This document shows, piece by piece, positions 1-64,000 of a stretch of 64,000 bases of DNA. Location of the stretch: assembly GCA_021234155.1 (NCBI GenBank), contig JAJEKV010000002.1, positions 39,729,841 to 39,793,840 on the forward strand, written 5' to 3'. The notes beneath the pieces are model-generated. The model had not been told where the DNA came from and did no database searches. It saw nothing but the letters and a program-made list of their open reading frames with translations. Positions within the stretch are counted from its first letter, which is position 1; each line of letters begins with the position of its first letter. The DNA is from Isoetes taiwanensis. Lineage: Eukaryota > Streptophyta > Lycopodiopsida > Isoetales > Isoetaceae. The position numbers and the translations under genes are program-made.

Positions 1-860
1 ACCCCAGTATCATCGTATCGTTTTATTGCTCAGGCCCCATCTTCCTCACCTTCTGTATTGCATCTCATATAGGATTCTTGCATTCTAAATTATGCTTCTA
101 CCACTGCTACACTACAACTGGCCTGGCCTGGATTATGACATCTTGCCACATAATTCAATGCCTCCTAGTATCAGCTAAAGGAAGAAAAAGTCCTGCTTCT
201 CATAGAAAAGTCCTTCGTGGGAAAAAGTAAAGCATCATGCTTGGTAAAGAGAGAAAGAAACTACGCTTTCATGAACTTGGGCTGAAAATATGCTAGAGTA
301 TTCTTTAAACAATATAATAGCAACATCTTTGTAACTTTCTTTTCATGAATTTGAGCTGAAGAAAGGTAGAGAATCCTTTAAACACTTTATCCACATGCAT
401 CAAACTCATTTCAAGTCGTGTAACCATTAAAATACATGGGATGCGTTCAATGATATGAACACATTCTACCCGTGGTTGTGTATATTTCTTATTCTCTTGT
501 TGTCCAGTATTCATTTCCAAATTGCGAATTTACTATGTAAAAATGAAAGATTGCATGTGGCCCTCAAGAACGTGACTATATTTAATGGCAAATGGAAAAG
601 GTGAATGATTGTGATGCTTACATGAATGTCAATTGCATGACTTTTGGGGTGCATCCAGTCTAGGTACACGTGGTGGGTACATCTAGTTAGGGTACACATA
701 ATAATTATTCTTGGAGGAAGTTGTCGCTTGGTACCGGCTTCATCTCTTTTGTGGTATATATCACGTATAAAATTAAAAGACGTGTGTCGTTCAGGTTATA
801 TCCAGAGGAGGGTGGTTCAACCGCAACTTAAAAATACAAGAAATGCCGCTGGTCGCTACG
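1..860. other. Intergenic, no supported gene
   Basis: AT-rich sequence with only short overlapping ORFs in several frames, none with a recognisable motif or plausible composition. I see no RNA gene or clear repeat in it. Confidence 0.6.
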
Positions 861-956
861 AACATTTCTTTTTCCCAATCCTCTTGTCCTCATCGCTTAC
901 AGCTTACAAACATTTCTTTTTCCCAATCCTCTTGTCCTCATCGCTTACAGCTTACA
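861..956. repeat. Perfect 48-bp tandem duplication
   Basis: Two adjacent copies of a 48-bp unit (861-908 and 909-956), each beginning AACATTTCTTTTTCCC and ending GCTTACAGCTTACA. No difference is visible between copies, so the duplication is recent or the assembly duplicated it. No gene context. Confidence 0.9.
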
Positions 957-1155
957 GGCTAGAACTGCTAGAGTTGCATGTATTAATTTAAGAACAGAAT
1001 TATAGAACATGTGGAGTTGAGTTGACCCCGTATTACTGCCCTGTGTTTCTGTGCCCATAAGATAGATGGGTATCATGTTCGATGACCATGAGATTCCCAC
1101 TATTACAGTGTTATAATTTGGACTTCCTCCTTTATCTTCAATCATCCAATGATAA

Positions 1156-1336
1156 TCAGTTGGTTTTGGGCCTAGGTCGGGGTCGCCCATAACTAATGGC
1201 TTGACCACTAGACTGTCACTGCAATAGACTTTTTTTTTTTTTTTTTTTTATGTCGATGGCTGTCAGTGGGTTTTGAGCGTGGATGGGGGTCACGCAAAAC
1301 CAATTGCTTGATCACTAGGCTCCCATCGCAATAGAC
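1156..1336. repeat. Diverged tandem repeat around a poly(T) tract
   Basis: A roughly 74-bp unit ending GCAATAGAC occurs at 1156-1229 and again, diverged, at 1261-1336. Both units share a GGTTTTG...GGGGTC...CTTGA(C/T)CACTAG core. They are separated by a run of about 19 T. This could be a retroposed short element with its tail, but no source is identified. Confidence 0.6.
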
Positions 1337-4300
1337 ATTTGTTTTCTTTCAACGTCATAGAAAAATGGATGAAGGGGACCCCATGGTAATTGAATAGCAG
1401 GCCATCTATCATATGGGCAAGCAAGAGAGGGTTTCTTTTTTTCTTTTTCTTTTTTTGGAGGAAACACATTAGTAGAAAACGTACCTTATCTAAACTCCAG
1501 CCCTTATAAATGTAGTGTTTTGCATAGAAAAGGGTTGAGGAAAAACATATCTTTCATTTCTAGTGGTTGTGGTGAAAATTTGAATTACATTGGCAAATGC
1601 TTTAAAAAAAAATTGGTTGGGGGAACAAAATTTAATCAAAATTTTATTTTTATTTTTATTAGCACACCAGCCCTACCGGGCCTACAGCCTTTCTTGCAAT
1701 TCTAGCCTATCCACGTGTAATTTCCATGTCATCAAAATCTGATGTGCCTTATTTTGCACCATCAGATCTTGGCTTTTGCAAATCTAAGGCCAGGGAAATT
1801 AGAAAATCTGCCAAAAATGGGCACGGAGATGGAAAGGGTCACGGAGTAACTTCCTTTTCTTTTTTTCAAGCCTCCTTTGAAGCTCTGCCGAAGAGCTTTT
1901 CGCTCGGCGTTCAACGTTCGTTCCTTTATTTGAAGCCTCCGATTCGAGCTTGCAATGCTTGAGGAGTTTAACAAGAAAAAAACACCTTTGTCTTCTTTAC
2001 ATGCCTTGGCACCCCTCCTCATCGGTTTGCACTTTCCGGGTGCATACTGCCCCTAAAACAAACTTCAAAATTTCTTCATTTAGATCTGTTACTTCATAGC
2101 CCATCTCCGAAATTTCTTCATTTCTTGCATGGTTTTTATGCTTATGGCTTTCCATTGGAAGAGAAATATAATTCGAAGTTGAGAGAATGGGTTCTTTTGG
2201 CACAAGATGTTCCATGAACTCCATATGGCTAGATTAGCTACTCTCTTATTCTCCGGTGAAATCCACGACCACCGCAGGTCGTAACTTTCTCTATCTCATG
2301 TTGCATCTAATTGCGGTTTATGAACATTTATGAGCGGTTTGGGTAATGGACACTAGAAGGTGCGGAGTAATTCATTCTTCTATTCCTTTCCTCAAAATGA
2401 AACAGTTGTATCCTAGATGCAATTTTACGCTATATAAGTTGTCAACAAGTGTCTAGTTAGTTATGCTTGGGTTCAAACATCCGCCAATGGACTTTTTGTG
2501 GCATGCGTTGTTGTAGCGATAATACTCATTTTTTGTTTTGCGATTGAAGCCGATAGTCCTTTAGTCTTGCCTCCTTCCATGGCGACAATGCATCAAGAGA
2601 GCATATCTATGTTTTACGGATGCGGGGCTGCCTAACAAGGTAATTCTTGCAAAGCAATCTTTGTCTTTCAGTAGAAGTTCCTCGGCCTATTTTTAATTCT
2701 TTTTTCAGTCCATTAGATTCCACGAGAATGTCCCAAGAACTCAGTTTCAAACATCTCGAGCACCATTGAGGCCTTGGATTCTTTTCTTTGTTTCCCCATT
2801 CTATATGCTTTTGTCACTTACGGTTGTTAGAACACATTAGCATACGTGACATACCACGAAAGGGCCAAAGTCTTGATAATCATTTAGATTTCTTAAAGTC
2901 CCAAAGGACAACATAGAAATAGCCTTGTACAAAATGCCAAAGAACCAAATAGGCCAACACGGGTTTTACATTTTTGGATTTATATTTACGCTAGTAGCTA
3001 TATACGTTCTGAAAAGATTGCCACTTTTGCTCTCCTGTCGACATTGATTATTCATAGGCTTGTGGTCCATGTTCTAGACCTTCATCACATATTGTATCTG
3101 GTAGAGTTTGAGAATTATTATCACCTTGAGTTGAGAGCATGAAAATAACACGGTCGGGTTACATAACATGCTAAGAACAGGTCTCCTAGAGGATCGCTTT
3201 CCAATCCATGGTATGTAGCCCAATCCGGACCATTGTTTGCATTAAGCAATCTTGGAGGACAAGGGAGGACATGAGCAAGTATTGAAGGATCTTGGCGGAA
3301 GCTATGCAAAAAGCCTAGGCCGCTTCATATGATTTGTGCAATCCCCGAAGCAAGCACGGAACAAGGCATGTCATCCACAGCTTGGGCTTCAAAGGAGGCA
3401 ACTTAGAAATGTTGTGATGGCTTAGCATGTCCCTGAATTCATCCAATTTGAAGATACTCCTTCCAATAAGTGTAGCTCCTTTGGTACACGCAATACTCTT
3501 CTTCCAAATTGTTACTTAATCTTTGTTCTTCCAGTTGTAAACGTGTGCACGCGTGAGTGTTCATAACTCTTCCTTACGAAAAGGTCTTATTACGAAAAGA
3601 ATGAAATATCTTTGACTTATGGCATGCTTGCTTAAATGCAAAGCTAGCAAAAACGTTCCATTAAGTATGATTTCTTTTATATGTCTTTGTAGACTATCAT
3701 CTCATCTTAGAAATATCTATTCATAGGGGGTGGTTCCATTTATAAAATTTAATCAGGGCTTTCCATGGCCAACTTTAAGGTGTGATCAAGAACCGGCAAG
3801 CTCTATCCGGATGTCAACTGGCACGCTAGACTTTGAAAAATAGCGGTTTTATTGAAGATGTAACCTGATTGTTTATTTGCTAGAGTCATACGTAATATCC
3901 AAAATGCCATTTTGAGCCTTGTGCATGTGAGAAGAAGTTGCAATCGCACTTCATCCTCCAAGTTGCCCAAACTTTGCGCCTTATATCTCGGTCTCCATCC
4001 TTCACCCTTGAAGATAATTTTGCACGAAAAAAATTATTACGTGTACATGTGTCTTTCATCTTGCAAGACCTTTTGCTTTCCGGATGCTTAATCCATTTAG
4101 TTGATGTCGGACATCAAGTTTGGAGAAGTTAACTGGCCGAAATTATTAATCTGTTGAGTTTTAGTATCTTTTTAAGCTCAAATCCCTTATCAAACACCGA
4201 AATATGCCAAGAGTGTCATCAACGATTTCTAACAGACCTGAATGTACATAACATATGAAATATTCACAGATCTAATGGCTAGTTCTTTTGTGTTATGATG

Positions 4301-5827
4301 CTAAGAGGAAACGATCCGTCCGGATGTTATGGAGTCAATCGACTTGTGTTGATCTTTGTATTTAATGGTGTCTCTATCTTTACTAGAGTAGATCGAATAG
4401 CCCCATCATAGCCGTAGATGCGAGCAAGAAGAAAACCGAGCTATCTTTGTGGTAGAGCCAAATTAGGTTTCCTAGCAATGATTGAAATGCCACCGCATGC
4501 GATCTAATATCTAGTCTGCTTGAGCAACTTTGCAAATATGGTAGCCACTTCTCAAATCTTTGTGGTTGTCTTTTTTTGGTTCTAAGAACTTTGCTGGTCG
4601 AAACTATCCGATAGCAAAGTTGTGGTATAAAAGCATTTTTTTCTTATATGTCTAGTGGCGAGCTATAGGCGATCTTAGTCTTAGTTTCTAGTTTCATCTT
4701 TGAGGTGTTGAACCTCATTTAACGGAGTTAGTTATGCTTGTAGGCCAAAACAAACTTTCAAGAATCTGATGTGCTTTTGCAAGAGGTCACAAAAGATGAT
4801 GGCTTAGATACCTTATACCGTTTTTGCAACTAAGTTGCAGTTCCTATGCTAAAACGACCTTGTATAGTGCTTGTGATGGAGTACTAACCCAAAATGAAAG
4901 ACTGTGTCTTATTATTCTAAGGAGATCGATTCTTTCATCATGAATTCGTGGTTGCTTTGATTCAAAGAAAAGCATAATCACTTGTTTAGAGCTAGTTCAA
5001 CCTTAGCGCCAAATGGAAACTTGAGGTATTAGAGTAGACCCATATGCTCTAAGTAGGTGTTTCCTACTTATTTGACAGAATTTCCATGATTCTTAACTGA
5101 TTTCCATAAGAGAACATATGCATTGCATGCAGATGTCGAATATATCTGCTGCAAGATCATGGAGAATTCAAGAGCCGATATGACTAATTTGATTCCGATA
5201 GGAGCTCACAAATGTAATGTCTTTTCATTGTCAGAGTTGTGATTTTCAAGTTCCGCTTAAATGCAGCATGTTGTACCATCTTGCTTTTGCTCCAGATCTG
5301 TTATATAGCTAGAGTAGTTCTTTCCATTGGGTTTATTTAGATGAGAATTGCTCCCAATCATCAACTCTATAATGGATAATGGACAGGCCTTTCTAGTTCA
5401 TTTTTGTCCAAGATATCAGAGGCAGAAGTATCTAAGCATACAGGTCAGTTTGTTATGATATTCTTGTGGTTTCATTGTGCCAGGCAATGCCATCTAAACT
5501 ATTCAAGACATGGTAGCAATATGCAGCAAATATCCTGTGGAGCAACTTCTTTATTCCCTACCGTTGCAAAGCCTTGTGAATATGTGAGTTTCAACCTTAA
5601 GAGTATATCTGTTGTAGATAGAATTAACAGATAGGCAATGATCACATCTTTCTTGCAGGAAGTGCACTAGCAAATATGTATGGCAACCACTCAGATTTAA
5701 AGAAAATAGAGGTATCTCAGAAAGAGAAAGATCTCTTTGAGTTAGAGTTGTTGCTTCCATTAACTCATGAGAGTCTTCTGCTGCAGCATTATCTGTGCAT
5801 TAACCAAACCATTAACATCCAACATAT
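1337..5827. other. Long gene-free stretch
   Basis: About 4.5 kb with no ORF above about 90 codons. The short ORFs (for example those around 1726-2022, 3121-3309 and 3938-4132) show no domain, and codon runs break in every frame. The mixed-composition block at 2.2-5.6 kb could be a heavily decayed retroelement or pseudogene, but I could not match any stretch to a family. Confidence 0.5.
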
Positions 5828-6386
5828 AAAAATTAAATCCCCCAACACATAACAACCAACACATAACAACCATTGACATTAACAACCAACACATAACTAC
5901 CATTGACATTAATTAATACAACCATTGGGTCCAACACATTTAAATTAAAATCCCCCTTAAACCCCCTTTGGTTTGGGTGCATATTCACACGGGGGGTGAC
6001 TCCGAGCAACGAGAGCTGTTGGATAGGCATATTCACCCCTTATTCCTTAATCTACACCGTACGTAAAGTTCCTCGTTTGTGGGGTATGCAAGTACAAAAT
6101 TTGCTATACTGTATAACAAGATTCGCAAGATACTATAAGATTTCAAACGGAATACTATATGGTGTTGATGACATACGTGCAAAATACAATTATGAGGGCT
6201 CTCGCTGCCCTACGTCACCCCCCGTGTGAATATGCACCCAAACCAAAGGGGGTTTAAGGGGGATTTTAATTTAAATGTGTTGGACCCAATGGTTGTATTA
6301 ATTAATGTCAATGGTAGTTATGTGTTGGTTGTTAATGTCAATGGTTGTTATGTGTTGGTTGTTATGTGTTGGGGGATTTAATTTTT
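5828..6386. mobile_element. Foldback/MITE-like element with 173-bp terminal inverted repeats
   Basis: The left arm (5828-6000) and right arm (6214-6386) are near-perfect reverse complements, each about 173 bp, around a 213-bp centre. The outer ends read AAAAATTAAATCCCCCAACA and its complement. Inside each arm a CCAACACATAAC motif is repeated in tandem, and the inner ends are a C6/G6 block next to TGAATATGCACCCAAACC. The centre codes for nothing recognisable. Long TIRs with subrepeats and no transposase fit a foldback or non-autonomous DNA element. I could not see a convincing target-site duplication. Confidence 0.85.
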
Positions 6387-7057
6387 TTGGTTTGTGTTGC
6401 AAAAAAAAAATTTTGGCCCCTTCGGGCTTTAGGACGCCAAACTTTGTGACAAAAATTTTAGAATTCAAACCAGAAAAAACTTTCATCACTTGTAGCTTTT
6501 GAATTTCATCACAATAAAACAAATAGAACATAAGTAAAAGTTACCATAAAGATAGAGCAGATTGATCCCATTATTCTGAAAGTCATAAAGTTTGCAACAC
6601 CCATACACAAACATTTTTCAACCTGAATTTAACAAACACCTTTTGGCCTCCATGGATTCTTGTGGTGAGAAACCAAAGTGGGAAACTTTTCTCGCTTGTT
6701 AGCACAAGGATCTAGAAGCCTTGGAATTTGCTTAATAACCGCCTCAAAATCTAAAAATGCATGGTAATTTTTGCAAGCTTCATTCGAATGAGCCATAAAA
6801 CAATATCCAATAAGCGCAATCTCAGATTAATCGCTAGTAGGATGTGAAAGCCTACCAAACCCGGCCGAAAAATTGCTGTTTTAGCATAGATAACTTAACC
6901 AAACATATCCATATCATGCACTATCAAAAAGATCTCGAGAGAGCTTTCCAACATAATAAAAATCATCTCAAAACGAGCTCGGATCAAAAGTTATGATAAG
7001 AAATGTGTTGCCGTGGGGGAACCGCACTACATGCGCCCTTCAAGCCCTTCATGTGCC
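6387..7057. other. Non-coding, repeat-like AT-rich sequence
   Basis: No gene seen. The segment has an A10 run, and from 6900 onward a stretch with the character of dispersed plant repeat sequence (around AGAGAGCTTTCCAACATAAT), but no boundaries can be set. Confidence 0.4.
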
Positions 7058-7229
7058 CATTATGCACCACACACAAAAAAAGGACTTTTGTTGTGAGCCA
7101 TTGGTTATTGACCATTATGCACCACACGCACAAAAAAAGGGCTTTTGTTGTGAGCCATTGGTTGTTGACCATTATGCACCACACGCACAAAAAAGGGGCT
7201 TTTGTTATGAGCCATTGGTTGTTGACCAT
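7058..7229. repeat. Minisatellite, three units of 55-57 bp
   Basis: Units start at 7058, 7113 and 7170 with CATTATGCACCACAC. Each contains an A-run, then a TTTTGTTRTGAGCCATTGGTTRTTGAC segment split over its second half. Units differ by a few substitutions and A-run length. Open frames cross the array on both strands, but only because the unit lacks stops; I do not read it as protein-coding. Confidence 0.85.
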
Positions 7230-7734
7230 TGAAAAAAAAAAGGCTAAAATCAATGGCTCAGAAATGGTGCACTCTAGATGTACGCATTAGTACATCCATT
7301 TGAATACATCACGAAATCATAGGAAAACCTTAGTGAAAAGCGTACAAAAACACAAAGAAAACCCCCTGTTATTATGCTACATATTCTATTCCATCTACAC
7401 CTCTTGTCTTACAACCAGATGTTTCTATCATAGTCATCCAGATATTCTGATTCACAACGGCCCACTCTCAACAATTCAGATATGTTAACTTCGAATCCCG
7501 ATCAACCCTTTGAAGCTCTTGCTGCAATAATTGGTCTCATAGGCTCAAGCTGTCCCTCATAGACGTTAGTATAAGCTTTTTTTCTTGGCTTTGTTACTCC
7601 ACAATTAACACTACCTGAATCTCCTACCTTCGGTCAATCAAGCTGAGTTACTTGATCATAAAAAAACATTACCAGATGCCTTAAGAATGGCTGATCTTCC
7701 TCCTTTGCAAGACTTATAACAGGGGTCTTGGCAC
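7230..7734. other. No gene seen
   Basis: Short unrelated ORFs only. The last part (from about 7700) may already belong to the degraded copia fragment that follows. Confidence 0.4.
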
Positions 7735-7930
7735 ATGCAGTTCCTTCAACTTACCGTCAGGTTGCGAAAGATCCTCATTGGGTAAATGTCATGGAAGAAG
7801 AGATAATATTTGCATAAGCACGGTACATGATACTAGTCCCAAACCTCCTCACAAGAATATTGTTGGAGCAAAATGTATGTGATAAAAAAGTTCCATTCTA
7901 ATGGCACCTTCGACTGGCCTGGATTCAATC
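7735..7930 (+). pseudogene. Ty1/copia reverse-transcriptase fragment
   Basis: Translation gives VPSTYRQVAKDPHWVNVMEE, which is the conserved start of plant copia reverse transcriptase (the 'A..DP.W..AMEEE' block). After in-frame stops and frame changes it continues as pieces of the next conserved block, PKPPHKNIVG and then KFHSNGTFD in neighbouring frames. The scrap has at least three frame breaks and no LTRs nearby. It is an old, isolated pol remnant, unrelated in position to the copia element at 15.4-21.1 kb. Confidence 0.75.
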
Positions 7931-9893
7931 TGCAAGGTCATGGCTGGCGTTACGACCGACCTTTCACATTATGGCACAATAGCCATTTCACATTTTTTAT
8001 GAACTGAATGAATTATGTTGTCCATAGGGGCATACAGAAAAATTGTAAAGAATGAATATGAAGTGACAATAATTTTTTTTACAGAACACTAGGCATTGTT
8101 GCAATTTTGGCAACTTTTGCCTAACATTGTACAGTTTCCTTCATGATATGGCAGGGATCTTCATCCTAGCATTGGAGATGAAATTTTATGTAGTTGCAAA
8201 ACTTTGCAGAGTAAGGAGTGGAGTGATTCAATAAGCATGCAAGACATGAGACACTGCTATGTATTATTTGGCGGTTGCACTTCGAAGGGCTTTTAGATTT
8301 CAAACCCAGCATCATTGTACTTCTACTTCTCAATATTTTCCCATCATGACTGTCATCTAGCATCTAGCAGTATTCTCTACCCATAATCTGTCTTTTGAAT
8401 TAAACACTAAAACAATGACTACCAACACTGAAACTTTTATAGTGCATGTGCCGTTAATAAAAACAAATGCATGAAACTTCTTTGTTTGGAAGACCTAAAG
8501 AATACAGAATCAAATTTTGAGTCCCACAGGACTAGAAGGTGCCAATAATGAACTTTAGCATATTATTCTAGAGCATGCAAAAAAGCAGGTTCCATTTCTT
8601 GCACTATGAGATCCAATTGCAATACGGAAAATGCAATCTGATTAGATAGAATGCAACATGTTCATGATTAGGACGACGTAAGAGCTTGCTTGCTTATTCC
8701 TACAATCACATCTTTAATTCATTTTCCTTCTGCCTCAACCATTTTGCTCGAACTATCAGATTTTTTGCAACAGGCATAGGCTTTGAATTATAAAGAAAAG
8801 CTTTTCGTTTCTCTCTCTCCTTCTCCCTTTTTTTTCTTTTCATTCTGTCACCAGTACTAGTACAAGCATATCAATGAAGATTGTGAGAGATGCTCCTATA
8901 TGCTGGGTTTCCTTTTATGACCAAAACATTGCTTTGAGATTAGGTTATGTTAAAAAACTCCAACTTGCAAGTTAATAACCATTGCTCCATATGGCGCAAA
9001 GACAATGACAAAACCTACATAGGCCAGATGACAAATGCGGGAATGAACTCGATTGGAAAAATGACAAAGGACATTGCCAAGTACAAACCATTCCATGATC
9101 ATTTCGAAATCCAAACACTTCATACAACCAACAATAAGAAAAAAGCTAATCAATTAAAAAGAAATCCAACAAGAACAAGCCATCATGACAGGCTACAACA
9201 ATCCAGCAGTCAACACGTCCAAAATAAGAAAGTAGAACCTTTTAAATGGCTTTGACTTTGACTTTTGATACAAGGGAAAAAGATTAGCCAGCAATCGCAG
9301 TCTAGTGATATCAAACCTAAATAAAAACTTAAAAAAGTCTTACCTTGGTGTGCCTTTTGCTAGTTTTTATTTTTTTGCACCTATGAACTTCAACTTCCCC
9401 CTATATCGTCATTGTACTTGAGCAAGCCTAGATGCTTTGAACTTGAACTTTAGCTTAACAGGATCATTCATGAAATAGAGAATACAATATGCTTCTTTGC
9501 AATTTGTGAAGCATAGACATGCAAACCAGTTTCGCAATATAGGTCACAGGCTAGCCTCTCAGTTCATTTTTGTTAATGCCACTTTGTTTTTGGCTTGAAA
9601 GACATATTGCCTCCAAGTGCAATGCATCAGATCTAGTCCAGTTTCGAATTTCCTCATGGAGTAATCAAGGCATATGCTACATCATATTTGCTGTAAAGAA
9701 CTGTCTGCTTCAAATTCTCGAAGCAAAGAACTGCAAATCCAAGTTTGTAAATATTTTAAGGGAGCTTAGATTTTTATTACTTTGGGCGCCCGTATATCTA
9801 CAAGGGATGTGGTTTATCAAGATACATTTCCTGTGGTTTATCAGGACATCCCCGGCCCACCTATCCCATAGCCATCATGGCCCCATAGCATAT
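7931..9893. other. Gene-poor interval
   Basis: The ORF at 8947-9255 (102 codons, lysine/asparagine/histidine rich) has no recognisable domain and is probably chance in AT-rich sequence. The ORF starting at 9570 runs into the TIR element and is not a gene. Nothing else is supported. Confidence 0.4.
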
Positions 9894-11608
9894 CCCTTAA
9901 ACCCCTGTCCTTGCAGGTTAACCCAATCTAGCCGTTGCCCACCGTTGGATCTAGGAAGGTTTATATCGCATAATGATTGGAATATGCTTCTCCAGAGAAT
10001 ATTCCAGAGATTATTGTTGATAATCTCACGAATATGCTTTTTCGGTGAATATTCCAAGGATTATCACTTTGTACCACAAAAATGTGGCTCTGTTTTCAGC
10101 TTAGGTCCGGCAGTTCCAGCATTAGATCCCCTTAGGGCTCTGCCGGTGGCGCTAAAATGGCCGCCCAAAAGGGCATAGACAGATCAATGGCAAAAATTGA
10201 TGGCAGATGGATGATTTGCTCTGTGATGCTGCTTCAAATCCGGCCTGTGCAAATAAGGCCTGAGAGGATTTTTAGGGCCAAGCTTACACTTCTGGATTCA
10301 CGACCATTTACAGAAAAAATCTTTGCCATGTGATTTAGTTCTCAATTTAACAGGGAATGCCTATATGGCAGATTTTTCATAAGCCCATCAGGTTTTCTGG
10401 ACGCAGCTTTAGTCCCTATATGGCGGATTTTTGTGGAGCCAAATTTGGCCGTTGGACTCGTATCCAGCTATTTCTGATGTAGATTAGCAGTCCAAGATTA
10501 TGCACATTGGTTTTTAGCATAAGGGCTGTAGCATCCTTTGCAGCGTTGCACAAAACTTTGCTGGTTTTTTTGCCATACCAGATTTGCATCAGACTTGTCG
10601 GCTTCCTGTTTTGTATCACAGATTTCAGTGCTAGATTTTCAGCATCTCTTTTGCTTCCGATCCCCAGATTTGTTTCAAAGATTTTCGTGGTATACTACAC
10701 CTTAAACCCCTGTCCTTGCAGGTTAACCCAATCTAGCCGTTGCCCACCGTTGGATCTAGGAAGGTTTATATTGCATAATGATTGGAATATGCTTCTCCAA
10801 AGAATATTCCAGAGATTATTGTTGATAATCTCACGAATATGCTTTTTCGGTGAATATTCCAAGGATTATCACTTTGTACCACAAAAATGTGGCTCTGTTT
10901 TCAGCTTAGGTCCGGCAGTTCCAGCATCAGATCACCTTAGGGCTCTGCCGGTGGCGCTAAAACGGCCGCCCAAAAGGGCATAGACAGATCAATGGCAAAA
11001 ATTGATGGCAGATGGATGATTTGCTCTGTGATGCTGCTTCAAATCCGGCCTGTGCAAATAAGGCCTGAGAGGATTTTTAGGGCCAAGCTTACACTTCTGG
11101 ATTCACGACCATTTACAGAAAAAATCTTTGCCATGTGATTTAGTTCTCAATTTAACAGGGAATGCCTATATGGCAGATTTTTCATAAGCCCATCAGGTTT
11201 TCTGGACGCAGCTTTAGTCCCTATATGGCGGATTTTTGTGGAGCCAAATTTGGCCGTTGGACTCGTATCCAGCTATTTCTGATGTAGATTAGCAGTCCAA
11301 GATTATGCACATTGGTTTTTAGCATAAGGGCTGTAGCATCCTTTGCAGCGTTGCACAAAACTTTGCTGGTTTTTTTGCCATACCAGATTTGCATCAGACT
11401 TGTCGGCTTCCTGTTTTGTATCACAGATTTCAGTGCTAGATTTTCAACATCTCTTTTGCTTCCGATCCCCAGATTTGTTTCAAAGATTTCCGTGCTGGAT
11501 CTACTACACCATCTCTTTTGCTTCTGCCAGGTTCAGCTTCCTTGCTCTGTTTTCAGGATCTGTTATGGACAGGGGATGTGTTAACCTGCTCGGACAGGGG
11601 TTTAAGGG
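9894..11608. mobile_element. TIR DNA element (non-autonomous) with internal tandem duplication
   Basis: The left end at 9894 reads CCCTTAAACCCCTGTCC then GCAGGTTAACCC. The right end at 11581-11608 is its reverse complement with one small mismatch block (TTAACCTGC, then GGACAGGGGTTTAAGGG). This gives inverted termini of roughly 28-30 bp. No transposase ORF is present; the ORFs of 60-200 codons inside are not protein-like. The left terminus also occurs a second time internally at 10700. I infer a non-autonomous DNA element; superfamily not determined, target-site duplication not clear. Confidence 0.65.
9895..11495. repeat. 805-bp direct tandem duplication
   Basis: Unit 1 (9895-10690) and unit 2 (10700-11495) align with a constant offset of 805 bp and only a handful of substitutions, for example CGCATAATG versus TGCATAATG near the start. 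Both units begin with the element's left terminal repeat, so the duplication includes the terminus. A 67-codon antisense ORF is identical in the two units, simply because the DNA is. Confidence 0.92.
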
Positions 11609-11709
11609 AGGTCAACCCTCCCCTCTCGGGGATCATGGGAAATAACCCTCTCGGCCTCCGGCCTCGAGGGTTATTTCCCATAATCCCCTCAAGGGGAGGG
11701 TTAACCTCC
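11607..11709. repeat. 103-bp palindrome (49-bp arms)
   Basis: The left arm 11607-11655 and right arm 11660-11709 are close reverse complements around a 4-nt centre within CGGCCTCCGGCC. The arms contain AACCCTCCCC, GGGGAT and GGGAAATAACCCTC with their complements. It directly abuts the right end of the TIR element, so it could be part of a larger composite element, or a separate foldback. Confidence 0.9.
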
Positions 11710-12834
11710 TCATCTGCTAGCGATGGCCATCAACATAACCATGCGGGTTATCAATCATTACCTATTCTATACCATGTCTGCAGCACCATTACCTTCGCAT
11801 TAATAGAAATTTAGGCACCGGATTGATGAGCATAGCAAAATTTTTGAATGGGGTGAATCAATCTCGTCAGATCTTCAGTTCTGGAGCTCAGATTGTGAAC
11901 CTAAGGTCAATTCAACATGTTCCGACAATGGGCACTGTATGATTCCGACTCCTCCAAAACAGAAGCTAGGGAACATGCCCTAAAATAGAAACATTTGTGC
12001 TTCCTATTTTCAGTTTGGGAACTGGCTATAGACGCAGCCAGATTTGGCATGGCCAAAGGAGTCAATTCTACTCAAAGAATAATAGTGGAGTTGCAGCCGG
12101 ATTTTGCATGTAGAGCTACATTTGTGTACAGACTTAGACAAGCTTAAGAAGCTAAAAAAAACATTTGATAAAGCTGCATGCCCATGGATCCAGCCAAGCT
12201 GCATACCTCAACAAAGGTCCTGCGCCCTATTTTAGGGCTTAATCTTTTTTTTTTCCATCACGGAGAGTCTAGTTCGTTGCAGAGCTTGGGGTGCTTTTCT
12301 CAGGTAATACTACCATCTCGGTTGGGTTCTAAGGTTTAGGGTTCTGAAACCTCTTTGCTTTGTGCCTTTTCATTTATCCTAGAATTGGAACGTAGTTAAA
12401 TCCAAATGACTATCGTGATTTTATCACGACAAAGTTTTCAAAACCAGCTTGTCCATTATCCAGGCTTTGTTTCCTAGCATTAGGGCAGATTCGGAATCTC
12501 AAAATGGCCCATAACTTGGGTCAAAGAATTTCACGTCATATTTGCCGGCCAATCAGGTTTGCCCGTTTTTTACCAAAGTCTGTATTAGTTGGCAAGTAGA
12601 AAAATGAGCAGGCTTACTTGGCATCCACATGGTGGATTTTCATAGGGGATGTCCGCACATGCATTGCAGCAACATTAATGGCCCGTATTTTTTAGGAATC
12701 ATACCGCCTTCCAAAATAATGGCTACTTTGTCCGCCTCCATCTTATCAAGTTTTGGCGCCAGACTTCTCTACTGTTCACTCGGGCGTGTCTTCGTGCATC
12801 CTCTCCAGCTTCAGTCACTCTTCATCTAGGATCT
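11710..12834. other. No supported gene
   Basis: Non-coding sequence with T-rich tracts. A 66-codon ORF at 12629-12829 is followed by the BAH-like ORF but has no domain. It could be 5' untranslated sequence of that gene. Confidence 0.4.
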
Positions 12835-14073
12835 ATGTCTCATATAATCTCTGTATTGCCTCATGTACAGAACTCTCAAGGTGAAGAAGTGGGAGGTTTT
12901 GTCTCCATAGGTTCATGGGTGAGTATGCTGCCATCGACGAGGGGCAAGCATAGAGTTAAGCGACAATGGCGAGTAGACGTGTGGACCCATTGGATAGGGA
13001 GGGTAAAAGACTTCAAGTTGAATTCTAGCGGCCGGAAAGTGGAAAGTATGACAATACGACATGCGTACACCCCTTCTGATATGGCAAAAGAGCCTATCTC
13101 CACTAAAAATAGTTTCCAAAAATTACGCTCAAATGGTCCACCTTAAGTGGATCACACGACGTGAAGCTGACTGTCAGCTATTTAAGTGGCTACGACCAAT
13201 TTCGCATCGCGTGATCTCCTCATCTTTTCGTTTATTTCATGTCCTTGTCTTTATGAACATAATTTTTGTGCAGATTTATATTTATCAGACGTCGAGGATG
13301 TCGTTTCGGCCGAAAGCATTACTAGTATCCTTGTCGTCTACCACAAGGACATTGAGCATGTCCTTTTCCAAGGTATGGATGTTGTGGCATTCCGAGATAT
13401 GGGCATCTGGTGTTATGGGCATGATTACACCATAAAGGTTAGGAGACCTAGCTTGATGCTGATTGAATTGCCCCCTTTAAGTGAACTGTGTAAGCCACAG
13501 ACTAATGAGAACAATGTAATTGCAATGCAGAAATGCCTGACTGACGAGGTACAAGTGGGAATGTCTGAAAATGGAGGTGTGAGAATGAGTTTCAAAGTCT
13601 TCACACCATTCGAGGTATTTGCTAACATATTCCAGACGGCCTAGGAAGTTCGAAAAGCTCCGAAGACATATATGTGTTTTCTGCCCCCTGCTAAGTTTGT
13701 GGATGGCCTATTTTTCGGTCCCTCGTGGGACGTTCGATTCCACGAACCATTTGGTCAACTTACAAAGTGCCGCATAGTTAAGTCCTCTTTTAAGTTCAGA
13801 TATTTTCTTCCAAAACAGTATTTATATGTTAATTGTCAACTAGAACGCAGGAAACAGAAAAAAAAAAGAGGTTGCACATCTTATTGAGAGCCGTGAGGAC
13901 CATAACAAACACTCCGATGCGCTAGATATTCGAGTATGGCGAGGGGAGGAAGTCATTTATACAATACAATGGAAGCCGAATGGCCATTATCAGAACTAAG
14001 AGTGCTAATGGAGACGGAGGAGATTGCATCGGATTTTCATTATTTCATTGATGGTATTAGGGTTGGCTATTAG
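12835..14073 (+). pseudogene. BAH-domain protein, broken
   Basis: Two same-frame halves resemble one BAH (bromo-adjacent homology) domain, a chromatin-reader module. The first half (12835-13146) has SIGSWV, then WIGRVKDF and then MTIRHAYTPSDM. These match the BAH pattern 'YWIGRI...V.VRWFYRPED'. The second half (from about 13280) has ADLYLSDVEDVVSAESI and VVYHKD, matching 'NELF.SD..D.V..ESI.GKC.V'. Between them lie a stop, a 67-bp hairpin unit and a possible intron end (TTTTTGTGCAG before 13273). Downstream the frame has a stop at 13642-13644, a frame change at a poly(A) run near 13855-13868, and probably one more near 13970. The last reading frame stops at 14073. The C-terminal half is not recognised. 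A TATA-like start signal was not found. The domain call rests on motif order only. Confidence 0.6.
13150..13216. repeat. 67-bp hairpin unit H1
   Basis: Left arm GATCACACGACGTGAAG (13150-13166), right arm ATTTCGCATCGCGTGATC (13199-13216), unrelated 32-nt centre. It lies between the two halves of the BAH-like gene, so it sits in an intron or has inserted there. Confidence 0.8.
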
Positions 14074-14258
14074 GCAAAAGTGTAATGTAGAGTTCGCGAT
14101 CAACAAGAAATTGTCTATTGCTTAGCGATTTGAATTTCGTTTATTTTTTTATAGGGCTCCGTACAATTATTTAAAAAGTTATCAGTGTATTTTACGTTAA
14201 ACGTCCGTTTTTTACTATTTATCTCTTGCCAGCTGTCTCTTTCTTATCAGTGTGTGTA

Positions 14259-14266
14259 GTATAAAT
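14259..14266 (+). promoter_or_regulatory. TATA-like box of the H3-like gene
   Basis: GTATAAATC lies about 20-27 bp before the ATG at 14286. The position is close for a plant TATA element and would imply a very short leader; a further upstream start is possible. Confidence 0.35.
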
Positions 14267-14285
14267 CGCTATCTATTGAGAAGTC

Positions 14286-15140
14286 ATGGCTAGAACTAAG
14301 CAAACCGCAAGGATTCATCCAGGTGGTGTAAGGCCGAGTAATTACGTTACTCTGCCTCCTTCACCCGCTTCTGAAGTCTCTGATAGAAATTCTTCTCCTC
14401 TGCCTCTGATTATGCCTAACAGAAGGCCAGGAAAAGAACTCTGCATGACAGATGGTGGGGGGAGCAGCTCTCGAGTAACTAGGGAGGTGCATTCTGGTTC
14501 GGAGATAGAAGATGAAAATATGACAGATCGGCGATCAGAATATGACGCCGGATTGATTATTGGGCAGCCGGCTCTTCCTGCTCCTCCTGTGAATGATGCA
14601 GAAACTTCTAGTCAAAGAAGAAGAGCTCATCCAAGAAAGGGGAAGGCGACCAGAAATGTGAGGAGATGGTCGGAAGAGATGGTTGAGCCTGGAAATGAGA
14701 TGGGTGAGGGTAGTGGCCAAGGTGCAGGCGTAGAGCAGCCACAGCAACAGCCAGCAGAGCAAGAAAGAAGGAAGCGGAAGACAAAGCAGGGCATTAAAAC
14801 ACTATGCAAGATAAGGAAGTACCAGAAGAGCACTGACCTGGTTATTCCATGTCTCCCATTTGCTAGGTTTGTGAAAGAGATGTTGCAAGAATGTGGTACC
14901 ATATATAACTCCACTTACATGATTCAAGCAACTACCTTGAATGCTCTTCAAATGGCAGCGGAATCAGTTGGTGTTGGTCTATTTGAGGACTCTCAACTTG
15001 CAGCCATACATGCCAAGTAGGTGACTGTCATGCCGAAGGATATGCGCCTGGTCTTATGCATTAAGGATCCTGAGTACTATGGTCGTAATTTTGAATCTGC
15101 ATACAACAAGAAGAATGACCTGCCAGATCCTAAGGCGTAA
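14286..15140 (+). pseudogene. Histone H3-like protein with long novel N-terminal region, one internal stop
   Basis: The ORF begins MARTKQTAR, identical to canonical H3 through R8, then departs: K9 is replaced by I and K14 by V, with GG (12-13) kept. About 165 residues of low-complexity, Ser/Glu/Gln/Arg-rich sequence follow, with no H3 counterpart. A histone fold then starts near residue 175: IRKYQKSTDLVI (alpha-N), LPFARFVKEML (alpha-1), LNALQMAAESVGVGLFEDSQ (alpha-2), AAIHAK. A TAG at 15018-15020 replaces the Arg of the H3 'HAKRVT' loop, but the same frame continues with VTVMPKDMRLV and a C-terminal tail of about 28 residues to a TAA at 15138-15140. One nonsense codon is thus the only visible break in 285 codons. 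Canonical H3 is 136 residues. The long tail recalls CENH3 variants in size only; CENH3 does not keep ARTKQTAR. Function inferred: a nucleosome component or H3-tail mimic. Confidence 0.85.
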
Positions 15141-15230
15141 AGTGCCTTTGTATTTTATTGATATATTGATATCTATTATTAATATATTCTATTTTCTTAG
15201 TCGATTTCTTTCCTAGAAGATTAGTTTCGC

Positions 15231-15231
<1 letters not shown>

Positions 15232-15267
<36 letters not shown>
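15232..15267. repeat. Poly(T) tract of about 36
   Basis: Uninterrupted T run roughly 95 bp after the H3-like stop, followed directly by a hairpin-unit arm. Its length is likely to be unstable between reads. Confidence 0.85.
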
Positions 15268-15270
<3 letters not shown>

Positions 15271-15284
15271 TTAGGCTACGTCGG

Positions 15285-15298
15285 GATCACACGACGCG
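15285..15298. repeat. Half hairpin unit H2 (left arm only)
   Basis: GATCACACGACGCG matches the left arm of the 67-bp units. The expected right arm near 15334-15351 is not recognisable. It follows the H3-like gene, as other units follow other genes. Confidence 0.6.
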
Positions 15299-15357
15299 CA
15301 CCAAGCATTGTGCTCTTTTTTTGCACAGACTAGTTTTCAAGCCCTCACCCTAACCCA

Positions 15358-15960
15358 TGAAAGGTATTGATCATGTAATATTTTATAGTCTAAACCTATA
15401 GAGAAGAAGGTGTTATGTTATTCAGGAAAAATGCCGACTCAGTTGAAAGGGGAGATTGAAAGGAAGTTAGGCAGTGATCATTTGACATTGGAATCAAATG
15501 TTAAAAGTTAGCTTGAATGGTTATTGCTAAGTTAATGGCCTAGGTAAATTATAACCTAGGTCGTTATGGTTAAAGGTTAAAGGTTAAAAGGCACAGATTA
15601 GAATGCTTTAACCATTATAGAAGTGAAGGATAACGGTCGAATGGCTGAATGCCATGGTTGACCAAAATTCTGGCTAAGAGGTCGGTCAGGCTGATCGGCC
15701 AGACAGATCTTTATATAAATAAAGATGCAGGGTGTTTTTGGATCATCCTTGAGTATGCAGGAGATCGATTAAAGGATTCAAAGATCATGCTTGGGCTCTC
15801 GAAATATAAGTCAATATTGCCAATGGTTTGTGCAATGGTTATTTGAATTTAAATGATGGAGTATTTGAATGCCTTGTTTGATAATTGAGAGCATTTGCAT
15901 CATTAGTATTTGAAAATTTGTCTAGCCATAATCATTCTATTATCTAGGCATAATCCTTCA
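15358..15960 (+). repeat. copia 5' LTR (603 bp)
   Basis: Begins TGAAAGGTATTGATC and ends ATAATCCTTCA. It contains TATATAAATAAAG near 15712 as a probable TATA element. Against the 3' LTR I count roughly a dozen substitutions in 600 bp and two large length differences. This suggests an insertion that is old but not ancient. Confidence 0.95.
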
Positions 15961-15961
15961 T

Positions 15962-15974
15962 TGGTATCAGAGCC
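15962..15974 (+). other. copia primer binding site (tRNA-iMet)
   Basis: TGGTATCAGAGCC starts one base after the 5' LTR. It is the standard plant sequence complementary to the 3' end of initiator tRNA-Met. Confidence 0.95.
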
Positions 15975-15986
15975 AGCATTGTCATA

Positions 15987-17354
15987 ATGTCTACAAGATT
16001 TGGTGCAAATTTACTGACTTCCATTGAGGTGTTTAAAGGGGATAGTGGTTTTCAGATATGGAAACAAGGAATTAGGCAAGTGCTTGAATTTGAAAACTTG
16101 TGGTATCTCATTGATGGAGGACACACCAAAAGAACTTCTACAATGGCAAGATCAAGAAATTCTGTTGCAGGGGAGACTAGTGAAGCTTCAGTTGAAGGAG
16201 GAGGTACTGAGGTTCCTGTCAGCTCAAGAATGACTGTAAGTGCAGAACCAGATGATGAACTAAAGATAATGGAGGCTCAAGCTATTATAACAAGTAAGGT
16301 TGGCACTGCTATCAAGCTGAAATTAAGAGGGATGAGTCCAAAAGAGATGTGGGATTATATGGTAAACCAATATGAGATCAAAACTTCATCACAAATTGAC
16401 ATGCTTGAGAAACAACTTAGGAAGTTAAAGTTGTTTGAAAAGGACAATATGACTGATTATTTGGAAAAGTTTGACTCCATAATTGCAGATTTGGAGGGTG
16501 CTGGGATAATCCTAAATGATCAATATCAAATTCTGTCCTTGGCAAGATCTGTATCTCACAATAGTCAGCTGGGAACATTGATCAGAAATGTTGCTAGGTC
16601 CAAGGAGCACGCCATTCAAATGATTAGGACAGAATTTGAACAAAAAAATGTAGCGGATGACACGTCTGAAGTTTTGTATGCAAGGAAAGCAAAGAAAAGT
16701 GGAGGTTCAAGTAAGGACAAGCTCGGGCCTTGCTACAATTGCAATCAATATGGACATCTCAAATATGACTGCCCTAATGAAGGTAAAATTATAAAATGTT
16801 TCAATTGTGATGGGAAGGGGCATGTTGCTGCAAATTGCCCAAGTCCAAGAGGGGCTGTAGGAAGAGGTAGAGGCAGAGGGAGGTCTGCTAATCAGAGGGG
16901 AAATTTTGCAAGAGGAAGAGGTGCAAGCAGAGGTAATCCATCCTTGAATGTAGTCAAAGAGTCAGCAGCAAATGAAGAAGAGGACGAGGATGATACTGCT
17001 GAGGTAAGACATCTTGCTTTGACTATTCTATTCTATTCTATTTCAAATAACTTGCAAAAGAAGGTTAACAAAATGTTAATCATAGATTCAAGAGCTGAGA
17101 AAACCGTGACATGTGACCAAACTTTGTTGAAGAAATGCAAGAAAAGAGAAGCTGGCCATGTGCAATTAGGAGATGGAGGCTTGCAAAGGATTGAAGACAC
17201 TGGAATATTAGAAATATTTGATTTAGAAGGAAAAGCTGTGGAACTTAGAGATGTTTTGTGTGTCCCTGGCCTTGTGAGAAATTTGATATCAGTTTGTCAA
17301 CTTCTTGACTTGGGTTATAAAGTTCTTTTTGAAAAACTAGAATGTAAAGTGTAA
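15987..17354 (+). CDS. gag-pol: copia Gag and protease segment
   Basis: Open for 455 codons. Residues about 1-220 are copia Gag, with the usual 'MWDYMVNQYE...LRKLKLFEKDNMTDYLEKF' type core. Two CCHC knuckles follow near residue 250: CYNCNQYGHLKYDC and CFNCDGKGHVAANC. An Arg/Gly-rich linker comes next. The protease motif near residue 365 reads IIDSRAEKTVTCD, where active copia proteases have D-S-G-A, so the catalytic triad glycine is replaced by Arg. A (TTCTA)n-like run lies at about 17025-17042 inside the frame. Translation stops at 17352-17354; the same frame then continues as pol-like sequence to about 17475. The product would be the capsid polyprotein of the element. Confidence 0.9.
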   Translation: MSTRFGANLLTSIEVFKGDSGFQIWKQGIRQVLEFENLWYLIDGGHTKRTSTMARSRNSVAGETSEASVEGGGTEVPVSSRMTVSAEPDDELKIMEAQAIITSKVGTAIKLKLRGMSPKEMWDYMVNQYEIKTSSQIDMLEKQLRKLKLFEKDNMTDYLEKFDSIIADLEGAGIILNDQYQILSLARSVSHNSQLGTLIRNVARSKEHAIQMIRTEFEQKNVADDTSEVLYARKAKKSGGSSKDKLGPCYNCNQYGHLKYDCPNEGKIIKCFNCDGKGHVAANCPSPRGAVGRGRGRGRSANQRGNFARGRGASRGNPSLNVVKESAANEEEDEDDTAEVRHLALTILFYSISNNLQKKVNKMLIIDSRAEKTVTCDQTLLKKCKKREAGHVQLGDGGLQRIEDTGILEIFDLEGKAVELRDVLCVPGLVRNLISVCQLLDLGYKVLFEKLECKV

Positions 17355-20047
17355 CTTGGAAATAATATCAAGTTTATTGGCAAAAGAGTGGGGAACTTAT
17401 TTGGTCTTGATTGCAAGCACATTCCTAGTTTGAATGTAATTGAAACTCCATCTCTTAAAATTGGCATAATCGAATGTGCCATACAAACTTGGCAAATATT
17501 GACATTCTGATTAAAAGGGGTCTGATAACAGCAAATGGAGATGGAAATGAAAGTTTTATATGTGCGGGGTGCATTCTTGGGAAACAAACCAGGCTACCAT
17601 TTAGAAGATCACTCAAAAGGGCAAAAGGAATTTTAGATTTGGTGCACACTGACCTTTGTGGTCCCATAAATGTTACTAGTATGGCAGGACACAGATATTT
17701 TATGACATTCATAGATGACTTTAGCAGGAAAACATTGAGAACAAAATATCAAGCTTATGATGCACTAAAGCTATTTGTTGCTGAGGTGGAGCTCGAGACT
17801 GGAAGAAGAGTCAAATGTATAAGGTCTGACAGGGGAGGTGAGTATCTATCCCATGAATTTAAAAGGTTTTGTGCAAAAAGAGGAATTAAAAGACAACTAA
17901 CTTGTAGATACTCTCCCCAACAAAATGGGATAGCTGAGAGAAAAAACAGAACCTTATTGAATGCAGTTAGATCCATGCTAAAATATTCTGGATTACCCAA
18001 TTATGTTTGGAATGAAGCCTTGAACACTGCTGTTTATGTTCAAAACATCTTGCCATCTGTCAGTACAAAAGGAACCGTCCCTGAAATGTTATGGTCAGGC
18101 AAAATGCCAAGCTACAATGATCTTAAAGCCTATGGATGTTTAACATTTGCACATGTACCTAAACAATTGAGAAAAAAGTTGGATGATAGAACATACATTA
18201 CATACTTGGTGGGATATGACACAAACTCCAAGGCATACAGGCTATATGATCCAGTTCATAAAAAAATTATAGTGAGTAGAGATGTAATATTCGATGAGTC
18301 TCAGTTTTACAGAAAAATTCAAAAGGTAAATGTGACTGACCTAAGTGAAAGTGTGCAAGAAAACAAGGTGGAGCAGGAACTTGCTGAAAAAGAAGAACAT
18401 AAGAAGACTGCTGGAGATTTGTTTGATGACCAAGACAATGAAGATTCAATGCATGCTACTGCAGGGATGGAGGAAGAACATTTTAGCTTTGAAAGAGAGG
18501 ACCCTATGACACAGAATGAAGATGAAGAAGAGCAGCCACAGATTTTGGAAAAACAGAAAATAAGAACTAGAAGATCTGAGGCACAAATTTTAAGGGATGA
18601 AAATCAAGCAAATATTGAATTGCGTGGAAGGAATGAATCAGGGAGAAGCAAAAGACTTCAGCCTCATGAAGGTGAAGTCGAGAATATTTTTGATATTCTG
18701 GTATTGGAAAACTGTGACATACCAAGCAATTATGATGAAGCTATAAATGGAAAAGATTTTGAACATTGGCTTAAAGCCATGGAGGAAGAAATGCAGGCTT
18801 TTAAAAGAACAGGGACATATGAATTGGTTGAGAAACCACAAAACAAAAATGTTGTAGGGAACAAGTGGATTTTCAGAATCAAAATAGGGGCAGATGGAAA
18901 AACAAAGAAATATAAGGCAAGATTGGTTGCTCAAGGCTTTTTACAAAAAAGAGGAAAGGATTATGATGAAACCTTCTCCCCTTTGGTCAAAATAAACGGT
19001 TTGAGGATATTGTTGGCTATAGCAAACTCATGTGATTTAGAAATTCACCATATGGATGTAAGTACAGCTTTTTTGAATGCAAAATTAGAAGACGAAGTGT
19101 ACCTTAGACGAGCTCCAGGTTTTGAGGAAGGAGAAGAAAAAGTATGGAGGTTAAATCGAGCAGTGTATGGGTTGAAGCAGTCCCCAAGGGAATGGTACAA
19201 ATGCATGAACAATTATTTGAAACAACAAGGCTTTGAAAAATTAAATCATGATGGGAACTTGTATAGATTCCGAAATGGAGATGAATGGTGCATCATTGCA
19301 TTATATGTTAATGACAACATTATGGTGGCAAAAGGAACAGAAACATTGAATAAATGCAAGGAGATCTTGAATCAAAGATTCCAAATGACTGATCTTGGTG
19401 AATTAAGAAGATTTCTAGGCATAGAAGTATTCAGGGACAGAAATAGTAAAATCTTAGCTTTGAGTCAGCAAACACACATTGAAAATATGCTAGAGAGATT
19501 TGGAATGAAGAGCTGCAATGCAACAAATACACCTATAGTACCAGGACACAAAATATCCATGTCATTAAGTCCACAAACTCTTGAAGAGCAAAAACAGATG
19601 GAGGAAGTACCATATAGATCACTTATAGGATGTTTGTCATATGTTGCTAACTGCACAAGACCTGATATTGCTTTTGCAGTAAATCTTCTCAGTAGGTACA
19701 ATCATAATCCTAGACGAGCACACTGGATTGCAGCCAAGAGAATTTTGAGATATTTGAAAGGTACAATGCATGTTGGCATTATGTATAATAATTCCAGTGA
19801 CTTAAATTTGAAGGCTTATTGTGATGCTGATTGGGGAGGGAATCTTGACCAAAGAAGATCCACATCAGGTTATGTAATTGTCTTGGGAGGTGCACCAGTA
19901 GCATGGAAATCTAAAAAACAAGGAAGCATAGCACTCTCAAGTGCAGAAGCAGAATATAATTCTGCTTCATTAGCAGCAAAAGAGATAATATGGGAAAGGA
20001 GACTCATTAATGAACTTGGATTTTTACAGAACTGTTATGTACTGTGA
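17355..20047 (+). pseudogene. pol: copia integrase, reverse transcriptase and RNase H
   Basis: The main frame is open from 17474 (857 codons) after a frame change near 17475. The GAG-pre-integrase zinc finger is damaged: HTNLANIDILIKRG and CAGCILGKQ remain, but the upstream His is lost to the frame break. The integrase core keeps DLCGPI (first Asp), IRSDRGGEY (second Asp) and PQQNGIAERKNRT (Glu). After IDDFSRKT about four residues are missing. RT carries KWIFRIK, MDVSTAFLNA and, at the active site, YVNDNIMV instead of YVDDIL-type, so the second catalytic Asp is lost in place. RNase H contains AYCDADWGG and LSSAEAEYNSAS. The frame ends at 20047 and continues in another frame. Confidence 0.93.
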
Positions 20048-20300
20048 CAGTACTAGTTGTATAGCTATGTCAAAGAACCCTGTCTTGCATGAGAGATCAA
20101 AACATATTGAAATGCAAGTTCATTTTATTAGGGATGTGGTTGAAAAAAATCTACTGCATCTGACCTATATTAGTACAAAAGATCAAGTGGCAGATTTGTT
20201 TACCAAAGCATTGACAGCAAGCAGATTTGAAGAGTTGAAAAGGTTGCTTAATTGCTGTGACCAGGCAATATTACATGAAGGGGAGAATGAAAGGTATTGA
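20010..20300 (+). pseudogene. copia RNase H C-terminus after a frameshift
   Basis: This frame continues the preceding ORF. It has CDSTSCIAMSKNPVLHERSKHIE, given here in two parts (CDSTSCIAMSKNP, then ERSKHIE), and KDQVADLFTKAL. These are the conserved end of copia RNase H ('DN.SAI.L..NPV.H.RTKHI...Q.AD.FTK'). The frames overlap around 20010-20047, so a single indel there separates them. Confidence 0.9.
20277..20287 (+). other. copia polypurine tract
   Basis: GAAGGGGAGAA lies immediately before the TG of the 3' LTR at 20288, the expected position of the plus-strand primer. Confidence 0.9.
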
Positions 20301-21053
20301 TCATGTAATATTTTATAGTCTAAACCTATAGAGAAGAAGGTGTTATGGTTATTCAGGAAAAATGCAGACTCAGTTGAAAGGGGAGATTGAAAGGAAGTTA
20401 GGCAGTGATCATTTGACATTGGAATCAAATGTTAAAAGTTAGCTTGAATGGTTATTGCTAAGTTAATGGCCTAGGTAAATTATAACCTAGGTCGTTATGG
20501 TTAAAGGTTAAAGGTTAAAAGGCACAGATTAGAATGCTTTAATCATTATAGAAGTGAAGGATAACGGTCGAATGGCTGAATGCCATGGTTGACCAAAATT
20601 CCGGCTAAGAGGTCGGTCAGGCCGATCGGGCGGACAGATCTTTATATAAACAAAGATGCAGGGTGTTTTTTGATCATCCTTGAGTATGCAGGAGATCGAT
20701 TAAAGGATTCAAAGATCATGCTTGGGCTCTCGAAATATAAGTCAATATTGCTACAGTAATATGGTCAATGCAATATGAACAATAGAAATTCCAATGGTTT
20801 GTGCAATGGTTATTTGAATTTAAATGATGGAGTATTTGAATGTCTTGTTTGATGAGCTACAATAAAACAGCGTGATGAGCTAGTAGCCCCCGTCAGGGAG
20901 CTCGCCCATGCTACACAAGTCCAGTGGCCTCAGGGCATAAGGGACAATAATGTATTCTATTCTATTCTATTCTATAATTGAGAGCATTTGCATCATTAGT
21001 ATTTGAAAATTTGTCTAGCCATAATCATTCTATTATCTAGGCATAATCCTTCA
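20288..21053 (+). repeat. copia 3' LTR (766 bp) with an inserted LINE/SINE tail
   Basis: Same ends as the 5' LTR (TGAAAGG...CCTTCA). It is 163 bp longer for two reasons. A 40-bp segment near 20751-20790 is absent from the 5' LTR, and an insertion of about 123 bp interrupts GTTTGAT|AATTGAG. Confidence 0.95.
20853..20976 (+). mobile_element. Short retroposon tail inside the copia 3' LTR
   Basis: The insert carries GAGCTCGCCCATGCTACA, then GTGGCCTCA and GGGACA, and ends in (TATTC)4. The same sequence, reversed, forms the 3' end of the LINE at 62425-63190. It is therefore either a severely 5'-truncated LINE copy or a SINE sharing the LINE 3' end. It post-dates the copia insertion because the 5' LTR has the empty site. 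Confidence 0.85.
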
Positions 21054-21122
21054 ACTCTAACCCTAACCCTAACCCTAAAATATGATCCAAGCCCTTACCC
21101 TAACCCTAACTCTAACCCTAAA
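21054..21122. repeat. Telomere-like CCCTAA tract
   Basis: CTCTAACCCTAACCCTAACCCTAAAA, read as several CCCTAA units, with a second block at 21094-21121. The 5' side of the copia insertion has the matching CACCCTAACCC (15346-15356), so the copia element split one interstitial tract. Units are mostly CCCTAA rather than the plant CCCTAAA. Confidence 0.8.
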
Positions 21123-21564
21123 ATGTATGGACGAATCTCCACAATGGCTCTATGTATCCTTTCAAAATGGACAACGGCTACTTCAGTCTGCAGTTTTAGC
21201 ACCTTATCGCTTCTTCACATCTTTTTTGCCTTCTGCGTCTACTTCGCCATGGATTGTTATGTCAAGTTTTTGGAATGGTATGCACCTGCCCCACATGCCA
21301 ACGAGGAAGTTGTGGCGACTGAGATTTATCCTCTCTATTGCAAGGAAATCGACATCATGGGAAACAATGGCGAGCTCACATGCTACCGCGATGTTACTTT
21401 AGGTTTTAGCCTGAGTGCGTTAGCTCAACGGACGTGCTTTGCAGATGTTTCTGGGGTGTGAATTCCGAAACCATCTTTAGAGGAAGCGACTTCCCATTTG
21501 TAAGGATCCAAGACTTTCTTCAAGAATGCGGTGCAACGGGCTCCGCCGGGATGCGTGCTTATAC
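21123..21564 (+). pseudogene. Unidentified plus-strand ORF with a hydrophobic segment
   Basis: From an ATG at 21123 the frame gives a hydrophobic stretch (SLLHIFFAFCVYFA) that could span a membrane, then MDCYVKFLEWYAPAP and LTCYRDVTLGFSLSAL. The frame stops at 21459-21461. A neighbouring frame then carries protein-like sequence, ETIFRGSDFPFVRIQDFLQE, to a stop at 21562-21564, suggesting a frameshift near 21430. An alternative start is the ATG at 21249. It matches no family I know. It lies between the copia element and the acidic-protein gene on the same strand. Confidence 0.4.
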
Positions 21565-21574
21565 TTAAGAGGTA

Positions 21575-22649
21575 ATGTATATCTCTTTGCCGTTTGCATT
21601 TGCTAGTTATTGCATTTTGCTCGGCCAAGCCAATGAAAAAATGGAAACAATGAAATCATTAAGTCAAGGTGGGCCAGTTATGTGTGATGATGAAGACGAT
21701 GAGATAGAAATGGTAATAGATCTACAGGAAGAAGAGCAAGAATCTAGGAAAATTGACCTGGACGCATTGGCCTTGTGTGAAGCAGACAAGGAAGATGATG
21801 ACGAGGAAGATTCTGAAGAGGATGAGGATGAAGAGAGGTTGTCTGACATAACGCCAATTTTGGTGGAAGGAAAGGAATATTTATTGTTAAGTGATATACT
21901 GAGTAACCCGTCTTTGCTACGTATGTGTACGAGGGAAGACGAAGTTATCAGTACTTTGGCTAAATGGGTACAACTTTGTAGAGGACCTCGACAAAGAAAT
22001 ATTTGAAGTGTCATCTTCTACTGGTAATGCTATAGATCTTAAAATAGCATATGCGAGGCTACAGACTCGTTGTGCTGAAGAGGAGCAGAATCTGCAAACG
22101 GACGAAGAATTTCAACGTCTTCGTTCAAAGCTGTCAACATCATCTACAGGCTTGCAAGGGCCTTCAGTCAATCGCGGTAGCATAAGCCTCATGGATTTTG
22201 AGAGATTTGAAGAAGATAACCTTGAGGTGTCTTATTTGTGGGAAGTCGATGACTTTTCTTGCCCACATGCACGAGGCTGGCATGAAAGATTAAAGGACTG
22301 GACTCTGCTGCGATATATTTCAAGATTCAGGAATGGAGAGATTATCATCTTCAGCAGAACTTTCAGTCCAAAAGGGGCGGAATTTGTGTATTACATTCGT
22401 GCATTGTGCATGTTCGGCAAGCATTCTTGTTTGGCATCTAACATCGAAAGGGATATAGCAATTAGGGATGTCGTGTTAGAATATTTTGATGACCAAGCCG
22501 GTCTACATGTGAGTATTATGTTAAATTTCTTAGCAGCTGGCTTGAATCACCCGAGGTTGGAAGCTGGGCTCGATAACATGGGAGTGATTCCCATGCTAGA
22601 TCAGTTCGGAAGGGGATTGAAAGAGCAGGAAATTGAAGATGAAAGTTGA
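21575..22649 (+). pseudogene. Acidic protein, unknown family, frameshifted
   Basis: The first frame (21575-22006) has an acidic region (DDEDDEIEMVIDLQEEE) and a second Asp/Glu run around residue 75 (EADKEDDDEEDSEEDEDEE), then LLLSDILSNPSLL. The second frame, open to 22649, continues with EDLDKEIFEV just upstream of 22008, so one indel near 21975-22000 joins them. The downstream part (about 210 codons) has a mixed, folded-protein composition, including HERLKDWTLLRYISRFRNGE and IERDIAIRDVVLEYFDDQAG. I do not recognise it. Acidic tracts of this type occur in histone chaperones, which would suit the neighbouring H3-like gene, but that is inference from composition only. Confidence 0.5.
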
Positions 22650-22984
22650 AAAATGGTAAGTTATGTAGCAATAACATTACGTTTTATGTATCAATAAAAT
22701 TATGTAGCAATAAAATTACGTTATCTATCATTGAAATTATTTATATCAGAAATGTTATTTGTATTTTATTTGGTAAAAATTAAATATTAATGGGAAAAAA
22801 ATTTTCATTTCTTCACACGACGCGAGAAGTGACGGTCCATCTGCCTGATTAACGACATTCTTCACATCTTGTGACATAAGCTATTACGAGATTTAAGAAT
22901 CATGTAGCACTTCCGCTTTCGTTCCTCTTCCGATCTTCCACTTCCTCCCTTCCACTTGCGCTCCTCTTCTGCCTCCTGCTCACG
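22650..22984. other. Spacer holding hairpin unit H3 (22812-22876)
   Basis: AT-rich spacer with several near repeats of ATGTAGCAATAAAATTA at 22660-22720. The hairpin unit has left arm TTCACACGACGCGAGAAGT (22812-22830) and a right arm around ATTCTTCACATCTTGTGAC (22858-22875). The right arm is more diverged than in other units. It lies about 108 bp before the next ATG. Confidence 0.65.
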
Positions 22985-23386
22985 ATGGCAGCTGCATCTC
23001 CATCATCTTCATCTGCATCTCCATCATCTTCTAGCAAGCGGCCACGCCAGAAACCCCTCTGGCCCGCCCTGAGCTCCCTGTGGACATCACCCTTGCCGTG
23101 GTGATGAAGAGATTCAAAGATTTACAAAGAGAACAGTCGTCTGGCAGCTGAGAATATCTTGGCAGTGGACAAATTGTCCTTTACGAGAGGGCTTCTTCAT
23201 GAGCGAGACATCGAGCTCGCAGAAACCTTCACCTTATACCAAGAGGCAAATCAGCACAGGGCCAAGGCAGTTGAAACTGCCCACAATATTTCTTTGGCCC
23301 TAGAGGATATGGAGAAGAAGCTCCGACCTGCGGAGGACGAAAATGCAGCTTTAAGACTTCAGCTAGAGGATGAGGAAGATCCATAG
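22985..23386 (+). pseudogene. Coiled-coil protein, paralogue 1, frameshifted
   Basis: The start MAAASPSSSSASPSSSSKRP is Ser-rich. A frame change near 23050 restores a segment PELPVDITLAVVMKRFKDLQ. Another near 23135 gives AAENILAVDKLSFTRGLLHE and then a heptad-like region (AETAHN-type, ALEDMEKKLRPAEDENAALRLQL) ending at a TAG at 23384-23386. The PEL.(V/A)DI.L.V.MKR.K block aligns with the two genes downstream at 24181 and 25134, so the three are paralogues. About 130 residues; role unknown. Hairpin units flank it on both sides. Confidence 0.55.
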
Positions 23387-23477
23387 GCAATATTTCAATG
23401 TATTCATCTTGTTTTTATTTCAATGTATTTTTTGTATTTCAATGTGTTCATCTTGTTTTCGAAAGTTTGTGTCAAAG

Positions 23478-23567
23478 ATCACACGATTTTTTTTTTCAAA
23501 GATCACGCAATGCAAAATGCCATGTTTGCAAATAAGTAGCACACAATGGATTTCGCGTCGTATGATC
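23478..23567. repeat. 67-bp hairpin unit H4 with an extra left arm
   Basis: Left arm GATCACGCAATGCAAAAT (23501-23518), right arm ATTTCGCGTCGTATGATC (23550-23567); total 67 bp. A second, partial left arm, GATCACACGATT, lies just upstream at 23478, before a T run. Confidence 0.8.
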
Positions 23568-23699
23568 TCCGAAGTGTATACCTTGTCTCCTATGTACATT
23601 TTCCTATCTTATTAATCAAACCTTTTGTAATACAAATAACTTGCTAAATGTTGCTAAATCTTGCTCAATAAAGGCTGTTTAGCTTACTTATTCTTCGAA

Positions 23700-23766
23700 G
23701 ATCATACGACGCGAAATGCCATGTGATCACAAAAATTGCACATACCTTATTTCGCGTCGTATGAGC
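23700..23766. repeat. 67-bp hairpin unit H5
   Basis: The best-preserved unit: left arm GATCATACGACGCGAAAT (23700-23717), right arm ATTTCGCGTCGTATGAGCTC (23749-23768). The 18-bp arms are almost perfect and the 31-nt centre is unrelated to that of other units. Confidence 0.9.
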
Positions 23767-23997
23767 TCACATATCTCCATGTGATGTGAATCATGTACAT
23801 GCAAAGCATGTGGCATATGGATTTATACGATGGCAGCATGCAAAGCAACTGGCATAAACGTGGTATTTTCATTGAAGTTAAATAAATTTGATTTTTAAAG
23901 TAAATGCGGTTACTTGCGCGGCCATGATGGCGTCGTATTTTGTACGGCCTGTCCATTGATAAGATGGGCTTGCACATCATACCATTGGCATCTGACG

Positions 23998-24063
23998 GAT
24001 CCTATGATGCAAGCATTGGATGTCGTTGCCTATATGTATGCTATCATTTCGCCTCGTATGATT
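23998..24063. repeat. Hairpin unit H6 (66 bp)
   Basis: Left arm GATCCTATGATGCAAGC is diverged (23998-24014); right arm ATTTCGCCTCGTATGATT (24046-24063) is close to consensus. Confidence 0.65.
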
Positions 24064-24120
24064 TTATTACACCAACTTTATAGGTAATGGCAACCGTATA
24101 TGCCAACGTATCTGTAGCCT

Positions 24121-24128
24121 CTATATAA
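24121..24128 (+). promoter_or_regulatory. TATA box before coiled-coil paralogue 2
   Basis: CTATATAAAG lies about 55 bp before the ATG at 24181, the normal distance for a TATA box plus a short leader. It suggests that each cassette could have its own RNA polymerase II promoter. Confidence 0.5.
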
Positions 24129-24180
24129 AGCATTGGATGCCATTGGTTCAGCCATCTCCCTTTCGATCTCATCTCTTTCA

Positions 24181-24621
24181 ATGGCCTTCAGCTCCAGCTC
24201 CATCCCTGCCGAGATTCTGTCTCAAGTTCTAGTGAAAGAAATGAAAAACATTCGTGCCCAAACCAAGGAGCAAATTCGGCTCCTCAAAGAGAAGAATGAT
24301 GAAGACGTCGCCAAGTTGATGGCGGCAGAGGACAAGACCATCTTCTACATGGAGGTCATTCAAGTGCGGGACAATCAGCAGGCTACAATAGACTGCGAAT
24401 TGCGCGCCACAAGGTTTAACCTCTAAGAGAGGCATAGGGCCGCCATCGAAGCGGGTGAGGCTGCTCGCGTTCAATTCGATGAGTGAGAGGACAAGCTTGC
24501 AGAGTATGAGAACGTGGTTGCCGGGCAGGCAATCTTGTTGGAGGAGCAGAACAGAACCATTAATGCCCTTCAGCAAGAGCTTGCCCGCCAGCAAGAACTT
24601 GCCCGCGGCCACTCTCGCTGA
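24181..24621 (+). pseudogene. Coiled-coil protein, paralogue 2, two nonsense codons
   Basis: The reading frame runs 147 codons from MAFSSSSIPAEILSQVLVKE to a TGA at 24619-24621. It is broken only by a TAA at 24424-24426 and a TGA at 24484-24486. The N-terminus is Ser-rich, then PAEILSQVLVKEMKNIRAQT, equivalent to the PEL..DI.L.V.MKR.K block of the paralogues. The rest is charged and helical: LLKEKNDEDVAKLMAAED, then AEYENVVAGQAILLEEQNRT and ALQQELARQQELARG, a likely coiled coil. No known family. Hairpin units H6 and H7 flank it at 118 and 160 bp. Confidence 0.6.
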
Positions 24622-24780
24622 CACTCTCGCTCCCGCATCCGGCGCCTGCTAGAGGGGCCGTTCTTATTTAGTGTTTGTAATTAGTTTTGTTTCGCAATCG
24701 AAAAAGTGTTTTAGAAACATGTGCAGAATATTAACTTTTGCCTATTTTTAATTTTCCATAACGTATAGCACGACAACAGG

Positions 24781-24847
24781 GATCACATGAAGCGAAATCC
24801 TACGCTAGGTTTTGAAGAGCGGGTCAAGTTTTTACGTGCTGTGATAC
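24781..24847. repeat. 67-bp hairpin unit H7
   Basis: Left arm GATCACATGAAGCGAAATCC (24781-24800), right arm TTTTTACGTGCTGTGATAC (24829-24847), with several mismatches between arms. It follows coiled-coil paralogue 2. Confidence 0.7.
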
Positions 24848-25133
24848 ATTGAACTTAGAATAGTTAATTTGTTCCAGCGGACAGTAAGTGTGTGTTGACA
24901 GTCTTCCATTTAAATGGATCCATACCTTTACACATAGTATCAACAGAATCTTACCAAAATCAAATGATCCGCCCCGCAGGTGTGACAACGGCGGACTTTA
25001 TTTGATATGGTCAAGAACAATATACATATAAATTGAGGTCGTGGCAATGGCCTTGCAAAATTCTAGGTCCGGTTGGAATACTAGCGTATTCTCTTCACAT
25101 CTAACATCTTTGCGTCTTTCAGGTTTGGCATCT

Positions 25134-25540
25134 ATGGCCTCTTTATCCTCCACTGCTGAGAAACGAAAACGCCCGAGTCCAGAACTCTCTGCTGACATAG
25201 TTTTGGGTGTTCTAATGAAGAGGTTGAAGGAGCAAGATGATCTTTTAAATAGCAATGTCAAAATCATTTGGCAGAAAGAAGAACAAAATGGATTCAACCT
25301 GCTCATGCTTCAAAGCCAGGAGAGGCATATCAGGCGGTTAAATAGAAGGCTAGACTGGAGAGGAAGGTTATGCCCCAACAACTGCACTGAGGTGGTGTTG
25401 ACAGCAACGAGGTTGTGGCAGTGGCACGGGAGCGGGACCTGTACAAAGATATGGTAGACCAACTGAAGAACTATTGGATGTTTTACTTGCGTGCCTAAGA
25501 AGAGGAGACGGAGGAAGAGCTCGCATTGGAGCAACAATGA
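25134..25540 (+). pseudogene. Coiled-coil protein, paralogue 3, frameshifted
   Basis: Starts MASLSSTAEKRKRPSPELSA and keeps the family block ADIVLGVLMKRLKEQDDLL, then QSQERHIRRLNRRL. A frame change near 25350 gives ARLERKVMPQQL, and another near 25400 gives VAVARERDLYKDMVDQLKNY to a TAA at 25496-25498. The frame then continues as EEETEEELALEQQ to a TGA at 25538-25540. I chose the ATG at 25134 because its Met-Ala-Ser context matches the paralogues; the frame is also open from 25041. TATAAA at 25026-25031 could serve as a TATA element for the upstream start. Role unknown. Confidence 0.55.
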
Positions 25541-25617
25541 CTTGTTCTGTTTTGTTCTCGAATGTAACAATTTTTCCAACTTTAAACAAAGTAATTTTTT
25601 TATTACTGTCCTGAACA

Positions 25618-25684
25618 GCATCACAACACGCGAAGTCACATGAATGCAAATAATAGCAAATATGAATTTTCGTGCCATATGATC
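25618..25684. repeat. 67-bp hairpin unit H8
   Basis: Left arm GCATCACAACACGCGAAG (25618-25635), right arm TTTTCGTGCCATATGATC (25667-25684). The arms are diverged but in register, and the unit follows coiled-coil paralogue 3. Confidence 0.65.
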
Positions 25685-25691
25685 CAAATAT

Positions 25692-25758
25692 GATCATATG
25701 ACGTGAAAGTACAGCTATGCAAATGACGACGTAGACACGTACTTCGCATCGTGTGAAG
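25692..25758. repeat. 67-bp hairpin unit H9
   Basis: Left arm GATCATATGACGTGAAAGTA (25692-25711), right arm TACTTCGCATCGTGTGAAG (25740-25758). It starts 7 bp after H8, so two units stand back to back at the right edge of the array. Confidence 0.8.
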
Positions 25759-25831
25759 CACTATGCATTACAAGTAGGCTTTACCGATTCTTTGTCTCTT
25801 AGATTTCCAGTCTTGCAATGCTTGTGGGGCC

Positions 25832-28015
25832 CTACAACATTGCTACACAAGCTTCCGTTTCCTTGTTCAACATTATGCCAATGGTGTTTACCACTTCTGG
25901 GTTGCTCCTTAAAGCCACCTTCTTGTCATATTTAGCCATCGCTCTTCTATAGAACCACTCTGTCATCTGTCTGAGGGGGGTTGGTTCCCACATTTCCATC
26001 CCCTCTTTAAGTGTTCCGATGAAAGGATATTTTAGCTTATGCGACTTCTCCATGCCTTATGCACTTCAGACTGCTAGGCTACCATACTTCTTAAAAACCC
26101 AAGGTGCATGAGCCCAAAAGATGTGCAAATAGTGCGTGACTTCACTCTCTCCCCATGCATCTATGTAAGCCTTAATAAATTTGTTATTCGCTTGGACAAA
26201 TATTTCTGCATCTTCTTTTGTGAGGTCCATTCTTTGAATGTATGGGAACAATTCAGACAATGCATCACATGCTTTTTTTTTCTCAATGCGAAACGAACGC
26301 CATCTGTGCGGTCTTGTTCTGCATCAACCAGCAATTTTCCATATTCATAGACCTTTTCAACCATACTATTTTTGTTGGAAGCCTCTTTATTATTCTCCAT
26401 GAAGCATCATGCTTTCACTCCTCCAATTGACAGCTTACGAGGCACACTTGTTCTTCCTGACCTTTTCTCATCGAGTTCTAATTTGACATTCCCACCATGC
26501 AAACCTGCTTCTGATAAAATCTGCTCAACTCTACTAATTCCTTCCTCTATTTTCTTTTTGTCTGGAATATTCCACACGAATTTGCAGCTCAAAGATATCA
26601 TCTTGTCGATGATTCTCACGAAGTCGTGCAAAGTGCAGATATGGACCTTCTCCAATGGAATGGGGAAAATACCATGGAAATTGGGATCCTTTTCTCCTCT
26701 AATAGGAGCATTTGCTTGATTAAGGGACAATGTTGAAACTGTCCTCCCAGTAGTTGACTTCCTTGCATGATTGCAGTAGAGACAACTTTTGCAAGTTCCT
26801 TGTCCTCCACCCCTTATGTTGTACATTGGTTTCTCAGTTTTTAAATCGGAGGCCAAGTAAAAGATGACTTTGTAAGAACCATATTGATCTACTTGCAGTT
26901 TTTCCCCTCCCTCGAATCTGGATATTATATTCGTGATGTCAGTTTGGCTAAACACCCATTTCAGCACCTCGTGTGTCTCTTTCTGAACTTTAAGGAGACC
27001 TAACCACCAGGTGTCATCTTCAGATTGACATGAGAACCATTTCTCGACGGCCTTTTTCTCCATGTCTGCCACCTCTACATCTTTGTTGCTATTCATGTCG
27101 CTCTTTGATTTAGCATGTGCAATTGCATTCTCAATTGCTCTGTTCATGATGTCAATGGATACCCTCTCATACTTCTCAAACTTGGTGAGTTCCATTTCAT
27201 CCAATTTTATACAAACTTCAGTCTCACCATTGGTTTCTTCAACTGTTAAGTCGTAATATTTGACAACGAATTGTAGGAGACCAACTAGGCCAAGCCAAAG
27301 ATTGTTTCGTTCATTCATACCGACTATATCACAACAATCTTTGCCATTCTTATCCTTTATGGCTATGGCAGGCCCAGCACATTCAACGTGGTGCATCTCT
27401 CCTAATATGGCATACACCATCTTTGTCCTAGTAACTCTTGTATTCTCAACAATTTGTGGATGTGGAGCAAATACTTTGTTTGGGCCCATTGTTTTCAATG
27501 CTTCGTGGAATGGCTTGAACAGAGAATGGTAACCAAGCCTACGAATGCCTACATCGCCACAAACAGTCTGGACCTGCCACTTCTAGCTTCTTGTATATCT
27601 CTTCTAGTACCATTTCCAATACCATCTTCTTTAGAGAAGAATTGTAAGGCTGGCGAATCATGTCCACTATCTCCTTGTTTGTCGCTAGGTTTTTCAATAC
27701 GTAACCAAGATTGCTTCTAGTTTTGCCACATCTTGATTGGCCTTTGCTAGTGTTGTAAACACACCTTGAGGCCGTGACCCTGTGTCTGAATGCACCTGCT
27801 CCAAACTTCAGTTCCTCTATCTGTCGAAAGTTCTTCTTCCTCCCTCGCAAGCCAAGCGGTGTCTTCTTCAAATTTCTTAACCTATACTGAAGCCCAAAGT
27901 TTGCTTTTTTTAGCTCTTTGATCTTTTTCTGCAGCTGTCCTATTACCAATTTGGGCTTGTCCACTTCGTATCTCAGAGAGTTTTTTCTCTCGAGGCCATC
28001 ACTCCTTTCCTTCAT
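25832..28015 (-). pseudogene. Broken minus-strand gene, possibly transposase-like
   Basis: Four ORFs read leftward as one decayed protein. From the start (28015), a coiled-coil segment (VIGQLQKKIKELKKANFGLQ) is followed by a basic region. The frame changes near 27570. The 363-codon central ORF (26407-27498) contains YNIRGGGQGTCKSCLYCNHA, a Cys-rich knuckle, and IPLEKVHICTLHDFVRIIDK. The last parts give YLHIFWAHAPWVFKKYGSLA (26066-26260) and GMEKSHK (about 26053). The combination '(I)PL..V...LH...R..D' plus 'Y.H....H.P....KYGSL...QG.EK' recalls a family of uncharacterised ORFs that is abundant in invertebrate genomes and behaves like a mobile-element product. I could not identify DDE residues with certainty. 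It is on the opposite strand to the hairpin-punctuated cluster and could be an independent insertion. Confidence 0.4.
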
Positions 28016-28795
28016 TACAGTGGAGTAATGAAGCGAAAGAAAAAAAGCTGCTGGTTTAAGTTATAACTCTATTGTGACAATTGGAAACAGCTCCTCTCAA
28101 GAAACTGTATTCGATTCTGAATACCTTCATCGTCTCTTAATCTCTCACAATATCCAAGGAGGCCAGAATTACCGTCACCACAAAATCGGACTAAACTTGA
28201 CACGTCCCGAAATAACGGTTTCTTACCACTTAACGGATCCAATGGATGTAAACTGCCATCCGTCCAGATGTCGATACTTTTTGAGTCTGTAAGACACACT
28301 TATGCACATATCTTTGTACTCATTTTGGGGTCCCCAACCTAATGTGCCATGTGGGTAAAACATGAGGTATTGAAGTGGTTCCTACATAGGATCAAGAATG
28401 CTCATAAAGGTTGGTTCCCCTTGATTTTGTAGCCAGACACCAACGATCTGAGGCCTAATGTCGGCCGTGTTATTGACTTTGGCAATGGTCGCAATATCGC
28501 TTGCAATCGCTCCTTCAATTGTTATGTATGCTAATGACATGTGCATGCTATCCATAGTCCAGAGATTTCAAGTAAATGGATTTATCTGATCAAGGATTGA
28601 ACCGATAATTGCAATCCATTGGTATGGCACCCTCTCATTTTGCGCCTGCATGTAGCGTTGTGACTCATCATAGATATACCAATGTATAGGATTTCCAATG
28701 TCTGTCATAGGAAGTAGTCGATGGTATGTGCGACCAGTAATCGTGAGGGATGATGGAAAATCCAGATTCACAAATCCATCGTCATCTTCGAGCAC
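28016..28795 (-). pseudogene. Possible 5' continuation of the minus-strand gene
   Basis: Two short ORFs (28069-28299 and 28568-28795) have protein-like composition, for example DIWTDGSLHPLDPLSGKKPL and TDIGNPIHWYIYDESQRYMQ. They read in the same direction as the gene that follows. They may be upstream exons or decayed N-terminal parts of it. No domain recognised. Confidence 0.3.
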
Positions 28796-30289
28796 ACTAA
28801 AGCAAAATAATTTATTCGCTTTTCTGGCTTCTGTATTAAAATGTGTTCTACAAGTTATTTAATGTTGGGGGTAAATGGTGTAACCGTGGCAACTGTTATC
28901 TCCCATTATTGCAAGAAAACCCATCTTGCTCCAACATTAAGTAGTGGGATCTGGCAATAGGTGCACCTTCATTCCATGTGAACATCATGTAAGCTTGATT
29001 TATTGCAAAACTCATATGCGTTGTACGAGCTTGCCAATGAATTGAGTGTCCTTGTTCTGGACCCTCCATTGTGTAGCATTTTGTACACTGTATTTAGAAA
29101 TCTCTAGACTATGACTGCGTGGTGCCTAATCTGGTCACATCTACGAAGTAAGTTTGTCTTTAGTTTGGAACTTCAAATTTAAATTTTGGCAAAATATACG
29201 ATAAGCAAGTTTTGTTGTTTGCATATTCAAATGAAAAACTGAAATCATCGTATGAATACTCTAGGAGCTAAATACCATTTGAAAATTTTATCCTATAATT
29301 CTATGTTTTAGATTGCATCATTTATAAGCTTTGACATATTTTCACACACAACTTTAAGATGGTAATCATGTGCAAGCTAAGAAACACGATGCTAGAAACT
29401 TCCTTAGTATGATGCTCACGACATGTTCAATGTTTGAATGATTATGTTTCGGACAAGCCTTGTCTATATTGGAATCTTCTTCTCCCAAGTTTTGAATGTT
29501 ACCCAAATGATATATTTGTATATATCATATGAAGAAATTATTGGGCATCCTGCTCAATATATTAAATGTGCATAGATCCACATACTTCTTCTTCACATGT
29601 TATATGGTTAGTAATTGGAATCTTATTTTTCAAGGCCCCATTTCAGCTCTACGCACGTACCTTTTGGTTCCAAATACTCATTCGTACGGGCTGTCTTTTT
29701 GTTTTTTTCATTCTTTTTCAAACCCAAAAACACACCATCTCCATTTTTTTCACAAAACGGAACTATGGCTATTGATCTTGAAAAGAAAGCGTCTAAGCTC
29801 CTCCAGAATGCAAATCATTGCCGTAGCCAGGAGCTCCAACTCCGATGCCCGATACCCTGTTTGTGAGACTGTTGCAAACAACCACCCCAAATGCATGAGG
29901 AAGGGATAGACCACGAACTGTAGCAAAAAAAAGTAGCATGTAGTATTCAATGTTTGTGGATATAAAGGATTTCCTTTTATTAGCTTCAAGATCCAACTCT
30001 ATATAAAGGTTCCTCCTTTATATTTCAATAGTCCATCTTTTTCTATTGTTAGTTTGATGCCGTAATAATATCTTCTCAACTCTAAGATATTTCAATGGCC
30101 CTTAGGTAAGGTCCTTAAAACCAATGGTCCATCCAAAAATAATAATTTTTTTGATTAAGAAATTTTTCCTTCAATTAAAATTTTGAAAAAAGCATTTGCC
30201 CAACGTAATTGGTTGAACAAGCGCATTACATTTATTTTGTTTTCCTTTGTTCTTTCTTGTATCATTTTGTGCTTCTAACATTCTTTTTT
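28796..30289. other. Gene-poor AT-rich interval
   Basis: No supported gene. A short frame at about 29765-29864 (MAIDLEKKASKLLQNANHCR) has a plausible helical start but ends after 33 codons. It could be a gene fragment; I would not call it. Confidence 0.4.
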
Positions 30290-30520
30290 GTAATCACTTC
30301 ATTCGGACTTTGGTATAACCTGTTTTACTGTATGGTTCTGAAGTATGGGGGCCTACAATTAGTGCTAGTGCTTGGGAAAGCTTGGAACGGGTGTAAAAGT
30401 CCTTTCTCACTTACAGCCTAGGAGTCAAAATTATGGTGCCCTACGCTATTCTTTTATTTTTTTTTTTTTTTTTTTTCCGTGGACGTTAAAAAAATCTATT
30501 CTATTCTATTTACAAGAGAT
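30290..30520 (+). pseudogene. LINE ORF2 C-terminal fragment with 3' tail
   Basis: The frame through 30325-30445 reads LLYGSEVWGPTISASAWESL, a stop, then KSFLTYSLGVKIMVPY. This is the segment downstream of the RT domain in plant LINEs ('LLYG.EVWG...S...W..LE.VQK.FL...LGVK..TPY'). It is followed by a T run, CGTGGACGTTAAAAAAA and (TCTAT)n, the LINE-type 3' end. Most of the C-terminal region is deleted. Confidence 0.7.
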
Positions 30521-31239
30521 AGGTTTTTTGCCTCTATAACGTTCTGCCATGAAGCACGATCTCCACTATATCAGCAAGGTGCATCACATGGTTGATGATA
30601 GGTACCCTCTTTTCGCGCTTGTCATGGCTAAATCTCCCCAGCATTTGAAATGATGTTGGAAAAAGAATTGTAATGCATGGTTTGCCCGCTGGTTTGTGGA
30701 ACTGGAACACTGCATGGTGCTTTCTAGTTCTAATCCTGAGTTTTTGCAACAATATCTCGATGGTCGTTTTTCTCAGAAGATGTGGGATGCAGGTACCTTG
30801 GTCCAAGTTAAAATTGGTCATTATCGTGCACATATAAATCCCCCTTTTGGCACCAGAACCACAAGCTTATTTGCTTGCTTCTTTGTTCAGTAAAAAGCTT
30901 GTAGCTATTGCATCAATTTGCATAAGCTCCCACAAGCTACGGATTGAGACAGGTAGATGGGAGCAGCCTTAATTGCCACGAGAAGCGAGATTATGTGCAT
31001 GTTGCCAGTTAAAGATTGTTGAAGATGAAAGCCATAACTCTGCTAAAATGTCCTGCTTTTGAGATGGTCATGAATTATTATTTGACTTTAGCATTCCATT
31101 CCACTCTCCCACAACTTCTCAGAGCCCCATCTGTGCATGACTTGGCATTATACATACTTGAGGTTCTAGATAAGTGCCTTCAATGACTGGGCCTTCAGTA
31201 GTCATCATGGTCTACTTATATTTTTTCTTGCTTATCTCA
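30521..31239. other. No clear gene; one exon-like frame
   Basis: At 30696-30890 a plus-strand frame gives LSSSNPEFLQQYLDGRFSQK and MWDAGTLVQVKIGHYRAH, protein-like but unassigned. An antisense ORF overlaps it. It could be a pseudogene fragment. Confidence 0.3.
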
Positions 31240-31385
31240 TATCATTATTACTGCAAAGGTTTTTCCCTTAAAAACCTTTCGAGACAAGGGTTTTTTAATC
31301 CTAGTAGTAATGGTTGTACTAGGCCTTGTATGGGTCCCCTAGCCTCTTGGTCTTCGTGAACATTAAAAAAACCTAATCTATTCAC
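31240..31385 (+). mobile_element. LINE/SINE-like 3' end
   Basis: Ends CTTCGTGAACATTAAAAAAACCTAATCTATT, read as two pieces. This resembles the tail of the LINE fragment at 30475-30510 (CCGTGGACGTTAAAAAAATC then TATTC units). It is probably another truncated retroposon copy. Confidence 0.45.
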
Positions 31386-33604
31386 GTGGTTATTTAATGT
31401 TCTTTCTTGATCATGTATATAATGATGCGCTTAAAGAAAGCCAAATCTTCTGGCTGGCATGCAGACAAATGACTAAGCAAAAAAGTGTTATTCAAATAAC
31501 TAGCAAGAAGCACACTAGAAGGCTTTAGCAAAGTAAGACTTGTTACGTTTTCATTTAAGCTTGGTGTCATTAGACTGCGATTGGTGGCTAAGCTTTTTCC
31601 TTCATATTTCATTTGAAGAAGCAATATTTCTTGTTTTAGTGATTCATTTTATTTAGCACTTTCTAGTTGTGAAATTTGGCTTCTTCTTTGGATAATTTGA
31701 CTATGACATTATTGTATCATTTATTGGTGTTCTGTTATTATTGGATAATTAATCAGTTTGTTTTGTTCTTATTGTTGCTATTTGGATTTTGGGATATACT
31801 TGGCCATCTCTTAATAACATTTCTAGGCTGCCCCTAAAGGGCAATCTCCCGATCCTATTGATGGATGGGCATATTCTGGATATATGTCGATATATGCTAG
31901 ATATTCCTTGTAAACTACCTAAACCTGTTGTTGCATGACCAATAAAGTTTCAAAGTTTTTTCAAATTGGCTTTCTCTTTGCTCATATCCTACAGGACATG
32001 GCATATGACTATGATTGCAGCTATCATCAATACAACTTATAGATGGCTTTAAGTGACAAGGTACCTTGCCCCATTGTTATTCATGGATGAATGGCTTTCA
32101 CTTGAGCATAGTAGAGCCACAACATGGACTCACTAAGATGTAAGCAATTTATATACAGATACCTAATTGTTTTAAATAGTTTACTATATTAATGTTAGAA
32201 AGAATTCTCACTGAGAAAGCATACAAACAAGCACATCTTCTGCACTTTATCCATTGTCATGCTATATATTTCACACTCTTATAATACCTAGTACTCTTAT
32301 AACTATCTATCTATCTATAACTGGGTTTTGCGATGTCATCATTTGCAGATGTAAACAGTAAATAAATTATTTGCAGAAATTTACATAACACCAATGCTAC
32401 ATAAATATTATGAAAAAATATTTATGTAAGCATTCTAATCTCGCATGGTCCATGACATTTAATACTAGTGTGATCTTGATGCATCTCATCTCTCATGTCT
32501 TCAATGAAACAAGGTAGTTCATATCCCATTTACATGTTAGAAGGTTGTTCCAAATTGTACAGGACACTAGATAAATAAGAATAATGGCACAACTACATCT
32601 GTCACACATTTCTGAACAATATCTTTGTACTATAACAACATTATTGTACTATGGAGTTGGTTGCATGAGAAATATCGAGAATCATCATTAAAGTTGATGT
32701 ATCTTCATTGGATAGTGTTAGTTGGCTCATAGCAAACAAGATTACCTTGTAAGCTAAGATTATCTTGTTGAAGCATGAAAGCTCATTATTCGTCCTTTAT
32801 TCAGCTTCCATTTCTATAAAAGTATTAGTTGGCTAATACTTAAAAACGTTTTCTTGAAAGAGAAGCTTTCACAACGATACATACAATGTTGCTATTGTAC
32901 AACGAGGACAATACTTCAATAAGCTCAGATAAATCCTACACTTACAATACAATATCTTAATGCTCAATGTTGGAGGATCCTCAAATCGTGGCTTTCTCGC
33001 CTTCTACCATCCAACTTCTACATCTGTATAGACCTTGCAAGAGTTCAACAAAGTTGTCCATGGAGAATTAGTCGCATTTTCCAGCAATGTCTCTGTGCGT
33101 TGATTGTGTAAGAAGATTAATCATACAAACATAATGATCTATGGTAAGTCTGATGCCATATTATTTTGTTCTATCATAATGGTGAAATACTTACTTTTTT
33201 TCCATTGACAATCAGACCGGGTCTTCTATAGCAGTAAGCAGGCATCTAAATATAGTAAAATTTATGTTTTTTTTGTTCCAAAAGCTCTTTTATAAAATCT
33301 AAAGCATTGCGGCATCATGGAAATTGCTTTGCTTGTTCCTTCATCTTCCTTCATCTCCATCTGAACAAAACATTTTTGAGACAAATATCAGGGAGGAAAG
33401 CTATCTATGAAGGTGCTTATACACTGAAGCAACTATGAGTCTGCAGCCTATTATACATGCAAAAGAATAGCTGATAGAGAGACAGGCATTAAACATGGCT
33501 CACCACCCAACTAGCAGTACTTTTGAGTTTAGAGTACTTTTGAGTTTATTTGTATAGTCTTTACAAAAGGGTGCTCATGTCTCATCTATTTTACCATTTT
33601 GGCT
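31386..33604. other. Gene-free stretch
   Basis: About 2.2 kb of AT-rich sequence without ORFs of interest, apart from one of 76 codons at 31394-31624 (minus) with no domain. A short (CTAT)n microsatellite lies near 32304-32317. Confidence 0.5.
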
Positions 33605-33618
33605 TCAAGTAGCACTAC

Positions 33619-35420
33619 AATCTGCAATTTGTGCACATTGGAATGACATACTCAAGCCTTTGTCTGGTGTCAACACCCCCTTCCACGTCAAGACACGGCG
33701 CAAGGTCCTTCGAAACGTAAACCCTATGGGTGGCGAGAGGTGTAAGCACCACGATGTGCTCAGCTTACTCGTACCAATCCAAAAGGTAAGAAGGTCGTCC
33801 TTTCCCATCCTCGGAACAAGACCGCCTGTAAGGGAACAGAGACTGCGAGCCCCGTTGAATGCAGATTGGGTTTCAGACCTTTGATTATGCCATGCCAGGT
33901 TCTGACTTGCTTCATCACATCTCTCTCCCTCGGGCCTATAGTTGAATTGGGTAAAACGCGCCGCCCACAACGGTGATATTGTAGGTTCGAGTCCTACTAA
34001 GCCCATCCCAATTAATCACCTGTTTCGTGTTCATCCCGGACGTGATCCATGGCTGCGGCGAAAAGAAATGAAGTGGTTCTAGAAGGATTTGCATTTTTGA
34101 GGCCAAGTTTTGGTCTGTTGCAGTTGGGACATGGCCGAGAAGCTGGGCCCTGTTCTCCTCCCGATGTGGCAATCATAAGTCGAGGGGGTGCTTTTGCAGT
34201 GGCAAGACATTCATAAATTTGTAATTAATGCATTGTACGAAATTAAATTCTGATTTTTTGCTAGCTGGATTCCTAATTCATCACCATCACATAGCCCAAT
34301 TTTCGGAATTTTCGGAGAAGGTCTAGATCAAAGGGTTAGCATTAGAATGGTCGGGGCAACCCATGGTGGGCAACCGAGCTGGCATCCTTCCCCAAGTCAA
34401 ACAAGGCCAGGACCTTGCACGGCTGCCTCACAAGGGGGGAGAGTCCGGACCCCAGACGGCGGGATCCAAAAAAGTTCCCGAGGCAGCCTTTCCTGGCAGC
34501 GCTCCCACGGTGGGCAGTACGCTAATGACCACCCTCCCCCAGCCCGGTTCCCCTATCCGACCGTTGAATCCTCCGTTCAAGAGCCCTTCTTCAGGAAGCT
34601 CCAAGAGATTCCAAGATCGGTCCGGGGGAACTTGTCAAACCGTGGAGCGTACTGAAGGTGACCATGTAGAAACCATGTAGAAGGCACCACGGAAGCTCCG
34701 AAATGGCAATTCGACTTTGCCAAGTCGTTCGGAATGGAAAAATTACCCTAGGGTGCAAGTTACAAGGTTGGTTTTGCAAAAGAAAGAAACACTCACGCCC
34801 TACACGACAGTATTCAACATCCACATCCTAGGCCAATTGACTACGAGTGTGCTGGACATGAGCTACTTTGACGCTACTTGGAGGAGGGGTGGTCTTCTGG
34901 CCACGGAACTTGGTCCTTAAGGCAATGTCGACATTCTGAGTCCCATTGGCAGAGCCAAATCACGGTTCCGAAGAGGGGAGGTTGCCCGTCCGTCCCTAGG
35001 GCCTTGGGGAGAGGACTTTTGGAGCAAGCAGCTTCCAGGGTGATTTTAGGGTCCATGCTCTAGCATCAACACCCCCCCTTCACGTCAAGACGCAGCGTAA
35101 GGTCCCGGCCGAATCTCACAAGGAGAGGACCTCCGAAACGTAAACCCTGTGGGTTGCCAGGTTCTAGAAGGGTTTGTGTTTTGGGGGCCGAGTTTTGGTC
35201 TGTTGCAGTTGGGACGTGGCCGAGAAGCTACAATTGAGAACACGGAGCAAGGGGAACTGACGGAACGGAGTTTGGGCCTGTCCTCCTCCCAATGTGGCAA
35301 TTAGAGACTTAAGCCCTTTGAGATGCATATGACTATTACTAGTCAGTACCAGCCAATCAAGCTAATCAAGCTGACTCAGAGCAGATTCATAGCTACAATC
35401 TGTAATTTGTGTTTGTTGGA
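33619..35420. mobile_element. GC-richer block with direct repeats, possibly a decayed non-autonomous element
   Basis: Segment 33664-33735 (GTGTCAACACCCCCTTCC, CACGTCAAGACACGGCG, CGAAACGTAAACCCT) recurs at 35065-35155. Segment 34077-34180 (TTCTAGAAGGATTTG, TTTTGGTCTGTTGCAGTTGG, GGCCGAGAAGCT) recurs at 35163-35305. In the left copy the two are separated by about 340 bp that contain the tRNA-like sequence. A weaker match (ACAATCTG.AATTTGTG...TTGGAATGA) lies at 33619 and 35396. The middle (34185-35060) has Pro/Ser/Gly-rich ORFs but no pol domain. Decayed LTRs of a small element, or nested duplications, are both possible. Confidence 0.5.
33933..34006 (+). tRNA. tRNA-like sequence, possible tRNA-Val(CAC) or tRNA-derived SINE head
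   Basis: The 74 nt fold as a cloverleaf. The acceptor GGGCCTA pairs with TAAGCCC with one mismatch. An A box-like TAGTTGAATTGG and a perfect B box GGTTCGAGTCC are present. The anticodon stem is CGCCG/CGGTG and the T stem is GTAGG/CCTAC. By position the anticodon is CAC (Val), but base 33 is C rather than U, so the tRNA is probably not functional. The antisense frame (GLEPTISPLWAARFTQFNYR) is an artefact of this sequence and not a protein. Organellar or bacterial origin is possible. Confidence 0.45.
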
Positions 35421-37192
35421 ATGATAGACGTAAATCTTTGTTGAGTAAGGACTTTGCTGTAGAGGAGACAAAAGCTCTAAGATGTTTCATATTTGAGGTT
35501 GAAAGTGAATGAACAAGAGATTGAGAGTGGAGCGACATAAATGAAAAGAGTGCACCTTATTTAAAGGAAACCAGACACCTATGGAGAATTGGCGAACATG
35601 ATTGATCAAAAGTTTCAGTTGATCACATGTAATTCAAGGCCATAGCATACTCATTGTTGGAAAATAAGAGCAGAACGAACCCATTTCTGAAGAAAATTTT
35701 TTGTAGATTATATAATCCTTTGTCCTGCAAGAAAAGGAAAATATTTGATATCAAATGAACCCAGTCAAATTACATTAACTCTAAGAACATAAAGATCAAG
35801 GGAACTGTCTAAATTTCACGTTTTTTAAATGTAATAAATTCAATTAGCATTTGTTCTGTATATAGTCATCATTCAATTAAGAAGTTCATATCTACCATGA
35901 TATGGGCTGGACATCTACCAATGGGCTTCCCTTTTGTGCCATTCAGGTGCTTTAAACCAAGCTTGAGGCACCAACTATATAAAAAGATCAGCAAAAATTA
36001 ATTTGAAGAGGTAGTGGAACATAATCAAGTCCAATCGACACTGGATCATGTACAAGATATTGCATATCTAGGAATAGAAGAAGGATAGGAACTTTATTTG
36101 TATTTTATGGCAAGCATGAAGGCTGCAAAATTTACAACTAACAAAATGCTACGTAAAGCTCCTTACTTAATCTGTTCTGTTTCGCTCTATCCAGAAAAAC
36201 AATTAAATTGCACATGCATAGATGAATTGCCTTTAAACACACTCTAACATGCACAATCAATTAAAGAATTAGAACCACATTTGCTCTTCAGATATATTAC
36301 AAATCGAATATAAACATCAATGTACATCATGCCTTATCTTACAAAAACTTGCAGAAGCATTTGCACTAAAGAGAAATCCTCTTCACATGACCAAGGACCC
36401 TGTTTATTCCACGAGTCATGATAAAAAGCTCGTCCAACATCCGCATAGTACTTCCTAGTGTATAGCTTATAGCAACAAAATGAGGTTGCCTGCCATGTCT
36501 AATAATGGATTATGGGAACCTGTCAACGACATGTTCTGATGATGTCGCGATGATCATTTTTATACAAGAACTGTTAATATTATGACAGCCAAAATTTTAC
36601 CTTTGCAAATGCCTATGATCTTCTTAGATGGTTTGTCCATCAGCAGATCTGGAGAAGAAGCTGGAGTTGAGTTCCTACTGCTGAGCTTAACATGGACTGT
36701 GCAAAAAATATGGATATTGATTCTACTATTAAGTTGCCTAAATTGGATAATAAGAAGAAGAAGAAGAGATTTTAACGGCAATGTCATTACAGAAAAATCC
36801 AATATGCCAATACAACAATATGATGATGGAGCACATATTTCTCTCATCCTTACAATGAACTGTTCTGTTCACCGCATATTCAAAAAAGCAACTACAGAGG
36901 AAAAACCCATAATTCAGAAACAGACCTGGTTTTAGGTCACTCTGGGGTGGATCCAAAGGCTAATACAAATGCACACAATGTTGTCTACTCTAGAAGATTA
37001 TTGTGTTAACGATTTATATGTTTCCAGCTTTGAAAAGGAGTAGAAGAAGGGTCATTAGCTGTAATTATGATGGTTATAATTATGCAAAAAGAATGCAACA
37101 ATTGGAACGAGTTAGTATATATGTTGAGAAGTACAAGAAATATGAAGGACTCAAAAAGAGCTCTTGCAAAAATATGAGCGATAAAAGACTTG
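35421..37192. other. Gene-free AT-rich interval
   Basis: No supported gene. The ORF at 36582-36935 (117 codons) and its antisense partners have no domain. It ends at the left boundary of the gypsy array. Confidence 0.5.
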
Positions 37193-38869
37193 TGACGTCC
37201 CCTACTCGTATACGGTGCACTCACCGTATACAACCAGGAGTTCATCCCCCATACCAGCTCCGTGCCAATACAGGGCCCTCCACATGACACTGCAACCGTA
37301 ACGGGTTCCAGTGGGAAGAGTGGAAGGGTCATTGCACCCCGTCTCCCTCAGGGCCTACCTAGCTGCGGAAGCGTAAACATACATGTCAGTAGCACATACA
37401 TCAACATCATATGACCATCGCGAAGGATGGTCCTCCACATATCTGCATAGACGAAGATCAGCACATCACATAGGGAATCCTACCCAAGGCTCGAACCGGG
37501 GATGGGATGGACACAAGCTTGGGTCTCCAGAGTTCATTGCAGACAGAATTCATGGCAATGGATTTGGCTGGCATAAGAACATGGCCTAGGGTTGTCCACT
37601 CCATCCGCCCCTCCTGTGCACACTTTGCAGAGTAGGTTGAAAAGTGTTGGGACCTGATCAGCCCGCCGGATGCATAGCCAAGGGGGCTATATCCTGGGTT
37701 ACATCTCCCCAGTTCCGATGGGGCAGGTAGGGATTTCTCCCTCCAGAGATCTACAATGCTGACTCAAGGTGACTAGAGGGCCACTGCCCGTATCCGACTT
37801 GAACTCAATGGAAGGTCATATTCACCACCTCACGAGTGTCGAGCCCATGCCTTGCCCACACGCAGTGGCAAGCCATTAGACCTAGTCACAGTGACCCCTG
37901 GCAAGATACTAACACACCATAGGGGTCGGTTCAAGAGTCGAACATGAACCTCCTTATAAGCCCGGTCCTGCCCTTCACCCACAACCAGGTGTGGCTCTTG
38001 TGCCGCAGGCCGCATCTACGGTGTGCTAGAGGCTACTCTAGGAGCATCAACTACAAAGCTTTAGGTCTCTACCCCCTTCCCAATACAAGGAGTTCATAGG
38101 AGATACATCATCCATATACATCACATAAGAATCAAGAACAAGATCTAATCTACCACATAGAGTTAGGTTCTTTAGTTAGAATCGCTATCTAGGGATCTAG
38201 AGGCCTGCTATGGCCAATCTAATAGGCTAAACCTACCATACAATGACTAAAATAGGGTTTAGACTATCTAATTGGCCAAATACCTGGTCCTTGAGAGGCT
38301 CCTCGACTGAGCTCGACCATCCCGCTTTGAAACGCTCGAATCTAGAGAAACTAAGGTTGCAATTCTCCCGTCGAAGTTCGGGATGCGGTTTTAATTTGTT
38401 GAGGCAGCCAAAAACAGAGTTTAAAGCCCTAAAATCGAAAATTGGGTTAGCTAGGGTTTCCAACCCTATATAGACAAGGGGGTTGGCTAGGGTTTCCAAT
38501 TATCCCCTTTGGCATGTGGGATAATTGGAAATGGGCCCACTTGCCCTTAAGGGCTAGGTGGCCAAATGTGCCCACATGGAAATGTGTGCACATTAATGAA
38601 TGTGTACATTGGAAAATGTGCACATTAATTGCACCTATGGGTATGGCCCACTTGGCATCAAGTGGCCACATGGAAATGTGTGCCCACATTAATGTGTACA
38701 TTGGAAAATGTGCACATTAATACTAATGCACATTCTTAGCAAGTTGCCCCCAGGGGCTACCCACTTGGCTATCGTTGGCGTACCGCCAATCGGGTGGCGT
38801 GCTAATGCGGCGTGGCGTGGCAAAGACAATATACGCCCCGGGAGCGTATATTGTGCTGAAACGCTCACA
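37193..38869 (-). repeat. gypsy LTR A (3' LTR of copy 1)
   Basis: On the plus strand it starts TGACGTCCCCTACTCG and ends GAAACGCTCACA. It contains a perfect 10-bp-arm palindrome, GTATACGGTG/CACCGTATAC (37208-37231), and another near the other end, CAATATACGC/GCGTATATTG (38827-38853). Subrepeats around ATGTGCACATTAAT and TGTGTACATTGGAAA recur at 38582-38720. Confidence 0.93.
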
Positions 38870-38880
38870 TTCTCCCCACC
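38870..38880 (-). other. gypsy copy 1 polypurine tract
   Basis: TTCTCCCCACC on the plus strand, i.e. GGTGGGGAGAA on the coding strand, immediately before the LTR TG. The same tract is at 50494-50505 in copy 2. Confidence 0.85.
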
Positions 38881-39721
38881 TTGAAATGATGTTTGCCCCA
38901 TGACAGCATCGGTTCTCCCCACCTTGAATCTTCCTAACCTGCAATCAACCTGATGCATACGATATACTACTCTAATACTTATACATTTATTACGATTACC
39001 TTAAGGTAATACTTTTATCACATTATTATATTATAAAATAACTTATCAATTCACAACATTACTAACAGATTACTCCAACATTCCCTTAACATTACTATTA
39101 AGTTTATCAAAATTTAAAATTAACGTTCGAGGTACCCTTGATTCCTTGCAACACATTCCAACAAAATTTGTGTTGCAAGTCTTCCATCTTCGACCTCCTT
39201 GCCCTCCGGAGCGCTCTACTGGCCTGCAGGTCGACACTACGTTAGTACCATTTAATTATTTAATTAAAATTTTTGGTTATATGGTGACCACCCCACCTAT
39301 CTACATGGATGCATGGCTAATCTCCCGGCGTAGGAAGAGGGTGAATCTTCCATTATGGCCGCGGAGGCAGGCCTACATGCCTATATGCGCTCATGCCTAC
39401 ACCTCTAGTTGCCCGGCGTGGAGGATATCCTTCTAAGCGTGGGGTGGAAGGATAGATTCCTCCTATCAAAGCATATATGGGGCTAAAGGTGCTTTTCCTA
39501 TCAATGCATTCCTCAATGACCTCCTTTCTCTCGAGGTCGTCTACTTCCGGGGACGACAGTAGACTTTCTAATCTACCTTCCACTCGCCCAAAGCGGAAGC
39601 GCGCGGTCATGCCTACATTGACATTACACCACGCCCTAGAGATCACCGTAGTGGTCCCATCATCGGTGACAACGCATGCGACCCATACTAAGCGTAGGTG
39701 GCATGCGTGGATTAATCTTAA

Positions 39722-40030
39722 CTATACAAGAATTAACCTACACAAATCGACATGCCCGGCCGATTTCTTGAGATGACCTTGCCGTCCCATTGCTCCATAA
39801 ACCGTGGGTTGCTTTACTAAATCTTTCTTAAGTACCCACGTGGCGTCTTCCAGCGGTAAGTGTTTCCACTTGACCAAATCATTGGAGGAATTCGATCTCC
39901 TCGTTTTCTTGAAAGCTTTATCAAGAATCAATTCGGAACTATTTCCGGTTGTTCCTCCGCCATTTTCCAACAATTGGCCCGAATCCAAGACTTCGTGCGG
40001 ATTTGGGGTATGCTTCTTCAAAAAACTCAC
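39722..40030 (-). pseudogene. gypsy copy 1 chromodomain (integrase C-terminus)
   Basis: The frame contains SSELILDKAFKKTRR then DLVKWKHLPLEDATWVLKKD. This is the chromodomain pattern 'ILD.R......VLVKWKGLP..EATWE', which places the element in the chromovirus clade. Chromodomains at the integrase end are known to steer integration to marked chromatin. The aromatic cage cannot be scored reliably because the region is frameshifted from integrase. Confidence 0.85.
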
Positions 40031-40364
40031 GTGGAAGACCTTATGAATCTTTTAGTGTCTTGGCAAGTCTAGCTTGTAGGCTTGATTGCCTAGTTTCTCG
40101 ACTATTCAAAGGTCCAGCCCACCTTGGAGCAAGCTTCTTGCAATTGCCGATCCCCGAGCTTTTTTTGCTTCACCTTAATCTTGAGCCAAACATCATCTCC
40201 AACTTTGAACTCTCTTCTTTGCTCGATGCTTGTCGGCGATGCTCTTTTGACGACTTCTTCTTTTAGCGAGATAGCCACGAACTTCCTCTACGATATGCTG
40301 CATATCGGCCAACATCTGCTGCGAAACTTCCACCTTTGACACGGGGTTGTGCCAAGTGTCCGAG

Positions 40365-41264
40365 TTAGGCGATCGAGCAGCCGTAATTGATCATAAACGG
40401 CGACATTTGGGATGATTCCTCGCTGGTGCTATTGTATGCAAACTCCACCAAGTGAATAAATTCTTCCCACATACTTTGCTTATTCGGACATAGTTTCGTA
40501 GCATGTCCTCTAAAAATCCCGCTGGTCCGCTCCGTCCAGCCATCCGTCTGAGGATGATATGCCGTGCTCATGGATAGCTTCGCCTGATCGTCGCCGCAAA
40601 GAGGTCTTGCCAAAAAGGCGCCATGAACCCTGGATCCCTCCGGAGATGATCTCCCTTGGCATGCCATGAAGCCCGAAGATCTCTTTGGTGAAGAGCTTTG
40701 CCGTATCCATGGCTGTATCTGTGGTTCTGCAAGGCACAAAATGTGCCATCTTCGACAATTTGTCGACCATTACCATCAAGGCATCCTTGCCTCTCGCTGT
40801 TCTTGGGAGTCCTGTGATAAAATCCATGCTGATTACCTCCCACTTAGCGTTTGGCACCACTAATGGCTCTAATGCCCCCGAATTGAAGCTGCTCCGCCTT
40901 TGTCTGCTGACATAGCTGGCATTCCTTGATGTAGCGAAGCTACCGCTTCTTCATTCCTGGCCAATAATAGCTGCTGCGTGCTTTGAAATATGTTTTCATG
41001 AATCCCGCATGGCGGCCTATTGGGCTGTTATCGGTGTCATGGAGGATCAACTTCCTTACACTGATGATTCGGCACGCACAACTTGTTCTTATGGTATAAC
41101 AGGGTTGCCTTCCTTCTTATAATGCTTGAAGGCCTCCCGCTCTTTATCTCGCTCGGCCTCCTTCGAAGGCTTGCCCATACTTCCACGAAATCCACATCCG
41201 TTGGCAAGGACTCTTCAATCCTTTTTACCAAAGTCGCTTGGAGGCGTCCGAAATTGCATTGCAA
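40365..41264 (-). pseudogene. gypsy copy 1 integrase, several frame breaks
   Basis: Read leftward: LLYHKNKLCVPNHQ (start of the zinc-binding region), then WEVISMDFITGLPRT with the first catalytic Asp, KLSKMAHFVPC, LFTKEIFGLHGMPREIIS, and STAYHPQTDGWTERT. The second catalytic Asp segment after REIIS is garbled (GGIQGSW), and the frame changes there. FAYNSTSEESSQMSPF closes the core. The damage sits at different places from copy 2. Confidence 0.88.
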
Positions 41265-41345
41265 TGCACTCTAGTTGTCGAGGGGATGCCTTGAAAGCGC
41301 ATCTGCTACCACATTGAGCTTCCCGACTTGTAGACTATATCAAAG

Positions 41346-41942
41346 TCATATTCTTCGAGGAACTCCATCCATCTCCTCACGCCTCGGATTAAGGTGTGGT
41401 TGCGTGAATACATATTGGAGGCTCTGATGGTCGGTATCCAATTGGAACTTCCTTCCCAAGAGATAATGCCTCCATATTCTTAATGCCCTGACAACCGCAA
41501 GCAACTCCTGATCGTGCGTTGGGTAGCGCGTCTCGGCGTCGTTCATCTTCCTGGAATCATACGCTACCACACGCTCTTCTTGCATAAGCAGCACTTTGTA
41601 GCTATCTTACTGCGTGATCTGATGCTACAAGCTTATCTTTCTCCGTCCCGGCGGGGTTAAGATCAGGGCTGTTGTTAAAGCTTCCTTCAACAATTCGAAC
41701 CCCTTTTGGGCTTTCTTGTGCCAATGCTCTACCCAATCTTTCACCTTCTCTGCCCTCGTCAGGTCTGTTAACGGGGCTGCTATCTTAGCAAAGTTCTTTA
41801 CGAACTTCCTGTAGTACCACAGGGGCGGGAAACTTCTGACTTCATGCACATTCTTCGGCGCCGGCCACTGAATGACGGCTTCAATCTTGGCGGGGTCTGT
41901 TGAGATGCCTTCTGCTGAGATCACATGACCTAGATACTCCAC
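41346..41942 (-). pseudogene. gypsy copy 1 RNase H region
   Basis: EYLGHVISAEGISTDPAKIE and AVIQWPAPKNVHEVRSF link RT to RNase H. After a frame break comes VVAYDSRKMNDAETRYPTHD with ELLAVVRALRIWRHYLLGRK and LDTDHQSLQYVFTQ, the RNase H fold with its Asp/Glu residues. Confidence 0.9.
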
Positions 41943-42025
41943 CTTTTACATTGGCGGGCGGACACTTCGACAACTTGGCGCATAACCGGTGCCTCTTCAA
42001 CTTTTCTAGCACCCTTCTCAAGTGT

Positions 42026-42508
42026 TTATGCGTGCTCTTCAAGGGATCTGCTATACACCAAAATGTCGTCAAAGAAAACAATCACAAAGGTGTCCAGGAA
42101 CTCCCTGAAGATATCGTTCATGAGCCTCATGAACGTTGCGGGGGCATTTGATAAGCCGAAAGGCATTACTGTGAACTCATAATGCCCATACCGCGTTCTG
42201 AAGGCGGTCTTATGGATGTCTTCTTCCTTTATCCTGATCTGATGATAACCTGACCTTAAGTCGATTTTGGAGAAGATCTTTGCACCTTGGAGCTGATCCA
42301 TCAAGTCGTCTGATCTTGGGAGCGCATACTTGTTCTTAATGGTGTGCTTATTCAACTGTCTATAGTCTATGCACATCCTCAAGGATCCATCCTTCTTCTT
42401 GACAAAAAGAATGGGCGCTCCAAACGGCGAGACACTAGGTCTAATGAAACCTAGGTCGAGCAGCTCCTGCAACTGCTTCTTCAGCTCCGACAACTCCTGT
42501 GTTGTCAT
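42026..42508 (-). pseudogene. gypsy copy 1 reverse transcriptase
   Basis: An intact 160-codon stretch carries [75 protein letters not shown] and the catalytic FFDDILVYS. The active-site Asp pair is present. This is the best-preserved domain of the array. Confidence 0.93.
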
Positions 42509-42960
42509 TCTATATGGAGCCTTGCTTGTTGGCTTTGTTCTGGTTGAAAAGCTATCTGCTTTTCGACTCCCCTATAAGGAGGGAGCTGCTTGATCTCATC
42601 TGGAAAGAGATCATGGAACTCCGTGATTAGCTGAGATACTTGCTTCGGCAACTTGCTGAGCGCGTTGTCTTCTTTGCTTCCTTCTGATTCCGGCTCACTA
42701 ATCTCAAGCTTGAAGATGTATGCCACTTGCTCACTCTTGATGCACTTGAACAGCCGTTTAGAAGACATGCACTGCATGATGGGAACAACTTCCTTACCTG
42801 TTATCTCAATGATCTTGCCGTCGGGCGTTGGGAAGGTCACCTTCCGCTTTCCACAGTCGATAATGGCCCCTGCTGGCCCAAGGTACTCCATTCCTATGAT
42901 CAAGTCGTACTTTTCAATGCCCATTACTTCTGCTCCCATCCGGATATTAATCCACGGCAA
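42505..42960 (-). pseudogene. gypsy copy 1 protease-RT linker
   Basis: YDLIIGMEYLGPAGAIIDCG matches the C-terminal part of retropepsin-like gypsy proteases ('YDVILGMDWL...A.IDC'). [20 protein letters not shown] is the standard start of the RT region. The catalytic protease Asp segment upstream (about 43050-43150) is broken. Confidence 0.85.
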
Positions 42961-43299
42961 GTCGATGTCGGTTAATTCTCTTGCCAGCCGGCCACCCTTC
43001 TTTGCACCACTTGCTAAAACAACGGGTCTTGGTTTTGACTTTTAGCGGCTTCAACTTCAACATCTGAACCATTCAGGGGGATGCAAAGTTATGGCTACTT
43101 CTGAAGTCTATCAAGACTATGAAGGACTTAACTTTAGTCTTCCCTCCGTGGAAATTACCTTATCTTTGGCTCTCGGCTTGCTTGCTGTATCTATTGCGGC
43201 AAAGATGTGACACTCACCACCGAATGTAGTCGCGGGCCTCTTAGCCCCGTCGTCGTCCGGCGAAGTGTCCCAATCTCCCAACTCCGCTAGAGAGCTGCA

Positions 43300-44346
43300 C
43301 TCATGGCGTAGAGGCGGTTTTTGTCCTATGGCCCGGCTGGAAGCACCAAACCTTCAAGCTTTGCTTTTTCTATGCCTCCTGCCTCTTTTTCCTTGGGCAT
43401 CGCTTGCAAAAGGATTACCTTTGCCTTTGGAGTAGTTTGACTTCTCCGCTTGTCCTTAAAGGACACACACTTCTTCTCCTTTGCTTCCCACGGTTCCCAC
43501 CATATTGGGTTCTAAATTTGGACTGGGTATTTGCCACTGCCACAGGGCTATAGCTTCTGTGCCTTGCCTTTCTCCAGGAAATCTTCTTTGCTTGTGCCCG
43601 CTATTACGAGGTCTGACCCTGCAAACTTATAGCCTTGGATTACTGCCCGTCTTGTCCTAGGGTTTATTGCTCTCACAAGCTTGCGGATCTCCTCATTGAC
43701 CCCTCGATATAGCTTTCCTCTTGCATGCTTCTCTCCCAACCCGGCACATCTGACCTTAGCCTCATGAATTCCTGTATATTTACAACTGATTTGTTGCCTT
43801 CTTTTGCAACACAGTAAAAAAGCTAACGCATCATCTTTGGACTTATGTTCCCTTGGAGCGTAATGGCGCTTGAAGGCTTTAGCAAACTTTACGAACTTAC
43901 AAGCATCCTGGCAAGCCGTGTGCCTTTGCATAACCCTTCCACCAAATCCGGCGGCTCCTTTCAAGTTGGGTGTTTGCAACTCTGCCTTTGTCCTTATCCT
44001 TCATGCCATAAGCATTTCCGTACTTTCGCTCATTTCGTCCAGCCATGCCTCTGCTTCCAAGCGACGCATTCTCCCCCGAGAACTGTTCGATTCAGGGCCT
44101 TCCATACATTGCCGGTCGGGAATCTACCTTCTTCACGGTAGTCGGAGGCCACGGTATCTCTTTAATAGTCCCTCGGGGTGTTCCTCTGCCTTCCCTACAT
44201 TGGATTTCACGAAACGCTCTTCCTCTTCCTCCCGTCGGTCCCGAGTCGAGTCTTGAGTCGGAAGATTCGGACTGGGGGATCTCCTTCTCTTGCTCCTCTT
44301 CTTGTCCTTCCTTCCTCCGAAGGCTGGCGCTTGCGGCAATGAGCAT
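43300..44346 (-). pseudogene. gypsy copy 1 gag
   Basis: The frame at 43548-43979 gives KFVKFAKAFKRHYAPREHKS and VRCAGLGEKHARGKLYRGVN, then IRKLVRAINPRT, a Ty3/gypsy Gag core. The upstream frame (44092-44346) is Glu/Arg/Ser-rich. A CCHC knuckle is recognisable near 43330, and better in copy 2 (CFVCFQPGHRTK). Several indels separate the pieces. Confidence 0.8.
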
Positions 44347-46532
44347 TGCCCACCTAACCCACTCCTGCTTGCACGGATAGTAATGCCTTTATCTGCTCGA
44401 GATCCGTCCTCATCTGGGCTATCTCTCCTCGCTCTGGGGTCATGGGTTCCCTATCTTCAAATAGGTTCCTTGCCGGGGTGGTCGAGTTTTGCTCTTCTAT
44501 AAGGTCTCATGTTGTCGTTCCCTCCTAGCAGCCTAGCCCTCTAGCTGCATCCACAAGTGATTAATGGCTATATGGTTAGTTCCATTTGTTCTCTTGCATT
44601 GTTTATGTTTGTTGGTATAATTGTGGGGCAAAATATATCAACAAAACATTTAAAGTCTGAAATTGTATTTATATATCATATAATATTTTAAATACAAAAA
44701 AGTCTCCGGATCAAGAGTCTAGCTAGTCTTGAAATCGTAGGTAAGATGGGTTGTCTTCAAGAAACTTCTTAACCCGGGCGTCCCTACCGAGTGACCCAAG
44801 TTCGATGATGCTATTTGGCGAGCCTCCACTGGATAGCTCTCACCAGGTCTTCTACCTACGCGGTCCGGATGTAAGGGCGCTAGTCATCGCTAATCTCCCT
44901 CGGCGTGGGTGGGGATGGCGAAGTCGGCGAGGTCAAGTGCCATTGCCCTCTTGACTAAAGACGACATAGTCGACATTCTTTGCTATTCGAGCATGCCTGC
45001 GAAAGCTTTGAGTGCAATCAGCATAAACACTCCTTCTTCGCCTCTGGGGGTGAACTTGCGGTGAATTACCGCTATTCTCCCGCCCATCAGCGGTGGTAAG
45101 TAGTACTGGCTGACACAATGGGTTGTGTGTCGCGAAGCTTCCCCGCTTGTTTGGCCTCAGCTCTGTATTCCAGCGTATTCCCTCAACCCGTTCTGAGCTC
45201 CCCAGCCAGTCTTCAATTGTGCGGTCAGCCTCCCAGGTTCCTTCTCCTTTTGGCGGGGTGATATCCGAAGGACCCGGCATTAGGATGCTCGTGGTCTTCC
45301 ACGGATCCCCATCTGTTTCTTGGGGCGAGGAACTCCTCCTCATTGGCAGCTCCCCTCGTCCATCAATTGCACGATCTTGCTGTAGGCTGGATATCCGGTC
45401 GTCGTCTCCCTGTGGCAGGTGTCGGACTCCCTCACTTGGGCAGGAAGTCTGAGGGCTCCCCGGACGATGAAGTCGTCCATGTCGGTCTGCCGCAAATTTG
45501 GTGGGCGGTTAAATCCAACTGAGCTCCCTCTCCGGCATTAGGGGAGGTTACGGATGTCGGTGAGGGAGTAGATACTCCTCTCGATCGATGATGATAGGGG
45601 CTAGGCTTGTGATGCCTGGCCCGAGTGGAAAACAACTCGATGCCCTCTCGTCCGCTGCTTTCGAAATTGATCAGCTCCTGCTCTCCTTGCGCCGTTCTTC
45701 CGTCCGAAATTAGAGCTCGTGTATCCTTAAATGTCCGACTCTTCATCCTCTCTTGCTTCTGTTCTTGTTGATAATCACTAGCAGCATTTGCTCGTCCTCC
45801 TGCTTCCAGCTATGGGGTCTACCTTCATCCGGAGGATAGAGGTTGCCCCATCGGGTTCTCGGCGCATGGGATAAAAAGATATTTATTAGAGGCGGCGGTG
45901 TAAGAGAAGTACTTGGTCTGTTGGCTGTCGGGGACCATGTAATCGTGTAGTCTCTGCGCCTTGTTAGTCAAGTATTTGGCGATGTTGGGGACATCGCCCA
46001 AGGCTGAAGGGGCCGGGGAACGCAGTATCCTATGCAAGGGGGACTTGAACAAGGGAGGGTCCTACCTTACTTGAAATTCTGCTAGCACCTGCCTATAAGC
46101 TGGGGTTGCATTTAAGCGTAGCTTGGATGTCGATTTCTTTCACAAAGACTTGGAAGATGTAGATTGACATCCGCCTCGATGGATGGGCAGGTATTTCTGT
46201 ACCATCGCCCAGAAATCAGCAGTAGCCATTGATCTAGCAAGGAAGGGAGTATCGAACGGATCTGCGAGAAGCGCCTCGAGGGAGCTGAAAAGATCGCCTA
46301 AGCGGTGGGAGCAAATTTGGGGGTACCAATTGAGAAATGGGGAACTTATTTATAGAAAAAGGGGAAACCCTAATTTTTGGGTGACTTAGAATTTCTTTGA
46401 GATTAGGCAATTCTAACCTATTAAGTGATGCAATTGCAAGTTTGAAGTATATTTCTAGGGTTTGAGCATGCTAAGGACTCTTTTGAACCTATTGTGCAAT
46501 TTGGAGATCATTTAGTGAAGAAATGGGTGCAG

Positions 46533-46600
46533 GGGTCTCACCGCGTTCGCCCAGCCCGATTTCTAAAATGTAGAAATATGTCTGGCCAGCGACGTCCCTA
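46533..46600. repeat. Stem-loop repeat S1, copy 1 leader
   Basis: GGTCTCACCG at one end, core CGATTTCTAAAATGTAGAAAT; the closing GTGAGAC arm is lost in this copy. Confidence 0.7.
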
Positions 46601-46723
46601 ATTAGGCTAGGATTACTCAATTTAGGTGATCTAAGGCTGTAATTCCACTAAACTCATCGAGTTAAGCGGAGAATTGACCCCTTACTTGGTCGATTTGGAG
46701 CTGTTTTGGGCATTTTTGGGCAT

Positions 46724-46790
46724 GGTCTCACCGCGTTGCGGCCCAGATTTCTAGAATGTAGAAATCTGTCACGGCGGCGACGTGTGAGAC
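46724..46790. repeat. Stem-loop repeat S2, copy 1 leader
   Basis: Outer arms GTCTCAC and GTGTGAGAC, inner arms ATTTCTA and TAGAAAT around GAATG. This is a two-tier palindrome of 67 bp. Confidence 0.8.
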
Positions 46791-48389
46791 ATCGTCTCAA
46801 TTTTGCTCAAAACTCCAATTTAATTAAAACAAAGCTAGGGACCGATATCTTGACCTATTTAAACAAGGTTTGACACTTTATTTACACAAAATTTTCTTTA
46901 TATTAACAAAATTTTTGGTTATTTACAAAACTCAAGATTGCGTTCACCCTTGATGTGCGGGCAAGATACATATCCTGCCTCATGAGGGGTAACCCTCTTG
47001 GCGTGCACCGTGCGGGCGTTGAATCTTCAAAATGTTTCACTAAATTGGGCTTGGCGCCTCTTGCAAACTCACGGCAACATCTAAATGCATCGCAGCATAT
47101 GCGTGTTGTATTCTTGAATGACCGGACAGGACTGGGCGGCCAGGGGAATCAGGAGTCCGTAGCTCTTACGGAAGTGGCGGATCTCCTTGAGTGCCACTGT
47201 CTTCCTCCCCGTTTCTTCTTGTTCCGCTTCTTCCCGGGTGCTCGTGGGGGCTTGGGCTTTGGTGGAGGGGCTTTAGTGTCGGCTCTTCGTCCAGTGCCCG
47301 CCTTCAATCGTTCTCACCGGTGCTCCTGTAATAGGTGTTGTAGGCCTCCCACTTAGCCGCCATATATGGTTGTGCTCCCTCATTCTCTTCGATAGACCTT
47401 TAAGGGGTCTATCACATAGGCTTCCCGTTGCGGCCGTGGGGTCTTGACTCTATCCCACGTCGGAAATGGTGGGGGCTTCGCCACCTGCCCGGCCTCCTCC
47501 TGCTCTTGGGCCCGTCTGCTCGTGTACCTCTTCCTCTCCAACGGGGGCTTTGAAGAGCTTGCCCGTCTGCCCGGACGTGGTCTTGGTCGAATCGTCGGGT
47601 GGTGGGCGGGGTCTCCCCCTCCCGACCCGGCCGTTGATGACAAGGTTCTCGCCCTCTTCCCAACCTTGACCAGCTTCCTCTTGCCTGCCTTGATGGCCTT
47701 GGCCCTCCCTCTTCTTGGATCCGCGTCTTCACGACCCTTTGATCCTCGCTCCGTGAGCGGCTCCTGACTTCTACTTGTGGGCCGAAGCGTGCTAGGTCGG
47801 CCTCTTCCTCGGGGTGAGTTCCGTGTTGCTGCTCCCTCTCCCTACCTGCTCCTCCCTGCAGGTGGATCTCATCCTGGGGTTTGTTCTTACAACCTATTGG
47901 TGGGTTAAACATTCCCTCTTGCTCCTCCACGTGGGTTGGCGTCCCCACAGTGTTACTCAATGCTGCTCCCACGCTTCCTGCTTGCCTCCTGCCGTTCAAT
48001 TTCGTTGAGGATCCTCGTCTCGCAGCGTCTGTCGGTCGTCCTCAAGATCTCAGTGGCCAATTGCTCCGGTCCGACCGATTCCTCGCTCGGCGAATCCCGT
48101 CGGCGTGGAGAAGCGTTCACGAAGAATCGTTCTATGAAAAGGCGGGCAGTTGGCGTGGAGGATCAGCCGGCTAGGCTTCCTTGCCCGATGCGCCCGTCGC
48201 GGGCCATCATTTCACGGTTAATTCGATTGGAGCTACTGGCGCCCGAAGATCGCCTTGACAATCTGGCGAAGTTCGGGAAGGGCGGGAAAAATGGGAGGGT
48301 CGGTTCTATTTATAGGGCCAATTTTAGGTCAACTTTTAAAACTACCTTTTTTGGGTTGTCTAAGGCATCTAAAACACCTAATTAAGCAA

Positions 48390-48455
48390 GGTCTCACCGT
48401 TGCGCCCGGCCCGATTCCTAGAATCTAGAAACACATCTGGCCTGGCGTGTGAGAC
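48390..48455. repeat. Stem-loop repeat S3, copy 1 leader
   Basis: Same outer arms (GGTCTCACCG...GTGTGAGAC); the inner core is CCTAGAATCTAGAAA, slightly diverged. Confidence 0.8.
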
Positions 48456-48587
48456 ATGGTGGGGCCCACTATTAAATTAACATGTAACATGCTAAATCTA
48501 CTAATTCTTAGCTTAAATTTAGAATTATCAAGATATTTTCTTTGTAATTTACAACTTTTTTGGTGTCAAAAATTTGAATGTCTACTT

Positions 48588-48656
48588 GCGTTCGCTTGAC
48601 CCCGATTTCTAGAATGTAGAAATGCGTCACAGCGGACGTGTGGACTCTCACGGATG
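48588..48656. repeat. Stem-loop repeat S4, copy 1 leader
   Basis: Core CGATTTCTAGAATGTAGAAAT is conserved; the outer arms are degraded (GCGTTCGCTTG...CGTGTGGACTC). Confidence 0.65.
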
Positions 48657-48831
48657 TTGGCTCATCAATTTTAGTCTTTTTCACGTTTCTATTCTTTTTT
48701 AAGCATTACTAGCTTAGCATAAACTACAAAAATGAGAAAAAAATTTCTCATTTTTTACCGGTTCGAGGATCCTATCAAGTTAGTGCTCTTTGGGAACATG
48801 GCGGTCTTTGCTCTTGGTCTCCAAGAACATA

Positions 48832-48843
48832 GCTCTGATACCA
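48832..48843 (-). other. gypsy copy 1 primer binding site (tRNA-iMet)
   Basis: GCTCTGATACCA on the plus strand is TGGTATCAGAGC on the coding strand, three bases inside LTR B. Copy 2 has GCTCGATACCA at 60393-60403, with one base missing. Confidence 0.92.
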
Positions 48844-48846
48844 GCA

Positions 48847-50493
48847 TGGCGTCCCCTACTGGTATCTGGTTGCACTCACAGGTATACAACCAGGAGTTCA
48901 TCCCCATACCCGACTCCATGCCAATCTGGGGCCCTCCACATGACAGCAAGCGTGGCGGGTTCGATGGGAAGAGTGGAAGGGTCATTGCACCCGTCTCCCT
49001 CGGGGGCCTACCTAGGCTGCGGGCGTAAACATACATGTCGGTAGCACATACATCAACATCATATGACCATCGCGAAGGATGGTCCTCCACATATCTGCAT
49101 AGACGAAGATCGGCACATCACATAGGGAATCCTGCCCAAGGCTGGAGACCAGGGGATGGGTGACAAGCTTGGGTCTCGAGTTCATTGCGAGGCCGAAATT
49201 CATGGCAATGGATTTGGGCGGCATAAGAACATGGCCTAGGGTTGTCCCTCCATCCGCCCCTCCTGTGCACACTTTGCGGTAGGTTGAAAAGTGTTGGGAC
49301 TGGCCTTAGCCGGGATGCATAGCCAAGGGGCTATATCTGGGTTACATCTCCCCATTCGATGGGGCGGTAGGGATTTCTCCCTCGGATCTACAATGCTGAC
49401 TCAAGGTGACTAGAGGGCCCTTTGCCCGTATCCGACTTGAACTCAATGGAAGGTCATATTCACCACCTCCCAGTGTCGAGCCCATGCCTTGCCCACGCAG
49501 TGGCAAGCCATTAGACCTAGTCCGCGGTGACCCCGGCGGTACTAACACACCATAGGGGTCGTTCAAGAGTCGAACATGAACCTCCTTATAAGCCCGGTCG
49601 GCCCCTTCACCCACAACCGGGTGTGGCTCTTGTGCCTGGGCCGCATCTCTGGTGTGCTAGAGGCTACTCTAGGAGCATCAACTACAAAGCTTTAGGTCTC
49701 TACCCCCTTCCCAATACAAGGAGTTCATAGAGATACATCATCCATATACTTCACATAGAACTAAAGAACAAATCTAATCTACAACATAGAGTTAGGTTCT
49801 TTGGTTAGAATCTGCTATCTAGGGATCTAGAGGGCTGCTATGGCCAATCTAATAGGCTAAACCTCTTGATTCAATGACTAAAATAGGGTTTAGACTATCT
49901 AATTGTAAATACCTGATCCTTGAGGGGCTCCTCGACTGAGCTCGACCATCCTGCTTTGGCTTTTTCGAATCTAGAGAAACTAAGGTTGCAATTCTCGGTC
50001 AGTGCGGGATGCGGTTTTAGGTTTTGAGGCAGCCCAAAGCGAGTTGAAGCCCTAAAATCGAAAATTGGGTTAGCTAGGGTTTCCAACCCTATATAGACAA
50101 GGGGTTGGCTAGGGTTTCCAATTATCCCCTTTTGGCATGTGGGATAATTGGAAATGGAATACTGCCCTTAAGGGCTAGGTGGCCAAATGTTGCCCACATG
50201 GAAATGTGTGCACATTAATGAATGTTAATGAATATACATTGGAAAATGTGCACATTAATTGCACCTATGGGTATGGCCCACTTGGCATCAAGTGGCCACA
50301 TGGAAATGTGTGCCCACATTAATGTGTACATTGGAAAATGTGCACATTAATACTAATGCACATTCTTAGCAAGTTGCCCCTAGGGGCTACCCATTATTAT
50401 CGTTGGCGTACCGTCAATGGGGGTGGCGTGTCATACGGCGTGGCGTGGCGGTACAATATCGTCACGGGCGTATCTTGTCTTGGAAACGTCACA
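48847..50493 (-). repeat. gypsy LTR B (shared middle LTR)
   Basis: Plus-strand ends TGGCGTCCCC and GGAAACGTCACA. It is the 5' LTR of copy 1 and the 3' LTR of copy 2. It lacks the perfect start palindrome of LTRs A and C: the stem is interrupted at CTG/CAG sites (TATCTGGTTGCACTCACAGG). Confidence 0.93.
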
Positions 50494-51339
50494 TTCTCCC
50501 CCACCTTGAAATGATCTTTGTCCATGACATGGTTGGTTCTCCACCTTGGAATCTTCCTAACACCGCAATCAGCACGATGCATACGATATACTACTATAAT
50601 ACTTACACATTTATTACGATTACCTTAAGGTAATACTTTTATCACATTATTATATTATAAAATAACTTATCAATTCACAACATTACTAGCAGTTACTCCA
50701 ACATTCCCTTAACATTACTATTAAGTTTATCAAAATTTAAAATTAACGTTAAGGTACCCTTGATTCCTTGCAACACATTCCAACAAAATTTGTGTTGCAA
50801 GTCTTAAATAACTCGACCTCCTTGCCCTCGGGGCGCTCTCTTGGCTGCAGTCGACACTACGTTAGTACCATTTAATTATTTAATTAAAATTTTTGGTTAT
50901 ATGGTGACCACCCCACCTATCTACATGGATGCATGGCTAATCTCCGGCGTAGGAAGAGGGTGAATCTTCCATTATGGCGGCGGCGCGGCCCTACATGCCT
51001 ATATGCGCTCATGCCTACACCTCTAGTTGCCCGGCGTGGAGGATATCCTTCTACGTGTGGGCGCGAAGGATAGATTCCTCCTATCAAAGCATATATGGGG
51101 CTAAAGGTGCTTTTCCTATCAATGCATTCCTCAATGACCTCCTTTCTCTCGAGGTTAGCGTCTACTTAGATGGGACAGTAGACTTTCTAATCTACCTTCC
51201 ACTGCCCAAGCGGAAGCGGTCATGCCTACATTGACATTACACCACGCCTAGAGATCACAGTGGTGGGTCCCATCATCGGTGACAGCGCATGCGACCCATA
51301 CTAAGCGTAGGTGGCATCGTGAATTAATCTTAACTATAC

Positions 51340-51575
51340 AAAATTAACCTACACAAATCGACATGCACGAGCCGATTTCTTGGAGATGACCTTGCCGTCC
51401 CATTGCTCCATAAAGCGTGGGTCTTTGCTTTACTAAATCTTTCTTAAGTACCCGTGGCGTCTTCCAGCGGTAAGTGTTTCCACTTGACCAAATCTTTGGA
51501 GGAATTCTGATCTCCTCGTTTTCTTGAAAGCTTTATCAGAATCAGTGCGGAACTATTTCCGGTTGTTCCTCCGTC
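51340..51575 (-). pseudogene. gypsy copy 2 chromodomain
   Basis: Nucleotide match to the copy 1 chromodomain (39780-39925), including the TGGAAGACGCCAC coding segment. Frames are broken, so no continuous translation remains. Confidence 0.7.
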
Positions 51576-51995
51576 ATTTCCAGCGTTGGCGAATCAAGAC
51601 TTAAATGCGGATTTGGGGTATCTTCTTGACAAACTCCGTGGAAGACCTTATGAATCTTTAGGTGTCTTTGGCAAGTCTAGCTTGTAGAAGCGATTGCCTA
51701 GTTTCTCGACTATTACGAAGGTCCGACCCACCTTGGAGCAAGCTTCTTGCAATTGCGATCTGAGCTTTACCTGCTTCACCTTAATCTTGAGCCAAACATC
51801 ATCTCAACTTTGAACTCTCTTCTTGTTCGATGCTTGTCGTGATGCTCTTTTGGCGACTTCTTCTTTGCTAGCGGATAGCCCGAACTTCCTCTACAAAGCT
51901 GCTTTGCATATCGGCCAACATCTGGCTGCGAAACTTCCACCTTTGACGGGGGTTGTGCCAAGTGTGCGGAGTTAAACAGCGATAGCCGTAATTGA

Positions 51996-52645
51996 TCATA
52001 AGCGGCGACATTTGGGATGATTCACCTTGGTGCTATTGTATGCAAACTCCACCAAGTGAATAAATTCTTCCCACATACTTTGCTTATTCGGACATAGTTT
52101 AAGTAGCATGTCCTCTAAAATCCTGTTGGTCCGCTCCGTCGGCCATCCGTCACGAGGATGATATGCCGTGCTCATGGATAACCGTGCGGATCGTCGCCAA
52201 AGAGGTCTTGCCAAAAGCTCATGAACCGGATCACAATGGGAGATGATCTCCCTTGGCATGCCATGAAGCACGAAGATCTCTTTGGTGAAAGAGCTTTCTT
52301 TGTATCCATGGCGTATCGTGGTTACGCAAGGCACAAAATGTGCCATCTTCGACAACTTTAATAGACCACTACCATCAAAGGCATCCTTGCCTCTCACGCT
52401 TGTTCTTAGGAGTCTGTGATAAAATCCATCTTGATTACCTCCCACTTAGCGTTTGGCACCACGCTAATGGCTCTAATGCCCACAGAATTCGAAGCTGCTC
52501 CGCCTTTGTCTGGCGACATAGGCGGCATTCCTTGATGTAGCGAGCTACCTTCTTCATTCACGGCCAATAATAGGCTGCTGCGTACTTTGAAATATGTTTT
52601 CATGAATCCCGCATGGCCAGCTATTGGGCTGTTGTCGCGTGTCAT
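51996..52645 (-). pseudogene. gypsy copy 2 integrase
   Basis: DNSPIAGHAGFMKTYFKVRS is the zinc-binding HHCC region, followed by PNAKWEVIKMDFIT with the first Asp. A second frame has KLSKMAHFVPC, GMPREIISHCDPV (the segment garbled in copy 1), STAYHPRDGW and TNRILEDMLLKLCPNKQSMW. Confidence 0.87.
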
Positions 52646-52907
52646 GGAGGATCAACTTCCTTACACACGATGATTCGGATGCGCACAACTTGTTCTTATG
52701 GTATAACGGGTTGCCTTCCTTCTTATAATGCTTGAAGGCCTCCGCTCTTTATCTCATTCTAGCCTCCTTGAAAGGCTTGCCCATACTTCCCGAAATCCAC
52801 ATCCGTTGGCAAGGACTCTTCAATCCTTTTACCAAAAGTCGCTGGAGGCGTCGAAATTACATTGCAATGCACTCTAGTTGTCGGGGGATGCCTTGAAAGC
52901 GCATCTG

Positions 52908-53680
52908 CTACCACATTGAGCTTCCCGGCTTGTAGACTATATCAAAGTCATATTCTTGAGGAACTCCATCCATCTCCGCTGCCTCAGTTAAGGTGTGGTT
53001 GCGTGAATACATATTGGAGGCTCGATGGTGGGTATCAATTGGAACTTCCTTCCCAAGAGATAATGCCTCCATATTCTTAATGCCACGACAACCGCCAAGC
53101 AACTCCTGATCGTCGCGTTGGGTGGCGGCGTCTCGGCGTCGTTCATCTTCACGGAATCATATGCTACCACCGCGCTCTTCTTGCATAAGCCTTTGCACTG
53201 TAGCTATCTTACTGCATCGTTGCTACAAGCTTATCTTTCTCCGGGTCCGGCAGGGTTAAGACTGGGGCTGTTGTTAAAGCTTCCTTCAACAATTCAAACC
53301 CCTTTTGGGCTTTCTTGTGCCAATGCTCTACCCAATCTTTCACCTTCTCTGCCCTCGTCCCGGTGCATTAGCGGGCTGCTATCTTAACAAAGTTCTTCTG
53401 AACTTCTGTAGTACCACTGCTAGGCGAAAACTTGACTTCATGCACATTCTTGGTGCCCGCCCTTTGAATGGCCGGCTTCAATCTTGGCGGGGTCTGTTGA
53501 GATGCCTTCTGCTGAGATCACATGACCTAGATACTCCACCTTTTCTGTTGCGAAGTGGCACCTCGACAACTTGGCGTACAACTGGTGCCTCTTCAACTTT
53601 TCTAGCACCCTTCTCAAGTGTTGTACGTGCTCTTCAAGGGATCTGCTATACACCAAAATGTCGTCAAAGAAAACAATCAC
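52908..53680 (-). pseudogene. gypsy copy 2 RNase H and end of RT
   Basis: The frame at 53438-53680 has [20 protein letters not shown] and KVEYLGHVISAEGISTDPAK. It is followed, after breaks, by VAYDSVKMNDAET and RIWRHYLLGRKFQL. Confidence 0.88.
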
Positions 53681-53773
53681 AAAGGTGTCCAGGAACTCCC
53701 ACGAAGATATAGTTCATGAGCCTCATGAGCGTTGCGGGGAACATTTGATAAGCGAAAGGCATTCTTTGTGAAC

Positions 53774-54560
53774 TCATAATGCCCATACCCGCGTTACGAA
53801 GGCGGTCTTATGGATGTCTTCTTCCTTTATCGATCTGATGATAACGACCTTAAGTCGATTTTGGAAGATCTTTGCACCTTGGAGCTGATCCATCAAATTA
53901 ATACGATCTTGGGGCGCATACTTGTTCTTAATGGTGTGCTTATTCAGCTGTCTATAGTCTATGCACATCCTCAAGGATCCATCCTTCTTCTTGACAAAAG
54001 AATGGGCTCCAAGCGGCGAGACACTAGGTCTAATGAAACCTAGGTCGGCGGCTCTCCACACTGCTTCTTCACTCCGACAACTCTGTGTTGTCATTCTATA
54101 TGGAGCCTTGCTTGTTGGCTTTGTTCTGGTTCGAGTGCTATCTACTTTTCGACTCCCCTATAAGGAGGGCTGCTTGATCTCATCTGGAAAGAGATCATGG
54201 AACTCAAGTGATTAAGCTTTGAGATACTTGCCCGGCAACTTCTTTGGGCGTTGTCTTCTTTGCTTCCTTCTGATTCGGCTCACTAATCTCAAGCTTGAAG
54301 ATGTATGCCACTTGCTCACTCTTGATGCACTTGAGCAGTAGTTTAGAAGACATACCTTTGCATGATGGGAACAACTTCCTTACATTATCTCAATGATCTT
54401 GCCGTCGGGCGTTGGGAAGGTCACCTTCCGCTTTCCACGGTCGATAATGGCCCTGCTGGCCCAAGGTACTCCATTCCTATGATCAAGTCATACTTTCCAA
54501 TGCCCATTACTTCTGCTCCCATCGGATATTAATCCACGGCAAGTCGATGTCGAAGTTAAT
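53774..54560 (-). pseudogene. gypsy copy 2 reverse transcriptase N-terminal part and protease end
   Basis: [39 protein letters not shown] and [11 protein letters not shown] are present. The frame breaks before the SGYHQIRI motif. The protease-side linker (54180-54560) matches copy 1 at nucleotide level. Confidence 0.85.
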
Positions 54561-54889
54561 TCTCTTGCCGCCCGTCGCCTTCTTGCACCACTTGCTAAAA
54601 CAAGCGGGTCTTGGTTTTGACTTTAAGCGGCTTCAACTTCAACATCTGAACCGTTACGGGGATGCAAAGTTATGGCTACTTCACGAGTCTATCAAGACTA
54701 TGAAGGACTTAGCTTTAGCCTTCCCTCTTGTGGAAATTACCTTATCTTGGCTCTCGGCTTGCTGTATATCTATTGCGGCAAAGATGTGACACTCACCACG
54801 AATGTAGTCGCGGGCCTCTTACGCCCGTCGTCGTCAAACGGGGGCTTCCCAATCTCCCAACTCGCTAGGGCTGCACTCATGGCGTAAAG

Positions 54890-55987
54890 CGGTTTCTTTG
54901 TCCTATGGCCCGGCTGGAAGCACACGAAACACAAGCTGCTTTTCTATGCACTCTGCCTCTTTTCCTTGGGCATCGCTTGCAAAAGGATTACCTTTGCTTT
55001 GGAGTAGTTTGACTTCTCACGCTTGTCCTTGAAGGACACCTGCTTCTTCTCCTGTTGCTTCCCTGGTTCCCACCATATTGGGTTCTAAATTTGGACTGGG
55101 TGGCTGCCACAGGGCTATAGCTTCTGTCGCCTTGCCTTTCTCACGGAAATCTTCTTTGCTTGTGCCCGCTATTGCGAGGTCACGACCCTGCAAAGCTTAT
55201 AGCCTTGGATTACGCTACGATCTTGTCCTAGGGTTTATTGCTCTCACAAGCTTGCGGATCTCCTCATTCAGCCCCTCGATATAGCTTTCTCTTGCATGCT
55301 TCTCTCCCAACCCGGCACATCTGACCTTAGCCTCATGAATTCCTCTGTATATTTCTGGGCTGATTTGTTGCCTTCTTTGCAACACAGTAAAAAGCTTCTT
55401 TGCATCATCTTTGGACTTATGTTCCCTTGGAGCGTAATGGCGCTTGAAGGCTTTAGCAAACTTTACGAACTTACAAGCATCCTGCTTAAGCCGTGTGCCT
55501 TTGCATAACCCTTCCACCAAATCCGAGCGGCTCCCTTCAAGTTGGCTGTTGCAACTCTGCCTTTGTCCTTATCCTTCATGCCATAAGCATTTCCGTACTT
55601 TCGCTCATTTAAGTCCAGCCATGCCTCTGCTTCCAAGCGACTGTTCTCCCGAGAGGCTGTTCCGATTCAGGGCCTTCCATACATTTGCCGGTCTGGAATC
55701 TACCTTCTTCTACGGTAGTCGAGGCCACAGTATCTCTTTGTCGTCCCTCTGGGGTGTTCCTCTGCCTTCCCTCTGTTGGTTCACGAGCACGCTCTTCCTC
55801 TTCCTCAGTCGGTCATGAGTCTGAACTTGAGTCGGAAGATTCGGTTGGGGGATCTCCTTCTCTTGCTCCTCTTCTTGTCCCTTCCTTCCCTCCGGCTGAT
55901 GCTTGCGGCAAGCTGAGCATTGCCCACCGAACCCACTCCACCTTTGCAGGATAGTAATGCCTTTATCTGCTCCAGATCCGTCCTCAT
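54890..55987 (-). pseudogene. gypsy copy 2 gag
   Basis: KFVKFAKAFKRHYAPREHKS, QRRQQISPEIYRGIHEAKVR and IRKLVRAINPRTRS (55215-55520) define Gag. This copy preserves the IHEAKVRCAGLGEKHARESY stretch in one frame. The CCHC start CFVCFQPGHRTK is near 54895-54930. Confidence 0.82.
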
Positions 55988-58900
55988 CTGGGCTATCTCC
56001 TGCTCTCTGGGGTCATGGGTTCCCTATCTTCAAATAGGTTCCTTGCGGGGGTGAGTGCAGGCGGGGTTTGCTCTTCTATAAGGTCTCCATGTTGTTGTTT
56101 CCCTGGCGCTTAGCCCTCTAGCTGCATCCACAAGTGATTAATGGCTATATGGTTAGTTCCATTTGTTCTCTTGCATTGTTTATGTTTGTTGGTATAATTG
56201 TGGGGCAAAATATATCAACAAAACATTTAAAGTCTTGACAGAATTGTATTTATATATCATATAATATTTTAAATACAAAAAGTCTCGGGATCAAGAGTCT
56301 AGCTAGTCTTGAAATCGCCCGGTAAGGCGGAGGTTGTCTTCAAGAAACTTCTTAACTTGGGCCGTCCCTACCGGTGACCCAAGTTCACGATGATGCTTTG
56401 GCGAGCCTCCACGGATGGCTCTCACCCGGTCTTCTACCACTGCGGTTGGGATGTAAGGGCGCGATCCTTTGCTAATCTCCCCGGCGTCGGTGGGGGATGG
56501 CGAAATCGAAGAGGTCAAGTGCCATTGCCCTCTTGACTAAAACGACATAGTCGACATTCTTTGCTATTCGAGCATGCTGCGGAAACGAGAGTGCAATCGG
56601 CATAAACACTCCTTCTTAAGCCTCTGGGACTGAACTTGCGGTGAATTACGCTATTCTCCCATCCATCGGCGATGGTAAGTAGTACTGGCGACACAATGTC
56701 GTTGTGTGTCGCGAAGCTTCCCGCTTGTTTGGCCTCCGGCTACGTGCGCCCGTGTATTAAATCGACCTCAACCCGGTGAGCTCTCCTGTAGTCTTCAATT
56801 GTCGCGGTCGAGCCTCACGAGGGTCGATTCCTTCTCCTTTTGGCGGGGGTGATATCGAAGGACCCGGCATTAGGATGCTTTCGTGGTCTTCCCACGGATC
56901 CCCATCGTTCTTGGAGGCGAGGAACTCCTCCTCCCGGCTCCGCTCGTCCATCAATTGCACGATCTTTCTTTGTAGGCACGGATGTCGGTCGTCTCCCACA
57001 GTGTGTAGGTGTCGGACTCCCTCACTTGGCGGGAAGTCAGAGGCTCCCGGGCGATGAAGTCGTCCATGTCGGTCTACCCAGCGGCTGGTGGGCGATTCGT
57101 CCAACTGAGCTCCCTCTCCGGCATTGGGGGAGGTTACGGATGTCGGTGAGGAGTAGATACTCCTCTCCGTCGATGATGATAGGGGCTGAGCTTGTGATGC
57201 CTAGGCCGGTGAAGGCACAACTCGATGCCTGGCGTCTACACTTTCGAAATTGATCAGCTCACCGCTCTCCTTGGCCGTTCTTCCGTCCAAAGTCGAGCTC
57301 AGTGTATCCTTAGTCGTCCGACTCTTCTTCATCCTCTCTTGCTTCTGTTCTTGTTGATCTTTGCAGCGGCATTTGCTCTTCCTCCTGCTCAGCTATGGGG
57401 TCTACCTTCATCGGAGGGATAGAGGTTGCCCCCATCGGGTTCTGTTCTGGTGGGATAAGAAGATGGCTAGAGGCGGTGTAAAGAAATACTTAGTCTGTTG
57501 GCTTGTCGGGGACCATGTAATCCCGAGTAGTCTCTGGCGCCTTGTTAGTCAAGTATTTGGCGATGTTGGGGACATCGCCCAAGGCTCTGAAGGGGCGAGG
57601 CGAGGGGCAAGTATCTATGCAAGGGGGACTTGAACAAGGGAGGGTCCTACCCTAGCTTGAAATTACGCTAGCACTGCCTATAAGGCTTGGGGTTGCATTT
57701 AAGCGTAACTTGGATGTCGATTTCTTTCACAAAGACTTGGAAGATGTCGTTGACATCTGCCTCGATGCTTATGGACACTTGTATTTGTACCATCGCCCGA
57801 AATCAGCGATAGCCATTGATCTAGCAAGGAAGGGAGTATCAAGCGGATCGCGAGCGCCTCGGGGAGGCGAAAGATCGCCCTAAGCGGTGGGGAGCAAATT
57901 TGCGGGGTACCAATTGAGAAATGGGGAACTTATTTATAGAAAAGGGAAAACCCTAATTTTTTGGGTGACTTAGAATTCTTGAGATTAGGCAATTCTAACC
58001 TATTAAGTGATGCAATTGCAAGTTTGAAGTATATTTCTAGGGTTTGAGCATGCTAAGGACTGCTACTGAACCTATTGTGCAATTTGGAGATCATTTAGTG
58101 AAGAAATGGTACGGGGGTCTCATCGTTGCCCAGCCCGATTTCTAAAATGTAGAAATCTGTCTGGCGCGGCGTGTGAGACATATATTCTAATTAGGCTAGG
58201 ATTACTCAATTTAGGTGATCTAAGGCTGCGTAATTCCACTAAACTCATGAGTTAAGGCGGGTTGACCCCTTACTTGGTCGATTTGGAGCTGTTTTGGGCA
58301 TTTTTGGGCATGGTCTCACCGTTGCGCCCGGCCCGATTTCTAGAATGTAGAAATCTGTCTGGCCTTGACGTGTGAGACATCGTCTCAATTTTGCTCAAAA
58401 CTCCAATTTAATTAAAACAAAAGCTAGGGACCGATATCTTGACCTATTTAAACAAGGTTTGACACTTTATTTACACAAAATTTTCTTTATATTAACAAAA
58501 TTTTTCGGTTATTTACAAAACTCAAAGGTCGTTTCACCCTTGATGTGCGGGCAGATACATATCACGCCTCATGAGGGTAACCCTCTTCGCGTGCGTTACG
58601 TGCGAGGCGTTGAATCTTCAAAATGTTTCACTAAGTGGGCTTGACGCCTCTTGCAAACACATCAACATCTCGTGCATCGCGCGCATATACGTGTTGTATT
58701 CTTGAATGACCCAGCGGACGGTATTTGGGGAGGCCGCCGGGGAATCGAGTCCGTAGCTCTTAAAAGTGGCGGATCTCCTTGAGTGCCCCTGTCTTCCTCT
58801 GTTTCTTCTTGTTCCGCTTCTTCAGGGTGCTCGTGGGGGCTTGGGCTTTGGTGGAGGGGCTTTAGTGTCGGCTCTTAGCCGTGGTGCCCGCCTTCAATCG

Positions 58901-60392
58901 TTCTCACCGGTGCTCCTGGTAATAGGTGTTGTAGGCCTCCCACTTAGCCATATATCGTTGTGCTCCCTCATTCTCTTCGATAGACCTTTAAGGGGTCTAT
59001 CACATGCAAACTTCCGTTGCGGCCGTGGGGTCTTGACTCTATCCATTCCGTCGGAAATGGTGGGGGCCGCCACTGCCGGCCTCCTCCTCCTCTTGGGCGT
59101 ACGCTGGTGTACCTCTTCCTCTCCAGCCCGGGGCTTTGAAGAGCTTGCCCGTCTGCGCCCGTACGTAGTCTTGGTCGAATCGTCGGTAGTGGGCGGGGGT
59201 CTCCCCTCCCGACTCGTTGATGACAAGGTTCTCGCCCTCTTCCCAACCTTGACCAGCTTTCCTCTTGCACCGCCTTGATGGCCTTGGCCCTCCTCTTCTT
59301 GGATCCGCCCGCGTCTTCACGACCCTTTGATCTGCTCCGTGGCTGTTTGACTTTTACTTGTGGGCCCAGGCGTGCTAGATCGGCCTCTTCCTCGGGGTGA
59401 GTTCGCGGCGTTCTTTGCTCCTCTCCTACACTCCTCCTGCGGTGGATCTCAGCTTGGGGTTGTTCTTGGCCTATTGGTGGGTTCGCTGTTCCCTCTGCTC
59501 CTCACGTGGGTTGGCGTCCCCACAGGTTGCTCCTGCTTGCTCCCAGCTTCCCTCCTCTGCCGTGCAATTTCGTTGAGGATCTAGTCCATGGCGTCATCCG
59601 GTCGTCCTCCAAGATCTACGTGTGTGGTGGCTCGGTCCGACCCTGATTCCTCCATTTCGGCGAAGATCCGTCGGCGTGGAGAAGCGTTCGAAGAATCACA
59701 TTGAAAAGGCGGGCGGTGGCGTGGAGGATCCGCTTGGCTAGGCTTCCTTGCGATGCAACCGTGCGGGCCATCATTTTTACGGTTCGTCGATTGGAGCTCT
59801 GGCGCCCGGAAGATCGCCTTGACAATCTGGCGAAGTTCTCGGGAAGGGCGGGGAAAAATGGGAGGGTCGAGTTCTATTTATAGGGCCAATTTTAGGTCAA
59901 CTTTTAAACTACCTTTTTGGGTTGTCTAAGGCATCTAAAACACCTAATTAAGCAAGGTCTCACCGTTGCGCCCAGCCGATTCTAGAATCTAGAAACTGTC
60001 TGGCCTGACGTGTGAGACATGGTGGGGCCCACTATTAAATTAACATGTAACATGCTAAATCTACTAATTCTTAGCTTAAATTTAGAATTATCAAGATATT
60101 TTCTTTGTAATTTACAACTTTTTTGTGTCAAAGGCTGAATGTCTACATACGTTAAGCTTGACCCGATTTCTAGAATGTAGAAATGCATCACGGCGGCGTG
60201 TGAACTCCCTACACGGATGTTGGCTCATCAATTTTTAGTCTTTTTACGTTTCTATTCTTTTTAGCTTTTTACTAGCTTAGCATAAACTACAAAAATGAAA
60301 AAAATTTCTCATTTTTTTCGGTTCGAGGATCCTATCAAGTTAGTGCTCTTTGGGAACATGGCGGTGCTTTGCTCTTGGTCTCCAAGAACATA
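55988..60392 (-). pseudogene. gypsy copy 2 long leader with an additional ORF
   Basis: Same organisation as copy 1. Protein-like frames occur at 56757-57104 (GASDFPPSEGVRHLHTVGDD) and 58894-59320 (DRVKTPRPQR, KLFKAPGWRGRG). Stem-loop repeats lie at about 58116-58179, 58312-58378, 59956-60018 and 60150-60205. The breaks differ from those of copy 1. Confidence 0.6.
58312..58378. repeat. Stem-loop repeat S6, copy 2 leader (best preserved)
   Basis: GGTCTCACCGTTGCGCCCGG then CGATTTCTAGAATGTAGAAA and GACGTGTGAGAC. Outer and inner arms both pair. Three sister copies lie at 58116, 59956 and about 60150. Confidence 0.85.
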
Positions 60393-60408
60393 GCTCGATA
60401 CCAACAAA

Positions 60409-62052
60409 TGGCGTCCCCTACTGCGTATCACGGTGCACTCACCGTATACAACCGAGTTCATCCCCATACCAGCTCCGTGCCAATCTGGGGCCCTCCACAT
60501 GACTTTTTGCAACCGTAGCGGGTTCCGGTGGGAAGAGTGGAAGGGTCATTGCACCCGTCTCCCTCGGGGCCTACCTAGGCTGCGGGCGTAAACATACATG
60601 TCGATTAGCACATACATCAACATCATATGACCATCGCGAAGGATGGTCCTCCACATATCTGCATAGGCGAAGATCGGCACATCACATAGGGAATCCTACC
60701 CAAGGCTCGAACAGGGGGATGGGTGACAAGCTTGGGTCTCGAGTTCATTGCGGTGCCGAATTCATGGCAATGGATTTGGGCGGCATAAGAACATGGCCTA
60801 GGGTTGTCCACTCCATCCGCCCCTCCAATGCACACTTTGCGAGTAGGTTGAAAAGTGTTGGGACTGGCTGTAGCCCGCCCGGATGCATAGCCAAGGGGGC
60901 TATATCACGGGTTACATCTCCCGATTCGATGGGGCGGTAGGGATTTCTCCCTCGAGATCTACAATCTTGACTCAAGGTGACTAGAGGCCCTTTGCCCGTA
61001 TCAGACTTGAACTCAATGGAAGGTCATATTCACCACCTCACGAGTGTCGGGCCCATGCCTTGCCCCGCGCGGTGGCAAGCCATTAGACCTAGTCACGGTG
61101 ACCCCGTGATACTAACACACCATAGGGTGGTTTCAAGAGTCGAGAACATGAACCTCCTTATAAGCCCGGTCACGGCCCCTTCACCCACAACCGGGTGTGG
61201 CTCTTGTGCCCTGAGGCGCATCTCGGTGTGCTAGAGAGGCTACTCTAGGAGCATCAACTACAAAGCTTTAGGTCTCTACCCCCTTCCCAATACAAAGGAG
61301 TTCATAGAGATACATCATCCATATACATCACATAAGAACTGAAGAACAAGATCTAATCTACCACATAGAGTTAGGTTCTTTGGTTAGAATCTGCTATCTA
61401 GGGATCTAGAGGCTGCTATGGCCAATCTAATAGGCTAAACCTCTTGATACAATGACTAAAATAGGGTTTAGACTATCTAATTGGCCAAATACTGAGTCCT
61501 TGAGAGGCTCCTCGACTGAGCTCGACCATCCTGGCTGAAGCTTTCGAATCTAGAAAACTAAGGTTGCAATTCTCGGTCGAGTGGGGATGCGGTTTTTTGC
61601 TGTTGAGGCAGCCAAAAGCAGAGTTGAAGCCCTAAAATCGAAAATTGGGTTAGCTAGGGTTTCCAACCCTATATAGACAAGGGGTTGGCTAGGGTTTCCA
61701 ATTATCCCCTTTTGGCATGTGGGATAATTGGAAATGGGCCCTGCCCTTAAGGGCTAGGTGGCCAAATGTGCCCATGGAAATGTGTGCACATTAATGGTGT
61801 ACATTGGAAAATGTGCACATTAATTACACCTATGGGTATGGCCCACTTGGCATCAAGTGGCCACGTAAATGTGTGCCCACATTAATGTGTACATTGGAAA
61901 ATGTGCACATTAATACTAATGCACATTCTTAGCAAGTTGCCCCTAGGGCTACCCATGGCTATCACGTTGGCGTACCGTCAATCGGGGTGGCGTGTCTGGC
62001 GTGGCGTGTGGCGATACAATATCGTCACGGGGTATATTGTCTTTGGAGGCAT
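60409..62052 (-). repeat. gypsy LTR C (5' LTR of copy 2)
   Basis: The plus strand starts TGGCGTCCCCTACTGCG. It matches LTRs A and B throughout until GTATATTGTCTTTGGAG, then ends at GCA near 62052 instead of AACGCTCACA. The last 10-12 bp are altered or lost. The start palindrome is mostly intact (CGTATCACGGTGCACTCACC). Confidence 0.9.
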
Positions 62053-62214
62053 CCTGAACTCAGAAAGAGCTTTTTTTTTTTGTAAAAGATGCAAGAAGGC
62101 TTTCAACTCTTCATCATACGCAAAACAGCGAATGGGATTGAAGAGTTCAAAAGCTCTTTTTGTTGTTTGGGTGCAAATAATAATTCCAAATAATAAATCC
62201 AACAAGCGAAAGAC

Positions 62215-63246
62215 ACTTCATGACTTCATAGTGCTGCAAACATAATATCAGTTATTGTTATCCAACTATCAGGCAATGCCACATTAACACAACTCAAACT
62301 TGGTTGGAAAAGACTGAAGTAGAAAAATTGAACAGTAATAACTTAATGCTTCATGAATTTAGAATGCTACAAGCATAGCATCAGTTAATTGTTATACAAC
62401 TATTCATCAGGCAGTGCCATATTAGTAGAATAGAATAGAATAGAATAGAATACAGTTAGTGTCCCTAGTACCGTGAGGCCACCGGACTGATGTAGCATGG
62501 GCGAGCTCTCCTAGAGGGTTGCACATCATGCTGGTTTGGTGTAACCCTTTCGGAGGGTTTATATTGTTTTCTATTGATACCAACACCCTTATACTTGGCA
62601 TATGGCCATGCAAGGGTGCGTCGCTATCAACAGCTTTTAGCTGTGTACATTGCGGGCTTTAATGTCACACACTTTTACAGTGGTTCATATCACAAGCCCT
62701 TTGTTTTTGTGCATCTCACGGTGTCTAATCACCATCTCATTGATTGCATATGCTAAATCCGCTTTTGTCTCATCTCTTACCATGAGGGTGTGTATCCGTT
62801 GTCCCCAACTTATAGATCTGTACCTGCTTCTTATGTCTTCGTATATTGTACATTCATTGAGCATGTAATTCTTGTCTTCTATTCTCCTTGTTTCACATAT
62901 TCTGCAAATTCGGTTCTCCCTTTCCACTTTCCTCCATTTGTCCCTCTCAATTCTTAGGTCATCGCTGCCCATTTGAATCTTGCTAAGATATCCCTTCTTG
63001 CCTTCCCTATTCGGCTGTCCCTATACATTTGTTGTCCCTATCATTGGTCGGGTTGAATACTTCTCTCAGCCAAAGTATTTTGGGGCCGCTATGCTTTTTG
63101 TAACCATGATTTTGTCGCTCTATCTACCCATTCTTCACTCCATTTCCCTTCATTTAGTATGTCACTCAGATTCATCCCCATCTCTCTGGTCCATCTTGCT
63201 GTGGAAAGACTGAAGTAGAAAAATAGAACAATGATAAATTAATGCT
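62215..63246. repeat. Tandem duplication of about 131 bp, split by a LINE
   Basis: The unit with CAAACATAATATCAGTTATTG (62239) recurs as CAAGCATAGCATCAGTTAATTG (62370). The segment GAAAAGACTGAAGTAGAAAA (62304) recurs at 63199 on the other side of the LINE. The LINE therefore inserted within the second unit. Confidence 0.75.
62425..63198 (-). mobile_element. 5'-truncated LINE with (ATTCT)n tail
   Basis: The minus-strand frame at 62685-62972 reads GSDDLRIERDKWRKVERENR, ICRICETRRIEDKNYMLNEC, the Cys-rich C-terminal domain of plant LINE ORF2 ('RLRIE.GRW....RE.R.C..C....ED..H.L..C'). Upstream, LSDILNEGKWSEEWVDRATK and RIGKARRDILARFK continue it in other frames, so two or three indels are present. 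A 3' UTR of about 245 bp ends in (ATTCT)n at 62426-62452. Only the last 0.77 kb of the element is here. Confidence 0.88.
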
Positions 63247-63520
63247 TCAATAGTTAATGGGTGGGTAGAAGGAGGGAGGAAGGAAAGGGAGAACCCTATT
63301 ATGTGGGCAGAATCAACATGAGTAAAAGGAATTAAAATCTCACTCCTCTTGCCAATTCAACTAACAACGACATCCATTGAGAGGGCAAAAATAATACCAG
63401 TACTAGAAGAGCAAGGAAGAGCATGCCTTTCGAATCATCTTGAGGCACCAAAAAGGAAACTATAGATTTTTGCTATAAATCAGCAAAAGAACAACAAATG
63501 CAAGCAATTTTTGTAGAGAT
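63247..63520. other. No gene seen
   Basis: A/G-rich non-coding sequence between the LINE remnant and the final ORF. Confidence 0.5.
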
Positions 63521-63895
63521 ATGCAAGAGTGGCAAAGGCGACTCTATTTTACCATGGTTTTGGGAATAGGAAATACACAAATTGCTTATTTCTATCTCCG
63601 GGAGACAAGTTTTCTACCACTTCAGCGGGCTACATTGGAACCCCATATTATTTACTTCGAGAAGGTGGTTAAGCTATGGGTGATACGTTTGCCCAACCTT
63701 GCTTTGGCCATAGCAATGGGTCCCCAGCCCTCAAAGCTTCTTTGGAAGGACAAGCAAGCTCAGTGGTTCTCACGTTGGGATGTGCTGAGGCAAGCGGATC
63801 GTGCGGTGCGGACAAAGAAGGATCACAATGCACTAAAGTTGTACCTAGATGCTAGTTTCCTTCGCAAGCTCTGGGATCCATCTGACAAACGTTAA
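63521..63895 (+). CDS. Hypothetical ORF or exon, unidentified
   Basis: The frame is open for 124 codons. The second half has a protein-like, amphipathic composition: LALAIAMGPQPSKLLWKDKQ, AQWFSRWDVLRQADRAVRTK, ALKLYLDASFLRKLWDPSDK. The first half looks less convincing, and the true start may be an exon boundary near 63630. The sequence continues to the window edge in another frame. No family recognised; it could be a retroelement ORF or a host exon. Confidence 0.3.
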   Translation: MQEWQRRLYFTMVLGIGNTQIAYFYLRETSFLPLQRATLEPHIIYFEKVVKLWVIRLPNLALAIAMGPQPSKLLWKDKQAQWFSRWDVLRQADRAVRTKKDHNALKLYLDASFLRKLWDPSDKR

Positions 63896-64000
63896 GATGA
63901 CACACTATCAGCAGCAAGTGAATCCTATGCTCACGAGAGGTGGCAATGCTTTTTATAAGGAGCAACTTTTAAAGCCAAAGGAACCATCTGTAGGAAAATG

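Follow-up and report, generated by a model that had tools for sequence, protein, structure and literature searches.

Near-fixed-length palindromes punctuate the genes of a decayed copy of a dispersed multi-gene element in Isoetes taiwanensis

The window analysed here, the whole stretch of 64,000 nucleotides taken from Isoetes taiwanensis (assembly GCA_021234155.1, contig JAJEKV010000002.1, positions 39,729,841 to 39,793,840), holds an array of same-strand genes punctuated by palindromes of near-fixed length, as an earlier reading of the letters alone (hereafter the sequence-only reading) had rightly put it; that reading missed that the array as a whole represents a single copy of a dispersed element. 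The features are as follows, in window coordinates.

12478–28326, plus strand: decayed element copy, its ends matched in other copies; the Copia insert at 15339–21096 is not part of it
12478–12508, plus strand: left terminal inverted repeat, CATTAGGGC..., its tip found in six other copies
12679–13644, plus strand: BAH-like gene (PF01426, below cut-off) with a predicted intron at about 13138–13273
13150–13216: unit of 67 bp within the predicted intron, its slot filled in 6 of 7 copies
14286–15020, plus strand: H3-like gene (PF00125) with an early stop
15285–15302, plus strand: lone left arm, remnant of a decayed unit, with a partner arm in C301, C327 and C985
21575–22649, plus strand: gene of unknown function, two ORFs in the window copy, present in copies
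22811–22876: unit of 66 bp (paired-arm scan, genomic copies)
22985–23386, plus strand: coiled-coil gene 1, frame-broken, related to genes 2 and 3
23501–23567: unit of 67 bp (paired-arm scan, genomic copies)
23700–23766: unit of 67 bp (paired-arm scan; L094, L095)
23998–24063: unit of 66 bp (paired-arm scan, genomic copies)
24181–24690, plus strand: coiled-coil gene 2, containing stops (relatedness by shuffle test)
24781–24846: unit of 66 bp (paired-arm scan, genomic copies)
25135–25542, plus strand: coiled-coil gene 3, frame-broken, open in L117
25619–25684: unit of 66 bp (paired-arm scan, genomic copies)
25692–25758: unit of 67 bp (paired-arm scan, genomic copies)
25810–28060, minus strand: broken transposase-like gene, predicted to be RAG1-like, convergent with coiled-coil gene 3 (sequence and structure matches)

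Besides a BAH-like gene, an H3-like gene and one of unknown function, the element has three coiled-coil genes, with the transposase on the opposite strand. The spliced translation of the BAH-like gene matched the Pfam BAH family with E 0.0043 and 17.4 bits, under the cut-off of 30.8; the unit at 13150 lies within this gene, as had been stated, but in the predicted intron and not in coding sequence. The H3-like gene matched the histone family with E 8.9e-19 and encodes a protein with a long additional tail region, whose named best matches, mostly from plants, reach about 50% over 31% of the protein (about 32–45%, again mostly plants, for the Copia insert). The window copy of this gene stops prematurely relative to intact copies, and the frame is stop-free in 11 other full-length rows. 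The gene at 21575–22649 had no Pfam match and is present in other copies, while the three coiled-coil genes are mutually related (0 of 1000 shuffles attained the score), the third having an open frame in L117.

The array is one decayed copy of an element that is dispersed, contains several genes and ends in inverted repeats; this element is very likely a DNA transposon of I. taiwanensis. The window copy is split by the Copia insert and incomplete at its right end, two clean copies being 11.6–11.8 kb long. The ends consist of an inverted repeat of about 31 bp beginning CATTAGGGCGG, and CATTAGG opens all 12 ends read. On the left, matches in six copies begin at 12473–12478 (C301 was not reached on that side), and on the right they stop at 28298–28326 in 7 of 7 copies; the left tip is common to six further copies with unrelated flanks, and the right ends of five copies carry its inverted counterpart. 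Gene order is collinear in the compared copies, with two kinds of exception: C57 lacks a part, and five of seven copies have the coil-1 module twice. As many as 75 of the 80 fetched loci fall within element DNA, three of the remaining five lying in a diverged relative of the element and two sharing just 98 and 170 bp. No target duplication of the element was seen in the four copies with both tips, two of which hold extra DNA between the tips; C327 and C952 have 2 bp in common there. A search of open-licence papers found no description of this element.

All eight units proposed to share conserved arms were recovered. Allowing up to three mismatches, the half-arm search found 7 window matches where 0.03 would be expected, and no count of 7 arose in 100 shuffles. 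The paired-arm scan, which covered spans of 60–75 bp, returned these eight as inverted units of 66–67 bp, in addition to which there is one half unit; the eight scored at least 33.1, the next-best window pair 14.4 and the top pair of 40 Markov-randomised windows 19.8, and at this threshold the absence of units elsewhere in the window, noted earlier, holds. When each unit was scored with a model built from the others, 7 of 8 stayed above the randomised maximum, and the remaining one, at 24781, scored -1.5 in the wrong 67-bp register, its best register being 66 bp. In best register the units at 13150, 23501, 23700 and 25692 span 67 bp and those at 22811–22876, 23998–24063, 24781–24846 and 25619–25684 span 66 bp; near-constancy of length was read correctly, although three of the latter (all but 23998–24063) had been placed 1 bp off at one end.

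Genome-wide the half-arm occurs 1,474 times, against 20 for a reversed control. An inverted partner at a span of 58–74 bp accompanied 67 of 80 exact half-arms (61 at 67 bp, 5 at 66 and 1 at 65), the other 13 having none at the score applied. Seven element copies offer 11 unit slots, of which slot 13150 is occupied in six, and the lone arm at 15285, already spotted from the sequence, is real, since three of the seven copies retain its partner; some genomic copies of these two slots measure 68–70 bp. A near-identical counterpart of unit 23700, left flank included, occurs at L094 and L095. The units lie outside genes, save for the one inside the predicted intron, and two sit where the coil-3 and transposase genes converge. 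Palindromes between genes, together with the doubling of the stretch around coil 1 in 5 of 7 copies, recall the attC-like recombination sites of gene cassettes that had been offered as one model. This explanation appears highly improbable, as the array is otherwise collinear among the compared copies, no integrase was recognised by eye among ORFs of at least 140 aa, and the doubling needs no more than an ordinary tandem duplication.

Among different copies of the same slot, similarity is 0.908 for arms and 0.882 for centres (175 pairs), whereas between different slots the arms are 0.761 and the centres 0.513 alike, with 0.509 for shuffled centres (55 pairs), the arm value being inflated by the use of the best-scoring unit per slot and all units having been detected by their arms. 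For the window units alone, arm-core identity was 0.727 against 0.305 for the centres (28 pairs), in line with the claim of different centres, which fails in part for 23501, 23700, 25619 and 25692, whose centres are partly alike. The arm core is TCAYACGACGCGAA and the span 65–67 bp. These figures bear on the proposal that a very short MITE family hit the ancestor of the element repeatedly and was then carried along. The units are indeed defined, 66–67 bp long and bounded by inverted arms, one of them sits in a predicted intron, and 18 of 25 changes at CpG positions in the window arms are of the deamination type, like plain neutral decay, for which reason such decay was favoured early on, before the arm and centre comparisons lowered it. 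Yet, apart from the GATC of the arms themselves, no target duplication flanks the eight window units (the sequence-only reading had likewise seen no constant one), the copies share the flanks of the larger element, and arms that are alike around centres at the shuffled level across slots are not the product of one sequence's decay. The genome-wide abundance expected of a plain MITE was found, the expected lack of a link to these ORFs was not, and we regard this origin as very unlikely.

A transcribed unit whose RNA hairpin ends or processes the transcript, in the style of the mimivirus hairpin rule, was the third model offered earlier. A unit follows the stop codon within 200 bp in 5 of 5 listed array genes (permutation P 0.042; a weak association, the gene list having been drawn up post hoc), with no association upstream of these genes (2 of 5, P 0.95); the pair of units between the convergent genes also fits, and 4 of 8 window units have folding z scores under -2.7, which is weak evidence alone because the folded units are decayed copies. 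Against this, the co-variation of arms that had been suggested as a check is absent, both among the units of the window (450 of 500 shuffles pair equally well or better) and over 13 representatives (202 of 500 attain the score), conservation extends to the sequence of the arms, beyond what a hairpin requires, and one unit lies within a predicted intron. An RNA hairpin is consequently a rather unlikely account, and pairing without compensatory change speaks for a role at the DNA level. Arms kept between slots, centres at the shuffled level and no RNA co-variation together indicate that two inverted DNA motifs were retained at a near-fixed span during the evolution of the element. An Rfam search near the units gave only hits far under the gathering score; Rfam also places one tRNA in the window.

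The element is predicted to move through its own encoded RAG1-like transposase. The likeness to RAG1 is itself a prediction, drawn from a low-confidence model of the relative P0121 (pLDDT 54.8, pTM 0.48): in the structural search with this model RAG1 took ranks 1–12 and 14, with HzTransib in between at 13, and there were 11 matches at E <=0.001, all RAG1, at a TM of about 0.2. All 13 weak matches of the C-terminal piece among PDB sequences were RAG1 (E 0.34–1.5), and the Pfam RAG1 family matched P0125 with E 0.0038 and L104 with E 0.16, both under the cut-off. A motif present many times in an element that has a transposase gene may, by analogy with the subterminal motifs of some plant DNA transposons, represent internal sites for the transposase or an accessory protein, acting in transposition or its control. 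We consider this doubtful, given that the units are spread between genes along the entire element and that no arm-like motif above background occurs in the outer 160 bp of 12 ends (7 left, 5 right; lowest P 0.12); one apparent at first some 50 bp in from the left end was dropped, as it did not exceed background over the 12 ends.

We favour, with a probability of about one half and on the sequence comparisons above, the reading of the units as intergenic palindromes of a very likely DNA transposon, each likely consisting of paired inverted sites for one protein that would mark a gene boundary. A protein reading both arms as DNA, encoded by the element or by the host, would account for the retention of arms and span; after insertion, copies would be freed from constraint, with arms and centres drifting equally. 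Once bound, a unit would form a boundary between transcription units, similar to a terminator or an insulator. More speculatively, and with small probability, the element may belong to a plant RAG1-type lineage that brings its own set of chromatin proteins, namely an H3 variant whose tail is the canonical ARTKQTAR, a reader of the BAH type and coiled-coil proteins that contain basic stretches. Its boundary elements would likewise be its own, 14-bp sites paired between genes at a fixed span of 67 bp, which its own proteins might bind to form element-specific chromatin domains, keeping genes apart and expressed. A viral origin was considered and rejected: no relatives of the transposase or of the second ORFs of the unknown and BAH-like genes were found in IMG/VR, the 14 stretches there with one exact 15-bp arm core had adjacent partner arms scoring at most 4.1, viral contigs lacked the full palindrome pattern, and window positions 22800–25800 had no phage match.

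RAG1-type transposons are important for understanding how V(D)J recombination arose, and a lycophyte relative with histone-like and BAH-like cargo, if true, would widen both the range of the type and the notion of what DNA transposons carry. The units also provide a natural experiment, with eleven slots in one element sharing arms and span around unrelated centres and with copies probably numbering in the hundreds, which makes directly testable which protein reads the paired palindrome and whether a transposon supplies its own gene boundaries.

Several known systems share traits with the Isoetes element. MITEs are likewise short, multi-copy, inverted-repeat DNA, but the Isoetes units belong to a larger element, have slot-specific centres and lack a duplication. 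Mimivirus-type 3'-end hairpins are palindromes that follow genes in a compact array; the Isoetes units also follow genes, but keep arm sequence and span and show no co-variation. En/Spm-type plant DNA transposons bear subterminal repeat motifs in both orientations, a likeness in the repeated motif, whereas the Isoetes units are distributed along the full length of the element between its genes, are always paired and were not found near the ends. The RAGL and Transib transposons, those RAG-like ones described in the available sections of PMC7204232 being of animals, resemble the element in inverted-repeat ends and in the transposase fold predicted by the low-confidence model; their ends start with a heptamer-like CAC, as opposed to CATTAGG, and they make a 5-bp target duplication, as opposed to none in four Isoetes copies, while the Isoetes element adds histone-like, BAH-like and coiled-coil genes and the internal palindromic units, and no RAG2-like gene was noticed among its recognised genes. 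A fungal hAT transposon, as PMC6710886 reports, amplified histone H3, the H3 copies being RIP-inactivated except for the original; it too is a DNA transposon with a multi-copy histone H3 sequence, but in Isoetes several copies retain an open H3-like frame, and the protein bears a long extra tail region.

The 66–67 bp palindromic units of the window, each made of two inverted conserved arms around a variable centre, lie inside a dispersed multi-gene DNA element with inverted-repeat ends, whose copy in the window is decayed, spans 12478–28326 and is split by a Copia insertion. Seven loci were fetched elsewhere in the genome in stretches of up to 10 kb and compared with the window: collinear matches begin at 12473–12478 in every copy that extends far enough to the left (six, C301 being the exception) and stop at 28298–28326 in all seven, with an interruption at 15339–21096 corresponding to the Copia element, other nearby matches being Copia or separate repeats. 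The element starts with CATTAGGGC, and the left flanks of the seven ends read, including that of the window, are unrelated. Other copies extend about 750 bp past the right limit of the window copy, and in five of the seven the right tip is the left-end sequence inverted, C17 and C57 being without the tip. Tip-to-tip length is 11,631 bp in C907 and 11,764 bp in C327, with more DNA between the tips in C985 (13,669 bp) and C952 (19,596 bp); whatever lies between about 15.1 and 22.7 kb is missing from C57, and five copies (C301, C17, C327, C907 and C985) have the stretch of the first coiled-coil gene (coil 1) twice. Identity is 82.5–94.3% among the seven copies and 74.5–81.3% between them and the window copy. 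We infer that the element moved by transposition; no target duplication longer than 2 bp was found at the tips of the four copies retaining both.

The inserted Copia-type LTR retrotransposon (15358–21053) has gag and pol ORFs; its right LTR contains about 120 bp not in the left one, similar to sequence at 62430–62543, and is adjoined by an AACCCT-type tract (21054–21121), telomere-like in sequence. The window also holds a tandem duplication of about 13 kb (37193–50481 and 48847–62043, 89% identical) and a minus-strand ORF at 28568–28858, which may resemble the N-terminal sequence of Helitron helicases; a Pfam search with this ORF gave no match.

Genes of the element
BAH-like gene, plus strand; spliced translation matches PF01426 at E 0.0043, below the cut-off
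H3-like gene, plus strand; PF00125 at E 8.9e-19
Unknown gene, plus strand
Three coiled-coil genes (coils 1, 2 and 3), plus strand; 'coiled-coil' read from the sequence by eye
Transposase-like gene, minus strand; five database relatives

The scores of coil 1 against coil 2 and against coil 3 were reached by none of 1000 shuffles, and the similarity of coil 2 to coil 3 had P 0.037. Open genes vary by copy (coils 1 and 2 in C301, coil 3 in C952, the H3-like gene at C1048 and C1028), L016 and L021 being among the copies that differ in this respect. A genome search with the H3-like gene, in which 150 of 5,357 candidates were scored, gave at least 157 matches; at least 11 of those listed, beyond the window's own, span residues 1–244 without a stop. 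Two stop-free copies were read (291 and 284 aa): the H3-like region is complete, and they start with MARTKQTAR and MARTTQTAR.

All eight units and the half unit described by the sequence-only reading are present, and its statement that the 64 kb hold no others was confirmed by a paired-arm scan, which puts only these eight above the null maximum. The near-constant length was borne out, the best register being 67 bp in four units and 66 bp in four. The centres do differ (identity 0.305 over all 28 pairs vs. 0.727 for the arm core), those of 23501, 23700, 25619 and 25692 being nonetheless partly related, and the arm core is conserved at about 0.7, as against 0.24–0.33 beyond the limits of the unit. 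In the 17 half-arms of the window, 18 of 25 changes at CpG positions were of deamination type.

Across the assembly (1,658,258,908 bp, 1,110 contigs), a half-arm search with up to two mismatches returned 742 forward and 732 reverse matches; the control, the same pattern reversed, gave 9 and 11. Spans were read in 80 regions, each centred on an exact half-arm from the top of a list of 100 from which the two in the window had been removed, a sample biased toward well-kept arms: 67 had an inverted partner at 58–74 bp (61 at 67 bp, 5 at 66, 1 at 65), and in 13 the partner arm was absent at the score used. Element DNA is matched over at least 300 bp by 75 of the 80 loci. The exceptions are L046 and L062, with only 98 and 170 bp, and L026, L073 and L091; L026 is the same place as L018, matched by L073 at 87% and by L091 at 92%. 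Since L018 has in common with the element some right-end pieces and a piece of the transposase (168 bp, 72.6% identical to the window), these three loci represent a diverged relative. This relative likewise carries a unit, of 66 bp.

When spans of 62–72 bp were allowed, 64 units were found in the seven copies, 63 of which were assigned to 11 slots (unit positions within the element, named by window coordinate), leaving one, near 15051 in C57, unassigned.

Slots of the units
Slots 1–9: 13150, 15285, 22750, 22811, 23501, 23998, 24781, 25619, 25692
Slot 28419: upstream of the transposase gene
Eleventh slot: near the right end

Window unit 23700 is an additional position, which L094 and L095 share with almost no difference in centre or flank, and copies of 68–70 bp occur in slots 13150 and 15285. 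Within a slot, different copies (175 pairs) are alike at 0.908 in the arms and 0.882 in the centres, so that arm and centre drift alike once inserted; between slots (55 pairs) the values are 0.761 for arms, inflated by taking the best-scoring unit per slot, and 0.513 for centres (0.509 after shuffling), agreement being limited to arms and span. The window units, which were not selected in this way, show the same contrast (0.727 vs. 0.305). Arms and span therefore appear to have been held while the element evolved, before its copies spread, an outcome that would be expected of two DNA sites read together. The units are situated between genes, one of them in a predicted intron. A unit follows the stop within 200 bp in 5/5 array genes (P 0.042, on a five-gene list drawn up by the analyst), and upstream the figure is 2/5 (P 0.95). 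We favour, with a probability of roughly 0.5, a putative gene-boundary factor to which the units would offer paired binding sites. The main rivals are RNA 3'-end signals and transposition-related sites. The former is unlikely: the position after stops speaks for it, but on folding z falls below −2.7 in only four of the eight window units, pairing among them is not kept by compensatory change (equalled or bettered in 450 of 500 shuffles), and 13 hand-picked representatives show no co-variation (their score is attained in 202 of 500 shuffles). A role in transposition, for sites that share an element with a transposase-like gene, is somewhat less probable still; the units are not terminal, and none of 12 element ends has an arm-like motif above background in its outer 160 bp.

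The transposase itself is a likely candidate for the RAG1 type. A low-confidence AlphaFold model of its relative P0121 (pLDDT 54.8, pTM 0.48) retrieved RAG1 at ranks 1–12 and 14 and HzTransib at rank 13 (best E 1.9e-5; 11 matches had E no higher than 0.001; TM was about 0.2 and the rmsd large), E exceeding 1 from rank 15 onward, and the C-terminal piece of the C301 transposase gave weak PDB matches, all 13 to RAG1 chains (E 0.34–1.5). The five relatives, P0121–P0125, all come from short contigs. Animal RAG-like transposons begin with CAC and are flanked almost always by 5-bp duplications (PMC7204232). The Isoetes element begins with CATTAGG; we therefore name the transposase RAG1-like and file the element as neither RAGL nor Transib. 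As cargo of a DNA transposon, H3 has a precedent in fungi, where histone H3 was amplified by a hAT transposon (PMC6710886).
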